In this document: in pieces, positions 1-64,000 of the stretch
How the letters are laid out: every line of letters starts with the position of its first letter
How positions within the stretch are numbered: position 1 is the stretch's first letter
Assembly (NCBI RefSeq): GCF_017743735.1
Contig: NZ_JAGHRO010000003.1
Span: forward strand, 1-64,000
Length of the DNA stretch: 64,000 bases
Source: Shimia sp. R9_2
Lineage (GTDB): Bacteria > Pseudomonadota > Alphaproteobacteria > Rhodobacterales > Rhodobacteraceae
Reading direction: 5' to 3'
Translations under genes and position numbers: made by a program
The notes under the pieces: model-generated
Seen by the model: the letters and a program-made list of their open reading frames with translations, nothing else
Told to the model about the DNA's origin: nothing
Databases searched by the model: none

Positions 1-93
1 TACAACACCAAACGACCGCATAGTGCTCTGGGTTACCGCCCACCAGCGCCGGAAACCGTCGTCCCGATGGATCAGAGGCCAGTCATGCACTAA
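1..93 (+). CDS. IS3-family transposase (OrfB), C-terminal end only
   Basis: Reading frame 1 from the first base encodes the last 30 residues of an IS3-family OrfB transposase and stops at 91-93. The visible part carries the hallmark YNxxRPHSALGYRPPAPE end of the DDE integrase domain, which moves the element. The gene begins outside the window, so whether it is intact cannot be told. It is followed at once by the presumed right terminal inverted repeat and then by a fragment of a LysR gene, so the element seems to have inserted into that gene. The family call is firm; the subgroup is not. Confidence 0.9.
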   Translation, partial: YNTKRPHSALGYRPPAPETVVPMDQRPVMH

Positions 94-124
94 CAATCAA
101 ACCGGACCACTTGGGTGGGGCTGA
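1..124 (+). mobile_element. Right end of an IS3-family insertion sequence
   Basis: The transposase stops at 91-93 and about 30 bases follow before recognisable LysR coding sequence resumes. Read inward from the right, this tail starts TGATCAGCCCCACC and includes AGTGGTCCGG, which resembles IS3-group termini (TGATC...AGTGGACACG). The exact boundary (about 120-126) is inferred because the left end and any target duplication lie outside the window. Confidence 0.7.
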
Positions 125-351
125 TCAGCATTGCCGCCAGCCTACCCAGCTTTGCGAGCGTTGCATCGGTGCTGCGCGGAACAGATATGGTAGCCCTTAT
201 GCCCGCGCGCTTGCAATCAACGACATTTCAGGGGCTCTACTTTTGTGATGCGCCTTTCAAAACACCCAAAGATACGATCTCAGCTATCTGGCATGTTCGT
301 GTTGATGCGTCGCATCGCCAAAAGTGGATGCGCAACATGATTGAATTTTGA
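121..351 (+). pseudogene. LysR-family regulator, C-terminal fragment cut by the IS
   Basis: About 75 residues in frame 1 match the end of a LysR substrate-binding domain: SFASVASVLRGTDMVALMPARL is followed by a WHxRxDxSHxxWxR ending, the pattern seen in LysR effector domains of about 300-residue regulators. There is no helix-turn-helix and no credible start, because the sequence upstream is the end of an insertion sequence. The frame is open across the junction from the stop of the transposase. It is most likely a dead remnant; the 5' part of the gene would lie beyond the other end of the element. Confidence 0.75.
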
Positions 352-999
352 TAAAGCCGACATTGGCGCAAGCGCAGCGAATTCACACTTTGTCCGCGAT
401 GTGTGAGTTCGACGAAGCCCAGAATTCGCACTTGCAGCGAATGGCCGTAAGGCGGGTTGCGACCGCAGAATTTTGGCCGGTCAACGAGTGTCCGGAAAGG
501 GTCGAAAACAGCCTTCCCCCAAGGTAAGCTGATTACTTGTTGTTGCAGTGTACGTTTATCGTATGCTTTGTACGCCCTTGTTCATATGAAGGATTTTTAG
601 ATCTCTCGATGTTTAAAATTTTTCTTTTTAGAGCTCGATGAGCATTAGTAGTGGGTTCGATGCAAGCTGCACTTTGGGTGCGACGAAGCCGACTTTTTCG
701 CAATCATTCTCGCGAGAGATCTCTGTAGAGCGTATTTTATTGTTGGGGGTATATTTGGGGGTATCGAATGTTAAATTCGTTTTTTGTATTTTATTTACAA
801 TATACTAGATTTATTTTTAGGGTCCGTGTGGGCACCACTCATTCTTCCATTTGCGCCCCGTGTAGCCTGATAGTAGCCTGTATTCGCAGGTTTTTTCTTT
901 TGGTCTTGTCTTATGTTGTCCTGCCACGTCCAGCCAAGTCTGCCTCTATCAGGGTATCTCTGGGGGACGTGCCGCGCAGCATTTTGGAAGATACTCCCA
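352..999. other. Non-coding, AT-rich accessory gap
   Basis: No convincing gene on either strand. Base composition falls sharply from about 530 to 880, unlike the surrounding GC-rich coding DNA. The phrase CGACGAAGCC occurs twice (about 411 and 683), and GCAGCGAA twice near 375 and 434, so part of it may be a dispersed intergenic repeat. I looked for a tRNA here because of the adjacent integrase remnant and did not find one. Confidence 0.5.
745..764. repeat. Tandem GGGGGTAT motif, possible old attachment region
   Basis: GGGGGTAT occurs at 745-752 and again at 757-764, 12 bases apart. Paired GGGGGTAT-like motifs are common just upstream of P4-type integrase genes next to att sites in proteobacterial islands. 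It lies about 240 bases ahead of an integrase remnant, which fits a decayed island end. No second att copy or tRNA was seen in the window. Confidence 0.4.
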
Positions 1000-1134
1000 T
1001 GACTGTTTTGAGCGATTCGAGGATTCGGGCAATCAAGCCCAAAGCCAAACCCATCAAGCGCGAGGTTGATCTACCTTTCTGCCATCAGAGAATCTGGCGG
1101 TTCATGGCGTTGGTGGGTCGTCAAGGATATTGGT
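1000..1134 (+). pseudogene. Tyrosine integrase (P4 type), frameshifted N-terminal scrap
   Basis: Starting at the ATG at 1000, the frame reads MTVLSDSRIRAIKPKAKP, a clear match to the first residues of the DUF4102 arm-binding domain of P4-type integrases (LTDxxIRAAKPKxKPYK). The similarity continues in another frame from about 1066 as LSAIRESGGSWRWWVVKD, matching the usual L-x-V-x-xSGxKxWRWRY-like segment. One small indel near 1060 would join them. Nothing of the catalytic domain remains before the AraC gene begins at 1171. This is a remnant of a lost island or prophage. Confidence 0.65.
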
Positions 1135-1170
1135 TCTAGCCCTCGGTATTCGCTGCTACTGTCATCCACG

Positions 1171-2193
1171 ATGACACGCGAACCAGAATCTTCATTTTCA
1201 ACCGTATCAAGTAGCTTCATTCTGGATTGGCTCGAGGCGCTGCAGGGGCTTTGTGAGCCGGGTCAATTTGCGTCGCTGCTTGTCCGATCTGGCATCCCAT
1301 GTGGCAACGAAATCCCGTTGGGGCGGGTGACTTTGGAGCAGATGGTGCGACTTTACCAACTGGCGGCCGTGGAGACCGGAGATGAGATGATGGGGTTGTG
1401 GTCGCGCCCGATAAGGGCACGCGCCTTGCAGCATCTTTTGACATCGGTGCGTGAGTCGACCTCGCTGTCTTCTGCTCTCTATCGATTTTCGACTTTCTGG
1501 AACCTGCTGCTTGATGATTACCGGTTTGAACTGATCGATGCAGAAGGCAGCATAACGCTCTGTCTTCTGCCGCGGTCAGACACTCATGCGCAGCGTTTTG
1601 GTCATATGCTGATCCTCAAGCTGGCCCATGGGATCCTGTCATGGCTTGCCAGGCGTGAAGTGGCTTTGGAGCGTGTGGAATTTGCGTTTGAGCGTCCTTC
1701 TTTTGAGGAGGATTATGCCGTTATCTTTCCTGCGCCGGTCACCTTCAGTGCGCCCGCCACGTCCATTCGCTTTTCCAAGGCCTCCCTCGGACCGGTCAAT
1801 ACGCGCAGTACCGATGATCTGGATCGCTTCTTGGAAAATGCCCCGCGTGATTGGCTCTTTACGCGCTCACAGGAGCACAGGCAGTCTCTGCGTGTCCGTG
1901 CTTATCTGAACCAATCGGGTTGGCAAGACGCAAATCTGGCCGGGGCCGCCAAGGCGCTCAATATGACGCCACGCACGCTGATCCGCAAACTGGATGCAGA
2001 TGGCACATCTTTTCAAGCCATCAAAGACGGCTTGCGGAGAGACATCGCCATTCGCCGCTTGCAAATCGGGGATGCAAGTATCGAAGCCATCGCTCAAGAC
2101 GTTGGTTTTTCTTCGGCAGCGAGTTTCCACAAGGCGTTTCATAGATGGACGGGCGCGACGCCCAGTTCGTATCGGCAGCGGCATCTTTCCTAG
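1171..2193 (+). CDS. AraC-family transcriptional regulator (arabinose-binding-like N-terminal domain)
   Basis: A 340-residue protein with an N-terminal domain of about 200 residues of the PF12625 type (seen in OruR/ArgR-like AraC regulators) and a C-terminal AraC double helix-turn-helix in the last 95 residues. Signature pieces there are AAKALNMTPRTLIRKLDADG and the second helix-turn-helix IAQDVGFSSAASFHKAFHRWTGATPSSYR. I chose ATG 1171; the open frame extends to 1066, but that stretch overlaps the integrase scrap. It lies 172 bases ahead of an acyl-CoA dehydrogenase on the same strand, which it may control; that link is inference from position only. The effector is unknown. Confidence 0.85.
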   Translation: MTREPESSFSTVSSSFILDWLEALQGLCEPGQFASLLVRSGIPCGNEIPLGRVTLEQMVRLYQLAAVETGDEMMGLWSRPIRARALQHLLTSVRESTSLSSALYRFSTFWNLLLDDYRFELIDAEGSITLCLLPRSDTHAQRFGHMLILKLAHGILSWLARREVALERVEFAFERPSFEEDYAVIFPAPVTFSAPATSIRFSKASLGPVNTRSTDDLDRFLENAPRDWLFTRSQEHRQSLRVRAYLNQSGWQDANLAGAAKALNMTPRTLIRKLDADGTSFQAIKDGLRRDIAIRRLQIGDASIEAIAQDVGFSSAASFHKAFHRWTGATPSSYRQRHLS

Positions 2194-2365
2194 GCAATCT
2201 TTTTGTCACTTTTGGACAATCAGTTGTCATCGCGCGAGATGGCATGAGGCTGGTGTGGCCTGTTATCTGGCTGCCATAGCACATCTTACTGCGTGAAACG
2301 GAATTGCTTCGCCGACTGAGTTTGGCGAAATTGGATATTTGCGCGCTACAGAAAGGACCAAGCCC

Positions 2366-3571
2366 ATGTCGTCTCACCTCGAAACCATTTTGGCCGCTGC
2401 GCGCGATCATGCCAACGATGTCATCCTGCCCAATGTAGATGTTTGGAACACAAAAAAGACATGGCCCCGCGAAGCCTCTGACAAGGCTGGCGCGGCTGGC
2501 CTGACCGGTCTTTACGCTCCCAAAGAGTGGGGCGGTCAGGGTTTGCCGCTTTCAGAGGGCATTCAAGTGTATGAACAACTGGGGCTGGGCGATGGCGCCT
2601 ATGCCTTTGCGCTGTCCATGCACAACATTTGCACTTTCGCGGGCTGTGGATACGGGACCGATGCCTTTAAGGAAGGATGGGCGCGCGATCTGACCTCGGG
2701 CCGTAAGCTTGCGAATTTTGCGTTGACTGAGCCGCAGTCCGGGTCAGATCCGATGAAGATGTACACCCGTGCCACCATCAATGATGACGGCACCTGGACA
2801 ATCAACGGTGCCAAAGCCTGGGTGAGCCTGGCGACCGAGGCCGATATCTACTTTACGGTTGTCAAAACCTCCGATGATCCGGGCCATAAGGACATGGCGA
2901 TGGTCGCGATCCCGGCAGACGCGCCCGGCATCAGCTTTGGCCCGAAGTATGACACGCCGTCCTACAACTTCTTGCCGCTGGCCGAGATGAATTTCGACAA
3001 TGTTGTGGTCAGCGAAGACAACATCATTCTGCCAATTGGCCAGGGCTTTCAGGGGGCATTGATGGCCATCGATATCGCACGGGTATCGATCGCTTCTGGA
3101 TGCTGTGGTTTGATGCAGGCCGCGCTGGATACTGCGCTGTCCTATTCAAAGAACCGCAAGATGTTTGGCGGCAAAAACCTCGATCTTGACGGTATCCAAT
3201 GGATGTTGGGCGAGGTGGCGACGGATCTCGAAGCCTCCAAGCTGCTTTACCGCAAAGCTGCTGAAGCGCTCGGGACCCCTGAGGGGCCACTCATGGCGGC
3301 ACATGCCAAACGGTTTGTGCCAGATGCCGCAGTAAAGGCTGCCAACACGTGCACTCAGGTTTTGGGGGGCATGGGACTCTTGCAGCCGTATGGGCTGGAT
3401 CGCCTATCACGTCTGGCCCAGATGCTGCGGATCGTTGATGGGACTACCGAGATCAGTCGCGTTGTGATTGGCCGTGCGCTTCAAAAACGTGCAGCCGGTT
3501 TGCCAGACCTTCCCGTGCCAAAGGGGTATGGCGAAACCGATGAGAACGATGCAAATATCGCGGCGGAATAG
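2366..3571 (+). CDS. Acyl-CoA dehydrogenase
   Basis: A 401-residue flavoenzyme of the acyl-CoA dehydrogenase family, which oxidises the alpha-beta bond of an acyl-CoA with FAD and passes electrons to ETF. The three-part fold is visible: an N-terminal helical region, the [12 protein letters not shown] segment of the middle beta domain, and the C-terminal helices with the [10 protein letters not shown] region and [10 protein letters not shown], the place of the usual YEGTxEI motif. ATG 2366 follows a GAAAGGA ribosome-binding site; an earlier in-frame start at 2339 lacks one. The quinone-oxidoreductase-like gene begins 27 bases downstream, so the two are probably co-transcribed. Chain-length preference cannot be read from the sequence. 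Confidence 0.9.
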
Positions 3572-3598
3572 AACGCAATACTCACGGGAGCTTAAGCC

Positions 3599-4573
3599 AT
3601 GCGCGCCATCCTTTGTTCGAAATTTGAGGGCGCTGATGCGCTTGAGCTTGGCGAAGCGCCAGAGCCGACCCCCGCGGCCGATGAGGTGCTCATCGAAGTG
3701 CATGCCGCCGCTGTGAGTTTTATGGACAAGCTGATGGCCGAAGGCGGCTATCAGCTGAAGCCAGAGCTGCCCTATGTCCCGGGAACGGACGCGGCGGGCA
3801 TCGTTCTTGAGGTCGGCAGTGAGGTCACGAACTTTAAACCGGGAGATCGTGTCGTAGGCCAAATGTGGCATGGGAGCTATGCGGAACGTGCGGTGACCAA
3901 ACACTGGAAGTGCGCCAAGGTGCCCGAAAGCGTCGACTTTACCGTCGCCTGCACGGTCTTGCACAACTATATGACCGCCTATCACGCGCTGGTTCAACGA
4001 TGTGCGCTGAAGCCAGGTGAGACCCTAATGGTCACCGGGGCGACCGGCGGGGTTGGGCTTGCGGCCGTTGACATGGGGCGGATGCTTGGTGCGCGCGTTC
4101 TTGCGGGGACGGGGGATGTCGCCAAGATGAGTGTCCTGCAAGATCTGGGCGCGGATGCTGTCGTCAACATGCGTAAGGGGGATCTGCGTGAACAGATCAA
4201 GGAACTGACAGGCGGCCACGGATTGGATGTGTGCTTTGAGATGGTTGGGGGCGACACTTTTGTAAAGCTTGCCCGATCCATGCGGTGGGGCGGGCGCATC
4301 ACGCCAATTGGGTTTGTGAGTGGGGACATTTCAAACCTGCCGATGAACCTGCCTCTGCTCAAAGGCTTCTCAGTTGTCGGCGTGTTTGAGGGCGCATGGG
4401 CTGAGAAATTCCCGGCCGAAGCCACGGAGGCAGCCGACATGATCATGAGTTGGATTGCGGAAGGGGAGCTGCAGCCACTTATTGATCGCGTTTTGCCTTT
4501 GGAACAGGCGGCTGAGGCTTTCCAGTCTCTTCAGGAGCGTGAAGTGATCGGGCGCATTGTTCTGCAAGTCTAA
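3599..4573 (+). CDS. Zinc-independent NAD(P)H:quinone oxidoreductase-like MDR protein
   Basis: A 324-residue medium-chain dehydrogenase/reductase of the quinone oxidoreductase (QOR) branch. The GroES-like N-terminal half has VPGTDAAGIVLEVG and FKPGDRVVG; the Rossmann half carries the nucleotide-binding GATGGVG at residues 147-153. The zinc-ligand cysteines of alcohol dehydrogenases are not in place, which fits QOR or enoyl reductase activity on an electrophilic carbonyl compound. It is 27 bases behind the acyl-CoA dehydrogenase, suggesting a joint role in processing an acyl or enoyl substrate. The substrate is not known. Confidence 0.88.
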   Translation: MRAILCSKFEGADALELGEAPEPTPAADEVLIEVHAAAVSFMDKLMAEGGYQLKPELPYVPGTDAAGIVLEVGSEVTNFKPGDRVVGQMWHGSYAERAVTKHWKCAKVPESVDFTVACTVLHNYMTAYHALVQRCALKPGETLMVTGATGGVGLAAVDMGRMLGARVLAGTGDVAKMSVLQDLGADAVVNMRKGDLREQIKELTGGHGLDVCFEMVGGDTFVKLARSMRWGGRITPIGFVSGDISNLPMNLPLLKGFSVVGVFEGAWAEKFPAEATEAADMIMSWIAEGELQPLIDRVLPLEQAAEAFQSLQEREVIGRIVLQV

Positions 4574-4631
4574 GGGGGCGAGCTGCGGTCTTGGTCTGGT
4601 TGGAAGGGCTGGTACGCGGTTTTTTATCCAC

Positions 4632-4652
4632 GGGGTGGGTACGCACCACCCC
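4632..4652. terminator. Stem-loop between convergent genes
   Basis: GGGGTGG at 4632-4638 pairs perfectly with CCACCCC at 4646-4652 around a 7-base loop. A T-rich tail begins about eight bases after it on the plus strand. It lies between the oxidoreductase (plus) and the GST (minus) and probably ends the plus-strand transcript. Confidence 0.5.
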
Positions 4653-4734
4653 ATTGTCATTTTTCGGTGTTGTTGGGCTGCGTAAAGAATTGCGCTGCCC
4701 ATTGCGCAGAGCGTCTGTGCGGGGCGCTGTAAAC

Positions 4735-5358
4735 TCACGTTTTAGCGCGGGCGGCCTCATCTTCGGTAATCAGCGCTGCGATCTTCGGGCGGGTTACTTG
4801 CTTTGCGAAATAGGCCTCCAGGTGCGGATAGCCTGCTATTGGCACTTGCGCGCGTGCTGAAAGCACAAGGAACCAGACAAGATAGGCGTCTGCAGCTGTA
4901 AAGCGATTGCCGACGAGGAAGTCGCGTGTGCTCAGGTGTGTGTTCAGAAGTGCCAGACGATCCGGTGCAAGCGCGCGAAAGTTGTCTTTCACCGGGTCTG
5001 TAGCCTCCGGGTAAAACACCACACGCAAGATCTGTTTGTGCAGCTCTGTGGCGGTAAAGCTTACCCATCGGACCAATTGAAAGTAATCCGGATTGTCCGC
5101 AGTAATGCGCATGTTTGCCTGAGCTTGTGATTGCACCCAAAGCAGGCAGGCAGTGGTCTCTGTGAGCAGTTCTCCTGTCTCAAGGCGCAAGGTTGATACC
5201 TGTCCTAAGGGGTTCACATCCAGGAGGGACCCTCCTGAAGCCAGCGCCTTGGTTGCAAAGTCAACAAGGTCGATATCCAGCGGTACTCCGCCTTCCGCGG
5301 CCGCGAAACGCACTGCGAGCGAGCAATTGAACGGACAGTGATACAAAAGCGCGGGCAT
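4735..5358 (-). CDS. Glutathione S-transferase family protein
   Basis: A 207-residue protein with the glutathione S-transferase architecture: a thioredoxin-like N-terminal part (residues 1-80, including the cis-Pro region NPLGQVSTL and the ETTACLLW segment in the place of the Glu/Ser glutathione-binding motif) and an all-helical C-terminal part. The start YHCPFNCSL resembles the YSPGACSL of beta-class bacterial enzymes, with Cys12 in the position of their active cysteine. ATG at 5358 has an AGGAG site just upstream; the longer open frame to 5430 lacks one. The gene stands alone, convergent with the oxidoreductase. The substrate is unknown. Confidence 0.85.
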   Translation of the reverse strand: MPALLYHCPFNCSLAVRFAAAEGGVPLDIDLVDFATKALASGGSLLDVNPLGQVSTLRLETGELLTETTACLLWVQSQAQANMRITADNPDYFQLVRWVSFTATELHKQILRVVFYPEATDPVKDNFRALAPDRLALLNTHLSTRDFLVGNRFTAADAYLVWFLVLSARAQVPIAGYPHLEAYFAKQVTRPKIAALITEDEAARAKT

Positions 5359-5681
5359 TGGCGGTCTCCTGATTTTGGGTCTACCGGTTTGTTTATCTCC
5401 AGTTTCTAGATCCGTCACTGGTGCAGGCACCGCAATAGATGGCTAAGCCCGATGTTTGGCGAGATCTGCTGTTCTTTGAGCGCGTACCTGCGCAGCGAAC
5501 TGCAGGAATGCGGTGCAAGGGCGCGGCAGCGCGATGCGAAACCCTTCAGCGCTTTGGGAGTGCCTTGCCTAAGAAAGCGGCGTTGTGGCTGCAGATCCTG
5601 ACCTTAAACCGGTCATTCTTTGTCTGATTGGGAATATCTATCGCTATTTGCGCAAACCAATTTAGTATTGGTACAGGTTTG
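5359..5681. other. Intergenic gap between GST and the peptide-type ABC operon
   Basis: Divergent promoter space for the GST gene (minus) and the ABC importer operon (plus). Short open frames on both strands show no similarity that I recognise. I see no clear operator or riboswitch. Confidence 0.4.
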
Positions 5682-6725
5682 ATGATTCGGAATGCATTGA
5701 TGGGCACGCATCTGCAGCAAGAGACAAAAAACACCTCTTTGGGCACCGCTCTTCTCGAGCTGACCGATTTGACTCTGCGGTTCGCAGGTCAGGAAAATGA
5801 TGTGGTCCAAGGCGTAAATTTGCGCGTGAGCCGTGGTGAAGTTTTGTGTCTGGTTGGCGAGTCCGGTTGCGGAAAGAGTGTCACATCTATGGCTTTGATG
5901 GGCTTGCTCTCAAAGAAAAATACTCAAATTTCTTCGGGTTTCCTCTCGATTTCTGAGGGTGGCTGGGAATTGCCAAGCGAAGAACTTCCCGCGGAGATGC
6001 GTGGCAACACTGTCTCGATGATCTTTCAAGAACCGATGACTTCTCTCAATCCGGCGTTTCGTATCGGGGATCAAATTGCCGAAGTCGTTCAGCGTCATCG
6101 GGGTGGTTCCCGAGAGGGCGCTTTGGGGCATGCAAAGGAGATGTTGGGTCGCGTTGGTATCGCCAACCCTGAGCAGCGATTGCATGAATATCCGCACCAA
6201 TTGTCCGGTGGTATGCGTCAAAGGGTCATGATCGCCATGGCGCTCGCCAACGATCCAAAGGTGTTGATCGCGGATGAGCCAACCACAGCTTTAGATGTTA
6301 CTATTCAGGCGCAAATCCTCGAGTTGATCCGGGATCTGCGCGATGAGACCGGCATGGGTACCGTCATGATCACTCATGATCTGGGCGTGGTTGGCGAAAT
6401 CGCGGACACGGTTGCGGTCATGTATGCGGGGCAGGTTGTTGAGCAGGGGCCGGTGCGCGACGTTTTTGACGATCCGCAGCATCCCTATACCATTGGTTTG
6501 ATGAGTGCGATGCCGCGGATGGATCGTCCAGGCGAACAGCTTGCCATCGTTCCGGGAACCGTACCAACTATTTCACAAATGCCTGAAGGATGCCGTTTTC
6601 GCACCCGCTGTGCGTTTGCCGCTGAAACCTGTGTTGAGCGCCCTGTTTTGACGGAGCTCGGTGGGGGCCATTCTGTGGCGTGCCAATTCGCGCCTTTAGA
6701 AGATCATGTGGCGGTGTCGTCATGA
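5682..6725 (+). CDS. Dipeptide/oligopeptide-type ABC transporter ATPase 1 (DppD/OppD-like)
   Basis: A roughly 347-residue ATPase that powers a peptide/nickel-type ABC importer. It has a Walker A motif GESGCGKS near residue 59, signature LSGGMRQR, Walker B VLIADEP and switch MITHDLG. The C-terminal oligopeptide/HPY extension with CRFRTRC, usual in DppD/OppD and proposed in some family members to bind an Fe-S cluster, is present. The start is uncertain: ATG 5682 and ATG 5700 are both possible and neither has a strong ribosome-binding site. Its stop overlaps the next ATPase start as ATGA, so the two are translationally coupled. It is the first gene of an operon reaching at least 14519. Confidence 0.92.
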   Translation: MIRNALMGTHLQQETKNTSLGTALLELTDLTLRFAGQENDVVQGVNLRVSRGEVLCLVGESGCGKSVTSMALMGLLSKKNTQISSGFLSISEGGWELPSEELPAEMRGNTVSMIFQEPMTSLNPAFRIGDQIAEVVQRHRGGSREGALGHAKEMLGRVGIANPEQRLHEYPHQLSGGMRQRVMIAMALANDPKVLIADEPTTALDVTIQAQILELIRDLRDETGMGTVMITHDLGVVGEIADTVAVMYAGQVVEQGPVRDVFDDPQHPYTIGLMSAMPRMDRPGEQLAIVPGTVPTISQMPEGCRFRTRCAFAAETCVERPVLTELGGGHSVACQFAPLEDHVAVSS

Positions 6726-7822
6726 CGGATGATGTCATTCTCGAAGCCCTTGATGTGGTCAAACACTTTGGAACCGAGCGTCGATGGTTGTCCAATAAGC
6801 GCCCGGTGCAGGCCGTCGATGGTGTGTCCCTGCAAATCAAACGGGGTGAAACCTTTGCCATCGTTGGTGAGTCCGGCTGTGGCAAGTCGACTTTGGCACG
6901 GGTGTTGATGCGATTATTGCAGCCGACAGGGGGCGCGGTGCGTTTTGACGGTACTGACATCAGCCGTGCGCGGGGTGCGGATCTGACGGCCTTGCGCGGG
7001 GATATGCAATTCATCTTCCAAGATCCGTTCTCATCGCTCAATCCCCGCATGAGCGTGGGCAAATTGGTGGGCGAGCCTCTGGAAGTTCATGCCCCGGAGT
7101 TAGGCAGGGAAGCACGGCGGGCAAAGGTCGCACATTTGTTGCGGCAAGTTGGCCTGCGCCCCGAGCACGCGGATCGATATCCCCACGAATTTAGTGGCGG
7201 GCAGCGTCAACGCATCGGTATTGCACGTGCGCTGGCCGCCGAGCCCAAGTTGATTATTGGCGATGAACCGGTTTCTGCATTGGACGTGTCGGTACAGGCG
7301 CAGGTTATCAATTTGTTGGCTGATCTGCGCGATGCCCTGGGTCTGACGCTGGTCGTAATTGCGCATGATCTGGGTGTTATACGGCATATGAGTGATCGCG
7401 TAGCCGTCATGTATCTGGGGCGGATTGTGGAAATGGGCACGGCTGAAGAGGTCTTTGGCCAGCCGCGCCATCCTTATACCCAGGCCCTTTTGGCAGCGAT
7501 CCCGATGATGGATGGTTCATCTCGCGACACGCGGCCGGAACTCTTGGGAGAGTTGCCCAGTCCGTCAAACCCGCCGTCTGGATGCCGATTTCACACACGA
7601 TGCCCGTATGTCGAAGACCGGTGCCGGGCTGAAAGTCCTGCACTGGCAGGAGGCGGCCACCAGACCGCATGTCACTTTTGGGAACAAATCGCCGGTCGTC
7701 ATACGCCGTCGGCGCCCCCTCAGAGATCTGCCACCGCTGAGGCGCGTTTCGCGCTCTATCGCGCAGCGACCACTGGTGGAACCGTTATTCACAAAACCAG
7801 GAATACAACAGCAGAGGATTGA
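6722..7822 (+). CDS. Dipeptide/oligopeptide-type ABC transporter ATPase 2 (DppF/OppF-like)
   Basis: A 366-residue partner ATPase of the heterodimeric importer motor. The Walker A GESGCGKS begins near residue 49, the signature is FSGGQRQR, Walker B is LIIGDEP, and a C-terminal CRFHTRCPY marks the oligopeptide ATPase extension. The ATG at 6722 overlaps the stop of the first ATPase by four bases. The last 40 residues are long and low in similarity to typical DppF proteins. The solute-binding protein gene follows after only three bases. Confidence 0.92.
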   Translation: MTDDVILEALDVVKHFGTERRWLSNKRPVQAVDGVSLQIKRGETFAIVGESGCGKSTLARVLMRLLQPTGGAVRFDGTDISRARGADLTALRGDMQFIFQDPFSSLNPRMSVGKLVGEPLEVHAPELGREARRAKVAHLLRQVGLRPEHADRYPHEFSGGQRQRIGIARALAAEPKLIIGDEPVSALDVSVQAQVINLLADLRDALGLTLVVIAHDLGVIRHMSDRVAVMYLGRIVEMGTAEEVFGQPRHPYTQALLAAIPMMDGSSRDTRPELLGELPSPSNPPSGCRFHTRCPYVEDRCRAESPALAGGGHQTACHFWEQIAGRHTPSAPPQRSATAEARFALYRAATTGGTVIHKTRNTTAED

Positions 7823-7825
7823 AGG

Positions 7826-9346
7826 ATGAAGACTATAAAAACGGCTCTATTCACGGCCCTGATGGGCGCCACTGCGCTTGCAGCGGGCCCGACTTTTGCC
7901 AAAGACCTGCGGATCGCTCTGCAATCAGACGCAGATGTGCTCGATCCGGATCAGTCTCGGACCTTTGTTGGGCGGATTGTTTATGCTTCGATGTGTGACA
8001 AGCTGGTCGATATCACGCCTGACCTTGAGATCATCCCGCAACTGGCGACGGGATGGGAAACCTCGGCAGATGGCAAAAGCATTCGCATGTCGTTACGCGA
8101 GGGTGTCGTCTTTCACGATGGAACACCTTTCAATGCCGAGGCCGTGGCAGCGAATATTGAAAGATCGCAAACCCTGGACGAGTCCCGCCGCAAGTCTGAG
8201 TTGAAGTCGATCACGTCAACCGAGGTGACCGGCGAGCACGAGATTGTGCTGAACCTGGCTGGCCCGGATGCGACGTTGATCGCGCAATTGGCCGATCGCG
8301 CAGGTATGATGGTGTCGCCAACTGCTGCGGCGGCTGCGGGGGCTGACTTTGGTCTGAACCCTGTCTGCTCCGGTGCGTTCAAGTTTGAAGAACGTGTGGC
8401 CCAAGACAAGATCGTGCTGACCAAGTTCGATGACTATTGGAACGCGGATGCGATCCATTTTGACAGTGTCACATTCCTGCCGATCCCTGATACCACGGTG
8501 CGTCTGGCCAACCTGCAATCCGGTGATATCGATATGCTGGAGCGTTTGGCGGCCACGGACATTCCGCAGGCACAAAGCGACAGCAACCTTGTTGTCGATA
8601 GTGCGGTGTCCTTTGGCTATCAAGGCATCACCTTCAACATCAACAACGGCGACAAGGGCGACAATCCTTGGGGCAATGACAAGCGGCTGCGTCAGGCGCT
8701 GAGCTATGCGATTGACCGAAATGCGCTGAACCAGGTGGTGTTTGAAGGGGCTTATGCGCCTGGCAATCAGTCTTTCCCGCCGAACTCACCTTGGTACAAC
8801 AGCAGCCTGCCAGTAGAGAGCATTGATCTGGAAAAAGCCAAGGCATTGCTGGCCGAAGCCGGATACCCTGACGGTCTGGATCTTGAGGTACAGGTGCCCA
8901 ATTCGACCGAACCTCTGGCTGTGATGCAGGTGGTTCAGGCGATGGCGGCGCAAGCCGGGATCAATATCAAGCTGACATCAAAAGAGTTTGCGACCTTGCT
9001 GGCTGATCAATCCGCCGGTGACTACACCGCCAGCCAGATTGGCTGGTCTGGTCGGGTCGATCCCGATGGCAACAACCATCCCTTTGTGACCACAGATGGT
9101 GGCATCAACGACAGCAAGTTTTCGGACGCGAAAATGGATGAGCTGCTGAATGGTGCGCGTGTGGCTCCGACGACGGAAGAGCGCAAGGGTCTTTACGACG
9201 AGGCGATGACACTGATGCTGGACGAGCTGCCGCGTCTGTTCCTGTATCACGTCACTTGGATCTGGGCCTACAACGACAACATGAAGGGCTTTACGCCTTA
9301 CCCCGATGGCATGATCCGTCTGGAAAATGTGACCTGGGAAGAATGA
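7826..9346 (+). CDS. Periplasmic solute-binding protein, SBP_bac_5 family (DppA-like)
   Basis: A 506-residue family-5 binding protein that captures the ligand in the periplasm for the importer. A Sec signal peptide covers residues 1-25 (ending TFAKDL) with no lipobox cysteine, so the protein should be soluble. Family features include DVLDPDQ near the N-terminus, RLREGVVFHDGTPFNA (here LREGVVFHDGTPF), and LRQALSYAIDRNAL in the middle. Members carry di- and oligopeptides, glutathione, nickel or opines, and the ligand is not decided by sequence. The gamma-glutamyltransferase-like gene downstream makes a gamma-glutamyl compound or other small amide possible. A stem-loop follows the stop. Confidence 0.9.
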   Translation: MKTIKTALFTALMGATALAAGPTFAKDLRIALQSDADVLDPDQSRTFVGRIVYASMCDKLVDITPDLEIIPQLATGWETSADGKSIRMSLREGVVFHDGTPFNAEAVAANIERSQTLDESRRKSELKSITSTEVTGEHEIVLNLAGPDATLIAQLADRAGMMVSPTAAAAAGADFGLNPVCSGAFKFEERVAQDKIVLTKFDDYWNADAIHFDSVTFLPIPDTTVRLANLQSGDIDMLERLAATDIPQAQSDSNLVVDSAVSFGYQGITFNINNGDKGDNPWGNDKRLRQALSYAIDRNALNQVVFEGAYAPGNQSFPPNSPWYNSSLPVESIDLEKAKALLAEAGYPDGLDLEVQVPNSTEPLAVMQVVQAMAAQAGINIKLTSKEFATLLADQSAGDYTASQIGWSGRVDPDGNNHPFVTTDGGINDSKFSDAKMDELLNGARVAPTTEERKGLYDEAMTLMLDELPRLFLYHVTWIWAYNDNMKGFTPYPDGMIRLENVTWEE

Positions 9347-9354
9347 CCCCACAG

Positions 9355-9383
9355 CCTCGCGCCGCCGCATGCGCGGTGCGAGG
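9355..9383 (+). promoter_or_regulatory. Intercistronic stem-loop after the binding-protein gene
   Basis: CCTCGC-G-CCGC pairs with GCGG-T-GCGAGG around a 7-base loop, without a T-run. Its place directly after the binding-protein gene fits a structure that protects or partly terminates the transcript so that binding protein outnumbers permease; that role is inference. Confidence 0.55.
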
Positions 9384-9405
9384 TATTCGTGCAAGAGGCT
9401 GACCC

Positions 9406-10350
9406 ATGTACGCATATTTTGCCCGCCGTGTGTTGATCGCCATTCCGACGATCATCCTGATCTCGATCTTTGTTTTTGCCCTGCAAAAGCTGTTGCCGGG
9501 TGATCCGCTGCTGGTGCTTGCGGGTGAAGAACGTGATCCGGAGGTGTTGGAGTTTTTACGGGAGAAATACCGTCTAAATGACCCGATCCCGATGCAATAT
9601 CTGGCGTGGATTGGAAATGCCCTGCAGGGGGATCTAGGCATCTCTCTGCGCTCGAACCAGCCTGTGACTGAGTTGATGGCGGAAAAATTGCCTGTGACCA
9701 TCCAACTGGCGGTGATGTCGATGATCTTTGCAATGGTGATTGGCATCCCGGCGGGCATTCTGTCCGCTGTCAAGAAAGGAACAGCGACAGATTACGTGGC
9801 CAATGTGGTCGCTTTGTCGGGGCTGTCGATCCCGAATTTCTGGCTGGGGATCATGCTGATCTTACTGGTGTCGGTAAAATGGCAGTTGTTGCCTGCGTCC
9901 GGTTATGTGCCGTTGTCTGTGGATTTTGGCCAATCCATTCACACGATGCTGATGCCGTCTTTTGTGCTTGGTACCGCGTTGGCGGCCACGTTGATGCGCC
10001 ACACGCGGTCCTCGATGCTGGGCGTGCTGAGTGCGGACTATGTGCGCACCGCGCGGGCCAAAGGTCTTTCAGAGCGCGTGGTGATCCTGAAACACAGCTT
10101 CCGCAACGCGCTCACCCCGATCGTGACGCTCACCGCATTGCTGTTTGGCGAGCTGATCGCGGGGGCTGTGCTGACGGAGCAGATCTTCACCATCCCTGGT
10201 TTTGGCAAGCTGGTTGTTGATGCGGTGTTCAACCGGGATTACGCCGTTGTGCAAGGCATCGTGCTCGTCACGGCGGTGGGCTTTATCTTTATGAACCTGT
10301 TCGCGGACATGATGTATTTTGTTCTGAACCCGCGCCTGAGAGGGCAGTAG
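9406..10350 (+). CDS. ABC transporter permease (DppB/OppB-like)
   Basis: A 314-residue inner-membrane permease of the DppB type, one half of the channel. The N-terminal segment with RVLIAIPTIILISIFVF and KLLPGDP is typical of DppB, and the coupling (EAA) loop YVRTARAKGLSERVVILKHSFRNALTP binds the ATPases. About six hydrophobic segments are visible. It is followed directly, without spacing, by the second permease at 10351. The long leader before it holds the stem-loop at 9355-9383. Confidence 0.93.
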   Translation: MYAYFARRVLIAIPTIILISIFVFALQKLLPGDPLLVLAGEERDPEVLEFLREKYRLNDPIPMQYLAWIGNALQGDLGISLRSNQPVTELMAEKLPVTIQLAVMSMIFAMVIGIPAGILSAVKKGTATDYVANVVALSGLSIPNFWLGIMLILLVSVKWQLLPASGYVPLSVDFGQSIHTMLMPSFVLGTALAATLMRHTRSSMLGVLSADYVRTARAKGLSERVVILKHSFRNALTPIVTLTALLFGELIAGAVLTEQIFTIPGFGKLVVDAVFNRDYAVVQGIVLVTAVGFIFMNLFADMMYFVLNPRLRGQ

Positions 10351-11235
10351 ATGACGGACGCCACGCTCCAAAACGCGCAGCCCGATCCCGTGTTGGCAGC
10401 CAAGCCGGAAAACCGGGTATGGAAAAAACTGCGCAGCCATCGCAGCGCCATGCTGGGCGGTATTCTGGTGGCTTTCTTTCTGCTGATTGCTTTGGCTGCT
10501 CCGATTTTGCCTATTCCGGACCCGGCGAGCACCGATTGGGGTGCTGTTCGCAAAGCGCCGAGTGCGGCGCATTGGTTGGGCACGGATGAAATTGGTCGTG
10601 ATGTGCTGTCTCGGATGATTTGGGGCGCGCAGGCCTCATTGCTGGCTGGAGTGGTTTCGGTTGGCATTGCGGTGCTGCTCGGTGTGCCGCTTGGGCTTGT
10701 CGCCGGGTACTTTGGTGGTTGGACTGATGCCGCAATTTCCCGCTGTACCGAAGCGTTGTTGGCCGCGCCTTTTCTGATCCTCGCCATTGCTTTGGCTGCG
10801 TTCCTTGGACCCTCGCTCACCAATGCGATGATCGCCATCGGAATTTCGGCCACGCCGATATTTATCCGCCTGACACGCGGGCAGGTGATCAATGTCAAAT
10901 CCGAGGATTATGTCGAAAGCGCCAAGGCCATCGGGCTGCCCACACGCCTGATCCTCAGCCGCTATATCCTGCCAAATGTGCTGCCACCTATTCTGGTGCA
11001 GGCGACGTTGACCATCGCCACGGCGATCATTGCCGAGGCGTCGCTGTCTTTCCTCGGTCTCGGGCAGCAACCTCCGGCGCCCAGCTGGGGATCGATGCTG
11101 AACACGGCCAAAAATTTCTTGAACCAATCCCCTTGGATGGCCATGTGGCCGGGGATTTCGATCTTCCTTGTGGTGCTTGGTTTTAACCTTTTGGGGGACG
11201 GGCTGCGCGATGCGCTCGATCCACGCGAACACTAA
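10351..11235 (+). CDS. ABC transporter permease (DppC/OppC-like)
   Basis: A 294-residue permease, partner of the DppB-like protein. It has the DppC-type N-terminus with one early membrane span and periplasmic loop containing HWLGTDEIGRDVLSRMIWGA, then five more spans and the coupling loop EDYVESAKAIGLPTRLILSRYILPN. The C-terminal part has the family's EASLSFLGLG and NLLGDGLRDALDPR. Its ATG is adjacent to the stop of the preceding permease, and the gamma-glutamyltransferase-like gene starts 15 bases downstream. Together, 5682-11235 is a complete importer. Confidence 0.93.
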   Translation: MTDATLQNAQPDPVLAAKPENRVWKKLRSHRSAMLGGILVAFFLLIALAAPILPIPDPASTDWGAVRKAPSAAHWLGTDEIGRDVLSRMIWGAQASLLAGVVSVGIAVLLGVPLGLVAGYFGGWTDAAISRCTEALLAAPFLILAIALAAFLGPSLTNAMIAIGISATPIFIRLTRGQVINVKSEDYVESAKAIGLPTRLILSRYILPNVLPPILVQATLTIATAIIAEASLSFLGLGQQPPAPSWGSMLNTAKNFLNQSPWMAMWPGISIFLVVLGFNLLGDGLRDALDPREH

Positions 11236-11250
11236 GAAACTGGAGTAACC

Positions 11251-13032
11251 ATGTCTGACTTTACAACCCGTCCAGAAATCCGAGGCACCTTTGGCGTCGT
11301 CACCTCGACCCACTGGATCGCTTCGGCGGTGGGCATGTCTATCTTGGAAAAAGGGGGCAACGCCTTTGATGCGGCGGTTGCCTGTGCCCTGACCTTGCAG
11401 ATCGTGGAGCCGCATTTGAACGGTCCGGCCGGGGATATGCCCGCGATCTTCCATTCTGCGGAGACAGGTAAGACCGAAGTGCTTTGTGCGCAGGCGGTGG
11501 CCCCAGCGGGCGCTACGGTGGAGCACTACAAAGAGCAGGGCCTGACGCTCATTCCCGGATCTGGCCTTTTGTCGACCGTGGTGCCGGGGGCCTTTGATGG
11601 CTGGATGCTGATGCTGCGCGATCACGGAACGCTGTCCTTGCGCGAGGTAATGCAGCCCGCGATTGACTACGCGCGCGGCGGGCATCCGGTGCTGCCGCGC
11701 GTGGCGAATACCATTTCCGGGTTGGCGGATTTCTTTGCCAAGGAATGGCCCAGCTCTGCCGTAGTCTGGACCCCAGGTGGCAAAGCGCCGGAGGCGCATA
11801 CTCTGTTCAAGAACCCCGATCTGGCCGCGACTTACGACCGTCTGGCGGACAGCGCTGGCGATACCCGCGAAGCCCAGATTGACGAGGCGCGTCGCCAGTG
11901 GCGCGAAGGGTTCGTGGCTGATGCGATATTTGACTATCTCGAAGATGCCCAAGTGATGGACGTGTCTGAGGCATCGCATTCAGCTGTGTTGGCTCCTGAG
12001 GATATGGCAATCTGGCGGGCAACATATGAGGCGCCGCTGAGCTTTGATTATCATGGCTGGACGGTAAACAAGACCCACGCTTGGAGCCAGGGGCCGGTGA
12101 TGTTGCAGGCTCTCGCGATCCTCAAAGGGTTTGATATCGGGGCAATGGACCCAAACGGGGCCGATTTTGTGCATACGGTGATAGAGGCGATGAAGCTCGC
12201 CTATGCTGATCGCGAGGCCTATTACGGTGACCCGGACCACAGCGACATCCCGATGGATGTACTTTTGAGCGAAGACTATAACGCGGAGCGGCGCAAGCTC
12301 ATTGGGGCGAAAGCCTCATTGGAGCAGCGGCCCGGCCGTGTGCCGGGGTATGAGCATCTGGCAGACGCTTATGTCGAGCGCAGCACGCGCGACTTCAATG
12401 TGGGGCAGGTTGCAGCACAGGAACCGACCATGTCGCACCTGACGGAAAAACGTGGGGATACCGTGCACCTGGATGTGATTGACCGGTGGGGCAATATGGT
12501 GGCGGCGACGCCATCAGGTGGCTGGCTGCAAAGCAACCCGGTTATTCCCGGTCTTGGCTTTCCTCTTAACTCCCGCGCCCAGATGTTCTGGCTGGAGCAT
12601 GGTCTGCCCACCTCGCTTGCGCCGGGACGAAGGCCACGTACCACCCTGACGCCAAGCCTTGCCGAAAAGGACGGGGTACGTTTGGTGTTTGGCACGCCGG
12701 GGGGAGATCAACAGGACCAGTGGCAATTGATCTGGTTCCTGCGCTTTGTCCATTTCGGGCTAGGCCTGCAGGAATGTATGGACGCGCCTCTGTTTCACTC
12801 GATGCATTTCCAAGGATCGTTCTTCCCACGTGAGGTGCGCCCCGGTGAGATGATGATTGAACCAAATGTGGGTGAGGCCACGATTTCTGATCTGCAGGCG
12901 CGGGGGCACAAGGTGACGGTGGCTGATCCATGGACGGTCGGGCGCCTGACCGCTGCATTACGGGAGGTCGATGGCACCATGCGCGCCGCAGCGACGCCTC
13001 GCCTGATGCAAGCTTATGCGGTGGGCCGATGA
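11251..13032 (+). CDS. Gamma-glutamyltransferase-family Ntn hydrolase
   Basis: A 593-residue member of the GGT family, enzymes made as a precursor that cuts itself before a threonine nucleophile and then hydrolyses or transfers gamma-glutamyl groups. The probable nucleophile is Thr404 in GDTVHLDVIDRWGN, and the GTPGGDQQDQ segment stands where GGTs have the oxyanion-forming SxPGG. No signal peptide is seen, so unlike E. coli GGT it should act in the cytoplasm on an imported compound. It is 15 bases behind the permease and its stop overlaps the next start (ATGA). Glutathione is only one option; related cephalosporin acylase-like and amidohydrolase members use other amides. Confidence 0.87.
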   Translation: MSDFTTRPEIRGTFGVVTSTHWIASAVGMSILEKGGNAFDAAVACALTLQIVEPHLNGPAGDMPAIFHSAETGKTEVLCAQAVAPAGATVEHYKEQGLTLIPGSGLLSTVVPGAFDGWMLMLRDHGTLSLREVMQPAIDYARGGHPVLPRVANTISGLADFFAKEWPSSAVVWTPGGKAPEAHTLFKNPDLAATYDRLADSAGDTREAQIDEARRQWREGFVADAIFDYLEDAQVMDVSEASHSAVLAPEDMAIWRATYEAPLSFDYHGWTVNKTHAWSQGPVMLQALAILKGFDIGAMDPNGADFVHTVIEAMKLAYADREAYYGDPDHSDIPMDVLLSEDYNAERRKLIGAKASLEQRPGRVPGYEHLADAYVERSTRDFNVGQVAAQEPTMSHLTEKRGDTVHLDVIDRWGNMVAATPSGGWLQSNPVIPGLGFPLNSRAQMFWLEHGLPTSLAPGRRPRTTLTPSLAEKDGVRLVFGTPGGDQQDQWQLIWFLRFVHFGLGLQECMDAPLFHSMHFQGSFFPREVRPGEMMIEPNVGEATISDLQARGHKVTVADPWTVGRLTAALREVDGTMRAAATPRLMQAYAVGR

Positions 13033-13775
13033 CCTGGTCTTTGATAGCGCGCGACGCCGATGGCAGTGTCGGGTTGATCGTCGCCAGCAAGTTTTTCGCT
13101 TGCGGCGGTGTTGTACCCTTTTGCGGGGCGCAGGTGGCCGTGGCGAGCCAAGCCTTTTGCAATCCGGTCTGGGGCACCGAAGGGCGAAAACGCCTCGCTG
13201 CCGGAGAGCGTGCGCAGGAGGTGTTGGATGATCTCGTGTCGCGGGATGAGGGTCGGGCCATTCGGCAGACCCATCTCATGGATGCGCACGGTGGCTTCGC
13301 GGCCCACACGGGTGCAGAGTGTGTTGATTGGGCGGGCCATATTCTCGGCGACGGGCATTCAATTGCAGGCAATATGCTGGCAGGGCCAGAAGTATTGGAG
13401 GCAACATCGGAAACCTATATGGCCAAATCAGACTGTCCGTTTGCGGAGCGTTTGATCCTGGCGATGCAAGCGGGGGAGGCCGCAGGAGGGGACAAGCGCG
13501 GGCGACAAGCGGCAGGGCTTGTGATTCATCATGGCGAAGAGCACCCTTGGCTAAGCCTTCGGGCCGATGATCATGCTGATCCGCTGGTAGAATTGGCGCG
13601 TCTCTGGGATGTGGCGCAGGAACGTTATGTACATTTCACCAAAGGTATGCCAACAGCGAATGCCTTCTCAGGCAGCCCGACGCGGGATGGCATTGACGCG
13701 GCGATTGCTGCTGCTGAGGAGGAGCGCAAGGCAGCTGGGCGTCCGAGCAGCTCCGCTGCTATTGAATACGAATAG
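13029..13775 (+). CDS. DUF1028 family protein (probable Ntn-fold hydrolase)
   Basis: A 248-residue DUF1028 protein. The start MTWSLIARDADGSVGLIVASKF and the VPFCGAQVAVASQA segment are the conserved family opening. DUF1028 proteins are structurally related to Ntn hydrolases, and Thr2 would be exposed as an N-terminal nucleophile if the initiator Met is removed; that activity is inference here. The ATG overlaps the stop of the GGT-like gene by four bases, so both are made together and may act on successive amide bonds of the same imported substrate. The open frame extends upstream to 12930, but inside the GGT gene. Confidence 0.85.
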   Translation: MTWSLIARDADGSVGLIVASKFFACGGVVPFCGAQVAVASQAFCNPVWGTEGRKRLAAGERAQEVLDDLVSRDEGRAIRQTHLMDAHGGFAAHTGAECVDWAGHILGDGHSIAGNMLAGPEVLEATSETYMAKSDCPFAERLILAMQAGEAAGGDKRGRQAAGLVIHHGEEHPWLSLRADDHADPLVELARLWDVAQERYVHFTKGMPTANAFSGSPTRDGIDAAIAAAEEERKAAGRPSSSAAIEYE

Positions 13776-13784
13776 GGAGTAGTG

Positions 13785-14519
13785 ATGATGGGTTTGAGTG
13801 CGCCGTCCAATCGGGTGCGGGAGCAAGTTCTGGCCCTGATCAAATCAGGTGAATGGGCCGCACAAGGCAAGCTTCCCACCGAACGCGCTTTGGCGGATCG
13901 TTTTGACGTTGGTCGCCGCCATGTGCGGCAAGCGCTGGACGCGCTTGAAAATGAAGGGCTTGTTTGGCGCAAGCAAGGCAAGGGCACCTTTCTGGGCCAG
14001 CCTGCTGACCCGATGGGGGATTTGGCGGCGAAAATCACCGGCGAGACCAATGCGCTTGAAGTGATGGAGGCGCGCCTCTGTATCGAGCCGGAGTTGGCTG
14101 CCCTGTGCGCGCACCGGATCACCGAAGATGAGTTGGCGCGCCTGCGCCATTTGATGCAGCGCCAGTTCGAGGCGGGGGACGCGCAAGCCACCGAACTTTG
14201 GGACGGTGCGTTTCACCGGTTGATCGCGCAATGCGCCCGCAACCGACCACTGCTGACGGCTTTTGCCCTGCTCGACAAAATTCGTTCCAACGCAACCTGG
14301 GTCAGGATTCGCGCGAAAGCCCGTGACGGCGCGTCTCTGGCGGTTACGCATTCCGAACATTTGGCCATTGTGGACGCTATTGCACTGGGCCACGCTGATG
14401 CCGCACGACAAGCCATGCGGGATCATCTCGATACTCGCTTTAAAGCACTTCAGGGTGAGATCGCAGCACTGGCCAGTGCTGAAGACAGAAAGTTCTTCGC
14501 CGCAGATGTTGATACCTGA
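13785..14519 (+). CDS. GntR-family regulator (FadR/FCD type)
   Basis: A roughly 244-residue regulator with an N-terminal winged helix (residues 8-75: KLPTERALADRFDVGRRHVRQALDALENEGLV) and an all-helical FCD domain that binds the effector. FCD metal ligands are suggested by the histidines in WDGAFHRLIAQ and VTHSEH. GTG 13782, ATG 13785 and ATG 13788 are all possible starts behind GGGAG at 13775-13779. It is the last gene of the importer/hydrolase operon, ten bases after DUF1028, and probably controls that operon in response to the substrate. FCD regulators usually repress. Confidence 0.9.
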   Translation: MMGLSAPSNRVREQVLALIKSGEWAAQGKLPTERALADRFDVGRRHVRQALDALENEGLVWRKQGKGTFLGQPADPMGDLAAKITGETNALEVMEARLCIEPELAALCAHRITEDELARLRHLMQRQFEAGDAQATELWDGAFHRLIAQCARNRPLLTAFALLDKIRSNATWVRIRAKARDGASLAVTHSEHLAIVDAIALGHADAARQAMRDHLDTRFKALQGEIAALASAEDRKFFAADVDT

Positions 14520-14861
14520 GCGTTAGCAAAGAACGTTTTGTGGCCGAAGAGGCTGCTGCCGGGGCGATGCAGCCCCCCCAAAAAAAAGACATGGGTGGTG
14601 AATGCGCGACAATTTCTCTGATTTGTTTATGGCGCGTCGCCACACAGAGAGTTATTCGTGATCGCATCACGGCATTGAGCCTTAAGCTGCTTTGCTTTGC
14701 TTTGCCGTAGCGGTTGTGGATCATGCTCCTGCAGATGCCGCGCAAAGCAAAGTTTGGTCCGCGGCAGTGCCAATTTCCTTTATTGTGCAAGCGCCATTAG
14801 AGTCGTCGGTTTTGTAGGCGAGGCATCTTCCAGAACGCGGGTTTGGTCACAAACACACCGG
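14520..14861. other. Gap between two convergent GntR genes, with a long inverted repeat
   Basis: No gene seen. CTTTGCTTTGCTTTGC (14690-14705, three CTTTG units) is complementary to GCAAAGCAAAG at 14742-14752, giving an 11-bp stem with a 37-41-base loop. A second shorter pair, GGCTGC and GCAGCC, flanks about 14550-14573 and is followed by C- and A-runs. The region probably holds the ends of two convergent transcripts. Confidence 0.45.
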
Positions 14862-15728
14862 TCAAAAGTTGCTCATGAACCGGGTGCGTGTTGCGTCTAG
14901 ATGGCTTTGCATCGCCTGCTTGGCTGTGTCTTTGTCGCGGCGCATCAGCGCATCCATTACGGCCAGATGATCGCGCGCGGCGGCCCTATCGTGTTCGCCC
15001 TGGTCTTGGACTGGCCAAAGATAGTGATAGTTGAAGATCATGGCGATCGCGTCCTGAAACCCGATAAACAGGCGGTTGTCTGCAGCGGCGTTTATGAAAC
15101 GGTGAAACTCAGTGTCCAACGCCGGAAAATGCAGGCTGGCTTGGGCGGTAGGTGACACAAACGCAGAATGCTCTTGCCTGAGCCGACGTAAGCCGCCCCA
15201 AAATGGGTCGTCATCAGGGATGTCGCAGGTTTTCTCGACTGCACGCGTTTCAAACAATGCGCGAATTTCATGAAGCTCCAGAACATATTTCTGAGTAACT
15301 CCCTCTAAGACCCAGCGGCGCTGGTGGTCCTTTCTGACAAAGCCAAACCGGCTTAGGCCGATCATGAACTCGCGCAGGGTCTGAACGGAGACGCCGAACT
15401 GACGGGCCAACTGGCCTTCGACCAGCCGGGCGCCGGGGGTCAATTCCTGCTCGCGTATCTTACGCATGAACGCAGCCTCCAAGGTTTCGCGGACATCCAT
15501 GGTTTCGGATGACGGAAAGTAGTCGGCCGGTTCAGGCGCGCGTATTACGTGACCTGCGCCGTCAAGAATTCCAATCTGTTCAAGATGGCTCAGAACGGCG
15601 CGGATTGTGGTGCGGCTGACGCTGAGATCTCTGGAGAGTGCGGATTTATTGGTCATGGTGAGGCCGGACGAAGCACGATCCAGCGCCGCGTTGATGGCCG
15701 TTTTGAATACTCTGTCTGGTCGTGCCAT
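14862..15728 (-). CDS. GntR/FCD regulator with two winged-helix domains
   Basis: A 288-residue regulator, about 50 longer than usual FCD proteins. Residues 1-65 form one winged-helix-like unit (NKSALSRDLSVSRTTIRAVLSHLEQIGIL) and residues 85-150 a second GntR-type unit (ARLVEGQLARQFGVSVQTLREFMIGLSRFGFV). The FCD effector domain follows, with RALFETRAVEK and FHRFINAAADNR. ATG 15728 has a GGAG site 5'; the longer frame to 15857 runs through the divergent promoter. It is divergent from an aldo/keto reductase at 15896 and most likely regulates that pair. Confidence 0.85.
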   Translation of the reverse strand: MARPDRVFKTAINAALDRASSGLTMTNKSALSRDLSVSRTTIRAVLSHLEQIGILDGAGHVIRAPEPADYFPSSETMDVRETLEAAFMRKIREQELTPGARLVEGQLARQFGVSVQTLREFMIGLSRFGFVRKDHQRRWVLEGVTQKYVLELHEIRALFETRAVEKTCDIPDDDPFWGGLRRLRQEHSAFVSPTAQASLHFPALDTEFHRFINAAADNRLFIGFQDAIAMIFNYHYLWPVQDQGEHDRAAARDHLAVMDALMRRDKDTAKQAMQSHLDATRTRFMSNF

Positions 15729-15790
15729 ACGGGAGCTCCGAGATGTTCTAAACTGCACAATAACCCAATTAAAGACATTTGAGCAGCCAC

Positions 15791-15805
15791 CATACGTGGC
15801 ATATG
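15791..15805. promoter_or_regulatory. Imperfect palindrome, candidate GntR operator
   Basis: CATACG-TGG-CATATG is a near-symmetric site (half-site CATAyG) midway between the divergent GntR gene and the aldo/keto reductase. Position and symmetry suggest an operator; binding is not shown. Confidence 0.4.
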
Positions 15806-15895
15806 TTTTTATCAGCGATCTGCCTGTGGCGCAGGCCTGTTTGGGCAAGTGCCGCATGCTCTTTTGATACTTTCATTGCTTAGGGAAACCCGGTT

Positions 15896-16933
15896 ATGGC
15901 CAATGGTCCTTATGTGCCCAATGCGGGGCGCTACGACGAGATGATTTACAGCTATTGTGGCAATAGCGGTTTGAAACTGCCTGCGATTTCGTTTGGCCTG
16001 TGGCACAACTTCGGTCATGATCGTCGGCATGGTTTGAAGCAGCAACTTTGCCGGACGGCCTTTGATCATGGGATTACCCATTTCGATCTGGCGAATAACT
16101 ATGGCCCGCCACCCGGCAGTGCTGAAATGGCTTTTGGCGAGATCCTCAAAACAGATTTTAGAGGCTACCGGGACGAGCTGATCATATCATCCAAGGCTGG
16201 TTATGATATGTGGCCGGGCCCTTATGGCGAATGGGGCAGCCGCAAACAGCTTATCGCGTCCTGTGATCAGAGCCTGAAGCGCATGGGGCTGGACTATGTT
16301 GATATTTTCTATTCCCACCGGTTCGACCCCAACACGCCTTTGGAGGAAACCATGGGTGCGCTGCACCAGATTGTGCAATCCGGTAAGGCGCTTTACGTCG
16401 GGATATCCTCCTACAATTCGCAACGCACGCGTGAGGCTGTGGCCATTCTGAAAGACCTTGGAACGCCCTGTGTCATTCACCAGCCCAGCTACAATATGAT
16501 CAATCGCTGGATTGAGACGGATGGATTGAAAGAGACTTTGCAAGAGCTGGGTGTCGGTTCCATCGCCTTCACACCGTTGGCACAAGGCATGCTGACCGGA
16601 AAATATCTCAATGGCGTCCCGCAGGACAGCCGTGCGGCAGATGAAAAATCGCTCGATGCAGATTTGTTGACAGAGGCAACCATTAAAAACCTGCGCGCGT
16701 TGGCTGCTGTCGCAAAAAGGCGCGGGCAGACACTGGCGCAAATGGCACTGGCCTGGGTTTTGCGCGATGGCGGGATCACCACAGCCCTGATCGGTGCCTC
16801 CAAACCTGAACAGATCGTCGATTGTGTGGGGGCGTTGAAGAATTTGGAGTTCACGCCTGACGAATTGGCCGAGATTGATCAGCTGTCTGCGAACGGGGAT
16901 GTGAATCTGTGGTCGCAATCATCTGACGCATGA
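15896..16933 (+). CDS. Aldo/keto reductase (YghZ / glyceraldehyde-3-phosphate reductase-like)
   Basis: A 345-residue NADPH-dependent aldo/keto reductase of the AKR14/Kv-beta-like branch. The catalytic tetrad is visible: Asp and Tyr in THFDLANNYG, Lys in IISSKAGY and His in DIFYSHRFD. The C-terminal cofactor site appears as TTALIGASKPEQI. Enzymes like E. coli YghZ reduce L-glyceraldehyde 3-phosphate and other aldehydes. The gene is divergent from a GntR regulator and 25 bases ahead of a beta-hydroxyacid dehydrogenase, so the pair may reduce and oxidise successive intermediates of one sugar or acid pathway. The real substrate is unknown. Confidence 0.88.
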   Translation: MANGPYVPNAGRYDEMIYSYCGNSGLKLPAISFGLWHNFGHDRRHGLKQQLCRTAFDHGITHFDLANNYGPPPGSAEMAFGEILKTDFRGYRDELIISSKAGYDMWPGPYGEWGSRKQLIASCDQSLKRMGLDYVDIFYSHRFDPNTPLEETMGALHQIVQSGKALYVGISSYNSQRTREAVAILKDLGTPCVIHQPSYNMINRWIETDGLKETLQELGVGSIAFTPLAQGMLTGKYLNGVPQDSRAADEKSLDADLLTEATIKNLRALAAVAKRRGQTLAQMALAWVLRDGGITTALIGASKPEQIVDCVGALKNLEFTPDELAEIDQLSANGDVNLWSQSSDA

Positions 16934-16958
16934 TGCGCTGCCAACAAGGGAAAAGAAC

Positions 16959-17855
16959 ATGACCAAACCTGTTGTAGGATTTATCGGTGTTGGCCTTATG
17001 GGGCACGGCATGGCCAAGAATATCGTGGAGAAAGGGTATCAGCTGGTTGTGATGGGCCATCGCAATCGAGCGCCCGTTGATGATCTGCTGGCGCGTGGCG
17101 CGACCGAAGTGACATCCGCGAAAGAGATGGCTGCCCAATGTGACATCATCCACCTGTGTGTCTCTGGCAGCCCTCAGGTTGAAGAGCTGGTGCGTGGACC
17201 TGATGGGATTTTGGCCTCAGGCCGGCAGGGTGTGATCGTCGTCGATTGCTCGACTTCTGATCCGGTCTCCACAATGCAATTGGCAGAAGAGCTGCGTGCT
17301 GCTGGTATGGATCTGGCCGATGCGCCGCTGGCCAAAACTCCGAATGAGGCTGAAGCGGGCACTTTGGACACAATGGTTGGCGCGACGCCTGAGACCTTTG
17401 CACGGATCAAGCCGGTTATTGACTGTTGGGCTTCGCTGGCCGTGCATTTGGGGGATGTCGGCTTGGGCCATAAGATGAAGCTGATCAACAATTTTATCTC
17501 CCTAGGGTATGCGGCGCTGTACTCTGAGGCGTTGGCTATCGCAGAAAAATCCGGGCTGACTGTGGAGCAGGTAGATTCCATCATCCGACCTGGCCGTCTG
17601 TCCAACGGGTTCTACGATACCTTCATGAAATGGACGCTTGATCGGGATGAGAACGCGCATCGCTTTTCGATCACAAACGCCCATAAAGATATGCGGTATC
17701 TGGCGAATTTGGCTGCCCGTGTTGGAGCTGTCACCCCGGTACAGGCTGATGTACGAAATGGGTTTGCCGCGATGGAGGCTTCGGGGCAGGGAGATCGGTA
17801 CTTGCCAATGCTGGCAGATTTCATTGCGCAGATGAATGGACTGAGCCGGGGATAA
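16959..17855 (+). CDS. NAD(P)-dependent beta-hydroxyacid dehydrogenase (3-hydroxyisobutyrate dehydrogenase family)
   Basis: A 298-residue member of the 6-phosphogluconate / 3-hydroxyisobutyrate dehydrogenase family, which oxidises a beta-hydroxy acid. The N-terminal Rossmann motif is GFIGVGLMGHGMAKN, the substrate motif region DAPLAKTPNEAEAGTL replaces the usual DAPVSGG, and the catalytic lysine lies in GHKMKLINNF. The altered substrate motif (LAKTPNEA for VSGGxxxA) suggests a substrate other than 3-hydroxyisobutyrate. It follows the aldo/keto reductase by 25 bases on the same strand. Confidence 0.88.
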   Translation: MTKPVVGFIGVGLMGHGMAKNIVEKGYQLVVMGHRNRAPVDDLLARGATEVTSAKEMAAQCDIIHLCVSGSPQVEELVRGPDGILASGRQGVIVVDCSTSDPVSTMQLAEELRAAGMDLADAPLAKTPNEAEAGTLDTMVGATPETFARIKPVIDCWASLAVHLGDVGLGHKMKLINNFISLGYAALYSEALAIAEKSGLTVEQVDSIIRPGRLSNGFYDTFMKWTLDRDENAHRFSITNAHKDMRYLANLAARVGAVTPVQADVRNGFAAMEASGQGDRYLPMLADFIAQMNGLSRG

Positions 17856-17984
17856 AAAACTAAGATTGCGGTACTGGGCAATTCGCCGAGATCGGGTTGG
17901 CGGTGACAAATCGCAGGTCGTTGCGGCATTTGCCTGCGTTGCGCACTGCGTAGCCGCTTCGCTGTCTGGCGACGTTGTCAGTCC

Positions 17985-18626
17985 TCAGAACTGAAACCCG
18001 ATGCCGACCTTTAGGAACGGGGCGATTGGGAGGTCGTCCAGTGTGTTGTTGATGTCTGAGAGCTCGGCATCGATGTCGGATTGCACAATCGTGTTTGTCG
18101 GGTCGCTGGCCGCCGCGGTGGCGCCGCCGGTGTAGATCACGCCGAGATCGCCGGTGAAGACAAAGCGGCTGTTTCTGATCGGCGCTTGCACCCCCAGAGC
18201 AATCATAGGTGCGAGGGACTGATCAAAGCTGGCGCTGAGGTTGAGGGGGGCGGAATAGCTGGTGCCATTGACCACGATGTTGCCGCTGGTGGCGCCTTCA
18301 AAACGGTGATCCAGCGTCACGGCGCCAGCGCTGAGACGGAAGGTGTTGCCGCTGGTGTAATAGTCAAAAATCAGGCCAAATCCGCCCAGGTTGACATCGC
18401 CATCATATTGATTGCCCTCAAGGCTGGTGTCGATGGAGACACTGCCGTCTCCGTAGAGGCCGCGCATGCCAAATCGGCTGTTGAAGCGGTATCCGGCTTC
18501 AAACGTGTGCCCCAGAACCGACTCTCCCACGCTGAGCGTGAAAGGGGCAGGGGTGACCTCTGCCGAGGTCTGTGTGCTGAGGCCAAAAGTGGCAACTGCG
18601 ATGGCGTTGGCGAGGCAGCGTTTCAT
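17985..18626 (-). CDS. Outer-membrane beta-barrel protein, unknown role
   Basis: A 213-residue protein with a signal peptide (residues 1-22, MKRCLANAIAVATFGLS...TSAE) and alternating polar/hydrophobic strands ending in GIGFQF, the terminal phenylalanine pattern recognised by the BAM machinery. The central segments (FGLIFDYYTSGNTFRLSAGAV, FVFTGDLGVIYTGG) look like barrel hairpins. ATG 18626 follows AGGAGCC. The size fits an eight- to ten-strand small barrel, but I do not recognise the family. It is divergent from the BlaI-like gene. Confidence 0.75.
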   Translation of the reverse strand: MKRCLANAIAVATFGLSTQTSAEVTPAPFTLSVGESVLGHTFEAGYRFNSRFGMRGLYGDGSVSIDTSLEGNQYDGDVNLGGFGLIFDYYTSGNTFRLSAGAVTLDHRFEGATSGNIVVNGTSYSAPLNLSASFDQSLAPMIALGVQAPIRNSRFVFTGDLGVIYTGGATAAASDPTNTIVQSDIDAELSDINNTLDDLPIAPFLKVGIGFQF

Positions 18627-18796
18627 GTCAGGCTCCTGTGGGCGCACCCCTGATTGGAGCACAGAAACAGTGAATTCTCGAAACTTTAAGTGCCTAAAAT
18701 AGCCCCTGCTTCCTTTGCAAATCGTTAACCAGCCTGAGATCGCGGGCTCTTTGGGGCACGCTCAAGTTTTTGCTTTGAGATGAGGGGGATCTGCAG

Positions 18797-18812
18797 TACT
18801 AATTTCCTAGTA
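18797..18812. promoter_or_regulatory. Candidate BlaI-type operator, TACTA-N6-TAGTA
   Basis: TACTA at 18797-18801 and TAGTA at 18808-18812 form a perfect dyad that ends directly at the ATG of the BlaI-like gene. BlaI/MecI repressors bind dyads with TACTA/TAGTA- or TACA/TGTA-type half-sites, so this is a likely site of autorepression. Confidence 0.55.
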
Positions 18813-19226
18813 ATGAAGGTACGGAGTGGCCAATTGGCACGTCGACGCAGTGAAATGCTCACCGATGTTGAGCTGGAGTTTATGATTGCCCTTTGGGACA
18901 TCGGGTCTGGCTCGGTGCGCGATATTATGGCGGCCTTGGAGGGCCAGAGCCAACGCGCCTATACGTCGGTGGCCACCGTAATGAAAATTCTCGACGAGAA
19001 GGGGTTTGTCACCTCCGCCCGCAAAGATCGGGCGCTGGTCTATACCCCGGCCGTCGCGAAACGCGACTATGAAGGTCGCAGCCTGAAAAACCTGTCAAAG
19101 ACCTTGTTTGGAGGAACCCCGACGGCGCTTGTGGCGCGATTGGTGGATAATGAGGACCTGACAGATGAGATGATCCAGGAAATCAAAGAGATCATTGAAA
19201 CGAGGATCAGAAAGGATGACGGTTGA
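18813..19226 (+). CDS. BlaI/MecI/CopY-family transcriptional repressor
   Basis: A 137-residue winged-helix repressor of the penicillinase-repressor family. It has LTDVELEFMIALWDIGSGSVRDI and the recognition part YTSVATVMKILDEKGFV, then a C-terminal dimerisation segment with LVARLVDNEDLTDEMIQEIKEIIE. ATG 18813 is preferred over 18780 because it sits directly after a dyad operator. Its stop overlaps the start of the M56 peptidase gene, the classical BlaI-BlaR1 arrangement: the membrane peptidase triggers cleavage of the repressor. No beta-lactamase gene is near, so the target may be another envelope function. Confidence 0.9.
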   Translation: MKVRSGQLARRRSEMLTDVELEFMIALWDIGSGSVRDIMAALEGQSQRAYTSVATVMKILDEKGFVTSARKDRALVYTPAVAKRDYEGRSLKNLSKTLFGGTPTALVARLVDNEDLTDEMIQEIKEIIETRIRKDDG

Positions 19227-20328
19227 TCAAATCGTAGGGGGGGCGATCTGGATACAGCTTGTGATCCTGTTGGCCGCGTTGGTTTTCGGTGCATTCGAAG
19301 GCGTGTTGGTCCTGTCTGGGCGACGACGGAGCTACTATACTCGGCGTCGGATGGGGATGGCGGTGATTGCTTGTCTGGCGGTGTTGCCTCTGGTGGCGCC
19401 CTATCTGGTATCATCTCCCTATGCCGCCAGCGTTAATGCAACGGACGCTCTGGTTTCGCAGGTTCTGAACGGCAATCTCGACATCAGCGCGCATAAGATG
19501 CAGCAGCTTTTGGCGCTCAAAACCGATTGGATGGCACAGGTGGCCACCGCGAGCTCGACCGTGGCGCAGGTGCTGATTGCAGCCTTCATCGCGGCGTTTA
19601 TTGCGCGCAGCGGCTACTTGCTCTTGAACGTCGGGCGCATCCGTCATGCGATCACTGAGGGCCGTGTGGTGCATCACACCAAACGCTGCCGGATTGTGGC
19701 CAGCCCAACCGTGAGTGTGCCCTTTTCGACCCGTGGGTTCTGGCACTATTATGTGGTGCTTCCCGAGGCGATGTTGCGCGATCGCACTTCTGTGCAAATG
19801 GCGCTTGGCCATGAGCTGCAACACATCCGCCAAGGCGATGTGGATGCGGAAGTTCTGCTTTCCCTGATCTCTCCTGTGGCGGTGCTCAATCCCGGTTTCT
19901 GGTTTCTTTCCAGTCGCTTGCGCAAGCTTGGTGAACTGGCGTGCGACAGGGCGTATCTGTCGCGCAAGGGCTTTGACGCCCACACCTATGCGCTGCGGCT
20001 TCTGGAGATTGCACGACGCAGTGCCAAGGCCTCGCAACAGCCTGCGGCCTTTGGCGTACCACTGGTGGGGCGGCGGGTGCCGTTCCTGTCGCGTCGCTCC
20101 ATGTTGAAGGACCGCATTCTGGAGATCGCGCAGGATCAGGACACACCAGCCAAGGAAGCGGTGCTGTTTGGCGCGGTTTTATCCATCGTCATGGCGGGTT
20201 GTGTGCTGGTGGGGGCGGTGTCTCTGGCGGAGCCCGAGGACTGGAGCCATGAGCGGATCATGCTGAGCACGGTGGCCAATCTGGACCGGCTTAATCAGCT
20301 CAACACGCTGGCGCAGCGTAGCTGGTAA
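19216..20328 (+). CDS. M56-family membrane metallopeptidase (BlaR1-like, no sensor domain)
   Basis: A 370-residue membrane protein with hydrophobic segments near the N-terminus and around residues 110-140 and 315-340, and a zinc peptidase site HELQH at residues 199-203. A downstream ELACDRAYL supplies the probable third ligand. This is the BlaR1/MecR1 peptidase module. The extracellular penicillin-binding domain of true BlaR1 is absent: only about 35 residues follow the last span. The start overlaps the repressor gene by 11 bases. It probably inactivates the BlaI-like repressor on an unknown signal. Confidence 0.85.
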   Translation: MTVDQIVGGAIWIQLVILLAALVFGAFEGVLVLSGRRRSYYTRRRMGMAVIACLAVLPLVAPYLVSSPYAASVNATDALVSQVLNGNLDISAHKMQQLLALKTDWMAQVATASSTVAQVLIAAFIAAFIARSGYLLLNVGRIRHAITEGRVVHHTKRCRIVASPTVSVPFSTRGFWHYYVVLPEAMLRDRTSVQMALGHELQHIRQGDVDAEVLLSLISPVAVLNPGFWFLSSRLRKLGELACDRAYLSRKGFDAHTYALRLLEIARRSAKASQQPAAFGVPLVGRRVPFLSRRSMLKDRILEIAQDQDTPAKEAVLFGAVLSIVMAGCVLVGAVSLAEPEDWSHERIMLSTVANLDRLNQLNTLAQRSW

Positions 20329-20375
20329 AACGCCCAGCACGGCGAAAGGCAAAACAAACGCCAAAACCGGTCAAA

Positions 20376-20425
20376 GGTTAACGCAAAACGCCCCGTTGTG
20401 AGAGGATCACAGCGGGGCGTTAACC
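20376..20425 (+). promoter_or_regulatory. Strong hairpin with an alternative pairing
   Basis: AACGCCCCG-T-TGTGA pairs with TCACA-G-CGGGGCGTT (20387-20421, five-base loop). GGTTAACGC at 20376-20384 can instead pair with GCGTTAACC at 20417-20425. There is no T-run. It probably ends or attenuates the repressor/peptidase transcript. Confidence 0.5.
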
Positions 20426-20682
20426 ATGTGCAAGAACGTCGGTATCGCGTCTGTATCGCGGCTGTTTTGCGTAGGTGCCATTTCGGCGGGCCGGAGCGTG
20501 TTAATCTTTGAGTCGTTTTGTCTGAAATCGGGCAAAAGTGTTGCGTGTTGCGTTAGCGGTAAAAGAGATTTCAATTTGAATGAAAGACCATCGTTTATTC
20601 GCAGGTCTTTTCAAGTTAGCCTTCCAGCAGCCTTGCGTGGGTCTGCGCGCGAGGAGGTATTTTTACAGAGGTATTCTTCGGT

Positions 20683-21063
20683 ATGAGATTATTGTTTTCG
20701 ACGCTCGTTGCCGCGACGCTCGCTGCGGGCGCGGTTGCTGCGCAAGACGCGCGGATTGGCACATATATGGCCTTCATCGGGCCGGAAGATTTGACAAACT
20801 CCAGCGGGGTGCGTCTCAACGATGCTGCCGCTATTGTCGCGCAGGATCGGGCCAACGTGCATCGCTTTGGCATTGTCCACCAATTTGATGAAAGAGATCC
20901 TTGGTTCGCAAGCCGAGGTCATCGTATGGCCATTCCTGAGCTGGTGGTGATGTCGCCAGCGACCGCCAATCAGATCGTCAGAAATGGCGCGCTTATAGCT
21001 GTGAGTGTCTATGCCGATCCCACCGGTCAAATGACGCGCATGGTTGTTGAGATTCCCGGCTAG
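20683..21063 (+). CDS. Small secreted protein of unknown function
   Basis: A 126-residue protein with a clear signal peptide (residues 1-20, LVAATLAAGAVAAQ) and a mature part of about 105 residues without cysteines or recognised domains. Visible features are IGTYMAFIGPEDLTNSSGVRLNDAAAI and a basic, proline-poor C-terminus ending MVVEIPG. It likely acts in the periplasm. A GAGG site lies about 12 bases before the ATG. It stands 350 bases behind the M56 peptidase on the same strand; whether they are functionally linked is unknown. Confidence 0.7.
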   Translation: MRLLFSTLVAATLAAGAVAAQDARIGTYMAFIGPEDLTNSSGVRLNDAAAIVAQDRANVHRFGIVHQFDERDPWFASRGHRMAIPELVVMSPATANQIVRNGALIAVSVYADPTGQMTRMVVEIPG

Positions 21064-21090
21064 GCATCGAAGTGGTTTGGTTTTGGAGAG

Positions 21091-21627
21091 CTAGTTGATC
21101 GGTTGCTGCACCAGCAACTGCAACTCTCCGTCAATGACATGGGCAACGGAAATGAGGTTTGCATTCGGAAATAGCCCGTCAATTGCAAACAGGTAAATCT
21201 CTTCAACTGTTTCGCCGTCATAATCCTGCGGAGCATGGCCCCCGGAGATTGTTGCAGAGCCGGTTGAAGATGCAATGTTCAGCAGTTGACTTGCGATTTC
21301 AGATGTATCGAGATCGTAAAATTCGCCGATGACTGAGCAATCTCTGATTTGGCGGTTTCCGATCACGTGGAACTGAATTTCGTCATAAACGTTGTGTTCC
21401 CGCCGATAGATGGAAATCGCCTTGGAGTCTGGGCTGACGGAGAGAACTCTGTCGCCAGAAGCCGCCGGAATTGTCAGGCTGGCCATAAAGGCATTGGGAT
21501 CAAGAAACACTTGCCTGCAGGTCGACTGGAATCTGTTCCAGACCTCTAGTGTGGACAGCTGTTGTGCTTGCAGGGGCGAAACAAAGAACGAGCAAAAAAG
21601 CCCGGCGAATGTAATGTTCTTTAGCAT
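21091..21627 (-). CDS. Secreted hypothetical protein
   Basis: A 178-residue protein with a signal peptide (residues 1-21, ending PLQAQQ) and a mature domain with two cysteines (near residues 37 and 97) that could form a disulfide in the periplasm. I do not recognise the family. Local base composition is lower in GC than the neighbours, and the flanking 21640-21770 region is AT-rich, hinting at acquisition. It converges with the small secreted protein upstream on the plus strand. Confidence 0.65.
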   Translation of the reverse strand: MLKNITFAGLFCSFFVSPLQAQQLSTLEVWNRFQSTCRQVFLDPNAFMASLTIPAASGDRVLSVSPDSKAISIYRREHNVYDEIQFHVIGNRQIRDCSVIGEFYDLDTSEIASQLLNIASSTGSATISGGHAPQDYDGETVEEIYLFAIDGLFPNANLISVAHVIDGELQLLVQQPIN

Positions 21628-21916
21628 GTCAAATTTACTTTCGGATGAAATGAAAAAGTCTGAAGTCCATATCTTTAAAGCACATTTGTTGGGGCGCGAG
21701 ATAATTTGTTTTGCGCTTGTTCAATGATCACACACGTGTTCGGACGCCGTGTAAGGGGAACATGGTTAGTCTCTGGAGGGCTGTTGAAGGACGCGTGCGA
21801 GATCCTGCGGGTTTGCGAAGGTCTCTGACCGGATGGCGAGAATGGCAGTGCCAAAAGAAAAGGGCAGACGCTCCGCACGTCTGCCCTTGGTGTTTTATAC
21901 CCTTAAAGGAACCGGA

Positions 21917-22195
21917 TCAGACTTTCCAGAAGCAGAAGGTGCCCCAGCCGATGGCGAGGCCCAGCGGCCACCAGAGCGGTTCGCCCATCAGGCCGAGCCA
22001 TGCCAGGAAGATGAAGCTGCCCCCCAGACAGGTGAGAAACAGACGGTCGCCTCGGGTGGTGACAAGGCCAAGTGCGCCTTTGCGCTCGGCGCCGCCGGGG
22101 TATTTGATTTCCAGCACAATCAGCAGGCCGATTGTGGAGAAAAGCACGATGAAGATTGCGGCCGTGGGCCAGGTCCATGCCATCCAGCTCAGCAT
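21917..22195 (-). CDS. DUF2160 small membrane protein of the glycerol ABC operon
   Basis: A 92-residue protein with three hydrophobic segments: WMAWTWPTAAIFIVLFSTIGLL, then LFLTCLGGSFIFLAWLGLMG, then LWWPLGLAIGWGTFCFW. It matches DUF2160, a family found as the last gene of glycerol-type ABC operons in alphaproteobacteria. It starts one base after the stop of the permease gene and so is probably co-translated. It may assist the permease pair; its function has not been shown to my knowledge. Confidence 0.8.
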   Translation of the reverse strand: MLSWMAWTWPTAAIFIVLFSTIGLLIVLEIKYPGGAERKGALGLVTTRGDRLFLTCLGGSFIFLAWLGLMGEPLWWPLGLAIGWGTFCFWKV

Positions 22196-22196
22196 A

Positions 22197-22994
22197 TCAA
22201 ACTCTCCCCATCGCGAAGCCCTTCGCGATGTAGTTGCGGACAAAATAGATCACGATGGCGCCGGGGATGATGGTGAGCGTGCCGGCAGCGGCCAGCAGGC
22301 CCAGCTCATAGCCCGCGCTTGAGGCGGTTTTGGTCATCGTTGCGGCGATTGGCTTGGCGGCCACAGCGGTCAGGGTTTTGGCCAGCAGCAGCTCCACCCA
22401 TGAGAACATGAAGCAGAAGAAGGCTGCCACACCCACACCGGCTTTGATCGTCGGGATGAAGATCGTTAGGAAGAAGCGCGGGAAGGAATAGCCGTCCACA
22501 TAGGCGGTTTCATCCAGTTCTTTTGGCACGCCGCCCATGAAGCCTTCCAAGATCCACACGGCCAGCGGGATGTTGAAGAGGCAGTGCGCCAGCGCCACGG
22601 CGAGGTGCGTATCAAACAGGCCAACAGCGGAGTAGAGCTGAAAGAAGGGCAGGGCGAACACGGCTGCCGGTGCCATGCGGTTTGTCAGCAGCCAGAAGAA
22701 CAGCTGTTTGTCGCCCAGAAAGCGATACCGGCTGAAGGCATAGGCTGCGGGCAGGGCCACGGCGATGGAGATCAGGGTGTTCAGAGAAACATAGATGATC
22801 GAGTTGATATAGCCCCAATACCAGGAGGGATCGGTGAAGATCGTGACATAGGCCTCCAGTGTGAAGGTCTGTGGGAAGAGCGAAAAGCCAGAGAGGATCT
22901 CATTTGTGGTTTTGAAGCTCATCGCCACCAGCCAGTAGATCGGCAGCATCAGGAAGAAGATGTAGAGGATTGGAACGAGTGATCTTTTACGCAT
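22197..22994 (-). CDS. glpQ: Glycerol-type ABC transporter permease (GlpQ-like, MalG family)
   Basis: A 265-residue permease of the carbohydrate MalG/UgpE type with six predicted spans. The coupling loop reads LDETAYVDGYSFPRFFLTIFIP. ATG 22994 has AGGAGAG upstream; the longer frame to 23048 overlaps the previous permease and is less likely. In GlpSTPQV systems, described in Rhizobium leguminosarum for glycerol uptake, two permeases pair with two different ATPases and a long binding protein, which is exactly the set here. The symbol is assigned by that architecture. Confidence 0.82.
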   Translation of the reverse strand: MRKRSLVPILYIFFLMLPIYWLVAMSFKTTNEILSGFSLFPQTFTLEAYVTIFTDPSWYWGYINSIIYVSLNTLISIAVALPAAYAFSRYRFLGDKQLFFWLLTNRMAPAAVFALPFFQLYSAVGLFDTHLAVALAHCLFNIPLAVWILEGFMGGVPKELDETAYVDGYSFPRFFLTIFIPTIKAGVGVAAFFCFMFSWVELLLAKTLTAVAAKPIAATMTKTASSAGYELGLLAAAGTLTIIPGAIVIYFVRNYIAKGFAMGRV

Positions 22995-23005
22995 GATCGC
23001 TCTCC

Positions 23006-23865
<860 letters not shown>

Positions 23866-23869
<4 letters not shown>

Positions 23870-24957
23870 GCTGCGCTCTCCTTTTGCGCGGGCGTGGTTG
23901 CGATCCAGCCGTCGGCGTAGAGCCGGGTGTGTTCTGGGGTGAAATGCAGATGCACCTCGTCGCCTTTTTGCGGCGCGGGGCCGTTTTGGATGGCGGCGAC
24001 CTTGTGGGTGCCGACGGTGGCTTCGACCACGGTGTGGCGGCCCACATCTGCCACGCGGGTGACGGTGGCAGGGATGCCGGTGTCAGCCAGACGCACAAAC
24101 TCGGGGCGGATGCCGATTTCGAGCTGACCGGAGGCGCCTGCATTGATCGGACCTTCCAGCGCGACCGCACGGCCCGCAAAGAGGGCTTGGCCGTCTTTCA
24201 CTTCGGCGGGCAGGACGTTCATGCCCGGGGAGCCGATGAAGTGGCCCACAAAGGTGTGTGCGGGGCGTTCAAACAGCTCTTCAGGCGTGCCGATCTGCAC
24301 CACTTCGCCGAGCTGCATCACCACCACCTGATCGGCAAAGGTGAGCGCTTCGGTCTGGTCGTGGGTCACATAGATCATGGTGTGGGAGACGCGCTGGTGC
24401 AGCTCTTTGAGCTTGGTGCGCAGTTTCCACTTCAGATGCGGGTCGATCACGGTGAGTGGTTCGTCAAACATGACGACATTCACGTCGTCGCGCACAAGGC
24501 CACGGCCCATGGAGATCTTTTGCTTGTTGTCCGGAGACAGGCCAGCCGCTTTGCGATCCAGCATGTCGGTGACTTCGAGCATCTCGGCAATCTCTGCCAC
24601 GCGCTTTTCGATGATCGCCGGGTCCACGCCACGGTTTTTGAGCGGGAAGGCAAGGTTTTCGCGCACGGTCATGGTGTCGTATATCACCGGGAACTGGAAC
24701 ACCTGTGCGATGTTGCGCTGATCCGGGGGCAGGGTGGTGACATCCTGACCGTCAAACAGGATCTGCCCCTCAGAGGGCACCAGAAGGCCGGAGATGATGT
24801 TCAGAAGCGTGGATTTGCCACAGCCGGAGGGGCCAAGCAGGGCATAGGCGCCGCCGTCCTGCCAATCCAGATCCACTTCTTTGAGGGCAAAGTCCTGTGG
24901 CCCCTTGGGATCGGGGTAGTAGCTGTGCCGGAGGTTTTTAAGTGTGATTTTCGCCAT
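23866..24957 (-). CDS. glpT: Glycerol-type ABC transporter ATPase (GlpT-like) with atypical signature motif
   Basis: A 363-residue ATPase with Walker A GPSGCGKST, Q-loop in QVFQFPVIYD and Walker B VVMFDEPL. The usual LSGGQ signature is replaced by LSPDNKQKISMGRG, so this subunit probably forms a degenerate ATP site in a heterodimer with the partner ATPase. The C-terminal half is the MalK-type TOBE regulatory domain. ATG 24957 was chosen; the frame to 25008 overlaps the partner. Its stop overlaps the permease start by four bases. Confidence 0.85.
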
Positions 24958-24968
24958 TCTGTCTGCCC

Positions 24969-26030
24969 TCAGCCGACGCGGGCGCCATCGGGCGCGAAGT
25001 AAAAACATGTGGTCGGATCAAGGAAGAAATCGTGTTCTTCGCCAATCCGGTAGGGGTGGGTGCCATGGGCGAGGCTGACCCAGCTGTTGCCGTCAAAATC
25101 AAAGTGGGCCGAGCTTTCAGAGCCTGAGAGTTCGGTCACGCCCACATGACCTTTCAGAGCCACATCGGAGCCGTCATGGGCATGGGGCAGCACGTGGTGC
25201 GGGCGCACGGCCATGATGTAGTCGCCATCTTTGAGACCTGCGGCCTCGCCTGTGGCGGTCCAGCTCAGCGCGCCAAGATGCATGGCGTCGCCGCGTTTGG
25301 TGACAGGTGCGTGGTTGATGGGCGGATCAGAGAAGATGCGGGCCGCCGTGAGAGAGGCCGGAGCGCGATAGATGTCAGCAGTGGTGCCGAATTGGGCGAC
25401 GTTGCCATCTACCATCAGTGCGGTTTCACCGCCCAGCAGCAGGGCCTCTTCGGGCTCGGATGTGGCATAGACCACCACAGCGCCGCGACCGGCAAAAAGC
25501 TCTGGCAGCTGCTCGCGCAGTTCTTCGCGCAGTTTGTAATCGAGGTTGGCCAGCGGTTCATCGAGAAACACCGCCCGGCTCTCCTTGGCAATCGCGCGCG
25601 CCAGCGCACAGCGCTGTTGCTGGCCACCGGAAAGCTCGTGCGGGCGACGGTGCAGCATGGGGCCAAGCTGGAGAATATCGGCGGCCTCAGCCACGCGGTC
25701 TTCGATCTCGGATTTGGCCATGCCCGCCACCTTCAGCGGGGAGGCGATGTTTTCAAACACCGTCATATGCGGGTAGTTCACGAAGAACTGGTGCACGAGG
25801 CTGATCTTGCGTTTCTGGGTGGTCAGCGCGGTGACGTCTTCGCCCTCCATGATGATCTGGCCGGAGGCGATCGGGTCAAGCCCGGCCATCATCTTGATCA
25901 GGGAGGTTTTGCCAGCGCCGGTTTCACCCAGCAGAACGTTGAAATGGCCTTTTCTCAACGTCAGGGTCGTTGGCTTGATGTGTGTCACACCCTGCACGAC
26001 CTTGGAAATGTTCTTTAGTTCAAGTGCCAT
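24969..26030 (-). CDS. glpS: Glycerol-type ABC transporter ATPase (GlpS-like)
   Basis: A 353-residue ATPase with Walker A GETGAGKTS, intact signature LSGGQQQRCALARA and Walker B AVFLDEPLANLD. The H-loop region reads VVVYATSEPEEAL, so the usual switch histidine (THD) is replaced by a serine, matching an asymmetric ATPase pair. A TOBE-like domain follows. It lies 144 bases behind the binding-protein gene, beyond a strong stem-loop, and 11 bases ahead of the second ATPase. Confidence 0.85.
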   Translation of the reverse strand: MALELKNISKVVQGVTHIKPTTLTLRKGHFNVLLGETGAGKTSLIKMMAGLDPIASGQIIMEGEDVTALTTQKRKISLVHQFFVNYPHMTVFENIASPLKVAGMAKSEIEDRVAEAADILQLGPMLHRRPHELSGGQQQRCALARAIAKESRAVFLDEPLANLDYKLREELREQLPELFAGRGAVVVYATSEPEEALLLGGETALMVDGNVAQFGTTADIYRAPASLTAARIFSDPPINHAPVTKRGDAMHLGALSWTATGEAAGLKDGDYIMAVRPHHVLPHAHDGSDVALKGHVGVTELSGSESSAHFDFDGNSWVSLAHGTHPYRIGEEHDFFLDPTTCFYFAPDGARVG

Positions 26031-26102
26031 GGATGCACCTTTGATCCTTGTGGAGCGTACCCAAACAGATGGGGCAATGGAGGAGGGGAGTGTTGGTAAG
26101 GT

Positions 26103-26131
26103 GGCCGGGGCTTGAAGGGTAAGCCCCGGCC
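26103..26131 (-). promoter_or_regulatory. Intercistronic stem-loop between binding protein and ATPase genes
   Basis: GGCCGGGGCTT (26103-26113) and AAGCCCCGGCC (26121-26131) are perfectly complementary around a seven-base loop, with no T-run. The position fits a structure that stabilises the binding-protein mRNA or lowers expression of the genes behind it. Confidence 0.65.
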
Positions 26132-26174
26132 GGTTTGACCATGAACACGGGGAGTGTCAGGTCAGGAGGAACAG

Positions 26175-27911
26175 TTAATTCTTGTTCCAGCGGGCAACCA
26201 GATCGTCATAGTTGACGGTCTCGCCCTGTGGTTTTTCGTTGTCCAGCTTTGGTTTTGCGCCGCCGTTGGCGAACCACCACTCTGCGTCTTTCTCCTCGTT
26301 GAGGCGAGGACCACAGCCGCCATAGACATTCTGGGCCTCATCCGCGCGCTGCATACGCGCCATGGTGATGTCCATTTCTTCGGCCAGACGGTCCATCGCT
26401 TCTTGTGGAGTGAAGGCGCCGGAGTTCACGTCACCGATCTGCTGCCACCAGATTTGGGCCAGCTTCGGATAGTCAGGCACGTTCACGCCGGTTGGGGACC
26501 ATGCCACGCGATCGGGAGAGCGGTAGAATTCTACCAGACCACCCAGTTTCGGGGCACGCTCGGTGAAGCTTTCGTGGTTCACAGAGCTGTCACGGGTGAA
26601 GGTCAGACCCACGTGAGATTTCTTCACGTCAACCGTTTTGGAGGTCACGAACTGAGCATAGAGCCATGCCGCCTGTGCGCGGTCCGCCGGGGTGGACTTC
26701 AGGAAGGTCCAGGAGCCAACGTCCTGATAGCCAACCTTCTGGCCTTTTTCCCAGTAAGGGCCGTGTGGGCTTGGAGCCATACGCCACAGTGGGTTGCCTT
26801 CGGCGTCCACGGTGTTGTTGCCTTCAGACTGTGGCTTCACCATGTCTGCGGTAAAGGCGGTGTACCAGAAGATCTGCTGGGCCACGTTACCTTGTGCCAG
26901 AGCTGGCAGAGACTGGTAGAAGTCGTAAGACGCCGCACCGGGAGGGGCATAGTTGCGCAGCCATTCGTCCCATTTGCGGATCGCGTAGACCGCTGCCGGG
27001 CCGTTTGCCGCACCACCGCGGGTGACGGATGCACCAGCCGGGTTACAGGAACCGGCTTCCATGCGGATGCCCCATTCGTCGATTGGCACACCGTTTGGTT
27101 CACCCTTGGAGCCTGCGCCCGCCATGGAGAGCCATGCGTCGGTCATACGCCAGCCAAGGTCTGGTGCACGTTTGCCGTAGTCCATGTGGCCGTAGATGTC
27201 GACGCCGTCGATGTTCTTCACGTCTTTGGAGAAGAATTCTGCGATGTCTTCATAGGCGGACCAGTTTACGGGCACGCCGAGGTCATAGCCGTATTTGGCT
27301 TTGAACTGCTCTTGCAGGTCTGCGCGGTCAAACCAGTCTTTGCGGAACCAGTAGAGGTTGGCAAACTGCTGGTCTGGCAGCTGATAGAGGTCACCATCCG
27401 GGCCGGTGGTGAACTGGGTGCCCATGAAGTCATCCAGATCGAGGGTGGGCGAGGTGGTCGCCGCCCAGTCACCCGCCATCATGTCGGTCAGGTTGTAGGC
27501 CAGTTGCAGGCGGGAGTGGGTGCCGATCAGGTCGGAGTCATTGACGTAGCCGTCATAGAGGTTCCGCTTGGTCTGCATCTGGGTTTGCACCGCCTGAACC
27601 ACTTCGCCTTCGCCGAGGATCTGGTGGTTGACTTTGATGCCGGTGATTTCTTCAAAAGCCTTGGTCAGAACTTCGGCTTCATAGCCGTGGGTCGGAATGC
27701 CTTCCGACAGCACGTTGATTTCCATGCCCGCGTAGGGCTGTGAAGCAGAGATGAACCACTGCATTTCGCTCATCTGCTCGTCTTTGCTCAGCGAAGACGG
27801 CTGGAATTCGGCATCGATCCAGCGCTTGGCTGCCGCTTCGTCGGCGTAAAGCGATTGTGTACCCGCAATCACGGCAGAAGCCGCAACGGCGGAGATAAGA
27901 TACTTCCGCAT
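26175..27911 (-). CDS. glpV: Periplasmic binding protein of the glycerol-type ABC transporter (GlpV-like)
   Basis: A 578-residue binding protein of the extracellular carbohydrate type (COG1653), much longer than the usual 420. A signal peptide covers residues 1-24 (SAVIAGTQSLYADE). Its length, and its place ahead of two distinct ATPases, two permeases and DUF2160, match GlpV of the rhizobial glycerol importer. No glpD, glpK or glpR lies in the window, so glycerol as ligand is inferred from the transporter type alone. Palindromic sites at 27983-28003 probably control the operon. Confidence 0.85.
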   Translation of the reverse strand: MRKYLISAVAASAVIAGTQSLYADEAAAKRWIDAEFQPSSLSKDEQMSEMQWFISASQPYAGMEINVLSEGIPTHGYEAEVLTKAFEEITGIKVNHQILGEGEVVQAVQTQMQTKRNLYDGYVNDSDLIGTHSRLQLAYNLTDMMAGDWAATTSPTLDLDDFMGTQFTTGPDGDLYQLPDQQFANLYWFRKDWFDRADLQEQFKAKYGYDLGVPVNWSAYEDIAEFFSKDVKNIDGVDIYGHMDYGKRAPDLGWRMTDAWLSMAGAGSKGEPNGVPIDEWGIRMEAGSCNPAGASVTRGGAANGPAAVYAIRKWDEWLRNYAPPGAASYDFYQSLPALAQGNVAQQIFWYTAFTADMVKPQSEGNNTVDAEGNPLWRMAPSPHGPYWEKGQKVGYQDVGSWTFLKSTPADRAQAAWLYAQFVTSKTVDVKKSHVGLTFTRDSSVNHESFTERAPKLGGLVEFYRSPDRVAWSPTGVNVPDYPKLAQIWWQQIGDVNSGAFTPQEAMDRLAEEMDITMARMQRADEAQNVYGGCGPRLNEEKDAEWWFANGGAKPKLDNEKPQGETVNYDDLVARWNKN

Positions 27912-27982
27912 CTTTTCCTCCCGATTGGTTGTATCCCCGGCTGCAGAAAGCCGGATGCCTTACGTTGTCAAAAGAGGAATTT

Positions 27983-28003
27983 TTAGTCAACTAATTTATT
28001 AGT
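27983..28003. promoter_or_regulatory. Overlapping palindromes, candidate operator of the ABC operon
   Basis: TTAGT-CA-ACTAA (27983-27994) overlaps ACTAAT-TT-ATTAGT (27990-28003), giving three alternating ACTAA half-sites about 75-90 bases ahead of the glpV start. The region is AT-rich. A repressor site is likely; the protein is unknown. Confidence 0.5.
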
Positions 28004-28105
28004 AGTAAGAAATTTCCTTCGGGTCATTCTCACTAAGTGACTGTGTTTGCTTTGGTTTGTTGATATTTGACCCTTTTGGTTGAGGGCGTCAACGGTAAAT
28101 AAACC

Positions 28106-28128
28106 TTGACTCTGAACAAGTGTTCAGA
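28106..28128 (+). promoter_or_regulatory. Palindromic operator overlapping a possible -35 box, upstream of the dehalogenase operon
   Basis: TCTGAACA-AG-TGTTCAGA (28111-28128) is a perfect 18-base palindrome about 90 bases ahead of the FAH gene. TTGACT at 28106-28111 overlaps its edge and could be a -35 box, though the -10 is weak. This is the pattern of a TetR-like or similar repressor site. Confidence 0.55.
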
Positions 28129-28216
28129 CTGCTTTGCACGCCGATGCGATGACGTTATGACTGTGGGATGCAGCTTTTCACGCATTCTGGCGCACGCACC
28201 GTGGGAGGGATTTTTC

Positions 28217-28918
28217 ATGTCAGATTATCTGTTTGAGGCACCAGAGGTGTTTGCGCTCCCTGTTGCGGGCGAGGCGCTGAGCTATCCGGTGCGCCGTATC
28301 TTCTGCGTGGGGCGGAACTATGCGGCCCATGCGGCGGAGATGGGCGGGGAGGTCGACCGTGAGGCGCCGTGGTATTTCACCAAATCCGTGGCGCATGCGG
28401 TGTTGAGCGGGGCGGAGGTTGATTTCCCTCCGGGTACTGAGAATTACCATCACGAGATGGAGCTGGCCTTTGTGCTGGGGGCCTCGGTGTTTGAAGCCAC
28501 CGAGGCGGAGGCCGCAGCGGCGATCTACGCCTATGGCTGTGCGCTGGACATGACGCGGCGGGACCGGCAGCAGGACGGCAAGGACAACCGCAGGCCTTGG
28601 TCGCTTGGCAAAGATGTGGAAGACTCCGCTGTCTTTGCGCCGCTGACAAAAGCCGCAGAGTTTGGCGCACCAGCGGCGCAGGCGATCCATCTGGAGGTGG
28701 ACGGGGAGACCCGTCAGGCCGCCGATCTGAGCGAGATGGTCTGGTCGCCCACAGAGATCGTCATGCATCTGTCGCGCTATTATCATCTGACCGCCGGAGA
28801 TGTGATCCTGACAGGCACGCCCGCCGGTGTGGGGCCGGTGACAGCCGGGCAGGTGATCACAGGTGGGATCGACGGGCTCGCGCCGATCCGACTGGCGTTG
28901 AAAGTTACAAAAAGCTGA
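28217..28918 (+). CDS. Fumarylacetoacetate hydrolase (FAH) family protein
   Basis: A 233-residue FAH-fold enzyme; the family hydrolyses or decarboxylates beta-dicarbonyl acids such as fumarylpyruvate, acylpyruvates or oxaloacetate with a divalent metal. Family segments are present in order: IFCVGRNYAAHAAEMG, the metal-binding HHEMELAFVLG, CALDMTRRDRQ and GTPAGVGPV at the C-terminal end. ATG 28217 follows GGGAGGGA. It lies 70 bases ahead of the fused reductive dehalogenase on the same strand. That context suggests a ring-cleavage or acylpyruvate step after dehalogenation of an aromatic acid; this is inference. Confidence 0.87.
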   Translation: MSDYLFEAPEVFALPVAGEALSYPVRRIFCVGRNYAAHAAEMGGEVDREAPWYFTKSVAHAVLSGAEVDFPPGTENYHHEMELAFVLGASVFEATEAEAAAAIYAYGCALDMTRRDRQQDGKDNRRPWSLGKDVEDSAVFAPLTKAAEFGAPAAQAIHLEVDGETRQAADLSEMVWSPTEIVMHLSRYYHLTAGDVILTGTPAGVGPVTAGQVITGGIDGLAPIRLALKVTKS

Positions 28919-28988
28919 GGCTTATCCAGAGCGCAAGCATTTAAGCCAGCCAAGAAGGGCAGGCCGAATGGCCTGATATGGGGAGCAG

Positions 28989-31900
28989 ATGGGGATCAAG
29001 TTTTTTTCGGATAAGGCGCGGCCGGTGCATCTTGGCCCCTATCCGCTGGAGCGATTGGTGCGCGGCGCGATGCCTGAGGTGGCGGGGATGCCACGGGATC
29101 GCGATCTGAGCTTTCACCGGCCGGAGCGGCCAGAGAGCATCGTGAACGCCATGGGCGAGTTTCAGGCGATGCTGGATGCCTTGCGGGACGGGCTGGTCAA
29201 TCCGGTGCAGTCCGGCATTCCGGATGATCCAATTGAGCGCTCCAACCATCTGAAATCTTTTGGCTATTTCAACGATGCCTCGATGGTGGGTGTGGGGCCT
29301 CTGCCCGCAGCGGCGCGGCTGTCCACCCCACGGCGCAATCCGGATATTGACCGGTTGTCTGAGGCGCTGCGCACGCGGCAGATCAAGTCTTTGGCGGCGG
29401 GGATCGATGTCATTATGGCGGATCTCAAGGACAGTATGGAAGCGCCGCCCAGCAGCATTGAGACCCATGAGAACGCGATTGTGTTTCTGATCGAGCACCA
29501 TCGTGATCCGGAGCGCGGCGAGCCGGGCAGCGACTGGATTTTGGATGCACAAGACCATCGCGCCTGTCTGCGGGCCACCGAAGTGGCGGTGGTGATTGCC
29601 AACTACATCCGGCTTCTGGGCTTTGATGCAAAGGCGCACACCGCGACCTCCACCGATGTGGATCTGGGGCGTGTTGGCGTGGCGGCGGGCCTACTGGCGC
29701 TGGAGAATGGTGAGCTGATCGCACCCTGGCTGGGCACCCGTTATGGGCTGGCGGTGATCACAACGGAAATGGCGCTGGCCCATGACGGGGCGCTGGCCCC
29801 GATGCGCGCGCAGCCCTGGGCGCAAACCCAAGGGCCTGCGTGGTGGTTGGGCACCGGATCAGCGAAATCCGCGCTGAACCAAGACCCCTATCGCAACCGC
29901 GACTACGTTAAAGGGGCGCATCCGTTTGAACGGCTGAAGCGGGTGGAGAGCCCGACCACCTATATTGATGAGGCCAATGTGGCGCGTGTGCCCAAGCGGG
30001 CGGATATGTTTGCGCGGGCCCAGTTCGGGGACATGGGCAAGACCCTGCAGGATTCCGCGAAGGGCGGCTATTATGTGCGCAAATCGGCGCCGAGTTTTGC
30101 CCAAAGACGCGCGCTTGGGGCCTTTGTACTGCTGCAGGATGGCGCGAGTGCTGAGGTCAAAAAGCCAACAGATTCAGATCGTAACGCGGCGAACCTGAAA
30201 GCGGCGACCTATTTCCTTGGGGTTGATGCGGTGGGCCTGAGTCGATGCCCGGAATGGGCGTGGTATTCGCATGACGCGACCGGAACGCCAATTGTGCCGA
30301 GCCATGACAACGCCATCAGTATGATCATTGATCAGGGCTATGAGACCATGGAAGGGGCCTCTGGCGATGACTGGATCAGCGTGGCGCAATCCATGCGGGC
30401 CTATCTTCGGTTCTCCCTGCTGGGCGGCGTGATCGCGCAGCAAATCCGCAATTTGGGGTATAAGGCCAAGGCCCATACGGTGATGGATGGTGAGGTGCTG
30501 CAACCTCCGCTGTTGCTGCTTTCAGGACTTGGCGAGGTGAGCCGGATCGGTGAGGTGATCCTGAACCCCTATCTGGGGCCGCGACTGAAATCCGGTGCGG
30601 TCACCACCGATATGCCGATGAGCCATGATCTGCCAATTGATTTTGGCCTGCAGAACTTCTGTGAGAACTGCAACAAATGCGCGCGGGAGTGTCCCTCTGG
30701 TGCGATCACGGCTGGCCCGAAGCTGATGTTCAACGGCTATGAGATTTGGAAGTCGGACAGCCAGAAATGTGCCACCTACCGGATCACCACGCCGGGTGGT
30801 TCGATGTGCGGGCGCTGTATGAAGACCTGCCCGTGGAACCTCGAAGGGCTGTTTTCCGAAGCGCCGTTCCGCTGGGCGGCAAGCAATTTCCCAAGCCTTG
30901 CCAAGCCTTTGGCCAAGCTAGATGATGCGGTCGGCAATGGCGGGCTGAACGACGTCAAGAAATGGTGGTGGGATATTGAGCTGGAAGAGGATGGCGCATA
31001 CCGACCGTCCAAACATCCGCTCAACCGCCGCGATCTGCAGAAAGATCTGGACCTGAAATATGAAGATCAGACGCTGGCGGTCTATCCGGCGGCGTTGGCG
31101 CCCCATCCGTGGCCGTATCCTTTCCCGATGGATCGGGAAGCCGGGATCAAAGCCTATGAGGCGATGGTTTCCGCCGATGAGTACAAGCTGCGGCTAGCGG
31201 CGGGGGATACCTCGGTGATTGACCGCTATGTGGTGCCGGATGCGGCGGATGCGCCGGTGGTGCAGGTGCAGATTTCTCAGGTCGAACCGATGACGGCGGA
31301 TGTGACCAAATATGAGTTTCAGTCGCTGGATGGCGCGCCGCTGCCGGAATGGACGGCGGGCGGGCATCTGGATGTGCTGGTCGCGCCGGAGTTTCTGCGC
31401 CAGTACAGCATGTCGGGGGATCCCAAAGATCGCTCCAAATACCAGATTGGCGTGTTGCGCGAAGACGAAGGGCGCGGGGGCAGTGCGCTTTTGCACCGGA
31501 TTTTCCGCGAAGGGCGTAAGGTTTTTGTCTCCAAACCGATCAACCACTTCGAGCTGATTGAGGAGGCGACAAAGAGCTTCCTGATGGGCGGCGGCATCGG
31601 GATCACGCCGATGATTGCTTTTGCGCACCGTTTGCATGATCTGGGCCGTGACTTTGCGCTGCACTACTCGGCAAGCCGGGAGGAGGGCGCGGGCTATATC
31701 GACGATCTGAAGGCGATGCCCTGGGCCGACAAAGTGGTGTTCCATTTTTCTGACAAAGGCACGCGTGCGGATCTGGACGCGATCCTTGGCGGGTATCAGG
31801 AGGGCTGGCATGTCTATACCTGCGGGCCGGACCGTTACATGGAAGGGGTCATGGCGGCGGCAGAGCGGCAGGGCTTCCCAGAAGAGGCGCGGCATCTGGA

Positions 31901-32201
31901 ATACTTCAACGTGCCGGAGCAGCCGGAGTATGAGAATTTCGACTTTAAATTAAAGTTGAAGGATGGGCGGGAACTGTTTGTTCCAGCTGATAAAATCGCG
32001 ACTGATGTGCTGCTTGAAAACGGTGTGCATGTGGATGTGAAATGCGCCGACGGGATTTGCGGTGTGTGTAAATGCGGGCTGATTTCTGGGGATGTGGAGC
32101 ACCGGGATTTTGTGCTCTCCAACAAGCAGCGGGAGACTGCGGTGATCCTGTGTCAGAGCCGGGCGAAAGAGGCGGGCGGCGTCGTGGAGATTGATCTCTG
32201 A
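28989..32201 (+). CDS. Self-sufficient reductive dehalogenase (RdhA fused to a ferredoxin-reductase module)
   Basis: A 1070-residue cytoplasmic enzyme; no Tat motif or signal peptide. Residues about 1-550 are the cobalamin-binding dehalogenase region, which contains two related halves (about 160-270 and 440-550). Two [4Fe-4S] motifs follow: CX2CX2CX3CP at Cys558/561/564/568 and CX12CX2CX3CP at Cys594/607/610/614. Tyr528 and Lys588 are spaced like the catalytic Tyr/Lys reported for NpRdhA of Nitratireductor. The C-terminal 310 residues are a phthalate-dioxygenase-reductase-like module: flavin motif RQYS (804-807), NAD(P) motif GGGIGITPM (867-875) and a plant-type [2Fe-2S] set Cys1019/1024/1027/1055. 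Aerobic RdhAs such as BhbA (bromoxynil) share this fusion and use NADPH directly. The substrate is probably a halogenated phenol; that is inference. Confidence 0.9.
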   Translation: MGIKFFSDKARPVHLGPYPLERLVRGAMPEVAGMPRDRDLSFHRPERPESIVNAMGEFQAMLDALRDGLVNPVQSGIPDDPIERSNHLKSFGYFNDASMVGVGPLPAAARLSTPRRNPDIDRLSEALRTRQIKSLAAGIDVIMADLKDSMEAPPSSIETHENAIVFLIEHHRDPERGEPGSDWILDAQDHRACLRATEVAVVIANYIRLLGFDAKAHTATSTDVDLGRVGVAAGLLALENGELIAPWLGTRYGLAVITTEMALAHDGALAPMRAQPWAQTQGPAWWLGTGSAKSALNQDPYRNRDYVKGAHPFERLKRVESPTTYIDEANVARVPKRADMFARAQFGDMGKTLQDSAKGGYYVRKSAPSFAQRRALGAFVLLQDGASAEVKKPTDSDRNAANLKAATYFLGVDAVGLSRCPEWAWYSHDATGTPIVPSHDNAISMIIDQGYETMEGASGDDWISVAQSMRAYLRFSLLGGVIAQQIRNLGYKAKAHTVMDGEVLQPPLLLLSGLGEVSRIGEVILNPYLGPRLKSGAVTTDMPMSHDLPIDFGLQNFCENCNKCARECPSGAITAGPKLMFNGYEIWKSDSQKCATYRITTPGGSMCGRCMKTCPWNLEGLFSEAPFRWAASNFPSLAKPLAKLDDAVGNGGLNDVKKWWWDIELEEDGAYRPSKHPLNRRDLQKDLDLKYEDQTLAVYPAALAPHPWPYPFPMDREAGIKAYEAMVSADEYKLRLAAGDTSVIDRYVVPDAADAPVVQVQISQVEPMTADVTKYEFQSLDGAPLPEWTAGGHLDVLVAPEFLRQYSMSGDPKDRSKYQIGVLREDEGRGGSALLHRIFREGRKVFVSKPINHFELIEEATKSFLMGGGIGITPMIAFAHRLHDLGRDFALHYSASREEGAGYIDDLKAMPWADKVVFHFSDKGTRADLDAILGGYQEGWHVYTCGPDRYMEGVMAAAERQGFPEEARHLEYFNVPEQPEYENFDFKLKLKDGRELFVPADKIATDVLLENGVHVDVKCADGICGVCKCGLISGDVEHRDFVLSNKQRETAVILCQSRAKEAGGVVEIDL

Positions 32202-32213
32202 GGAGCGTGCGCT

Positions 32214-32249
32214 GCCCCGGCGGTGCCTTGGGCACCGTCGGTCCGGGGC
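32214..32249. terminator. Long stem-loop between the dehalogenase and ackA
   Basis: GCCCCGG (32214-32220) pairs with CCGGGGC (32243-32249), and inside it CGGTGCC with GGCACCG. It lies between two convergent genes and probably ends transcription in both directions although no T-run is present. Confidence 0.6.
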
Positions 32250-32255
32250 GGGGAT

Positions 32256-33413
32256 TTAAGCGGCGACCAAGCGCTGGGTTTCGCCTGCGATGATGCCTTC
32301 TTCATCTGTCGCGATGACATGGGCGGCGAGGCGGCTGGTTTTGGTGGTGATGCGGCTCGCGCCGGAGGTGTTGGCCTCGGCATCCAGATCCGCGCCAAGC
32401 CATGCGCAGCCCTGCAGGATACGCGCACGTATGGGGGCTGCGTTCTCGCCAATGCCGCCGGTGAAGACAATGGCGTCAAGCCCGCCAAGGGTGGCGGCCA
32501 GCGCGCCGATCTTCTTGCAGGCCTGATAGACAAAGAGCTCCACCGCCTCAGCCGCTGCTGGGCTGTCCGAGGCCAAGAGATCGCGCATGTCAGAGCTGAG
32601 ACCGGAGACCCCGAAGAGGCCGGATTTGGTGCCCAGCGTGGCTTCGATTTCGGCCACGCTCATGCCGCGGTCGCGCATCATGTGAAAGATCACGCCGGGG
32701 TCGAGCTCGCCGCAGCGGCGGCCCATCACCAGCCCATCAAGGGCGGTGTATCCCATTGTGGTCGCGACACTTTTCATATCCTGCATGGCGCACATGGAGG
32801 CGCCGTTGCCTAGATGGGCGACAATCACCTTGCCGTTGGGCGTGTCCAGATGTTGCGGCAGTTGCGTGGAGATGTAGTGATAGCTGAGCCCGTGAAAGCC
32901 ATAGCGCAGCACACCGTCGTCAGACAGCGCACGCGGGATCGCAAAGAGCTGTGCAATGCGGGGCTGGGTGCGGTGGAAGGCGGTGTCAAAGCAGGCCACC
33001 TGCGGGATGTTGGGCCAGCGACGGGCGACGGCCTCGATGCCTGCGAGGTTGTGGGGCTGATGCCCCGGAGCCAGCGGCGCCAGCGTGCGCAGTTTTTCGA
33101 TCACCTCGTCGGTCACACGTGCGGGGGCGGCAAACTCTTGACCGCCGTGCACGACCCTGTGGCCCGCGCCAATGATGTTGAAGCCCTTTTCCAGCCCCAT
33201 GATATGGGCCAGCAGCCAGTCGAGAATTTCGGCGTGGGTCGCGTCTTCGGCGACAGGCAGATCAATCTCGCTTGCGCCGCCGTGATATTGCGGGCCCATG
33301 CCGATGCGATCGACCTGACCGGAGAGCTGCACCGCAAGCTCGGTGTTATAGACCGCGTATTTGATCGAGGAGGAGCCTGCGTTCAGAACGAGATAGGCGT
33401 CTTGGGCGCTCAC
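32256..33413 (-). CDS. ackA: Acetate kinase
   Basis: A 385-residue acetate/propionate kinase of the ASKHA fold: acetyl phosphate + ADP to acetate + ATP. The opening LVLNAGSSSIKYAV binds phosphate/nucleotide, GHRVVHGG carries the active arginine region, and HLGNGAS and FTGGIGENA are the other family signatures. The ATG overlaps the stop of the phosphotransacetylase gene by four bases. Together they convert acyl-CoA to acid with ATP gain. It converges with the dehalogenase gene. Confidence 0.93.
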   Translation of the reverse strand: MSAQDAYLVLNAGSSSIKYAVYNTELAVQLSGQVDRIGMGPQYHGGASEIDLPVAEDATHAEILDWLLAHIMGLEKGFNIIGAGHRVVHGGQEFAAPARVTDEVIEKLRTLAPLAPGHQPHNLAGIEAVARRWPNIPQVACFDTAFHRTQPRIAQLFAIPRALSDDGVLRYGFHGLSYHYISTQLPQHLDTPNGKVIVAHLGNGASMCAMQDMKSVATTMGYTALDGLVMGRRCGELDPGVIFHMMRDRGMSVAEIEATLGTKSGLFGVSGLSSDMRDLLASDSPAAAEAVELFVYQACKKIGALAATLGGLDAIVFTGGIGENAAPIRARILQGCAWLGADLDAEANTSGASRITTKTSRLAAHVIATDEEGIIAGETQRLVAA

Positions 33414-34354
33414 ATCAGATCCTTTCCAAGGCTGTGGTGCACCAAAAGCTGCGCCAGGGCGGCGGATACGAGGCGGGAGAGCGTGCCGTCCGCGCGGGAG
33501 GTCAGCATGATTGGCACGCGTGCGCCCAGAACGATGCCCGCGCTGTCGGCCCCTGCGAGATACATCAGCTGTTTGGCGATCATGTTGCCGGCCTCAAGAT
33601 CCGGTGCGACGAGAATGTCGGCGTCTCCCGGGACCTCCGATTTGATGCCTTTGGCGTCTGCGGCGCGGCGGGAGATGGCGTTGTCAAACGCTAGCGGGCC
33701 GTCAAGCACGCCGCCTGTGATCTGACCACGATCCGCCATTTTGCAGAGCGCGGCGGCCTCAACGGTGGAGGGGATCTTGGGGTAGATGGTTTCCAGAGCC
33801 GACAGGATGGCCACTTTGGGGGTGTCCACGCCGATGGCTTGTGCCAGTCCGATGGCGTTTTGCACGATGTCGGCTTTGGCCATGAGATCGGGGAAGATGT
33901 TGATCGCGGCGTCGGTGATCATCAGCGGCTTGGGGTAGGCGGGCACATCGAGCACGAAGACATGGCTCATGCGGCGCTCGGTGCGCAGGCCGTGGGTTTT
34001 GTGCACAACGGCGCTCATGACTTCGTCGGTGTGCAGCGCGCCCTTCATGATCGCCTGCGCGCGACCTTCGCGGACAAGGCGCACCGCTGTTTCGGCGCTG
34101 TCATGGCTGTGGGGGGCGTCAATGATCTCGCAAGCGGAGATATCAAGCGCATGCTCTTTGGCTGCGGCTTTGATGCGGTCCTCTGGGCCCACCAGAAGCG
34201 GGGTGATCAGGCCTTTTTCCAGAGCGGCCAAGGCGCCCTCCAGAGAGGCTGCGTCAACGGGGTGAACAACAGCGGTTACAATGGGGTCCAGAGGCGCGGT
34301 GGCCTCCAGCATATCGTCAAAGCTGTTCTTGTGATGGGGGGCTGAAAGATCCAC
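33410..34354 (-). CDS. pta: Phosphate acetyl/butyryltransferase
   Basis: A 314-residue member of the phosphate acetyl/butaryl transferase family (PF01515), which makes acyl phosphate from acyl-CoA. Typical segments are ITDAAINIFPDLMAKADIVQNA, PKVAILSALE and DILVAPDLEAGNM. It is the short form without the DRTGG-type N-terminal domains, and in length and sequence resembles phosphate butyryltransferases, so either acetyl or a longer acyl group is possible. It is translationally coupled to ackA. Confidence 0.88.
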   Translation of the reverse strand: MDLSAPHHKNSFDDMLEATAPLDPIVTAVVHPVDAASLEGALAALEKGLITPLLVGPEDRIKAAAKEHALDISACEIIDAPHSHDSAETAVRLVREGRAQAIMKGALHTDEVMSAVVHKTHGLRTERRMSHVFVLDVPAYPKPLMITDAAINIFPDLMAKADIVQNAIGLAQAIGVDTPKVAILSALETIYPKIPSTVEAAALCKMADRGQITGGVLDGPLAFDNAISRRAADAKGIKSEVPGDADILVAPDLEAGNMIAKQLMYLAGADSAGIVLGARVPIMLTSRADGTLSRLVSAALAQLLVHHSLGKDLM

Positions 34355-34420
34355 GGCATACTCCGAGCCTAGATGTTGCGATGCACGTCCTTGTGGCTGT
34401 CATATGGGGGGCGGGGATGT

Positions 34421-34492
34421 TTTGGCAATAAAAAGCGGACCCGCAAAACGAGAAACCCGCTTTGCGGTTCTTGCAACGCTCCGTTGCAAATT
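34421..34492 (-). terminator. Stem-loops downstream of the flavin reductase gene
   Basis: On the minus strand, TTGCAAC-GGAGC-GTTGCAA is followed by a second stem pairing AAGCGG and CCGCTT that leads into TTTTATTG. The second has the form of a rho-independent terminator for the flavin reductase transcript, ahead of pta. Confidence 0.55.
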
Positions 34493-34511
34493 AACTAAGC
34501 ATTTATGAGGG

Positions 34512-35024
34512 TTAGGCTTCTGGTGCGAAGCTGCCGAAATCCCGCTGCGCAAAGACCAGAGGTGTGCCTTCGCCAATCGCGGCGCGCAGGACGCGGCCCA
34601 CCATAATGTCGTGATCGCCTGCGGGATGAACCGCATCGGTGGCGCATTCAAACCGGGCCAGACAGTTGTGCAGGCAGATGACCCCGTCGGCATTCACCTC
34701 ATGATCAATCAGATCAAAGGCATCGCCCCGTTTGGAAAAGGCAATCGCCAGATCTTTCTGGTCTGCGCGCAGCACGTGGATGGCAAAATGGGTCGCCGGG
34801 GCAAACTGTGCATAACGCAGAGAGTCTTTGGCCAGCGACCAAAGCACCAGCGCCGGGTCCAGCGACACGGAGGCAAAGGAGTTGGCGGTCATACCAATCG
34901 CGCCGTTGGCTGTCTTGGTGGTGATCACGGTCACGCCGGTTGCAAAGTTGCTGAGCGCATTGCGATAGGCGCGTTGCGTGTCAACGGAAGGAACGAATCC
35001 GGTCAGAGTGGTGTCAGCGGACAT
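34512..35024 (-). CDS. Flavin reductase family protein
   Basis: A 170-residue FMN-binding split-barrel protein of the flavin reductase domain family, which reduces FMN or FAD with NAD(P)H and usually feeds a partner monooxygenase. Family features are ATGVTVITT near residue 28, GMTANSFASVSLDPALVLWSL and FAIHVLRADQKDLA. ATG 35024 begins the open frame. No monooxygenase partner lies beside it; the closest oxidoreductase is the dehalogenase 2.3 kb away on the other strand, which has its own reductase domain. Confidence 0.88.
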   Translation of the reverse strand: MSADTTLTGFVPSVDTQRAYRNALSNFATGVTVITTKTANGAIGMTANSFASVSLDPALVLWSLAKDSLRYAQFAPATHFAIHVLRADQKDLAIAFSKRGDAFDLIDHEVNADGVICLHNCLARFECATDAVHPAGDHDIMVGRVLRAAIGEGTPLVFAQRDFGSFAPEA

Positions 35025-35327
35025 GAAAGGCCTGTTCGATTGGTCTGCGCGTGGGCGCAGAGATGGGCTGAATTTTACCTAGTTGCAAGGCTTGAGTAAG
35101 ATTCAGGGCCAGAATGTGGCGGCGACGTAGCGCCCCTGAGCCTGGGGCCCGTGCAGGGCTTTTCCATAAGAAAAAGGGCTCATCGCGCCTTTTGGGTGGC
35201 CAGATACAGATAACTTTTGAGCAAAAATGATGAAAGTTGTATTAATCGGAACTGCAAATGGCTTCGGTTCTGCCCGATTGCTGCCCTGATCCGTTGTTCA
35301 GATGGGGCATCGGTCAATGGAGGTTCC

Positions 35328-36041
35328 ATGCGGAGCATCAAAGTTTTCGCCATTCTGGCAGCGCTGCTGCCATCGGTGGCGCTGGGGGAAATGGGGAACA
35401 ATCGGCTTGGTCAAAGCCTGCCAGGGGAAAGCGCCGTGGGGCGCTTGGTGGTGGCAGGTAAGGCCATGTGTACAGGCGCGTTGATTGCGCCGGATACAGT
35501 GCTGACGGCTGCCCATTGTTTGTATGATCCACGCAGTGGCAAGCGCGTGTCGGATTCTTCGGTGGAGTTTCAGGCGGGGCTGAAGGGTGGTCAGGCCAAG
35601 GCGATTGGCAAGGTCGCGCGCGCCACGGTGCATCCAAATTACGTACACCGCCGCAAGGGCAGTGCGCAGCTTGGCTTTGATCTGGCGGTGCTGAAGCTGA
35701 CGCGGCCGATTTCAAAAAATTCAGTGATGCCAATCAAATACGGCATGAACCTCGCGGACGGAGACCTGCTGGGTGTGGTGAGCTACACAATCACCAACCG
35801 CAATGATCCGATCATGGAATTCCCTTGCCGCGTGCTGGCGCGTCAGGACAAGACGCTGGTGATGAACTGCGAGGTAAACTCCGGTGCCTCAGGTGCGCCG
35901 ATCCTCGCGCTGAGCCGAAACGGCCGCTCGCCCGCTTTGGTGTCCGTGGTCTCTGCCAAGGCCGCGATGGGCGGGCAGAATGTCTCTGTGGGCACGGTGC
36001 TGAGCCCGGATGCGCTGCGCCAGATGATCGCGGGTGGCTGA
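35328..36041 (+). CDS. Secreted trypsin-like serine protease
   Basis: A 237-residue S1-family protease with a signal peptide (residues 1-20, ending SVALGE). The triad is visible: His63 in LTAAHCL, Asp118 in GFDLAVLKL and Ser188 in NSGASGAPIL. Four cysteines can form the two expected disulfides around the active His and Ser. ATG 35328 follows AATGGAGG; the frame open to 35217 is not needed. It ends with a strong terminator. The protein probably acts in the periplasm or outside; the target is unknown. Confidence 0.9.
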   Translation: MRSIKVFAILAALLPSVALGEMGNNRLGQSLPGESAVGRLVVAGKAMCTGALIAPDTVLTAAHCLYDPRSGKRVSDSSVEFQAGLKGGQAKAIGKVARATVHPNYVHRRKGSAQLGFDLAVLKLTRPISKNSVMPIKYGMNLADGDLLGVVSYTITNRNDPIMEFPCRVLARQDKTLVMNCEVNSGASGAPILALSRNGRSPALVSVVSAKAAMGGQNVSVGTVLSPDALRQMIAGG

Positions 36042-36067
36042 GATCTCGGAACCCAATTGATCGAGTG

Positions 36068-36093
36068 AAGGCGGCCTTTGTGCCGCCTTTTTT
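36068..36093 (+). terminator. Rho-independent terminator of the serine protease gene
   Basis: AAGGCGGC pairs with GCCGCCTT around a 6-base loop and runs straight into a T6 tract. Confidence 0.85.
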
Positions 36094-36101
36094 GTGCGTG
36101 T

Positions 36102-36707
36102 CTACCGCCCAAACAGCAGTCGCAGACCCAGCGCGCTGAGGACCAGTGCTGCCACGCGGTCGAGATGGGTTTTGGCGCGCAGGTAGGCGTTGCGGGCGGT
36201 GGTGGTGCTCATGCCAAAGGCCAGAAGGCTATAAAAGATCAGCTCGATGATCAGGTGGTTGGTAAAGATCGCGCCTTTTTGCGCCAGCGTCATGTTGGGC
36301 GGGAAGATCACCACGAGGACCGCAGCCGCAAAGAGCACGGATTTCGGGTTCATCAGATTGATCATCAGCCCTTGCAGGAACGCGTGGCGGGCGGGTTTGA
36401 CCTCTGAAGGCGCGAGCGGCTCCCGTGCGCCTCTCCACATGCCATAAGCGATGTAGAGCAGATACAGAGCGCCGAGCGTTTTCACGGCGACATATGCCCA
36501 TGGGAAGGCGGTGAAGACGATTTCCAGCCCCATCAGCGCGGCGAGTGTCCAGAGGGCGGCGACGAGGCCGAGCCCTGCGCCAACAGCAAGGCCGGCGCGG
36601 CGGCCTGCGGTGAGGGTGGTTTTCACAGAGACCAGAAAGGCCGGGCCGGGGCTGGCGATGGCCGCGGCCAGTGCGATGTTGAAGGCAAGGATGTGGGCGA
36701 GGTCCAT
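36102..36707 (-). CDS. LysE/RhtB-family exporter
   Basis: A 201-residue inner-membrane exporter of amino acids or similar small metabolites. It has the family opening ASPGPAFLVSVKTTLTAGRRAGLAVGAG with the conserved PGP, the LYLLYIAYGMWRG span end and NLMNPKSVLFAAAV in the second half. Six spans are predicted. ATG 36707 follows AGGAGAC. It converges with the serine protease; the MFS gene lies upstream on the same strand but is 119 bases away. Confidence 0.9.
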   Translation of the reverse strand: MDLAHILAFNIALAAAIASPGPAFLVSVKTTLTAGRRAGLAVGAGLGLVAALWTLAALMGLEIVFTAFPWAYVAVKTLGALYLLYIAYGMWRGAREPLAPSEVKPARHAFLQGLMINLMNPKSVLFAAAVLVVIFPPNMTLAQKGAIFTNHLIIELIFYSLLAFGMSTTTARNAYLRAKTHLDRVAALVLSALGLRLLFGR

Positions 36708-36825
36708 GTGTGTCTCCTGTGGTTTGAGGGCACGGTAGGTGCGCGCGGTCACTTTGTCACTCATATCACGGGGGTGAAGGGGAGGGCTGATGCTTTGTGA
36801 GTGGTATTTGGGCGTTGGTGAGCCG

Positions 36826-38127
36826 TTAGCGCGGCCAGTTGTTTTGGCTCGCGGAGAGGCGTTTGCCCAACACGGCGACCAATGCAGTCGCGATGAGCAG
36901 AAAGACCGCGCCGCCTATCCATGCGACGGGTGTGGCATATGCCTCTGCCACCGCGCCCGCGAGGATCAGGCCCAACGCCCCGCCAAGCTGCTGCATCAGG
37001 GATTTCAGGGACAGCATTGTGGAGCGTTGGGTGTCCTGCACGCAGCTGTGGAGAATGCTGCTGGCGGGGGTCTCGGACACGCCGAGGATCACGGAATAGA
37101 GGATGAACACCGCCACAAAGCCGATGATGCCGCCTTGCAGAGCCAAAGCGATCTGAAGGCTTGCCAGACAGGCAAAAGCGGCTGCCAGTGTCTTGGCGTG
37201 CTGTCGTTTGAACATGCGATTGATACGCGGGGAGAGTGATGCGCCAAAGGCGATCGAGAAGAAGTAGGCTGCGGTCAGGATGCCAATGACGGTGTTGGCG
37301 TGGGTTTCCTCCAGCATAGGCTTGGCATGGGTGGGCCAGAGCACCTCGACCGGATTGGTCGCCATGAGGGAAAATGCCAGAGCGGCCAGAAGGAGCGACA
37401 GGGCGGGATGTTTCAGGGCGAGAAGGCCTGCGTCTTTGATGACGTGCGGGACCGTTGTGAACCCTTGTTTCAGAGCTTGCGGGTGCAGTGGGCGCGGTGT
37501 TTCGATGATGAATATCAGGGTGAAGATGAAGACCCCAAGCATCACGATTAAGCTTGTCAGATAAGAGATATCATAGGCGCTGAGTCCCATGCCCTCAGCC
37601 GTTTTACCAAAGAGATCGGGCAAAAGGCCGCCCAGAACGGCCCCCATGGCCAGCCCCATGGCGTTGGCCCATTGCGCTTTGGCCAGCGCGGGTTGCACAT
37701 CGACATTTGGCGCGGCGGCCTTGAAGGTTTCAACGAACCAAGCGTCGAGTGTGCCGGATCGTAGCGCTCGCCCGAAGCCGATGAAAGCAAAGGAGAGCGC
37801 GAGCACATAGAAATCTCTGGTCGAGAGAAACAGGGCGAGGGAGGTCACGCTGGCGAGGACGGCGGCCAGAAAGACCGGCTTGCGCCCGATGGTGTCGGCC
37901 AAACCGCCAAAGGGGAGTTCCATCGTCAAGGTTGTGAGTGAGTAGACCCCGAAGAGCAGCGAAATCTGGAAGAGATCCATGCCGCGGTCGGTCAGCGCCA
38001 GAGCCACAACGGCAACGATGAGCCCCATCGCAAAACGATCCAGAAACTGATGGATCTGGAACACCCGGATGTGCCGCCGCGCCGGAGGGGGAAGTGCGGT
38101 GAAGGAGAACTCTGTTTCCGTTGCCAT
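36826..38127 (-). CDS. MFS transporter
   Basis: A 433-residue major facilitator with 12 predicted spans and a central cytoplasmic loop of about 30 residues. The loop 2-3 motif appears as GGLADTIGRKPVFL, the classic G-x-L-a-D-r-x-G-r-k signature. The family covers drug and metabolite efflux as well as uptake; nothing here decides the substrate. The start MATETEFSF at 38127 is the only reasonable one. It is transcribed alone or with the LysE gene downstream. Confidence 0.9.
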   Translation of the reverse strand: MATETEFSFTALPPPARRHIRVFQIHQFLDRFAMGLIVAVVALALTDRGMDLFQISLLFGVYSLTTLTMELPFGGLADTIGRKPVFLAAVLASVTSLALFLSTRDFYVLALSFAFIGFGRALRSGTLDAWFVETFKAAAPNVDVQPALAKAQWANAMGLAMGAVLGGLLPDLFGKTAEGMGLSAYDISYLTSLIVMLGVFIFTLIFIIETPRPLHPQALKQGFTTVPHVIKDAGLLALKHPALSLLLAALAFSLMATNPVEVLWPTHAKPMLEETHANTVIGILTAAYFFSIAFGASLSPRINRMFKRQHAKTLAAAFACLASLQIALALQGGIIGFVAVFILYSVILGVSETPASSILHSCVQDTQRSTMLSLKSLMQQLGGALGLILAGAVAEAYATPVAWIGGAVFLLIATALVAVLGKRLSASQNNWPR

Positions 38128-38516
38128 GGTTGTAGATTTGGCGATCTCGGCAACTGAGGCAAGAGTTTGGTGGGGGGAGAGAAAGGTTGTCGGCGCAGCC
38201 TGTGTGAAGGGGGTATGTGGTTCATTTTCCTGCCCGAAAGCCGACTAAATTGGTTGACCGGCCGATTGGTTCGAGGCGGCTTTGTAGTGAGGCGAGCTTA
38301 TCGACATATTTGCTGCGTCGATTTCCGCAATGCGTCCCAGGCATCGGATACTGCGCAAGCTTCAAATTGCGGCTAAGCGCGGGAAGCAAACATTATAGAG
38401 CTTGTCTCACTTCAAAAACGGTTTTCGAATAGCGTGCAATCATGGCCTTGTGATATCGCTAGGCGGGTAAGTTGAATTGGGATGATACTCCCATTTTTGG
38501 AAAGGATATCCGCTTG
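38128..38516. other. Intergenic gap ahead of the DUF2971 gene
   Basis: Divergent space between the MFS gene (minus) and DUF2971 (plus). Base composition falls from about 38200 on. Short frames here look random and I see no recognisable element. Confidence 0.4.
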
Positions 38517-39419
38517 ATGAACAGTGAAAAGCTATTGTTTCACTACTGTAGTACGCAGACTGGTTTCGCGATACTTCAAAAAAGGGAGATCAGGCTTTCA
38601 GCTTTGTCGTCAGCAAATGATACACTTGAAGGCAGAGTTCTCGGTAGGGTGTTTACTCATCTACTTCGAGAGACCGAGTTACCCGAAGAATTGGTAGATG
38701 TCGCGGCAGTTATTGTTGAGGGATATCCGGATGCAACTGAAGGCTTCGCCTTTTGTTTGTCAGAAAAGGGTGACCTCCTAAGTCAATGGCGGTCCTATGG
38801 TCGAGATGGTTCAGGATTTGCGCTGGGGTTCTCGCGAGACCTACTTGAAGAAGATTTTGGTGATGTAAATTTCGGTTCTCGCTTTTTTGAGCTGATGGCC
38901 GTCAATTATGGCGAGAAGGGGCTAAATGAATCGCTAAAACCATTCGTAGAGGATCTGGCGACCGAATTTGTTGTTTGTGGATCATTTGCTCGTTTAAGAG
39001 ATGGAATTAATAAAGAGCGTGCGTTGGCCCTCTTGGCAAACCGTGAGAACCAAGCCAGTATTTTCATCGGATCAAACGACAAATCTTCTGAAGTCTTTTC
39101 AAGATTGCTTCAGGCTCTTTCCCCGCTTCACTTCCAAATCTACAAAACCAAGCCATTGCACTTTCATGAAGAATGTGAATGGCGCCTCCTTCGCTATCGT
39201 CACAAAGTGGCATTACCAGAGGTCGAGTACTTCGCTGATGATCATTCCATTCGACCATACATCACTTCGTCGATAGCCGACCCCGCTAGGGAAGTAATTA
39301 AAGAGGTGGTACTTGGTCCAAAGAATCGCACAAATTTAAGTTGGATGCGCGCATTTCTTGATTCAGTTGGCTTGCCACATGTGCGAGTGTTACGCTCGTC
39401 AATCGATAGCTACAGATAG
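38517..39419 (+). CDS. DUF2971 family protein
   Basis: A 300-residue protein matching DUF2971: the opening LLFHYCSTQTGFAILQKREIRLSALSSANDTLEGR and the middle GFAFCLSEKGDLLSQWRSYGRDGSGFALGFS, plus the C-terminal KTKPLHFHEECEWRLLRY, are the family hallmarks. DUF2971 genes are scattered and often sit in mobile or defence-rich regions; no activity is established. The coding sequence is clearly lower in GC than its neighbours and uses AT-rich codons, suggesting recent acquisition. ATG 38517 follows GGAAAGGA; a TTG at 38472 is a weaker option. Confidence 0.8.
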   Translation: MNSEKLLFHYCSTQTGFAILQKREIRLSALSSANDTLEGRVLGRVFTHLLRETELPEELVDVAAVIVEGYPDATEGFAFCLSEKGDLLSQWRSYGRDGSGFALGFSRDLLEEDFGDVNFGSRFFELMAVNYGEKGLNESLKPFVEDLATEFVVCGSFARLRDGINKERALALLANRENQASIFIGSNDKSSEVFSRLLQALSPLHFQIYKTKPLHFHEECEWRLLRYRHKVALPEVEYFADDHSIRPYITSSIADPAREVIKEVVLGPKNRTNLSWMRAFLDSVGLPHVRVLRSSIDSYR

Positions 39420-39593
39420 CGGCAAGTTTGAAGAAGCGAAGCTTACAAAAAGGAGTAGAGTGGGTTCATTTTCTTCTTCTTGGCGACACTATCAAAACGT
39501 CCGACTTGAAGTTTCGATTGGCATCAAACAACGTTGCTTTGCATTTATCAGGAGCTCGGTTGCCAAGCGAATCCCAAGCTCAACCGATCCAAC

Positions 39594-40787
39594 CTACGGC
39601 TCGCGAAACGCCTCTTTGCTTTTGTAAAGCGGCTTTAGCAGGTAGCGCAGGATGGTTTTGGAGCCGGTGTGCAACTCCACTGTGGCGCGCATGCCGGGGC
39701 GGATTTCTATGGCTTTCTGGCGCTCGGTCAGGGCGTCTGTGTTGACGGTGACGGTGACGCGGTAAAACGGCGGGGCAGACGGGTCGCGCTCGTCTTCAAA
39801 AGTGTCCGCAGAAATGAAATCGACCTTGCCTTTGAGCGTGCCATAGATGGTGTAGTCATAGGCGGTGAGTTTGATGGAGGCGTCCTGGCCGGGCTCGACA
39901 TTGGCGATGTTTTCGGGGCGCACGCGGGCCTCAACAAAGAGCTCTTCGCCCAAGGGGATGATTTCAAAGATTTCGGCACCGGGGCGGACAACGCCACCGA
40001 TGGTGGTCACGGCGAGGTTGTTGACGATGCCACGCATGGGGGCGGTGATCACGGTGCGGGAGAGCTGATCCTGTGCGAGGCGCATTTCCTGCTGCAGGGA
40101 GGTGATTTCCTTGAGCGTCTCTGAGTATTCCTCGGCCAGTACCAGCTCGGCCTGCGTGAGGATGTCCATGTAGCGGATCTCGGCCTCTGAGGCTTTTTCG
40201 CGGGCCTTGTTGACCTCCAGCAGCGCGACGAACTCTTTCTTGTAGAGGTTCTCCATGTTGGAGAGCTCTTCCTGAGCCTGTTCAAGCTGGGTGAAGGCCC
40301 CTTCGCGGCGGCTGTCGATATCAGTCTGACGGGCGGCCAGAAGCGCCTGCTCGGAGGACAGGATGCGCGGGGCGCGGGTGGCCAGCTCTTCGGGCACGTT
40401 GAATTCGAATTTGCCTTCGATTTCGGCCTCAAGACGCAGGCGGCGCAGCTCCAATGCGTCGATCTGGTCCTGCAGATCGTCAAAGGCGGAGCGGAAGCGG
40501 GTGTCTGAGAGCGTGGCCAGCACCTGACCGGCCTCCACAAGGTCGCCCTGTTTGACAGCGAGGTCTGCGAGGATGCCGCCTTCGAGGTTTTGCACCGATT
40601 GGGAGCGGGAGGAGGAGACAACTTCGCCGTCCGCGCGCACGATCTCATCGACCCAAGCAAAGGCAGCCCAGAGCACAAACAGGCCCATGGCGATGGCGAT
40701 CAGACGAATGGTGAGGCGGGAGGCGCGGAGCTGGTCATCGAGCCCGCTGTCATAGCCTGCGTCGTTGTCATATCCGGTGGCGCTCAT
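39594..40787 (-). CDS. Type I secretion membrane-fusion protein (HlyD/LapC-like)
   Basis: A 397-residue periplasmic adaptor that links the ABC exporter to the outer-membrane TolC-like channel. It has one N-terminal span (LTIRLIAIAMGLFVLWAAFAW), a lipoyl half-site with VVSSSRSQSVQNLEGGILADL, a long coiled coil (about residues 95-250) and the C-terminal beta-barrel region. The ATG at 40787 overlaps the exporter stop (ATGA). With the genes upstream it makes a full LapE/LapB/LapC-type system. Confidence 0.9.
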   Translation of the reverse strand: MSATGYDNDAGYDSGLDDQLRASRLTIRLIAIAMGLFVLWAAFAWVDEIVRADGEVVSSSRSQSVQNLEGGILADLAVKQGDLVEAGQVLATLSDTRFRSAFDDLQDQIDALELRRLRLEAEIEGKFEFNVPEELATRAPRILSSEQALLAARQTDIDSRREGAFTQLEQAQEELSNMENLYKKEFVALLEVNKAREKASEAEIRYMDILTQAELVLAEEYSETLKEITSLQQEMRLAQDQLSRTVITAPMRGIVNNLAVTTIGGVVRPGAEIFEIIPLGEELFVEARVRPENIANVEPGQDASIKLTAYDYTIYGTLKGKVDFISADTFEDERDPSAPPFYRVTVTVNTDALTERQKAIEIRPGMRATVELHTGSKTILRYLLKPLYKSKEAFREP

Positions 40788-43093
40788 GTGCGGTCTCCGG
40801 CGGCGAGATGGGCGAGGACCTGCTCGCGGGGGCCATCCACCACGAGGCGACCGTTTTGCAGGATCAGCGTGCGTGTGGAGAGCGACAGGATTGGTGTGCG
40901 GTGCGTGGCGATCAGGGCAGTGCGGCCGTTGAGCCATGTGGACAGGCGGCTGACCAGCGTGCGCTCCAGCGTTTGATCCAGCGCGGCGGTGGGTTCATCC
41001 AGAAGCACGATCTGCGGGTTCTGCAGCCAGAGGCGGGCCCAGCCGATGGATTGGCGCTGACCGATGGAGAGGCCTTCGCCGCCGTCGCGGATTTGCAGGT
41101 CGAGGCCCTGCGGGTGGTTGCGCAGGAAGGGGCCGAGGCCGGCGAAGTCCAAGGCTTCCATCAGGCGGTCATCATCGCGCTCAAGCTGAGTCAGGTTGAG
41201 GTTGTCCCGCAGACTGCCTGCAAAGAGGCGCACGTCCTGAGACAGGTAGCCGATGTTGCGGCGCAGGTCGCGCTGGTCGATCTGGCTCATATCGGTGCCA
41301 TCCAGCAGCAGGCGGCCTTTGGTCGGGCCGTAAAGGCCTGCCATCAGCTTCAGCAGCGTGGATTTGCCGGAGCCGTTGGCGCCCAGAATGGTGACGCGCT
41401 GACCGGGTTTGATGACCACGCCGGGCACATCAAGTGTCGGCGCGCCGTCTTCGTCATAGGCAAAGGACAGCTCGCGCAGTTCAAACTGGCCGGAGAGCTT
41501 TTCGCGGCGGAGATATTTGCGTTCGCCGTCTTTCTCCTGCTCAGAAAGTGCAATGGCATCAAGGCTTTCCAGTGCGCCCTTCACGTTGGACCAGCGCGCA
41601 AGCGTGCCTGCAAACTGGGTGAGCGGCGCAAGGGTGCGCGAGGTCAGGATGCCGGTTGCGATGATGGTGCCGACGGTGAATTCACCGGCAAACACCAGAT
41701 AGGTGCCGATCACGACGGTGGCGATATAGGTGGTTTGCTGCACGCCTTGGGACCAGTAGGTCAGGGCGGAGCTCAGGCGGCGCTGTTCGGCGGAAGAGTA
41801 AGAGGACACCGCGTTGAGTTCGTCCCAAAGACGCAGCACACGGTCTTCGCCGCGTTGGGTCTTGACGGTGTCAAGCTCGGTGATGACCTCCTGCAGCAAG
41901 CGGCCGACCTTGGCGGAGGCGCCTTGGGTTTCGCGGGACAGCGCGATCATGCGCTTTTGCAGGACATAGGCCGGAAGCACCATCAGGACGCCGCCGAGCA
42001 TCAGCACCCAAACCAGATTGCCCGCGATGGAGGCGACGAGGGCCAGAAAGATCACGATGAAAGGCATGTCCGCCAGCACGGAGATCGTGGTGGAGGTGAA
42101 GAAATCACGCACAGCACCAAAGTCGCGCATGGCGGCAAAGAGGCCGGAGGGCGGCAGGGGGCGGCGGTCTGAGCGCATGCCAAGTAGGCGTTTCATCAGG
42201 CGGTGCTGGATCGAGAGCTCCATGCGGCGGCCAGCGGCGTCGCTCATCTTGGCGCGCGCAAGCTTGAGGAGACCCTCAAGGCAGATGGCGAAGATCGCGC
42301 CAATGGCGAGCACCCAGAGCGTGGCCTGACTTTGGTGCGGGATTACGCGGTCATAGACTTGCAGGGAAAACAGGGCGACCGCGACGGCGAGCAGGTTGGC
42401 CACCAGAGAGCCCAGTATGATCTCGCCCATGTGGCGGCGGTATTTGGTGAACTCACCCCAGAACCAGTGGCCGGACATGCCGTCCGCGATTTGCGGGATG
42501 TGCCGCTCCGCCAGTTGGCGCAGGGAAACTTTGGCGCGCAGTGCGGTGCCCGAGAAGAACGGCGTAAATTCTGCAACCGGCACCTCGGCGCGGTTATCAG
42601 GCTGGCTGTCGTCATAGACGGTGAGCGTCTCGTCTTCTTGGGAGAGCACCAACACGGCCTGACCGTTGGTCATCATGGCGATGGCGGGCCAGGCGGCGGG
42701 GCCGGGCGCAAGCTTGCTGTGGACTTTGGGCTCGACACCGGCCTGTGCCAGCGCGTTGGCGAGCGCTTTCACGGAGACATCGCCGGGGGCGGAGGTCCAC
42801 ATGTGCTCGGCCACATCGGTGACGGGTACCTCAGAGCCGTTGAGCGCGGCCAGCGTGGAGATCAGCGTGGCGCGGTGCTGGATGCGGTTGGCGGTGGCCT
42901 CCACCAGATCATGGATCGCGTCGCCGGGTTTTGCGGCCTCAGCGGTTGGGGCCGATTGGGCCGCAGAAATCGTGCTGACCTTGGGCGGGCGGGGCTGGTT
43001 GGCCTGACCGGCCCGATTGGCGGGCTGCGTCGGTTTGATGGAGGCGATAGAGAGCACCGTTGGCGCCTTGCCTTTGGGGGTATCCGCGGTCAA
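40784..43093 (-). CDS. Type I secretion ABC exporter (LapB-like)
   Basis: A 769-residue inner-membrane ABC exporter. A proline-rich N-terminal tail (1-55) leads into a C39-peptidase-like domain (about 60-200) in which no catalytic cysteine is seen, as in RTX/adhesin exporters that bind an unprocessed substrate. Membrane spans cover about 215-490, and the ATPase has Walker A GANGSGKST (571-579), signature LSIGQRQSIGWAR and Walker B IVLLDEPTAALD. The start overlaps the TolC-like gene stop and the end overlaps the adaptor start, so all three are coupled. The likely cargo is the adhesin at 44506-47613. Confidence 0.9.
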   Translation of the reverse strand: MTADTPKGKAPTVLSIASIKPTQPANRAGQANQPRPPKVSTISAAQSAPTAEAAKPGDAIHDLVEATANRIQHRATLISTLAALNGSEVPVTDVAEHMWTSAPGDVSVKALANALAQAGVEPKVHSKLAPGPAAWPAIAMMTNGQAVLVLSQEDETLTVYDDSQPDNRAEVPVAEFTPFFSGTALRAKVSLRQLAERHIPQIADGMSGHWFWGEFTKYRRHMGEIILGSLVANLLAVAVALFSLQVYDRVIPHQSQATLWVLAIGAIFAICLEGLLKLARAKMSDAAGRRMELSIQHRLMKRLLGMRSDRRPLPPSGLFAAMRDFGAVRDFFTSTTISVLADMPFIVIFLALVASIAGNLVWVLMLGGVLMVLPAYVLQKRMIALSRETQGASAKVGRLLQEVITELDTVKTQRGEDRVLRLWDELNAVSSYSSAEQRRLSSALTYWSQGVQQTTYIATVVIGTYLVFAGEFTVGTIIATGILTSRTLAPLTQFAGTLARWSNVKGALESLDAIALSEQEKDGERKYLRREKLSGQFELRELSFAYDEDGAPTLDVPGVVIKPGQRVTILGANGSGKSTLLKLMAGLYGPTKGRLLLDGTDMSQIDQRDLRRNIGYLSQDVRLFAGSLRDNLNLTQLERDDDRLMEALDFAGLGPFLRNHPQGLDLQIRDGGEGLSIGQRQSIGWARLWLQNPQIVLLDEPTAALDQTLERTLVSRLSTWLNGRTALIATHRTPILSLSTRTLILQNGRLVVDGPREQVLAHLAAGDRT

Positions 43094-44439
43094 ATCGCGT
43101 CTCCATCCGCCAGCAGCCCGAGATCGCGGGCCAGCTCCAGCTGCGCAAGAAGGCGGTCATATTTGGCGTCAACGCGGTCCAGATCGCGCAGCACGGATTG
43201 TTCGTAGACGTCCACGACCTCCAGCACCGAGCGTTGACCGGCACGGAACTGCGCCTCAAAAAGCTTGTAAGTTTTGCGGCCTTCCTGAGCGAGGTTTTGT
43301 GCCTCGGCTTCCTGACGGGAGAGACTCTGAATATTGCTTTCCAGACGCTTGCGGAGACGGTCGCCGTCTTCGCGGGCTTCATCCACCTGACGGGCGGCGA
43401 TGTCTTTGGAGGCTTCGATGGCTTTGAGGCGCGCACCAGTGCCCAGACCCAAGCCCACGTCATTGCCGACATTCAAGCTGCCGCTGTTGCCATCGGTGGT
43501 AAGGCTGGCCCCGGCGGTCAGGCCCGGAAGTTGGCGGGCGCGCTCAACCGTGGCCAGCGCGACGGCGCGGTCGGCTTCGGCGCGGGCTTTGACGACCTCA
43601 AGCGGTTCCACCGCCGGGTAGGCCTGATTGGGCAAGGGGGCGGCGGGGGTGAGCGCAAAGCGCGTGCCGGTCATGGCCTGCAATTCGCTGATTGCGGTGG
43701 CGGCGTCTTCGCGGGCGGTGTCGTTGCGGGTGTCCAGGGTCTGGATCTTGGTGCGCACCATGCGCAGGTCGCCTTTGTTAGAGACACCACCGTCGATGCG
43801 ACCCTGCACGATACGTTCAAAATGTTTGAGCTGTTTAAGACCACCTGCGCCGACTTTGGCCCGTTCCTGACCGCGCAGCCCTTTGATGTAGAGTGCCAGC
43901 GCGGTGAAGCTGCGCTCATTGAGATCCTGAGACAGGGTGACAGCGGCGACTTCGACATCGGCGGCGGCATAGGCGCGCTCGGCCTTTTTGCGGCCATGGT
44001 CATAGAGCACCTGTTCCAGCACCAGACCGGCAATCACATCACCCAGAGAGGTCAGCGAGATTTCCGGGCCAATCGTTGGAAGCCAGTTTTTGTCTTCAGC
44101 CTCGGCACGCAGGCGGGCGGTTTGCAGCTCGGCCTCGGCAGCGCGGCGCGAGGAGGCGAGGGCCACATCAGAAACTTCGCTCAAGGCGCTGTCGGCAGGC
44201 AGCACAGAGCGGCGCGCCAGCAATGTGTTGAGAATTTCGCTTTCGGCTTTGGCTTCATCCTGAGCAAAGCTGCTGCGTTTGCTGACCTCCGGTGTGGCGG
44301 CCGAAGCGGCCTCAGAGGCAGGCTTTGGTTTCAGGAAAGACTCGGCTGAGTCTAGGTGTGGGACCGAGAACATGCAGCCGCTCAGAAGCGTGGCCCCAAG
44401 GAGCAGGGGCAGGGACTTATGATGCGTGCGGCAGGGCAT
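43090..44439 (-). CDS. TolC-family outer-membrane channel (LapE-like)
   Basis: A 449-residue outer-membrane efflux protein. The signal peptide ends with a lipobox LLSGC, so it is probably a lipoprotein. The two repeated TolC halves are rich in alanine coiled-coil helices, with RMVRTKIQTLDTRNDTAREDA in the first and DEAREDGDRLRKRLESNIQSLS plus FRAGQRSVLEVVDVYEQSV in the second. The latter motif is the family's conserved FxxGxxxLLDVLDAQ-like segment. It is 67 bases behind the adhesin gene and overlaps the exporter start by four bases. Confidence 0.9.
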   Translation of the reverse strand: MPCRTHHKSLPLLLGATLLSGCMFSVPHLDSAESFLKPKPASEAASAATPEVSKRSSFAQDEAKAESEILNTLLARRSVLPADSALSEVSDVALASSRRAAEAELQTARLRAEAEDKNWLPTIGPEISLTSLGDVIAGLVLEQVLYDHGRKKAERAYAAADVEVAAVTLSQDLNERSFTALALYIKGLRGQERAKVGAGGLKQLKHFERIVQGRIDGGVSNKGDLRMVRTKIQTLDTRNDTAREDAATAISELQAMTGTRFALTPAAPLPNQAYPAVEPLEVVKARAEADRAVALATVERARQLPGLTAGASLTTDGNSGSLNVGNDVGLGLGTGARLKAIEASKDIAARQVDEAREDGDRLRKRLESNIQSLSRQEAEAQNLAQEGRKTYKLFEAQFRAGQRSVLEVVDVYEQSVLRDLDRVDAKYDRLLAQLELARDLGLLADGDAI

Positions 44440-44473
44440 GTCGCGTGCGTATAGCCTTGAGCTGGAGGGAGAG

Positions 44474-44495
44474 AAAGGGCGGCAGAAAGCCGCCC
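44474..44495 (-). terminator. Hairpin between the adhesin and the secretion genes
   Basis: On the minus strand GGGCGGC-TTTCT-GCCGCCC is followed by TTTCTCTC. It is a modest terminator or an attenuator that would let adhesin transcripts exceed those of the exporter genes. Confidence 0.55.
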
Positions 44496-44505
44496 CCGGG
44501 ATCTG

Positions 44506-47500
44506 TTAGACGATGACGTTGATGTCTTGGTCGACCACAAGCGTTACGCCGTCATTGCCAACGGTGTAGACGTCATAGAGCTGACCGTCGATCGTCTCTG
44601 TCTGGTTGGTTTTGACCGCGCCATTGACGGTAATCTGGTCATCAGAGCCACCGTGGATCGTGAGCGTGTCAGAGGTGTTTGACAGGTTTTTGATCTGTGC
44701 TTCGGTCAGGGTCAGGCTGGTGTCGGACGCGTAGTCCAATTCGATGCCCTCAATGTTGAAGCCGCCGATTTGTGCGTGATTGAGCGTGCCCGAGTTGGTG
44801 GCATTGTCATCCAGCACAACCAGCGTGTCAGACTTGTTGCCCGCGCTGTCTGTGGAGGCGACCACAAGATGGGCGCCATCAGGTGCGGCCGAGTTCAGGC
44901 GGAACAGCGTTTCATTGCCGCCCAGATCAATCTCGGTGGTGGCCACGTCGGTTGTGGTGCCATCGGTGTTCAGCGAGTGGATGTCATAAGACTGAGATTC
45001 CGTGTCCAGCGACAGGGAGGTGACCTCATCACCGGAGAAGGTCACCGACTCCACGATTGGAGTGGTGATCTCCGTATCCACCTGGAAACTGGCGTTTGCC
45101 GTGGCGGTGTTGCCCGCCGCGTCAGTCACCGAGAGGGTGGCGTTGGCAGTGTAGGTGCCCTCGCGCAACGCGCCGGATTCATAGGTCACAGACCAGTTTC
45201 CGTTGCTGTCTGCCGTTGTGCGGCGCACGACGCCGTCCACGTTGACAACCACAAGGGCGTTGGCCTCGGTGGTGCCGTCCAGCACAACGCCGCCCCGCAT
45301 CTGCGCAGCGTTCACCGGGTTTGCGAAGACGCCGGAGGACAGGTTCACGTTGATTGCGGTGGACGTGTCGACGCGCAGGGTGCCGGAGGACGAAGCGCTG
45401 TTGCCAGCGGCGTCGGTGGCGGTGACGGTGACCGCTGCGTCATATTCCCCTTGGCGCACATCGGAAGAGGTGAAGTTAGCTGTCCAGTTGCCGCTGCCGT
45501 CTGCGGTGACGGTGCGGGTGGCGTTCTCAAGTTTGACAACCACGGTGCTGCCGGCCTCAGCCGTGCCGGTCAGAGCGAAACCGGAGGCGACCTCTGCGGC
45601 ATTGGCGATGTCGTCGCCGCCGACCTGATTGCTGTCCAGACCTGCAGAGATCTGGGTATCGACAGCCACGGTTGTGGAAGAGGTGGTGCTGTTGCCAGCG
45701 GCATCGGTGGCGGTGGCTGTGACCAGGCTGTTGTAGGTGCCCTGCGGGATTTCCGCAGAGGTGAAGCTGGCCGTCCATGTGCCGTTTGCCGCGGCCGTGA
45801 CGGTGCGGGTGACACCTTCCATGGTGACTGCGACGGATGCGCCCGGATCTGCGGTGCCGGTGAGCGAGATGCCGCTTTGGACCTCGGCGGCATTGGCGGT
45901 GTTGTCGCCGCCCAGCTGGCTGCTGTCAAAGGCGAGACCAATCTCCGTGTCCACGCGCAGGCTTTCAGTGGTGGTGATGGTGTTGCCCGCCGCGTCTGTT
46001 GCGGAGACAGTCACTGTGCTGTCGTAGGTGCCGGAGCGGATTTCGCCAGCGCCGAAGTTGGCGGTCCAGTTGCCGCTGTTGTCTGCGGTGACAGTGCGGG
46101 TGACGCCTTCCAATGTGACGGTCACGGATGCGCCTGCGTCGGCGGTGCCGGTGAGGGCGAAGCCAGAGGCGACCTCGGCGGCGTTGGCTATGTCATCCCC
46201 TCCGACCTGATTGTCGTTCAGGTCTGCGGAGATTTCCGTGTCCACTGCGATGGTTGAAGTGGTGGTTGTGCTGTTGCCCGCGGCATCGGTTGCGGTGAGG
46301 GTCACCGTGGCATTGCCGGTGCCCGCTGTGACCGTGCTGGCCGCGAAGTTAGATGACCATGTGCCGTTCGAACCGACGGTCACATTCTGGGTGACGCCGC
46401 CAAAGGTGATGGCAAGTGCGCTGCCAGCTTCGCCGGTGCCAGAAAGTACAACACCGTCAGTGGCTTCTGCGGCGTTGATGATGTTGTCGCCTTCCACGGT
46501 GTTGAGGGCCACAGACGGGGCGATGGTGTCCACTTCCAGCTGGTCGGTCACGGTGGTGACATTGCCGCGCGCGTCGGTGGAGGTGATCGTCACAGCGGTG
46601 CTGTATTCGCCGGTGTTGATCTCGCCCGAGGCAAAGGTCACCGACCATGTGCCATCGGCCAGCACGGTGGTGCTGTGCGTGGTGCCGTCGATTTCGACGG
46701 TGAGGGCTGCGCCCGCTTCGCCGGTGCCGGAGATCACATGGCCGGAGCGGTGCTCGGCCTCGTTGACGATGTCGCCGGTGGATACGGTGCCGTCCTGAAC
46801 ACCCACGTCAGGCGGTGTGGTGTCGATGTCGACTGAGGGGCCATCCAAATCATAGGTGGTGGCATCTGGTGCAACCACCGCAACGGTGCTGGCGTAGACG
46901 CCGTCATCGGGCAGGGCGGCGGCATCAAAGCTCGCGGAATAGGTGCCGTCATCTCCGACCGTGGTGGTCACGGTTTCAGAGCCAATGGAAACGGTCACGG
47001 TCGAGCCTGCCTCTCCGGTGCCGGTGATGGTGACGCTGTCATCCTCGGTGCCGCCGACAATGCGCGAGACATCCGGGTCGTCCACGGTTGGGATGATCGG
47101 GCCGCCGTTGCCACCGGCATCGCCGCCACCGTCGATGGTGGAGGCCACAACGGCCGCGCCGCCAACGCCGAGAAGGCCTGGGATAAAGCCTGCGACAGGC
47201 GCCACAAGCGGCGCAACAACCGGCTCGATGCGTTCCAGATCGAGGAAGGTCAGCTGATCATAGGCGCTCCACTTTTCGGACGTGGAGATTTCGGTGTATT
47301 GGGCAAAATACTGATCGACCACAGGCTCTCCGAGGTCGACCTGTTGGAAGGCGCCATTCTTGGAGATGAAGAGGTCACGCTCTTCGCCTGCGACGGATTG
47401 GAAATAATTCTGAAGTGTGATGGTCTCGCCTGACGCCAGGTGGATCACCAGATCCTCACCCTGTTGCATGTAGCCTGCGATGTCATCAGAGGCGAGATTG

Positions 47501-47613
47501 AGAGAAACGTCCTTGGCTTGACCTAAAAAGATGACGCTATTGGCCTCTTCCGCAGTTTGCCCGCGAACGACAACCCCATCCGTCCCGCGGATGGCGTAAC
47601 TCAGTGTACTCAT
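44506..47613 (-). CDS. Ig-repeat adhesin with BapA-type N-terminus, probable type I secreted
   Basis: A 1035-residue surface protein without signal peptide. Residues 1-100 match the BapA prefix-like domain (ANSVIFLGQAKDVSLNLA and LVIHLASGETITLQNYFQ). A hydrophobic Ala/Gly/Val stretch follows near 145-175. Seven bacterial Ig-like repeats of about 95 residues cover about 180-855, each ending TDAAGN...VDT. The last 175 residues are unique and end TLVVDQDINVIV, a likely C-terminal secretion signal. No RTX calcium nonapeptides are present. It is encoded directly upstream of a LapE/LapB/LapC-like exporter, so it is likely its cargo and acts in attachment or biofilm formation. No lapD or lapG lies nearby. 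Confidence 0.87.
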   Translation of the reverse strand: MSTLSYAIRGTDGVVVRGQTAEEANSVIFLGQAKDVSLNLASDDIAGYMQQGEDLVIHLASGETITLQNYFQSVAGEERDLFISKNGAFQQVDLGEPVVDQYFAQYTEISTSEKWSAYDQLTFLDLERIEPVVAPLVAPVAGFIPGLLGVGGAAVVASTIDGGGDAGGNGGPIIPTVDDPDVSRIVGGTEDDSVTITGTGEAGSTVTVSIGSETVTTTVGDDGTYSASFDAAALPDDGVYASTVAVVAPDATTYDLDGPSVDIDTTPPDVGVQDGTVSTGDIVNEAEHRSGHVISGTGEAGAALTVEIDGTTHSTTVLADGTWSVTFASGEINTGEYSTAVTITSTDARGNVTTVTDQLEVDTIAPSVALNTVEGDNIINAAEATDGVVLSGTGEAGSALAITFGGVTQNVTVGSNGTWSSNFAASTVTAGTGNATVTLTATDAAGNSTTTTSTIAVDTEISADLNDNQVGGDDIANAAEVASGFALTGTADAGASVTVTLEGVTRTVTADNSGNWTANFGAGEIRSGTYDSTVTVSATDAAGNTITTTESLRVDTEIGLAFDSSQLGGDNTANAAEVQSGISLTGTADPGASVAVTMEGVTRTVTAAANGTWTASFTSAEIPQGTYNSLVTATATDAAGNSTTSSTTVAVDTQISAGLDSNQVGGDDIANAAEVASGFALTGTAEAGSTVVVKLENATRTVTADGSGNWTANFTSSDVRQGEYDAAVTVTATDAAGNSASSSGTLRVDTSTAINVNLSSGVFANPVNAAQMRGGVVLDGTTEANALVVVNVDGVVRRTTADSNGNWSVTYESGALREGTYTANATLSVTDAAGNTATANASFQVDTEITTPIVESVTFSGDEVTSLSLDTESQSYDIHSLNTDGTTTDVATTEIDLGGNETLFRLNSAAPDGAHLVVASTDSAGNKSDTLVVLDDNATNSGTLNHAQIGGFNIEGIELDYASDTSLTLTEAQIKNLSNTSDTLTIHGGSDDQITVNGAVKTNQTETIDGQLYDVYTVGNDGVTLVVDQDINVIV
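45065..47085 (-). repeat. Seven tandem Ig-like domain repeats inside the adhesin gene
   Basis: Units of about 285 bases. Units four and six share a 24-residue opening starting NQVGGDDIANAAEV with many silent base differences, so the protein sequence is kept while the DNA has drifted. This lowers recombination between units. Confidence 0.8.
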
Positions 47614-48477
47614 ATTTGTATTACCGCTCTAAGTTGATCGGGCTTTGGCCCTTGTTGGATTGCGGTGAGTATAGCTCATGACCTTCAATAATCTAGGGTT
47701 TTTCCACAATTTAAGGCGAATTCGGTGCAGTTTTTCCTCAGGGTGTTGCGGATTTATTTACGGGAAACCTGTTGAGCTTTAACGCTTATTTAGGGATTTG
47801 TTCCGGAGGGACGCTCGATTGGGTGCCGAAAGGGTCGATTGCACATCTCTGGGGGTGAATGGGTGTGCCTCACGGTTGCTTTGAGGTTTGTTAAATCTTC
47901 TTAAGGGTGAAATTGCTGCCAGTATTGCGGATTTGTGTTCAGCGAAAAGGTGAGTCCTTGAGGAGCGGAAGTGCTGTGCTGATCGCGAAAATGTGATCTC
48001 GGGGCGGGGTGCTTGTGTGCTGGGTGGCGAATTATGGCTCAAGTTGATTTTAGGTAAGCGGAAAACCGCTTATGTCGTTTTTGACGCACGCGTAAGATTG
48101 GGGAAAATTTGGCTAAATATATGAAAACAAACATATAAAGAAAGAATATCTGGCATTTAAACTGTTAATGGAAGATCTAAATGCGAATTTCGATGTGGGA
48201 AAACGACAGAATTTCACTCGTTAACGACCCAAGCGCCTCCGATTGCTAAAATTTTAGCGAATACTGGATTTGCAAAGCCAGATGACCGGGCGTAGACGCC
48301 CCACCGCATCAGGGCTGCGTGCCCGAAAGCTCTGTGGCGCGGGATGGCGTTCAGATGCGTTTGCACGTGGTTTTGAAGCACAGCATGACGGCTGGCGATC
48401 CCAATGGGGAGATCGTTGGCCAGGCTCTCGCACAAAAAGCCCTTGGGAATGCCCCAGGGGATCTATGGAGAAGAACA
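47614..48477. other. Long divergent control region between adhesin and porin genes
   Basis: About 860 bases with no convincing gene. From 48050 to 48240 it is AT-rich (for example around 48110-48180), a good place for promoters of the adhesin (minus) and porin (plus). Short open frames, including a minus one at 47779-48042, have no recognised similarity and atypical composition. A long leader for the porin is likely. Confidence 0.5.
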
Positions 48478-49605
48478 ATGGTTGGATTGAAACAATCCGT
48501 ATGGATCGCCCCGGCGGCGATGATTGCAGGCAGCGTGGCGATGACCTCCGCAGCACAAGCAGAAGATGGCTTCAGCTTCTACGGCCGTCTGGGTGGCGCG
48601 ATCACCAGCGTAGATGATGGCGTGGATTCCCAAAGCGAATTCAGCGACAACTCCAACTCGTCCAGCCGCGTTGGCGCATGGTACGAGCGTGGCGTTGCTG
48701 GCGGCACTCTGAAGTTCAACGTTGAGGCATCCCTGGGGCTGCGCGGCACCGACGAAGTGAGCCAAGCAGGCACCCCAGACTTCCTGTACTGGGACCGCAA
48801 CGACATCCGTAAGTTCGAAGCGATCTACGAAACCGACCGTTTCGGCACTTTCTACATCGGTGAAGGTTCTTCCTCCTCCGACGGCACCGCAAGCGCGGGT
48901 GACGTTGCAGGCACTGACATCGCGGGTGGCGTGTTTGTGGCCGATACCGCAGGTGGCTATCAGTTCCGCACCAGCGCAGGCGCTCTGTCCGGCGTGAGCA
49001 TCGGTGACGTGTTTGACGGTCTGGACGGTGGCCGTCTGGGTCGTATCCGTTACGACGCACCAACCTTCAACGGTTTCACCGTGTCTGCGTCCGCAGGTAC
49101 CGAAATTCTGGAGCCAAACGTTGACCGCGAGTACTATGACCTCGCTGTTTACTACAACAACACCCTTGGCGACTATGACGTTGCGGGTGGCCTGTCCTAC
49201 TCTCAAACCGGCAACACTGACAACGACGCAGATGCGATCGTTGGCTCCGTTGGCGCACTGCACACCCCAACCGGTCTGAGCGCAAGCGTTGCTTACGGCA
49301 CCGCTGACTTTGACAACAACGGTGCAGGCGGCCAGCCTGACGCAGACTATGTCTATGTGAAGCTTGGTCTGCAGCGCGACTGGTTCTCCATCGGCCGCAC
49401 CTACCTGTCCGTTGACGCATACCGCGGCAACGACTTCGCATCCGCAGGTGACGAGAGCACCGCATACGGTGTCGAAGCGGTGCAGGACATCGACAACTCC
49501 AACATGAAAGTGTTCGCGAGCTACCACCAGCACCAGTACGAAGCGACTGGCGCGTCTTTCCAAGACATTGACGCATTCCTGGTTGGCGCACGCTGGAGCT
49601 TCTAA
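48478..49605 (+). CDS. Outer-membrane porin (alphaproteobacterial, Porin_4-like)
   Basis: A 375-residue porin with a signal peptide (residues 1-27, ending MTSAAQAEDG) and a 16-strand barrel ending in LVGARWSF with the terminal Phe needed for BAM assembly. SFYGRLGGAITSV at the mature start and FDGLDGGRLGRIRYDAP are typical of rhodobacterial porins. Codons are strongly biased to a small set (GCA, GGC, GAC, AAC, CTG), as in very highly expressed genes. ATG 48478 follows GGAG; a rho-independent terminator follows the stop. Confidence 0.92.
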   Translation: MVGLKQSVWIAPAAMIAGSVAMTSAAQAEDGFSFYGRLGGAITSVDDGVDSQSEFSDNSNSSSRVGAWYERGVAGGTLKFNVEASLGLRGTDEVSQAGTPDFLYWDRNDIRKFEAIYETDRFGTFYIGEGSSSSDGTASAGDVAGTDIAGGVFVADTAGGYQFRTSAGALSGVSIGDVFDGLDGGRLGRIRYDAPTFNGFTVSASAGTEILEPNVDREYYDLAVYYNNTLGDYDVAGGLSYSQTGNTDNDADAIVGSVGALHTPTGLSASVAYGTADFDNNGAGGQPDADYVYVKLGLQRDWFSIGRTYLSVDAYRGNDFASAGDESTAYGVEAVQDIDNSNMKVFASYHQHQYEATGASFQDIDAFLVGARWSF

Positions 49606-49636
49606 TTTCTGAAATCTTTCAGAAATGAGCCTTGAA

Positions 49637-49665
49637 AGGCGGTCGGAATTTCCGGCCGCCTTTTT
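49637..49665 (+). terminator. Rho-independent terminator of the first porin
   Basis: AGGCGG-T-CGG pairs with CCG-G-CCGCCT around a five-base loop and continues into T5. Confidence 0.85.
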
Positions 49666-49914
49666 CCTATTTTAGTCGCCCAATTGCGGGGCGACGCCTT
49701 TTTAATTTGCCACATCGCAACTTGATGTCGTGAATTTGAATAGAGTTTACGATATAGTCCAATTGGAGTGCACAACTCATCCTTTGGGATTGGGTGGCGC
49801 TTTGAGCCCGAATTGAATTGGTGGGCCCGAATTTGCGAAACGGCAATTCGGGTGGGGGCTCTCAAATACGACTTTAAGACACATTTTGAACTCTCAATCG
49901 ATTGGAGAAGCGTG

Positions 49915-51048
49915 ATGGGTAAAAGGGTCTTGGGCAGTATATCCAAAATTACCAAAACCATGGTCGGCGGGGCGATTGCCTTTTCAGGGACAGCAACGGC
50001 GGTATTGGCGCAGAACAATGCCGAGCTTTATGGGCATTTGAACTACGGGTTTATTGTGGTGGACGACGGGGACATCACCACCAGCGAATTTGCAGATAAC
50101 TCAAATGCGGTCAGCCGGTTTGGTGTGCGCTATTCCCAGCCAATTGGGCAGGGCACATTCAAATTTAATTTCGAAACCGGATTGGGTCTCGCGGGCAGTT
50201 CTGATTGGAGCCAGATCAATGATCCGGAGTTTCTGGAATGGGAGCGCACCAATATCCGGAAGGTGGATTTCAGCTATGAGGGCAGCTTTGGTAAGGTCTA
50301 TCTGGGGCAGGGCAGCATGGCGTCTGACGGGATCACCGGGGCGAGCTTCTCTGGCACAGACGGGATTGCGACCAGCGCGGTTGCCGATGTCGGCGGCGGG
50401 TTTCACTTCAGCGACGGGATGGTTGATGGCACGGAACCCACTGTGAAATCGGTGTTCAATGACTTTGACGGTGGCCGGTTGGGACGTGTGAGATATGACA
50501 CGCCGCCGTTGGCCGGAGGCGGTTTGATCCTCAGCGCGGCTGTGGGGGAGAACATCCTGAGCGAAGGTGTGGATGACACGGTCTATGACCTTGGTCTGGT
50601 CTACAACGGCGATGCCGGAGATTTGCAATATAGTGCGCGCATCGGCAGCGAGTGGACGGATTTTGACGCCGGCGGCGACGCCAATTCGGTGTTTGGGTCC
50701 TTTGCCATTTTGCACACGCCCACCGGATTGAACGGCAAGATCGCAGCCGGACGTCGCGACAGCGACAACAGCGCGGTGGACAGTGATTATTTTTACACCA
50801 AGCTGGGCAAACGTGATTTTGAATGGTTTGCCTGGGGCAAGACCCATCTGTCGGCAGATTTCTTCTGGGCCAATGACTCCCGTCTTGCGGGCGATGATGG
50901 GTTTGCCTGGGGGCTGCAGGCGACACAGGAGCTCGATAACTATAATGCCGAGCTTTATCTCGCGTATCGTCAGTTTCAATATGAAGAGCCGGGGCTGGAT
51001 TATCAGGATATCGACATCTTCATGGTGGCGGCACGCTGGAACTTCTGA
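49915..51048 (+). CDS. Second outer-membrane porin, paralogue
   Basis: A 377-residue porin related to the preceding one: the same mature opening (AELYGHLNYGFIVVDDGD), the FDGGRLGRVRYDTPP segment and the ending DIFMVAARWNF. The signal peptide covers about 35 residues (ATAVLAQ). Unlike the first copy its codons are ordinary, so it is probably expressed at a lower level or under particular conditions. ATG 49915 follows TTGGAGAAG. The 300-base gap before it holds its own promoter after the first porin's terminator. Confidence 0.9.
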   Translation: MGKRVLGSISKITKTMVGGAIAFSGTATAVLAQNNAELYGHLNYGFIVVDDGDITTSEFADNSNAVSRFGVRYSQPIGQGTFKFNFETGLGLAGSSDWSQINDPEFLEWERTNIRKVDFSYEGSFGKVYLGQGSMASDGITGASFSGTDGIATSAVADVGGGFHFSDGMVDGTEPTVKSVFNDFDGGRLGRVRYDTPPLAGGGLILSAAVGENILSEGVDDTVYDLGLVYNGDAGDLQYSARIGSEWTDFDAGGDANSVFGSFAILHTPTGLNGKIAAGRRDSDNSAVDSDYFYTKLGKRDFEWFAWGKTHLSADFFWANDSRLAGDDGFAWGLQATQELDNYNAELYLAYRQFQYEEPGLDYQDIDIFMVAARWNF

Positions 51049-51230
51049 CACCCGCTGATCGGCAGAGGGCCGCCCCTTGGCCTCTGCATGGTCCCTGTCG
51101 CTGACTGAAAGCCGCTCTCTGCGTGGAATTGGCCTTGCACAGCGGCGCGGGGGCCACTAGAAGAGCACAAATTTTCTCGACTGCGCGCGGACTCTCATGT
51201 GCCGCGCGCCGCTACTTATGGGGACTCCTG

Positions 51231-52565
51231 ATGCAGGTTACCGAGACTCTGAACGAAGGTCTGAAACGCGGCTATTCGATCACCGTGACAGCTGATGAGC
51301 TGGACGCGAAGGTCAATGAAAAGCTGAAAGAAGCACAGCCGGAAATCGAAATGAAAGGTTTCCGCAAGGGCAAAGTGCCGATGCCGCTTCTGAAAAAGCA
51401 GTTTGGTGAGCGCCTGATGGGCGAAGCCATGCAAGAGACCATCGACGGTGCGATGAACGCGCATTTCGAAGAGTCCGGCGACCGTCCGGCGCTGCAGCCG
51501 AAAGTCGAAATGAAAGACGGCGAAAATTGGAAGCCTGGCTCTGACGTAGAAGTCGAGATGTCCTATGAAGCGCTGCCAGAGATCCCTGAAGTGGACCTGA
51601 AAGGCATCAAGCTGGAGAAGCTGGTTGTCAAAGCAGACGACGCAGCCGTGGACGAAGCTCTGGGCAACCTCGCAGAAACCGCGCAGGACTTCAAAGCACG
51701 CGGCGAAGGCGACGCGGCACAGGACGGCGATCAGGTTGTCATGGATTTTGTGGGTCGCATCGACGGCGAAGCCTTTGACGGCGGCGCAGGCGAAGAATTC
51801 CCACTGACCCTCGGCTCCGGCCAGTTCATCCCCGGCTTTGAAGAGCAGCTGGTTGGCGTGAAAGCAGGCGAAGAAAAAGACGTGACCGTGACCTTCCCTG
51901 AAGAGTACGGTGCAGAAAACCTCGCGGGCAAAGAAGCCGTGTTCTCCTGCACCATCAAAGAGGTGAAAGAGCCGGTTGCTGCAGAGATCAACGACGAGCT
52001 GGCGACCAAATTCGGCGCTGAAGACCTTGCCGGTCTGAAAGCTCAGATCACCGAGCGTCTGGAAGCAGAATACGCCGGTGCCGCACGTGCGGTGACCAAG
52101 CGCGCGCTGCTTGACGAGCTGGACAAGCTGGTGTCCTTCGAGCTGCCGCCATCCCTGGTGGAAGCGGAAGCGGGCCAGATCGCACACCAGCTGTGGCACG
52201 AGGAAAACCCAGAAGTGGAAGGCCACGATCACGACAAGATCGAGCCAACTGAAGAGCACAACACTCTGGCAGAGCGCCGCGTGCGTCTCGGCCTGCTGCT
52301 CGCAGAACTGGGCCAGAAAGCAGAGGTCGAAGTGACCGACGCCGAGATGACCCAAGCGATCATGAACCAGGCGCGTCAGTACCCTGGTCAGGAGCGTCAG
52401 TTCTTTGAGTTCATCCAGCAGAACGCACAGATGCAGCAGCAGCTGCGCGCGCCGATCTTTGAAGACAAAGTTGTCGACTATGTCTTTGAGCTGGCGGAAG
52501 TGAGCGAGAAAGAGGTCTCCAAAGACGACCTGCAACAAGCCGTAGAGGCACTGGACGACGAATAA
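51231..52565 (+). CDS. tig: Trigger factor (ribosome-associated chaperone and prolyl isomerase)
   Basis: A 444-residue trigger factor that binds nascent chains at the ribosome exit. The N-terminal ribosome-binding domain has the conserved [17 protein letters not shown]; the FKBP-type isomerase domain lies at about 160-245 ([14 protein letters not shown] and [18 protein letters not shown]); the C-terminal helical chaperone arms follow. ATG 51231 was chosen because the N-terminal [13 protein letters not shown] is the family start. An ideal terminator follows. Codon bias is strong, as in highly expressed genes. Confidence 0.97.
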
Positions 52566-52593
52566 GTCCATACCCTGTTAAAGGGACAGTGAG

Positions 52594-52623
52594 AGGCCGC
52601 TCCGATGGGGCGGCCTTTTTTTT
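52594..52623 (+). terminator. Rho-independent terminator of tig
   Basis: AGGCCGC and GCGGCCT pair around a nine-base loop and are followed by T8. Confidence 0.9.
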
Positions 52624-52661
52624 GTTGGCTACTGCGGTCATTTGGGGGCTGCCGTGATGCA

Positions 52662-52717
52662 CAGGTTTTAATGGGGCCAGTCCCCATACGCAGGTTTTAA
52701 TGGGGGCCAGCCCCCAT
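52662..52717. repeat. Tandem palindromic intergenic repeat, two copies
   Basis: CAGGTTTTAATGGGG begins a unit at 52662 and again at 52691. Each unit has a small hairpin of the form TGGGG-CCAG-CCCCA. Such GGGGGCCAGCCCCC elements followed by CCGGGATA are common between genes in the roseobacter group. Confidence 0.65.
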
Positions 52718-52827
52718 GCACCCGGGATACTTCAGGAATGAGAATGCAGGGGCGGGGGCGCGGGGAGGTGCTTGATCTTTTATGGCTGTGGTTGTTCTCT
52801 GCGAGGGTGTTTTGAGGAGAGCAGACA

Positions 52828-53241
52828 TTGGACTACACCACATTTGACAAGGCCGGATATGAGGCTTTCAAGGCCAACGATCGGGAGGGGCCGGTGCATA
52901 TGCTGAACCTGATCAAGCTGCGTGATCAGGCGGTCTATGAAGATGGGCGAGAGGCCACCGGTGCGGAGGCTTATGCCGCTTATGGGCGCGAGAGTGCGCC
53001 GGTGTTCAAACAGCTTGGCGGCAAGATCATCTGGCGGGGCAGCATGGAGCAGATGCTGATCGGGCCGGAGAAGACGTGGGATCTGTGTTTTATTGCGGAG
53101 TATCCAAGCGTGGAGGCCTTTACCTCTATGCATAAGTTTCCGGAGTACCGCGCGGCGGTGGCGCATCGGCAGGCGGCAGTTGAGGACAGCAGGCTGATCC
53201 GCATGGCCCCTATGGCGCTTGGCGGGAATTTTGGAGAATAA
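52828..53241 (+). CDS. DUF1330 family protein
   Basis: A 137-residue protein of the dimeric ferredoxin-like alpha/beta-barrel type DUF1330: VHMLNLIKLRDQAVYEDGR, AYAAYGRESAPVFKQLGGKIIWRG and IAEYPSVEAFTSMHKFPEYRAAVAHR are the family blocks. The start is a TTG at 52828 with GAGGAG about nine bases before; the next ATG would cut the first conserved strand. Function is unknown, possibly binding or modifying a small hydrophobic compound. It converges with an HlyD gene across a two-way terminator. Confidence 0.82.
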   Translation: MDYTTFDKAGYEAFKANDREGPVHMLNLIKLRDQAVYEDGREATGAEAYAAYGRESAPVFKQLGGKIIWRGSMEQMLIGPEKTWDLCFIAEYPSVEAFTSMHKFPEYRAAVAHRQAAVEDSRLIRMAPMALGGNFGE

Positions 53242-53275
53242 GCGCTCCCAGAGTTAGATCACGAGAGCTTGCAAC

Positions 53276-53307
53276 AAAAAAGCCCCGGTGAAAGACCGGG
53301 GCTTTTT
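53276..53307. terminator. Bidirectional terminator
   Basis: AAAAAGCCCCGGT and ACCGGGGCTTTTT are perfect complements around GAAAG, so both strands end in a T-run. It separates the DUF1330 and HlyD genes. Confidence 0.92.
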
Positions 53308-53327
53308 CTGTTTTTCTGTCGCCGGGA

Positions 53328-54563
53328 TCAGTGGTGGCCGGAGAAGACCAGCGTTCTGAACGGCATGAGAATGGCGCGGAAGCGCAGGATCAGAGCGTGG
53401 GCGTAGCCGACGGTGTCGATCACATGCAGGGCCACAAATTTTGCCGTGCCGATGTCAGGATCCTGCAGGCGCTCGTGGTTGCTGGTGTAGGCGTTGACCT
53501 CACATTGGCTGCCCGGGGGCAGATGGTCGATGCCGCCTTCCCAGAGCGGTTCCATATAGGCGATCACTGTGCCGGGGCGCTGCAGGTTCTGCGGATCGCG
53601 CAGGGTATCAGAGGGGCGCACCTGACCGGAGGGGATCACATCCTGCACACCGATGATGACCATGGGGGTCACCCGCATAGGTGCGGTGGCGCAGGAGATT
53701 TCTGCCAGCATGCCGGGGTGCAGCACCTGTGCGGTGAGCTGGCTGAAGCCAGCCTGAAACCGCCCGCGCCCGGTGTCTGAGGGCACGAGGATGCCCGCAG
53801 GGCGCAGGATCGGGTTGATGTAATCTCCGGGGCGGAGATCAAACTGTTCGATACGTCCGGCTTGTCCGGCATAGATCGTCATTTTCGACAGTTCTACCTG
53901 GGCCTGATTAAGAGAGGCCTCGGCGCTGTCTTTCTGGGCCGGGATCTGGATTTCCTGCCGGTGCTTGGCGGATTCAAGGGCGGAGTGGGCCGCATCCACG
54001 GCGGCAAGGCGTTCCTGAATGAGGTTCTCCAGACGCTCGACCTCACGCACGGTCACAGCAGGGGAGTTTTCCTGAAACAGGGTGTTTTTGCGCTCAAACT
54101 CGTCCTTAGTTTGCTCAAAGGCGGCTTCGGCGGCATCAAAGTTGGCCTGTGCCACGCGGGTGTCGTCATGGGCCAGCAGGGCGGCGGCATCCACTTCGAT
54201 CACAGCAGCGCGGGCGGTGGCGACGGCGGCGCGCTGGCGGCTGTCATCCAGTTTGAAGATCACATCGCCTTCTTCCACGGTTTGGTTGTTTTCCACCATC
54301 ACCTCGGTCACGCGGCCGCTGATTTCCGGCAGGATGGTGACGGTGCGGAAAAACGAGGTCACATTGGAGGTGGACGGGTGGTAATAGAAGATCAGGGTGA
54401 TCAGGCTGACCGTCAGAATGAAGCAGGAGCTGAGGCCGTAGCGCAGCTCATACCACATGGAGAATAGGGTGATTTCCTGCCCCAGACGTTTGCCCTGCCA
54501 ATAGCGGCGGAACAGAAAGTCGGGGAAGATGGTCAGCATGGAGCAACAGATAAATTCCAGCAT
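53328..54563 (-). CDS. HlyD-family membrane-fusion protein
   Basis: A 411-residue periplasmic adaptor with one N-terminal span (SSCFILTVSLITLIFYY), lipoyl half-motifs (ISGRVTEVMVENNQTVEEGDVIFKLD), a long coiled coil and a beta-barrel domain. In contrast to a type I system, no ABC exporter or TolC partner adjoins it. Its only partner is the small membrane protein four bases upstream. YibH/AaeA-like adaptors with small inner-membrane partners have this organisation; the cargo is unknown. Confidence 0.85.
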   Translation of the reverse strand: MLEFICCSMLTIFPDFLFRRYWQGKRLGQEITLFSMWYELRYGLSSCFILTVSLITLIFYYHPSTSNVTSFFRTVTILPEISGRVTEVMVENNQTVEEGDVIFKLDDSRQRAAVATARAAVIEVDAAALLAHDDTRVAQANFDAAEAAFEQTKDEFERKNTLFQENSPAVTVREVERLENLIQERLAAVDAAHSALESAKHRQEIQIPAQKDSAEASLNQAQVELSKMTIYAGQAGRIEQFDLRPGDYINPILRPAGILVPSDTGRGRFQAGFSQLTAQVLHPGMLAEISCATAPMRVTPMVIIGVQDVIPSGQVRPSDTLRDPQNLQRPGTVIAYMEPLWEGGIDHLPPGSQCEVNAYTSNHERLQDPDIGTAKFVALHVIDTVGYAHALILRFRAILMPFRTLVFSGHH

Positions 54564-54566
54564 GGC

Positions 54567-54932
54567 TTACACCTCACCGTCTTTGGTGGCGTCTTTGGAC
54601 GCCGTGTGGGTGGGGGCTGGAGTGGCCTTTGCGGATGCGGTCTGGGCGACGGTTTGCGGAGGCTCCGGCGATTTTAGACGGTCCAGCGCATCGGCGATGC
54701 GCCCAAGCGGGGTTTCATAATCCGGGATCTGGATCAGGGCCAGCAGAAGGGCGGCCACCCAATAGATGTTGTTGTGGGTGAACAGAGCGATCAGGGCAAG
54801 CACACCCACGATTTGAAGCTGATTGGCCCCCACTTTGTGCGCGAGCTGTTCCGGTAGGGAATGCAGGTGCAAAAAGAAGGTGGTGAGGAGGAACACCATG
54901 ACCACAGCAAAGATGGCCACATTGGTCATCAT
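54567..54932 (-). CDS. Small inner-membrane protein paired with the HlyD adaptor
   Basis: About 121 residues with two hydrophobic segments (VAIFAVVMVFLLTTFFLHL and VGVLALIALFTHNNIYWVAALLLALI) and an Ala/Thr/Pro-rich tail. Two adjacent ATGs (54932, 54929) are possible starts; the open frame reaches 55031 but that part lacks similarity to a membrane protein. It stops three bases before the HlyD gene starts, so they are surely co-expressed. The family is not recognised; position resembles the YibI/AaeX role. Confidence 0.65.
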   Translation of the reverse strand: MMTNVAIFAVVMVFLLTTFFLHLHSLPEQLAHKVGANQLQIVGVLALIALFTHNNIYWVAALLLALIQIPDYETPLGRIADALDRLKSPEPPQTVAQTASAKATPAPTHTASKDATKDGEV

Positions 54933-55190
54933 CGGGTCTGCCCCTGTCGCATCGGATATGAAGCTGGGGAGATGGTGGGGGGCGAGGGGGTGCAGGGTGC
55001 CTGCGGATTCGGTGCTCACAAGGGGCCTCAAAAACTGAAAACAATTGCGGGGAGAATAGTCTTCGCTGAGACCGCTGCCAAGGCGACTTCGTTAAGAATA
55101 CACTAATCCCGTCAATCTGGTGCCGGGGTGTTTCTTATCTGCCAAAGCGCGAAAAATGGCGGCCTCAGGCAGGCACGTGTGTTTTGGGGA

Positions 55191-55664
55191 TCAGGGGGCG
55201 AGGCCGGTTTCTTTTAACAATCCTGCGCGCTTGGCCTCCGGGTAGTAGCCTTTGGCATAAAGGAACACAGAGCGGTCGTAGTTGCCCTCGGCCACAAGGT
55301 AAGCGCCGCGCAGGTATTTGACGGCGTAGGTCAGATTGGTTTCAGCATCGAGCAAGCCCTCGCGGTTGCCGGTGTAGCCCATGCCGCGGGCGGTGGGCAG
55401 CTGGATTTGCATGAGGCCGATGTTGTTGCCGTTGGTGACCCAGGGGCGGTGGGTGCTTTCGCGAATGACCACGCGCTGCACAAGATCACGCGGCACCTCA
55501 TAAAAATCGGCATATTGATTTATCAGCGCGCGCAGCTCCAGCGTTTCATTGGGGTAGAGCGGCGGGTCAAATTCTGGGGCGGCGGTTGGTTCTGTGCTGG
55601 CGCAGGCCGCTGGCAGGGAGATCAGAAGGGCGAGCGCCATACGGCGTGAATAGTGGGCGGGCAT
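55191..55664 (-). CDS. Lytic transglycosylase-like lipoprotein (SLT fold)
   Basis: A 157-residue lipoprotein with lipobox LPAAC near residue 21. The SLT muramidase-like domain follows: the catalytic glutamate in VVIREST, then NNIGLMQIQLPTARGMGY and the NLTYAVKYLRGAY block. It probably cuts peptidoglycan glycan strands from the outer or inner membrane surface. It is short for the family, containing only the catalytic domain. No flagellar or secretion operon adjoins it. Confidence 0.85.
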   Translation of the reverse strand: MPAHYSRRMALALLISLPAACASTEPTAAPEFDPPLYPNETLELRALINQYADFYEVPRDLVQRVVIRESTHRPWVTNGNNIGLMQIQLPTARGMGYTGNREGLLDAETNLTYAVKYLRGAYLVAEGNYDRSVFLYAKGYYPEAKRAGLLKETGLAP

Positions 55665-55774
55665 GCGGCCTCCTGAAAGTCATTTTGTTCAGTATGGCCG
55701 GTCGCACAGAAAAGGGAAGCGGTTGGTCGACACAGAGGCACTCTTGCGCAGGAGTTTGCGTAAGCACTGGCCGG

Positions 55775-55812
55775 AAAAAGAAAAACCGCGCCCAGGTGCA
55801 CCCGGACGCGGC
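55775..55812 (-). terminator. Rho-independent terminator of the rpsF-rpsR-rplI operon
   Basis: On the minus strand CCGCG-TCC-GGGT pairs with ACCT-GGG-CGCGG and leads into TTTTTCTTTTT. It stands 28 bases behind the rplI stop. Confidence 0.8.
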
Positions 55813-55839
55813 TTCGCGAATTCTTCGCTGGTAAAGCGT

Positions 55840-56460
55840 TTACTGCTCTTCGGCAGGCGCTTCCTCAGATGGGGCAGGTGCACCCATGTCGTCGTCGTCA
55901 GAGGCAGCTGCGCCGATATCGTCGAACAGTTCGGCGATTTCGAATTCTGCTTCTGCTTCTGCTTCTGCAGCCAGTTCCTGAATGGATTTACCGGAAGCTT
56001 GCAGCTCCGCTTCTTCCTCAGAACGGGCAACGTTCAGATTGATGGTGATCTGAACTTCAGGGTGCAGGTTCACGTGAACCGCGTGCAGACCGAGCTCTTT
56101 GATCGGAGCGGCCAGAGCAACCTGTTTCTTGTCCAGAGAGAAGCCTGCTTCGGTGGCTGCTTCTGCTGCGTCACGTGGGGTGACGGAGCCGTAGAGCGCA
56201 CCAGCGTCGGACGCGGAACGAATCACGATGAACTGTTCGCCATCGAGCTTCTCGCCCAGTGCTTCTGCTTCTTTCTTGGTTTCCAGGTTGCGCGCTTCGA
56301 GCTGAGCTTTCTGCGCTTCGAAAGATGCGATGTTGGCTTTGGACGCGGTCAGCGCCTTGCCCTGTGGCAGCAGGAAGTTACGAGCATAGCCCGGCTTCAC
56401 GTCCACAACTTCGCCCATTTGGCCCAGCTTGGCCACACGTTCCAGAAGGATAACTTGCAT
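55840..56460 (-). CDS. rplI: 50S ribosomal protein bL9
   Basis: A 206-residue bL9. The N-terminal rRNA-binding domain opens [32 protein letters not shown], the family signature. The C-terminal domain follows, and then a tail of about 50 acidic, alanine-rich residues ([15 protein letters not shown]...) that most bacteria lack but Rhodobacterales usually have. It is the last gene of the rpsF-rpsR-rplI operon. Confidence 0.98.
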
Positions 56461-56472
56461 GTCAGTGTCTCC

Positions 56473-56700
56473 TTACTTCACGGCGTATGGAAGCAGTGCA
56501 AGGAAGCGCGCGCGTTTGATTGCACGGGCCAGCTCACGCTGTTTCTTGGCAGACACGGCTGTGATGCGCGAAGGCACGATTTTGCCGCGCTCAGAGATGT
56601 AGCGCTGCAGCAGCTTGGTGTCTTTGTAGTCGATCTTCGGCGCGTTCTCACCCGAGAAAGGGCAGACTTTGCGACGGCGGAAAAATGGTTTTGCAGCCAT
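56473..56700 (-). CDS. rpsR: 30S ribosomal protein bS18
   Basis: A 75-residue bS18 with the conserved [29 protein letters not shown] and [28 protein letters not shown] blocks. bS18 sits on the platform of the small subunit next to bS6, whose gene is 25 bases upstream. One cysteine is left of the zinc-binding set seen in some species. Confidence 0.98.
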
Positions 56701-56725
56701 AACTTAATGTCCTCTCTTAAGGTGA

Positions 56726-57082
56726 TCAGGAGCGGCGGTCGCGGCGGTCGCCACGCTCGTCACGTTTCTGCATCTGAACCGAAGGACCTTCAGCGTGTTC
56801 GTCAACCTTGATGGTCAGAACGCGCATCACATCGTCATGCAGGCGCATCAGGCGTTCCATTTCCTGAATCGCTGCGGCAGGCGCGTCGGATTTCAGGAAG
56901 GCATAGTGGCCTTTGCGGTTCTTGTTGATTTTGTAGGCCATGGTTTTCACGCCCCAGTACTCGCTCTCTACAACGGACCCGCCGTTGTCAGAAAGAACTG
57001 TACCGAAGTGTTCAACGAGGCTTTCTGCTTGCGCGTTGGACAGGTCCTGGCGCGAGATGAAAACATGCTCATAAAGCGGCAT
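56726..57082 (-). CDS. rpsF: 30S ribosomal protein bS6
   Basis: A 118-residue bS6 that binds bS18. It has PLYEHVFISRQDLSNAQAESL, YWGVKTMAYKINKNRKGHY and ERLMRLHDDVMRVLTIKVD. The start MPLYEHV at 57082 follows GGAGAG; the open frame reaches 57151 without family similarity. A basic-acidic tail (QKRDERGDRRDRRS) ends the protein. First gene of the operon. Confidence 0.97.
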   Translation of the reverse strand: MPLYEHVFISRQDLSNAQAESLVEHFGTVLSDNGGSVVESEYWGVKTMAYKINKNRKGHYAFLKSDAPAAAIQEMERLMRLHDDVMRVLTIKVDEHAEGPSVQMQKRDERGDRRDRRS

Positions 57083-57405
57083 GTGCTCTCCATTCATTTT
57101 ACAGGCGCATTTCAAAGAGCGGGGCATCTTGGCCTTTCGCACCCCACCCACGAGAGACTGCGCGGTTCAAGCTTTTGCGAAAGGATGGCGCTGTATAGCC
57201 GAATTCGGCGAAGGCGCAAGGGGAGAAATGGCTCTTTGGACCAAGTTTTCTTGGGGCTCAGAGAGGGCTTAGCGATGATTTAACCAAAAGCACAGGGATT
57301 TCGTTAATCCGCCCCATTCTCGCCTGAATTCACCCGGAAGTTTAGCGCAAAGGCGGGACAAACCGCAGAAACTGTCGCCGCAAGGGCGCATAGGAGACCG
57401 GGACA
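57083..57405. other. Divergent promoter region ahead of rpsF
   Basis: About 320 bases between rpsF (minus) and a membrane protein gene (plus). It should contain the ribosomal operon promoter. I see no hairpin or leader-peptide signal that I can support. Confidence 0.4.
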
Positions 57406-57900
57406 ATGATGGCGATGACACAAATCGCAAATGAAGCACGCTCTCGCGTGGCTATGGTGGAAGGCAAGCGGCCTTCGCTTTCCGTACGCACAAGCGCTGT
57501 CGTGTTCGGCTTTGCTTTCATTTGGGCGGGCATTGGGCTTTGGCTGGTGCCGGGTCTGGATCTGACACCCATGATCCTGCTGTCAAAGATGGGCATTTCC
57601 ATTCTGTTGGTGACCGCTGGCGTCGGGCTGACCCAGATTGCCACGCAGAAACCGCGTCAGGAGCTGCATTTTGATCAGCGCAACCGTCAGCTTCTGGTTT
57701 TTGAGGGATTGCCGCGCCGCCGCAAACATGTGGCGCAGGCCATCAACTATGAAGACATCGGGCGCGTTGATGTGAGTGACACACGCTTGACGGTGCTGAG
57801 CGCTGATGGCGGCGAAATTGTGGGGCTTCCGTTGGATGGGCCGCATGCCCGTTTGGACGCCATTGCGCAGCTGCGCAGCCAGACCATGTTGCCGCTTTAA
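57406..57900 (+). CDS. Small membrane protein with cytoplasmic domain
   Basis: A 164-residue protein with two membrane spans (VVFGFAFIWAGIGLWLV and MGISILLVTAGVGLTQI) followed by a soluble part of about 80 residues (ELHFDQRNRQLLVFEGLPRRRKH...) that looks like a small beta domain. The basic N-terminus and the RRRK after the second span suggest a cytoplasmic C-terminal part. The family is not recognised. It begins at ATG 57406; ATG 57409 and 57415 are alternatives. Confidence 0.7.
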   Translation: MMAMTQIANEARSRVAMVEGKRPSLSVRTSAVVFGFAFIWAGIGLWLVPGLDLTPMILLSKMGISILLVTAGVGLTQIATQKPRQELHFDQRNRQLLVFEGLPRRRKHVAQAINYEDIGRVDVSDTRLTVLSADGGEIVGLPLDGPHARLDAIAQLRSQTMLPL

Positions 57901-58024
57901 GGGCAGCGGGTCGCGCGCAAATTCAGAATGCTACGAGAGTGACTTGAGGTCGGCAGCCGGATGGGCTGGCGGCCTTTGGTTTTGTGCTGGCTTTGAAGGC
58001 TTGCAGGTGCGGCCCCGATCCTAA

Positions 58025-58180
58025 TCAGGCGGAGGGGGGCTTTTGGTTTGCGGTTTCGTTTTTCTTCTTCTTTTCCTGATCATGGTGCCACTTGATGGCG
58101 TAGAACATACCAATGCCTAACACGATGATCTTAAAGGGAAAGAAAACCAAAGGGAAAAGATCTACCCAACCCAGTTCCAT
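58025..58180 (-). CDS. 51-residue single-span membrane protein
   Basis: A short open frame of 52 codons including the stop. It encodes an aromatic hydrophobic N-terminal half (VDLFPLVFFPFKIIVLGIGMFYAI) followed by HHDQEKKKKNE and a proline-ending tail. This is a typical small one-span protein with a basic cytoplasmic anchor. A GGA-rich stretch lies shortly before the ATG. No homologue is recognised. The codon pattern (KIIVLGIGMFYAIKWHH) looks like real membrane protein rather than chance. Confidence 0.6.
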   Translation of the reverse strand: MELGWVDLFPLVFFPFKIIVLGIGMFYAIKWHHDQEKKKKNETANQKPPSA

Positions 58181-58662
58181 TGCATATTTCCAATCTGTTT
58201 CAGGACGCTCTTTGCTGGAGAGGCGCTATCTCATGGCGGCAGCACTCAACATCCGCCACATTGACGCAGGCCCCACGGCAGGCTTGTGCGCTGCCTGATA
58301 TAGGGAGGATGGGCTGCCACCTCAACCGGTCGCCGGTAGGGCGTTTGAAGGCTATATATAAGGGGAAGCATTGACTTCGTATGGGCGTTTCCTGTGCGGG
58401 TTTCAACGGCAGCGCGGGGTAAGTCGATGAAATGCATCAAATTCAAACAACCTGAAGTGATATGGCTAGGCTGAAATTCGCTCACGCTGGAAGTCTCTTA
58501 TTTTATTGGGGAATGGCGCGTTTTGTGCGGTCATGCGGGGATGTCTTCACGGAAATGTTCACAAAAGCACAGTGGTTGTGGGTTTACGTAGAATTGCGAT
58601 TGGGAGAAGTCTCGGCACATTGCTAGTATCACATCGTTATTGATCCATTTTGGAGAGACCCC
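58181..58662. other. Intergenic region ahead of yceI-like gene
   Basis: About 480 bases. The half near 58340-58520 is AT-richer and may hold promoters. I see no gene, repeat or RNA structure that I can support. Confidence 0.4.
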
Positions 58663-59244
58663 ATGAAACGCACCCTTTTTGCCGCTGGCCTCGCATTGGC
58701 CGCCGTCACCGCAACTTCCGCTGTTGCAGCGCCTGAGAAATACGTGCTCGACGCATCGCACAGCCAGATCCTGTTCTCTTACAACCACCTGGGGTACTCC
58801 ACGACCTGGGGCATGTTCTCCGGCTTTGAAGGCGAGATCATGTTTGACAAGGAAGATCCGTCTGCAAGCTCCGTGACCGTGTCCATGCCTGTGAAATCCA
58901 TGTTCACCGGTTGGGAAAAGCGCGATGCGCACTTCATGAGCGGCGATTTCTTTGATGCGGCGGATGATGAGCTGGTGAGCTTCTCCTCGACCGGCATCGA
59001 AGTGACCGGCGACAACACCGCCCTGATCACCGGTGATCTGACCCTGAACGGTGTGACCAAATCCGTGGTTCTGGACGCGCAGCTGAACGCAGCCAGCGAG
59101 CACCCAATGGCGAAAAAGCCTTGGGCGGGTTTCAATGCGACCACCACGCTGAAGCGCACCGACTATGATGTTGGCAACTTCGCGCCGTTTGTGAGCGACG
59201 AAGTGGAAGTGCAGATTTCTGTTGAGGCGATGAAAGCGGAATAA
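58663..59244 (+). CDS. YceI-family periplasmic protein
   Basis: A 193-residue lipocalin-like YceI protein with a signal peptide (residues 1-22, ending SAVAAPE). Family blocks are YVLDASHSQILFSYNHLGYSTTWG, FMSGDFFDAA and LTLNGVTKSVVLDA. YceI proteins bind polyisoprenoid lipids in the periplasm and are often linked to cytochrome b561. A fused b561-YceI protein lies 0.7 kb downstream. Biased codons point to good expression, and a strong terminator follows. Confidence 0.92.
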   Translation: MKRTLFAAGLALAAVTATSAVAAPEKYVLDASHSQILFSYNHLGYSTTWGMFSGFEGEIMFDKEDPSASSVTVSMPVKSMFTGWEKRDAHFMSGDFFDAADDELVSFSSTGIEVTGDNTALITGDLTLNGVTKSVVLDAQLNAASEHPMAKKPWAGFNATTTLKRTDYDVGNFAPFVSDEVEVQISVEAMKAE

Positions 59245-59269
59245 ACGCTTACTTCGCGAGAGTTTGAGA

Positions 59270-59297
59270 GGGCTGCCTGAGAGGGCGGCCCTTTTTT
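59270..59297 (+). terminator. Rho-independent terminator of the YceI gene
   Basis: GGGCTGCC pairs with GGCGGCCC (one T-G pair) around a six-base loop, followed by T6. Confidence 0.85.
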
Positions 59298-59630
59298 GTG
59301 CCTAGGGCATTGTCGGAAGGTTCTGCAGTGCCTGAAGCTGATCACAAAGGCCAGCCCCTGACCCTGGGTGGGGGTGAAGCCCCCTCCCGTGGGGAGGGCC
59401 CGTAAAGATGAACTTAGGCTGGTCGGCTGCGCCGCCCACGAGAGGATTGAGGTTTCGAGAACCTGACGGCCAAGGTGGCGTGATAGCGTTTTAGAGGTAG
59501 GGCCAAGGTTCGCGCGTTCGTTTGCAGAGTGAGAATTTAAGTTTGTATCTGCGGGGCGGTTTTAGTTGAATAGACGCGGTTGCTCCATAATTGGAGCTGA
59601 AGCCTTAACTTCACTAGTTTGGAGCGAGCA
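59298..59630. other. Intergenic region, G/C-tract palindromes
   Basis: No gene seen. The G-rich stretch near 59365-59401 (GGGTGGGGGT... and CCCCCTCCC...) is locally self-complementary and could fold. The rest is unremarkable. Confidence 0.4.
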
Positions 59631-59933
59631 TTGGAAGTTGTTCTCTATTTGGCCTTTGCCTATGGCTGTGTCGGGCTTTGTGCGACTTCAGTTTGTTTTT
59701 TCAGGTTCTTTGCTTCGATCATGAGCCTGATAAATGCCACTAATGCGCAGTTCGATGCAGCTCCTGTTAAGTACATTGCTACAGGTGGTTTATGGCAAAT
59801 GTGGCGTGTTGTTGACGATAGAAATAACGCGCATGCCACCAAACGCATGTTGAAAAACTTGGCGCTCTTCATTTTATCGTTCGCAGCTACGATGGCGCCA
59901 CTTCTTGTGCTCGCAGCATATACTGAGCAATGA
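59631..59933 (+). CDS. Small membrane protein, AT-rich
   Basis: A 100-residue protein with two hydrophobic segments (VVLYLAFAYGCVGLCATSVCFFRFF and LALFILSFAATMAPLLVLAAY) around a soluble middle with WQMWRVVDDRNNAHATKRML. TTG 59631 behind GGAG (59621-59624) is the best start; TTG 59619 is also possible. The composition is lower in GC than its neighbours, which suggests acquisition. No family is recognised and no operon partner is present. Confidence 0.6.
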   Translation: MEVVLYLAFAYGCVGLCATSVCFFRFFASIMSLINATNAQFDAAPVKYIATGGLWQMWRVVDDRNNAHATKRMLKNLALFILSFAATMAPLLVLAAYTEQ

Positions 59934-59973
59934 GGTTTTAGGGCCGTCTCAGGTCAACGGCCCCAAGTGATTT

Positions 59974-61182
59974 CTAAGATTGTTCGCCGCGCTTTGCGGT
60001 CAGGTTGACGGTGACGGCGACGCCAAAGCCCAGCGAGCTTTCGTCGGTCATCGTATCCCCTACGTGAAAGCTGCGGCGATCAAGCTCCAGCGCGCCGGAC
60101 ATTTCTGCGGAGTCGCCATCCAGTGTGAGCGTGAAGGGCAGGGTGGTTGGCACCTCATGTCCGCTGAGCGCCAATGTTCCTTCGGCGATGTAGCCTGCCT
60201 CGGCAGCCAGCAGGTCGGCGGTGAAGGCCGCGGTGGGGTGTTCTGAGGCATTCAGATAATCCGCGCCGAGAGCCTGATCGGTGACTGAGCCAAGGGTGAG
60301 CGAGCCGATGGCAATGGTCACCGTGACCGTGCCATGCTTGCCGTCGGTCGCGGTTTCGTCAAAGGCGATCTCGGCGGTCCAGTCAGCGAAGCTGCCGGTC
60401 ACCTCGCTGCCAAATTGCTGCACAGCGATGCCGAGCGTACCGGATTGCACCTGCCATTCGGAGGCCACTTCGGCGAGCTCTGCAGCGGGTTCGGCCCCTT
60501 CGGCTGGTGCGAAGATCCCGGAGAATGCGCCAACATATAGTGCTGCGGCCCAAACGGTTGCGGCGCCAAGGAACGGCAGGGTGTGGCCGGGCTGTTGTGC
60601 GGGCGTGTCTGGCAGATCCGGGGTGCCGGGCAGCATGCGCTGGAGCGTTTTGTCTTTGTCGATGATGGCGTGTTTCAATGCGCCGCCAATATGGGCCAGC
60701 AGGGTCAGCACCAAGAGGAGCATGAACACATAGTGCAAGGCTCCCAGAGTTTCGGCCAGCACAGGATCTTTCGGAATAAAGAACAGGGATTGCCCAAAGG
60801 GCCACCAGATCGGGGCAAAGCCAGTGGTTGCCGCGTGGTGCATCCAACCGGTCAGCGGCACAAGCACCATGGCGCCATAGAGCACCCAATGCGCAGTCTC
60901 TGCGGCCAGCGCCTCAAGCTTGTGGTCGCCATTGAGCAATTTGGGGCGCGGTTGGGTGAAGGCCCAGAGAATACGCAGGACCGCCACCAAAAACGCGGTC
61001 AGGCCGATGGTTTTATGCAAAGAGAAGAGCGTGGCCTTAAAGGCGAGTTGCGCGCTGTCCTCATAGGGGGCCTGATGGGCGAAGTAGCCAACCGCCAGCG
61101 CACTGACGATCAGTAGGGCGGTGAGCCAGTGAAATGTCTTGGCGACACTGCCATAGCGGGCAGCGGTGTTGGAGCGCGACAT
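59974..61182 (-). CDS. Cytochrome b561 fused to a YceI domain
   Basis: A 402-residue membrane protein. Residues 1-190 form a four-span cytochrome b561: KTFHWLTALLIVSALAVGYF, LHKTIGLTAFLVAVLRILW, HWVLYGAMVLVPLTGWMHH and LHYVFMLLLVLTLLAHIGGALKHA, with the haem-ligand histidines in these spans. A further span lies near 205-225. Residues about 240-402 are a periplasmic YceI-type lipocalin domain (ASEHPTAAFTADLL, EGTLALSGHEVPTTLPFTL). The usual separate partners are thus joined. It probably passes electrons between the quinone pool and a periplasmic acceptor or bound isoprenoid. ATG 61182 is the likely start. Confidence 0.9.
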   Translation of the reverse strand: MSRSNTAARYGSVAKTFHWLTALLIVSALAVGYFAHQAPYEDSAQLAFKATLFSLHKTIGLTAFLVAVLRILWAFTQPRPKLLNGDHKLEALAAETAHWVLYGAMVLVPLTGWMHHAATTGFAPIWWPFGQSLFFIPKDPVLAETLGALHYVFMLLLVLTLLAHIGGALKHAIIDKDKTLQRMLPGTPDLPDTPAQQPGHTLPFLGAATVWAAALYVGAFSGIFAPAEGAEPAAELAEVASEWQVQSGTLGIAVQQFGSEVTGSFADWTAEIAFDETATDGKHGTVTVTIAIGSLTLGSVTDQALGADYLNASEHPTAAFTADLLAAEAGYIAEGTLALSGHEVPTTLPFTLTLDGDSAEMSGALELDRRSFHVGDTMTDESSLGFGVAVTVNLTAKRGEQS

Positions 61183-61362
61183 GTAAAAACCTCTTATATA
61201 CGTTGGCTCTAGAGTGGCGGTTGTGGGGCTGTGGCGCAACCGGCGCTCATGCACAAGTGAGGTGCGCGTCTGCGCAATGTGGCAGGGGTTAACGCTCTAT
61301 TGACGTTGCGTGGGGCTTTTCTGCGGGGTATGTCGGTGCAAATACCTTTGAGGAGAGCCAGA

Positions 61363-62301
61363 ATGAGCCGTGCATTTGTATTTCCGGGCCAAGGGGCCCA
61401 GACCATTGGAATGGGCAAGGCGCTGGCCGAAGCCTATCCAGAGGCACAAGCGATTTTCAACGAGGTGGATGACGCGCTCGGGGACAACCTGAGCAAGCTC
61501 ATCTGGGAAGGGGATCAGGAGACTCTGACCCTGACGCAGAATGCGCAGCCTGCCTTGATGGCGACCTCACTGGCGGCGATGACGGCGCTCTATGTAGAGG
61601 GCATTGCAGTGACCGATGCGTCCTGTGTTGCCGGTCACAGCCTTGGTGAATATTCTGCGCTGGCGGCAGCAGGTGCCATCAGCGTTGGCGACACCGCGCG
61701 TCTTCTTCGGACCCGTGGTCAGGCGATGCAGGCAGCGGTGCCTGTGGGCGAGGGCGCGATGGCCGCGATCCTCGGCCTTGATTTTGCAACGGTGCAAGAG
61801 GTGGCTGAGGCGGCGGCTGAAGGGGAAGTCTGTCAGGCGGCCAATGACAACGACCCAACACAGGTTGTGGTGTCCGGTGCCAAAGCTGCTGTTGAGCGGG
61901 CGGCGGAGATTGCCAAGGAAAAAGGCGCACGCCGCGCGGTGATGCTGCCGGTCAGCGCACCGTTCCATTGCGCGCTGATGCAGCCGGCAGCCGATGTGAT
62001 GGCTGAGGCGCTGGCAAATGTAGAGATCAAAGCGCCGGCGGTGCCGCTGTTTGCAAATGTGCGCGCGGCAGCGGTGCGTGATCCCGACGAAATCCGCAAA
62101 CTGCTGGTGGAGCAGGTGACCGGCTCTGTGCGCTGGCGCGAATCGGTGATCAATATGGCCGCGGATGGTGTGACCGAATTCTGGGAAATCGGCGCAGGTA
62201 AGGCGCTTTCGGGCATGATCCGTAAGATCGACCGCAACAATGCGGTGCGCGCGGTGGGGACGCCTGATGATGTGCTGGCGGCTGTGGCCAGCCTCAAATG
62301 A
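61363..62301 (+). CDS. fabD: Malonyl-CoA:ACP transacylase
   Basis: A 312-residue FabD that loads malonyl onto acyl carrier protein for fatty acid synthesis. FVFPGQGAQTIGMG opens the protein, the nucleophile is Ser93 in GHSLGEYSAL, and SAPFHCALM holds the catalytic histidine. ATG 61363 follows GAGGAGAG. The stop overlaps the next gene's start (ATGA). The cluster fabD-lipoprotein-fabG-acpP follows. Confidence 0.96.
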   Translation: MSRAFVFPGQGAQTIGMGKALAEAYPEAQAIFNEVDDALGDNLSKLIWEGDQETLTLTQNAQPALMATSLAAMTALYVEGIAVTDASCVAGHSLGEYSALAAAGAISVGDTARLLRTRGQAMQAAVPVGEGAMAAILGLDFATVQEVAEAAAEGEVCQAANDNDPTQVVVSGAKAAVERAAEIAKEKGARRAVMLPVSAPFHCALMQPAADVMAEALANVEIKAPAVPLFANVRAAAVRDPDEIRKLLVEQVTGSVRWRESVINMAADGVTEFWEIGAGKALSGMIRKIDRNNAVRAVGTPDDVLAAVASLK

Positions 62302-62915
62302 TCCGACCCAGGCTGAGACGGCGCTTTCTGGCTGGGGCGGCGGCGCTTGGCGTCGCCGTTGTGGCGGGCTGCACGCATTTGCAGGTGGCCTACCTCAATT
62401 CCTATGACAGCATTGCGTTTGAGCCTTCAGGTGAGGACCTTTTGGTGTCAGGCACGCTCAATCAGTTCAGCCTTGCGTCGTTTGAGCAGGCGATTGCCGA
62501 AAACCCAGAGACCACGCGCCTTGTGCTGATGTATGTGCCCGGATCGGTGGACGATGAGACCAACCTGAAGCTTGGCAATCGGGTGCGTGATCTGGGGTTG
62601 GACACGCATCTGACAGCGGACAGCGAAGTGCATTCCGGCGGGACGGATCTGTTCCTCGCAGGTTTGGAGCGCTCGATGGAAGAGGGCGCGATCATCGGGG
62701 TGCATAGCTGGGCCGAAGGCAATCGCGCGGGGGCGGACTTTCCGAAGGATGACCCTGTTCACGAAAGCTATGTGAGCTATACCGCACGCATGTTGGGCAG
62801 TGCAGATTTCTATTGGTTCACGCTTGACGCGGCACCTGTAGAAGACACTTACATTATGACACCGGCAGACATTGCCAAATACGGGCTTTTGACCAAGCCT
62901 GTGGTGAAAAACTGA
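62298..62915 (+). CDS. Putative lipoprotein with ClpP/crotonase-like fold
   Basis: A 205-residue protein with a lipobox-like VVAGC near residue 25 after a basic start (RPRLRRRF), so it is probably a lipoprotein or a membrane-attached periplasmic protein. The mature part resembles the ClpP/SppA-like serine hydrolase fold: LVLMYVPGSVDDETN, then EVHSGGTDLFLAGLERSM and IIGVHSWAEG. The Ser in HSGG would be the candidate nucleophile and the His in GVHSW another active residue. It overlaps fabD by four bases and is 13 bases ahead of fabG. The link to fatty acid synthesis is unknown. Confidence 0.7.
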   Translation: MIRPRLRRRFLAGAAALGVAVVAGCTHLQVAYLNSYDSIAFEPSGEDLLVSGTLNQFSLASFEQAIAENPETTRLVLMYVPGSVDDETNLKLGNRVRDLGLDTHLTADSEVHSGGTDLFLAGLERSMEEGAIIGVHSWAEGNRAGADFPKDDPVHESYVSYTARMLGSADFYWFTLDAAPVEDTYIMTPADIAKYGLLTKPVVKN

Positions 62916-62928
62916 GAGAGACAGAACT

Positions 62929-63666
62929 ATGTTTGATCTGACTGGAAAAACCGCGCTGGTGACTGGCGCATCGGGTGGCATCGGCGGCGCGATTGCAAAG
63001 GCGCTGCATGACGCGGGCGCAACCGTGGGCCTGTCTGGCACACGTGTGGAGCCGCTTGAGGCGCTGGCAGCTGAGCTGGGAGAGCGCGCGCATGTGCTGC
63101 CGTGCAACCTGAGCGACTCAGAGGCGGTGGATGCGCTGCCAAAGCAGGCCATCGAGGCGATGGGCAGCGTGGATATTCTGGTGAACAACGCGGGCATCAC
63201 CCGCGATCAGATTTTCATGCGCATGTCGGACGAGGAATGGCAGAGCGTGATCGACGTGAACCTGACCAGCGCGATGCGTCTGTGCCGCGGTGTGATGCGT
63301 CCGATGATGAAATCCCGCTGGGGCCGGATCATCAACATCAGCTCTATAGTTGGTGCGACCGGCAACCCGGGGCAGGCGAACTATGCCGCCTCCAAGGCCG
63401 GTCTCGTCGGTTTGACCAAATCCATCGCCTATGAGGTGGCGAGTCGCGGAATCACAGCCAATGCAGTGGCGCCGGGCTTTATCGCGACAGCGATGACCGA
63501 CAAGCTGACCGACGATCAGAAAGACAAGATCAACGGGCAGATTCCTGCGGCGCGCATGGGCACCTCCGAGGAAATCGCTGCGGCTGTGCTGTATTTGGCA
63601 AGTGCTGAAGCAGGTTATGTGACAGGCACCACCTTGCATGTGAACGGTGGCATGGCCATGTTGTGA
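62929..63666 (+). CDS. fabG: 3-oxoacyl-ACP reductase
   Basis: A 245-residue short-chain dehydrogenase that reduces 3-oxoacyl-ACP with NADPH. The cofactor motif TGASGGIG is at 12-19, NNAGITRD at 86-93, and the active residues Ser139, Tyr152 and Lys156 (NYAASKAG) are all in place. The C-terminal VTGTTLHVNGGMAM is the usual end. It lies between a ClpP-like lipoprotein gene and acpP. Confidence 0.97.
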   Translation: MFDLTGKTALVTGASGGIGGAIAKALHDAGATVGLSGTRVEPLEALAAELGERAHVLPCNLSDSEAVDALPKQAIEAMGSVDILVNNAGITRDQIFMRMSDEEWQSVIDVNLTSAMRLCRGVMRPMMKSRWGRIINISSIVGATGNPGQANYAASKAGLVGLTKSIAYEVASRGITANAVAPGFIATAMTDKLTDDQKDKINGQIPAARMGTSEEIAAAVLYLASAEAGYVTGTTLHVNGGMAML

Positions 63667-63675
63667 CCGTACGCG

Positions 63676-63691
63676 GCCCGCGAAAGCGGGC
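63676..63691 (+). terminator. Hairpin after fabG
   Basis: GCCCGC-GAAA-GCGGGC, a six-base-pair stem with a GNRA loop, extendable by flanking pairs. There is no T-run, so termination is probably partial. Confidence 0.45.
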
Positions 63692-63715
63692 TGCAGCTGT
63701 CGCTGGGGAAAGCGT

Positions 63716-63743
63716 TTGCCTTGTGAGGTGGATGTGTTATAGG
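63716..63743 (+). promoter_or_regulatory. Candidate acpP promoter
   Basis: TTGCCT (63716-63721) and TATAGG (63738-63743) are 16 bases apart, upstream of the acpP start at 63905. Such a strong separate promoter is expected for acpP. Confidence 0.45.
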
Positions 63744-63904
63744 CGGCGAGTATTTTCCGGGTGCCCCCTAATTATGCAGAGGGCGGACGGAGACCTTCCG
63801 GGACGACCGGACCAGAACCGTCCCGGTTGGGGCACAAATCAGACCCATCTAAAATGATGGGAATTCAAACGGGCCAACACGCCCAAGACGAATGAGGAAT
63901 TGAC

Positions 63905-64000
63905 ATGAGCGACGTCGCAGACCGCGTGAAAAAGATCGTTGTAGAGCACCTGGGTGTGGAAGAGGACAAAGTTGTTGAAGCAGCGTCCTTCATCGACGAT
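63905..64000 (+). CDS. acpP: Acyl carrier protein, cut by the window end
   Basis: The first 32 residues of ACP ([18 protein letters not shown], then [14 protein letters not shown]) are visible; the DSL serine that carries phosphopantetheine lies just beyond the end. Codons are strongly biased, as in highly expressed genes. It follows fabG by 238 bases with its own presumed promoter. Confidence 0.95.

Follow-up and report, generated by a model that had tools for sequence, protein, structure and literature searches.

A probable self-sufficient reductive dehalogenase of the catabolic BhbA/JtRdhA type in the marine alphaproteobacterium Shimia sp. R9_2

Introduction

The rdhA-PDOR gene of Shimia sp. 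R9_2 is a genuine yet ordinary member of an already characterised enzyme family that is common in marine Roseobacter bacteria. With high confidence we assign its product to the BhbA/JtRdhA subfamily, as a self-sufficient reductive dehalogenase that is catabolic and cytoplasmic and has a likely role in the aerobic debromination or deiodination of marine bromophenolics; in simpler terms, this B12 enzyme, fused to its own NAD(P)H-driven reductase, very probably works in air to remove bromine or iodine from compounds of the phenol type. An earlier sequence-only reading of the same DNA had proposed a self-sufficient, non-respiratory, cobalamin-dependent dehalogenase in a marine alphaproteobacterium, and sequence, structure and kin all support that description.

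Gene and domain organization

The gene is a single frame of 1070 codons with no internal stops, and its ATG has GGGGAG just 5' of it. It lies in the window, by which we mean the whole stretch of 64,000 nucleotides that was analysed, together with the features given here in window coordinates.

28217..28918, plus strand: FAA-hydrolase family gene (acylpyruvase/fumarylpyruvate-hydrolase-like), 70 bp upstream of the rdhA-PDOR gene; ATG at 28217, with GGGAGGG before it
28989..32201, plus strand: rdhA-PDOR fusion gene, one intact frame, 1070 aa
28989..29978, plus strand: N-terminal vestigial cobalamin-binding-like repeat, residues ~1-330 (approximate boundary), aligning with the matching part of NpRdhA by sequence and by model
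29331..29453, plus strand: fusion-specific insert, residues 115-155, from alignment A2
29979..30653, plus strand: catalytic cobalamin domain, residues ~331-555 (approximate boundaries), with F341, S468, M469, Y472 and K534
30654..30842, plus strand: two [4Fe-4S] cluster motifs, C558-C568 and C594-C614, with R598 between the cysteines of the second motif
31245..31913, plus strand: flavin/NAD(P) ferredoxin-reductase domain, residues 753-975, with RQYS at 804-807
31944..32198, plus strand: C-terminal [2Fe-2S] ferredoxin domain, residues 986-1070, with C1019/1024/1027/1055; Pfam Fer2 above cut-off

That one 1070-residue chain joins a dehalogenase to a flavin/NAD(P)/[2Fe-2S] reductase, as the sequence-only reading had it, is borne out by profile, sequence and structural matches. 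The NCBIfam model TIGR02486 (RDH) scores 196.4 bits, above its cut-off of 160.35, and the Pfam models Fer4 and Fer2 are both above cut-off on the protein; the Pfam model PF13486 (Dehalogenase) gave no match to the protein up to an E-value of 1 and had 0/1 in the organism's own genome, but none of the 14 controls matched it either. The phmmer matches to NpRdhA (4ras/6zxu; E ~1e-156) and to the phthalate dioxygenase reductase 2pia (E 1e-50) jointly span nearly the whole chain, as do the structural matches of the model. The AlphaFold2 model of the fusion has a mean pLDDT of 84.6 and a pTM of 0.86; its residues 1-738 find their best structural match in NpRdhA (6zxx_C, Z 40.0, 684 residues, 41% identity) and its residues 753-1070 in 2pia (Z 28.9, 308 residues, rmsd 12.2), the structural VIA-align rows being taken from Foldseek's own list. 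The flavin bound within residues 753-975 is presumably FMN, as in JtRdhA and in the family of 2pia. The alignment of residues 1-738 covers 684 of the 696 residues of 6zxx_C, and with them the duplicated cobalamin-binding domain; according to PMC10463259, NpRdhA itself has a vestigial and a functional copy of this domain, and "vestigial duplication" is the term used there for the N-terminal one.

In favour of a respiratory, energy-conserving reductive dehalogenase, the catalytic core is homologous to PceA (4uqu, E 2e-28), but several features together make this reading extremely improbable. There is no RR pair in residues 1-60, and hence no Tat motif, while the FAA-hydrolase gene 70 bp upstream and the acetate kinase gene 54 bp downstream, on the opposite strand, leave no room for an adjacent rdhB; the sequence-only reading was right on both counts. 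Moreover, the NAD(P)H reductase is fused, the core domain is duplicated, and among solved structures the nearest relative is NpRdhA, a catabolic enzyme. A respiratory RdhA was rejected on the missing Tat motif, the missing adjacent rdhB and the fused reductase, and the enzyme is probably cytoplasmic. It is also very unlikely, if less so, that the protein is a class III B12 enzyme that does not dehalogenate and catalyses an epoxyqueuosine-reductase-like or other reduction instead: the model TIGR00276 (QueG) does match weakly, but at 24.4 bits it is far under its cut-off of 200, on which count QueG was rejected, and S468, M469, Y472, K534 and R598 are shared with NpRdhA and BhbA, both reported debrominases (for BhbA Chen et al. 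2013, as cited in PMC13101508, PMC10463259 and PMC3939436).

Cofactor ligands, catalytic residues and selection

The residues expected of a catabolic dehalogenase of this subfamily are all in place. Every one of the twelve cluster cysteines that had been read from the sequence (C558/561/564/568, C594/607/610/614 and C1019/1024/1027/1055) is C, and these positions, like the catalytic Y472, K534 and R598, are invariant in 33/33 rows of alignment A1, which includes the window protein. Residues 280-620, singled out earlier as the decisive region, align with NpRdhA and retain its F291, S422, M423, Y426, K488 and R552 as F341, S468, M469, Y472, K534 and R598, all six of which are invariant across the 38 rows of alignment A2 (34 fusions and 4 non-fusion homologues); the functions of these NpRdhA residues are described in PMC7565698. 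The insert at 115-155 is present in all 34 fusions and in none of the 4 non-fusions. It goes with the fused reductase, which agrees with the insert that PMC10463259 reports for JtRdhA and related fusions; we infer that the two are the same insert.

Strong purifying selection acts on the gene, with a dN/dS of 0.044-0.067 in five valid same-genus codon comparisons (dS 0.63-1.84, the larger values being rough); a comparison with the Ruegeria copy L012, equal in length and out of register, was excluded. The N-terminal repeat (~1-330) is the least constrained part of the protein, with a pN/pS of 0.08-0.22 across the five comparisons.

Proposed catalytic cycle

Turnover would begin with the reduction by NAD(P)H of the flavin within residues 753-975, which in JtRdhA is FMN (PMC10463259). 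Electrons would then travel singly by way of the C-terminal [2Fe-2S] cluster and both [4Fe-4S] clusters until they reach base-off cob(II)alamin, all of these cofactors presumably being loaded in the cell. An ortho-halophenol would bind cobalt through its halogen while K534, R598 and S468 hold the phenolate oxygen, and Y472 would donate a proton to the ring carbon on the departure of bromide or iodide. The likely role is to debrominate or deiodinate, under aerobic conditions, bromophenolic acids or phenols that occur naturally in the sea, with ortho-bromophenolics as the expected substrates, after which the ring could enter ordinary catabolism, for example from 4-hydroxybenzoate to protocatechuate.

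Genomic neighbourhood and pathway context

The enzyme may be coupled to such a 4-hydroxybenzoate-type pathway. In the genome pobA, pcaH and cobN all have above-cut-off matches, unlinked to the rdhA-PDOR gene, which is on contig C1 with pobA and pcaH on C19. The cobN match, in two pieces of which one is flagged with a TGA, concerns the sole B12-synthesis gene sought.

The FAA-hydrolase gene is a possible operon partner. It is the same-strand upstream neighbour in 9/87 loci, but the link is weak because the pair is confined to loci of Shimia and is missing beside the S. marina copy (L001). A gentisate pathway as the meaning of this gene is unsupported: a search of the genome gave no gentisate 1,2-dioxygenase, a weak absence given that the model matched 4/14 controls and none over cut-off. 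Nor was an operon partner conserved across the subfamily found with the simple gene caller used; neighbours change by genus. In the S. aestuarii locus (L008) an acyl-CoA synthetase and an amidohydrolase, which we take to be hydroxycinnamate genes, are linked to rdhA; in Ruegeria-type loci rdhA adjoins a Mo hydroxylase nearest to 4-hydroxybenzoyl-CoA reductase; and in Shimia loci the linked gene is the FAA hydrolase.

Substrate pocket types

At pocket positions 340/357/362/465/498 the Shimia enzyme reads M/A/Y/V/V, and BhbA and the Nitratireductor OM-1 enzyme, each encoded in the vicinity of ring-cleavage dioxygenase genes, read F/S/S/S/A. All six variable pocket positions are unlike those of NpRdhA, and five of them are unlike those of BhbA; positions 357-363 are less certain, as they adjoin a gap in the NpRdhA alignment. 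The M340/Y362/V465/V498 pocket is unlike that of BhbA, and the natural substrate may therefore be other than BhbA's. This leads to a narrower reading within the same enzyme class, compatible with the main one, to which we give slightly less than an even chance: the pocket would select a brominated or iodinated phenolic that is not a 4-hydroxybenzoate-type bromophenol (for instance simple bromophenols, or bromotyrosine- or hydroxycinnamate-derived compounds), and the role might be detoxification and not growth. The clade-wise distribution of pocket types among the fusions of A2 and the lineage-specific rdhA-linked genes speak for it; against it stand the conservation of all six NpRdhA residues, the less certain alignment at 357-363, and the efficient turnover of 3,5-dibromo-4-hydroxybenzoate and 3-bromo-4-hydroxyphenylacetate by JtRdhA, as given in PMC10463259. 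More tentatively still, the Roseobacter fusions could be a functional subclass of their own, with a shared hydrophobic M340/Y362/V465/V498 pocket for a natural brominated or iodinated phenolic other than BhbA's; different genera would have plugged the debrominase into different aromatic pathways, and aerobic reductive debromination would be a permanent, near-core-genome component of the marine bromine cycle. Concrete, testable guesses on natural substrates follow from the pocket subtypes and from the neighbours specific to each lineage.

Distribution in Shimia and the wider family

A full-length copy of the gene is found in 21 of the 24 other Shimia genomes and in 35 further genomes of the family, so that an aerobic marine genus appears to carry, almost throughout, a reductive debrominase that depends on B12 and belongs to a characterised type, and the trait is common in its family; halogenated phenols can therefore probably undergo reductive dehalogenation in oxic seawater without organohalide respiration. 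A characterised Shimia enzyme was not found in titles and abstract openings among the literature matches listed.

Comparison with known systems

Roseobacter-clade homologues (Shimia, Ruegeria and others) are full-length at 54-95% identity and differ from the Shimia locus in their lineage-specific neighbours; PMC10463259 places the Ruegeria pomeroyi RdhA (AAV93904) among the genes of its Figure 1 tree. Ros_A3X954 of Roseobacter sp. MED193, likewise marine and Tat-less, debrominates 2,6-dibromophenol but is a different RDase, reported to be oxygen-sensitive, and its motif positions (283-345) suggest that it is not of the fusion architecture (PMC13101508). NpRdhA of Nitratireductor pacificus (4ras, 6zxu) corresponds to the RdhA module, where identical residues make up 262 of the 602 pairs aligned as far as query residue 667, and lacks the reductase module and most of query residues 106-158. 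The sequence-only reading had named BhbA and NpRdhA as the characterised fusions; the first is one, whereas NpRdhA, by the introduction of PMC10463259, is not, and the best-studied fusion, JtRdhA, had been missed. BhbA (Comamonas sp. 7D-2, plasmid pBHB, L114) is a full-length fusion with 49% identity over residues 3-1070 and the same cysteines and catalytic residues; its gene is plasmid-borne and adjoins protocatechuate 4,5-dioxygenase genes.

JtRdhA of Jhaorihella thermophila (WP_104007082), as described in PMC10463259, is also a Tat-less, marine RdhA-PDOR fusion with the insert and the catalytic Tyr/Lys/Arg, and carries out NADPH-dependent debromination and deiodination and no dechlorination. 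The chlorinated phenols tested on it were inhibitors and not substrates, which makes doubtful the earlier suggestion that the Shimia copy may dehalogenate chlorophenols. By analogy, the published activity of JtRdhA would be the best guide to the Shimia enzyme.

Modular Architecture

The reductive dehalogenase (RdhA) gene of the window comprises the following feature:

28989-32201, plus strand, rdhA fusion gene, a single intact frame of 1070 codons

Its single chain is made up of two modules, as seen from TIGR02486, a profile for reductive dehalogenases (196.4 bits against a cut-off of 160.35), together with phmmer matches to the Nitratireductor pacificus enzyme NpRdhA (4ras/6zxu, E about 1e-156, with two stretches on 4ras at query 4-105 and 159-736) and, at query 758-1066, to 2pia, a phthalate dioxygenase reductase (E 1e-50). 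The Pfam model PF13486 (Dehalogenase) gave no match to the window protein up to E 1, and was also silent in 14 of 14 controls. In an AlphaFold2 model built on 33 aligned sequences (mean pLDDT 84.6, pTM 0.86), residues 1-738 superpose on NpRdhA (6zxx_C) with Z 40.0 and an rmsd of 2.6 over 684 residues, while residues 753-1070 superpose on 2pia with Z 28.9 over 308 residues and an rmsd of 12.2, the latter probably being an effect of the relative placement of the predicted domains. The sequence-only reading, which had joined a dehalogenase to a reductase in one 1070-residue chain and proposed comparison with NpRdhA, is thus borne out by frame, profile, homology and predicted fold alike.

Cluster Ligands and Catalytic Residues

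Each of the 12 positions which that reading had assigned to iron-sulfur cluster ligands is indeed a cysteine in the window protein, and all 12 are invariant in the 33 rows of an alignment of the window protein with 32 full-length fusions, hand-picked from the available homologues. The residues reported to bind or protonate 3,5-dibromo-4-hydroxybenzoate in NpRdhA, according to PMC7565698 (F291, S422, M423, Y426, K488, and R552), map one to one onto F341, S468, M469, Y472, K534, and R598, six of six being invariant across all 38 rows of a second alignment (34 fusions and four non-fusion homologues). Identity to NpRdhA amounts to 262 of 602 aligned pairs, as far as query residue 667, or to 41% over 684 residues by structural alignment. 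Residues 115-155 are found in 34/34 fusions and absent from 4/4 non-fusions of the second alignment, consistent with the fusion-specific insert described for the Jhaorihella thermophila enzyme JtRdhA in PMC10463259.

Distribution and Selection

A full-length copy occurs in 21 of the 24 other Shimia genomes searched; two (G005 and G020) gave no match at E 1e-40, and in G022 the match is confined to the reductase part. A further 35 same-family genomes (194 genomes in the search) carry a full-length copy at 54-80% identity, and a scan of genome contigs located 352 stretches encoding a relative, the best 80 of which each cover at least query 4-1069 and overlap with the genomes of these two counts. 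An evenly drawn sample of the class has the full-length fusion in 6 of 289 genomes, own genome included and two of the six in another family, with 16 others matching the RdhA part only. Eight of 946 matching plasmid records hold most of the query at one place, including Comamonas pBHB with its enzyme BhbA, and the Ruegeria TM1040 megaplasmid copy (70.6% identity) is publicly labeled "reductive dehalogenase domain-containing protein". As cited in PMC13101508, Chen et al. 2013 found bhbA homologues to be widespread in the Roseobacter clade, and PMC3939436 mentions an alphaproteobacterial rdhA cluster corresponding to bhbA. From these counts, label, and reports, the fusion is widespread and recognized as a kind; the window gene is a known kind of enzyme, ordinary within its clade.

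Two copies deserve separate mention: one Shimia genome (G017) encodes, besides an 84% identical copy, a second, divergent full-length fusion (L135, G017:C2:45000-58000, 64% identical), and on a Yoonia sp. SS1-5 plasmid (L119:8944-12211) the homologue spans two frames, lacks annotation there, and could be either broken or misread.

Selection evidently maintains the gene, with dN/dS against five same-genus orthologues of 0.044 (L085), 0.067 (L001), 0.061 (L003), 0.066 (L006), and 0.061 (L007); a comparison with Ruegeria (L012) was dropped as out of register. By pN/pS, constraint is weakest in the N-terminal vestigial part and strongest in the catalytic or the reductase part.

Genomic Neighborhood and Other Genes

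Upstream of rdhA, at a distance of 70 bp on the same strand, lies:

28217-28918 (from the likely ATG), plus strand, FAA-hydrolase family gene

Its best solved match is the putative fumarylpyruvate hydrolase 4maq (E 9e-57). Across 87 loci (the window, 80 genome loci representing the best 80 of 352, and six plasmid loci), a 350-bp chain rule places an FAA hydrolase upstream of rdhA in nine, all of the window's genus; S. marina has none at that place. Ruegeria-type loci carry a same-strand molybdenum-hydroxylase trio downstream of rdhA (e.g., L012:13308-16932), with FAD, [2Fe-2S], and Mo subunits in 32, 31, and 30 of the 87 loci, respectively; the nearest solved relative of the Mo large subunit is 4-hydroxybenzoyl-CoA reductase (1rm6, E 1e-93), and its TIGR03194 score of 462.6 bits is below the cut-off of 994.55. 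These loci mostly have a divergent LysR-like gene upstream.

BhbA and the OM-1 enzyme, a Nitratireductor fusion grouped with it, are both near ring-cleavage genes, and in Oricola (L061) rdhA is near a 4-oxalomesaconate tautomerase gene (over cut-off). In S. aestuarii (L008), rdhA stands behind acyl-CoA synthetase and amidohydrolase genes; in NCBIfam the former stays under the cut-off of a general acyl-CoA synthetase model, and the latter has no match. This pair may represent a hydroxycinnamate pathway. No neighbor common to the whole subfamily was found across the 87 loci, many of which have unassigned neighbors.

Convergent with rdhA in the window (32256-34354) are acetate/propionate kinase and phosphate acetyl/butyryltransferase genes, found near rdhA in 14/87 and 13/87 loci; 13 kinase rows are among those listed, all of the window's genus. 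Farther away, 22197-27911 (minus strand) encodes an ABC transporter with a 578-aa binding-protein-like protein, two ATPases, and two permeases, in a layout presumably resembling GlpV-type glycerol transporters, and 39594-47613 encodes a repetitive 1035-aa protein, probably a secreted adhesin, adjoining a type I secretion-like set (HlyD-like, ABC, TolC-like).

Elsewhere in the genome, contig C1 carries pobA and pcaH together, at 655.1 bits (cut-off 538.7) and 354.8 bits (cut-off 296.4), respectively, so the host can probably use 4-hydroxybenzoate; a second, weaker match beside pcaH may be pcaG. The cobN match is over cut-off and carries one flagged TGA. Gentisate 1,2-dioxygenase was not found in this genome with a profile that matched 4 of 14 controls, none over cut-off.

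Comparison with Characterized Relatives

BhbA and NpRdhA had both been named as characterized fusions, which holds for BhbA; NpRdhA, of about 704 residues, is without a reductase module, and the studied fusions are BhbA and, in detail, JtRdhA (PMC10463259). According to the same paper, JtRdhA is driven by NADPH, is active in air, and removes bromine and iodine from ortho-halophenols; the chlorinated compounds tried were inhibitors on which it showed no activity. Of the bromo- or chlorophenol dehalogenation initially proposed, the former accordingly agrees with JtRdhA, while dechlorination is not to be assumed. The anatomy, predicted fold, kin, and selection of the window gene are directly established; as to activity and substrate, we infer that it most likely encodes a B12-dependent enzyme, driven by NAD(P)H, that debrominates or deiodinates ortho-halogenated phenolics and in the proposed pathway would make the ring ready for ordinary aerobic catabolism.

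Pocket residues at query 340/357/362/465/498 (residues around 357-363 fall at gaps in the alignment with NpRdhA and are less secure)
Window protein: M, A, Y, V, V
BhbA and OM-1: F, S, S, S, A
Deeper fusions L128-L130: F, A, Y, V, V
Second Shimia copy L135: M, S, F, V, N
Four non-fusion homologues: F, gap, F, G, N

The window's pocket type is shared, with minor changes in a few rows, by most roseobacter fusions of the 38-row alignment and by an Aminobacter plasmid copy; position 465 is C in L131 and L134. The BhbA pair and the deep trio L128-L130 form separate groups in the tree, the fork parting the trio and the rest from the BhbA pair having a support of only 80/67. The difference in pocket between the window enzyme and BhbA suggests that their natural substrates may differ.
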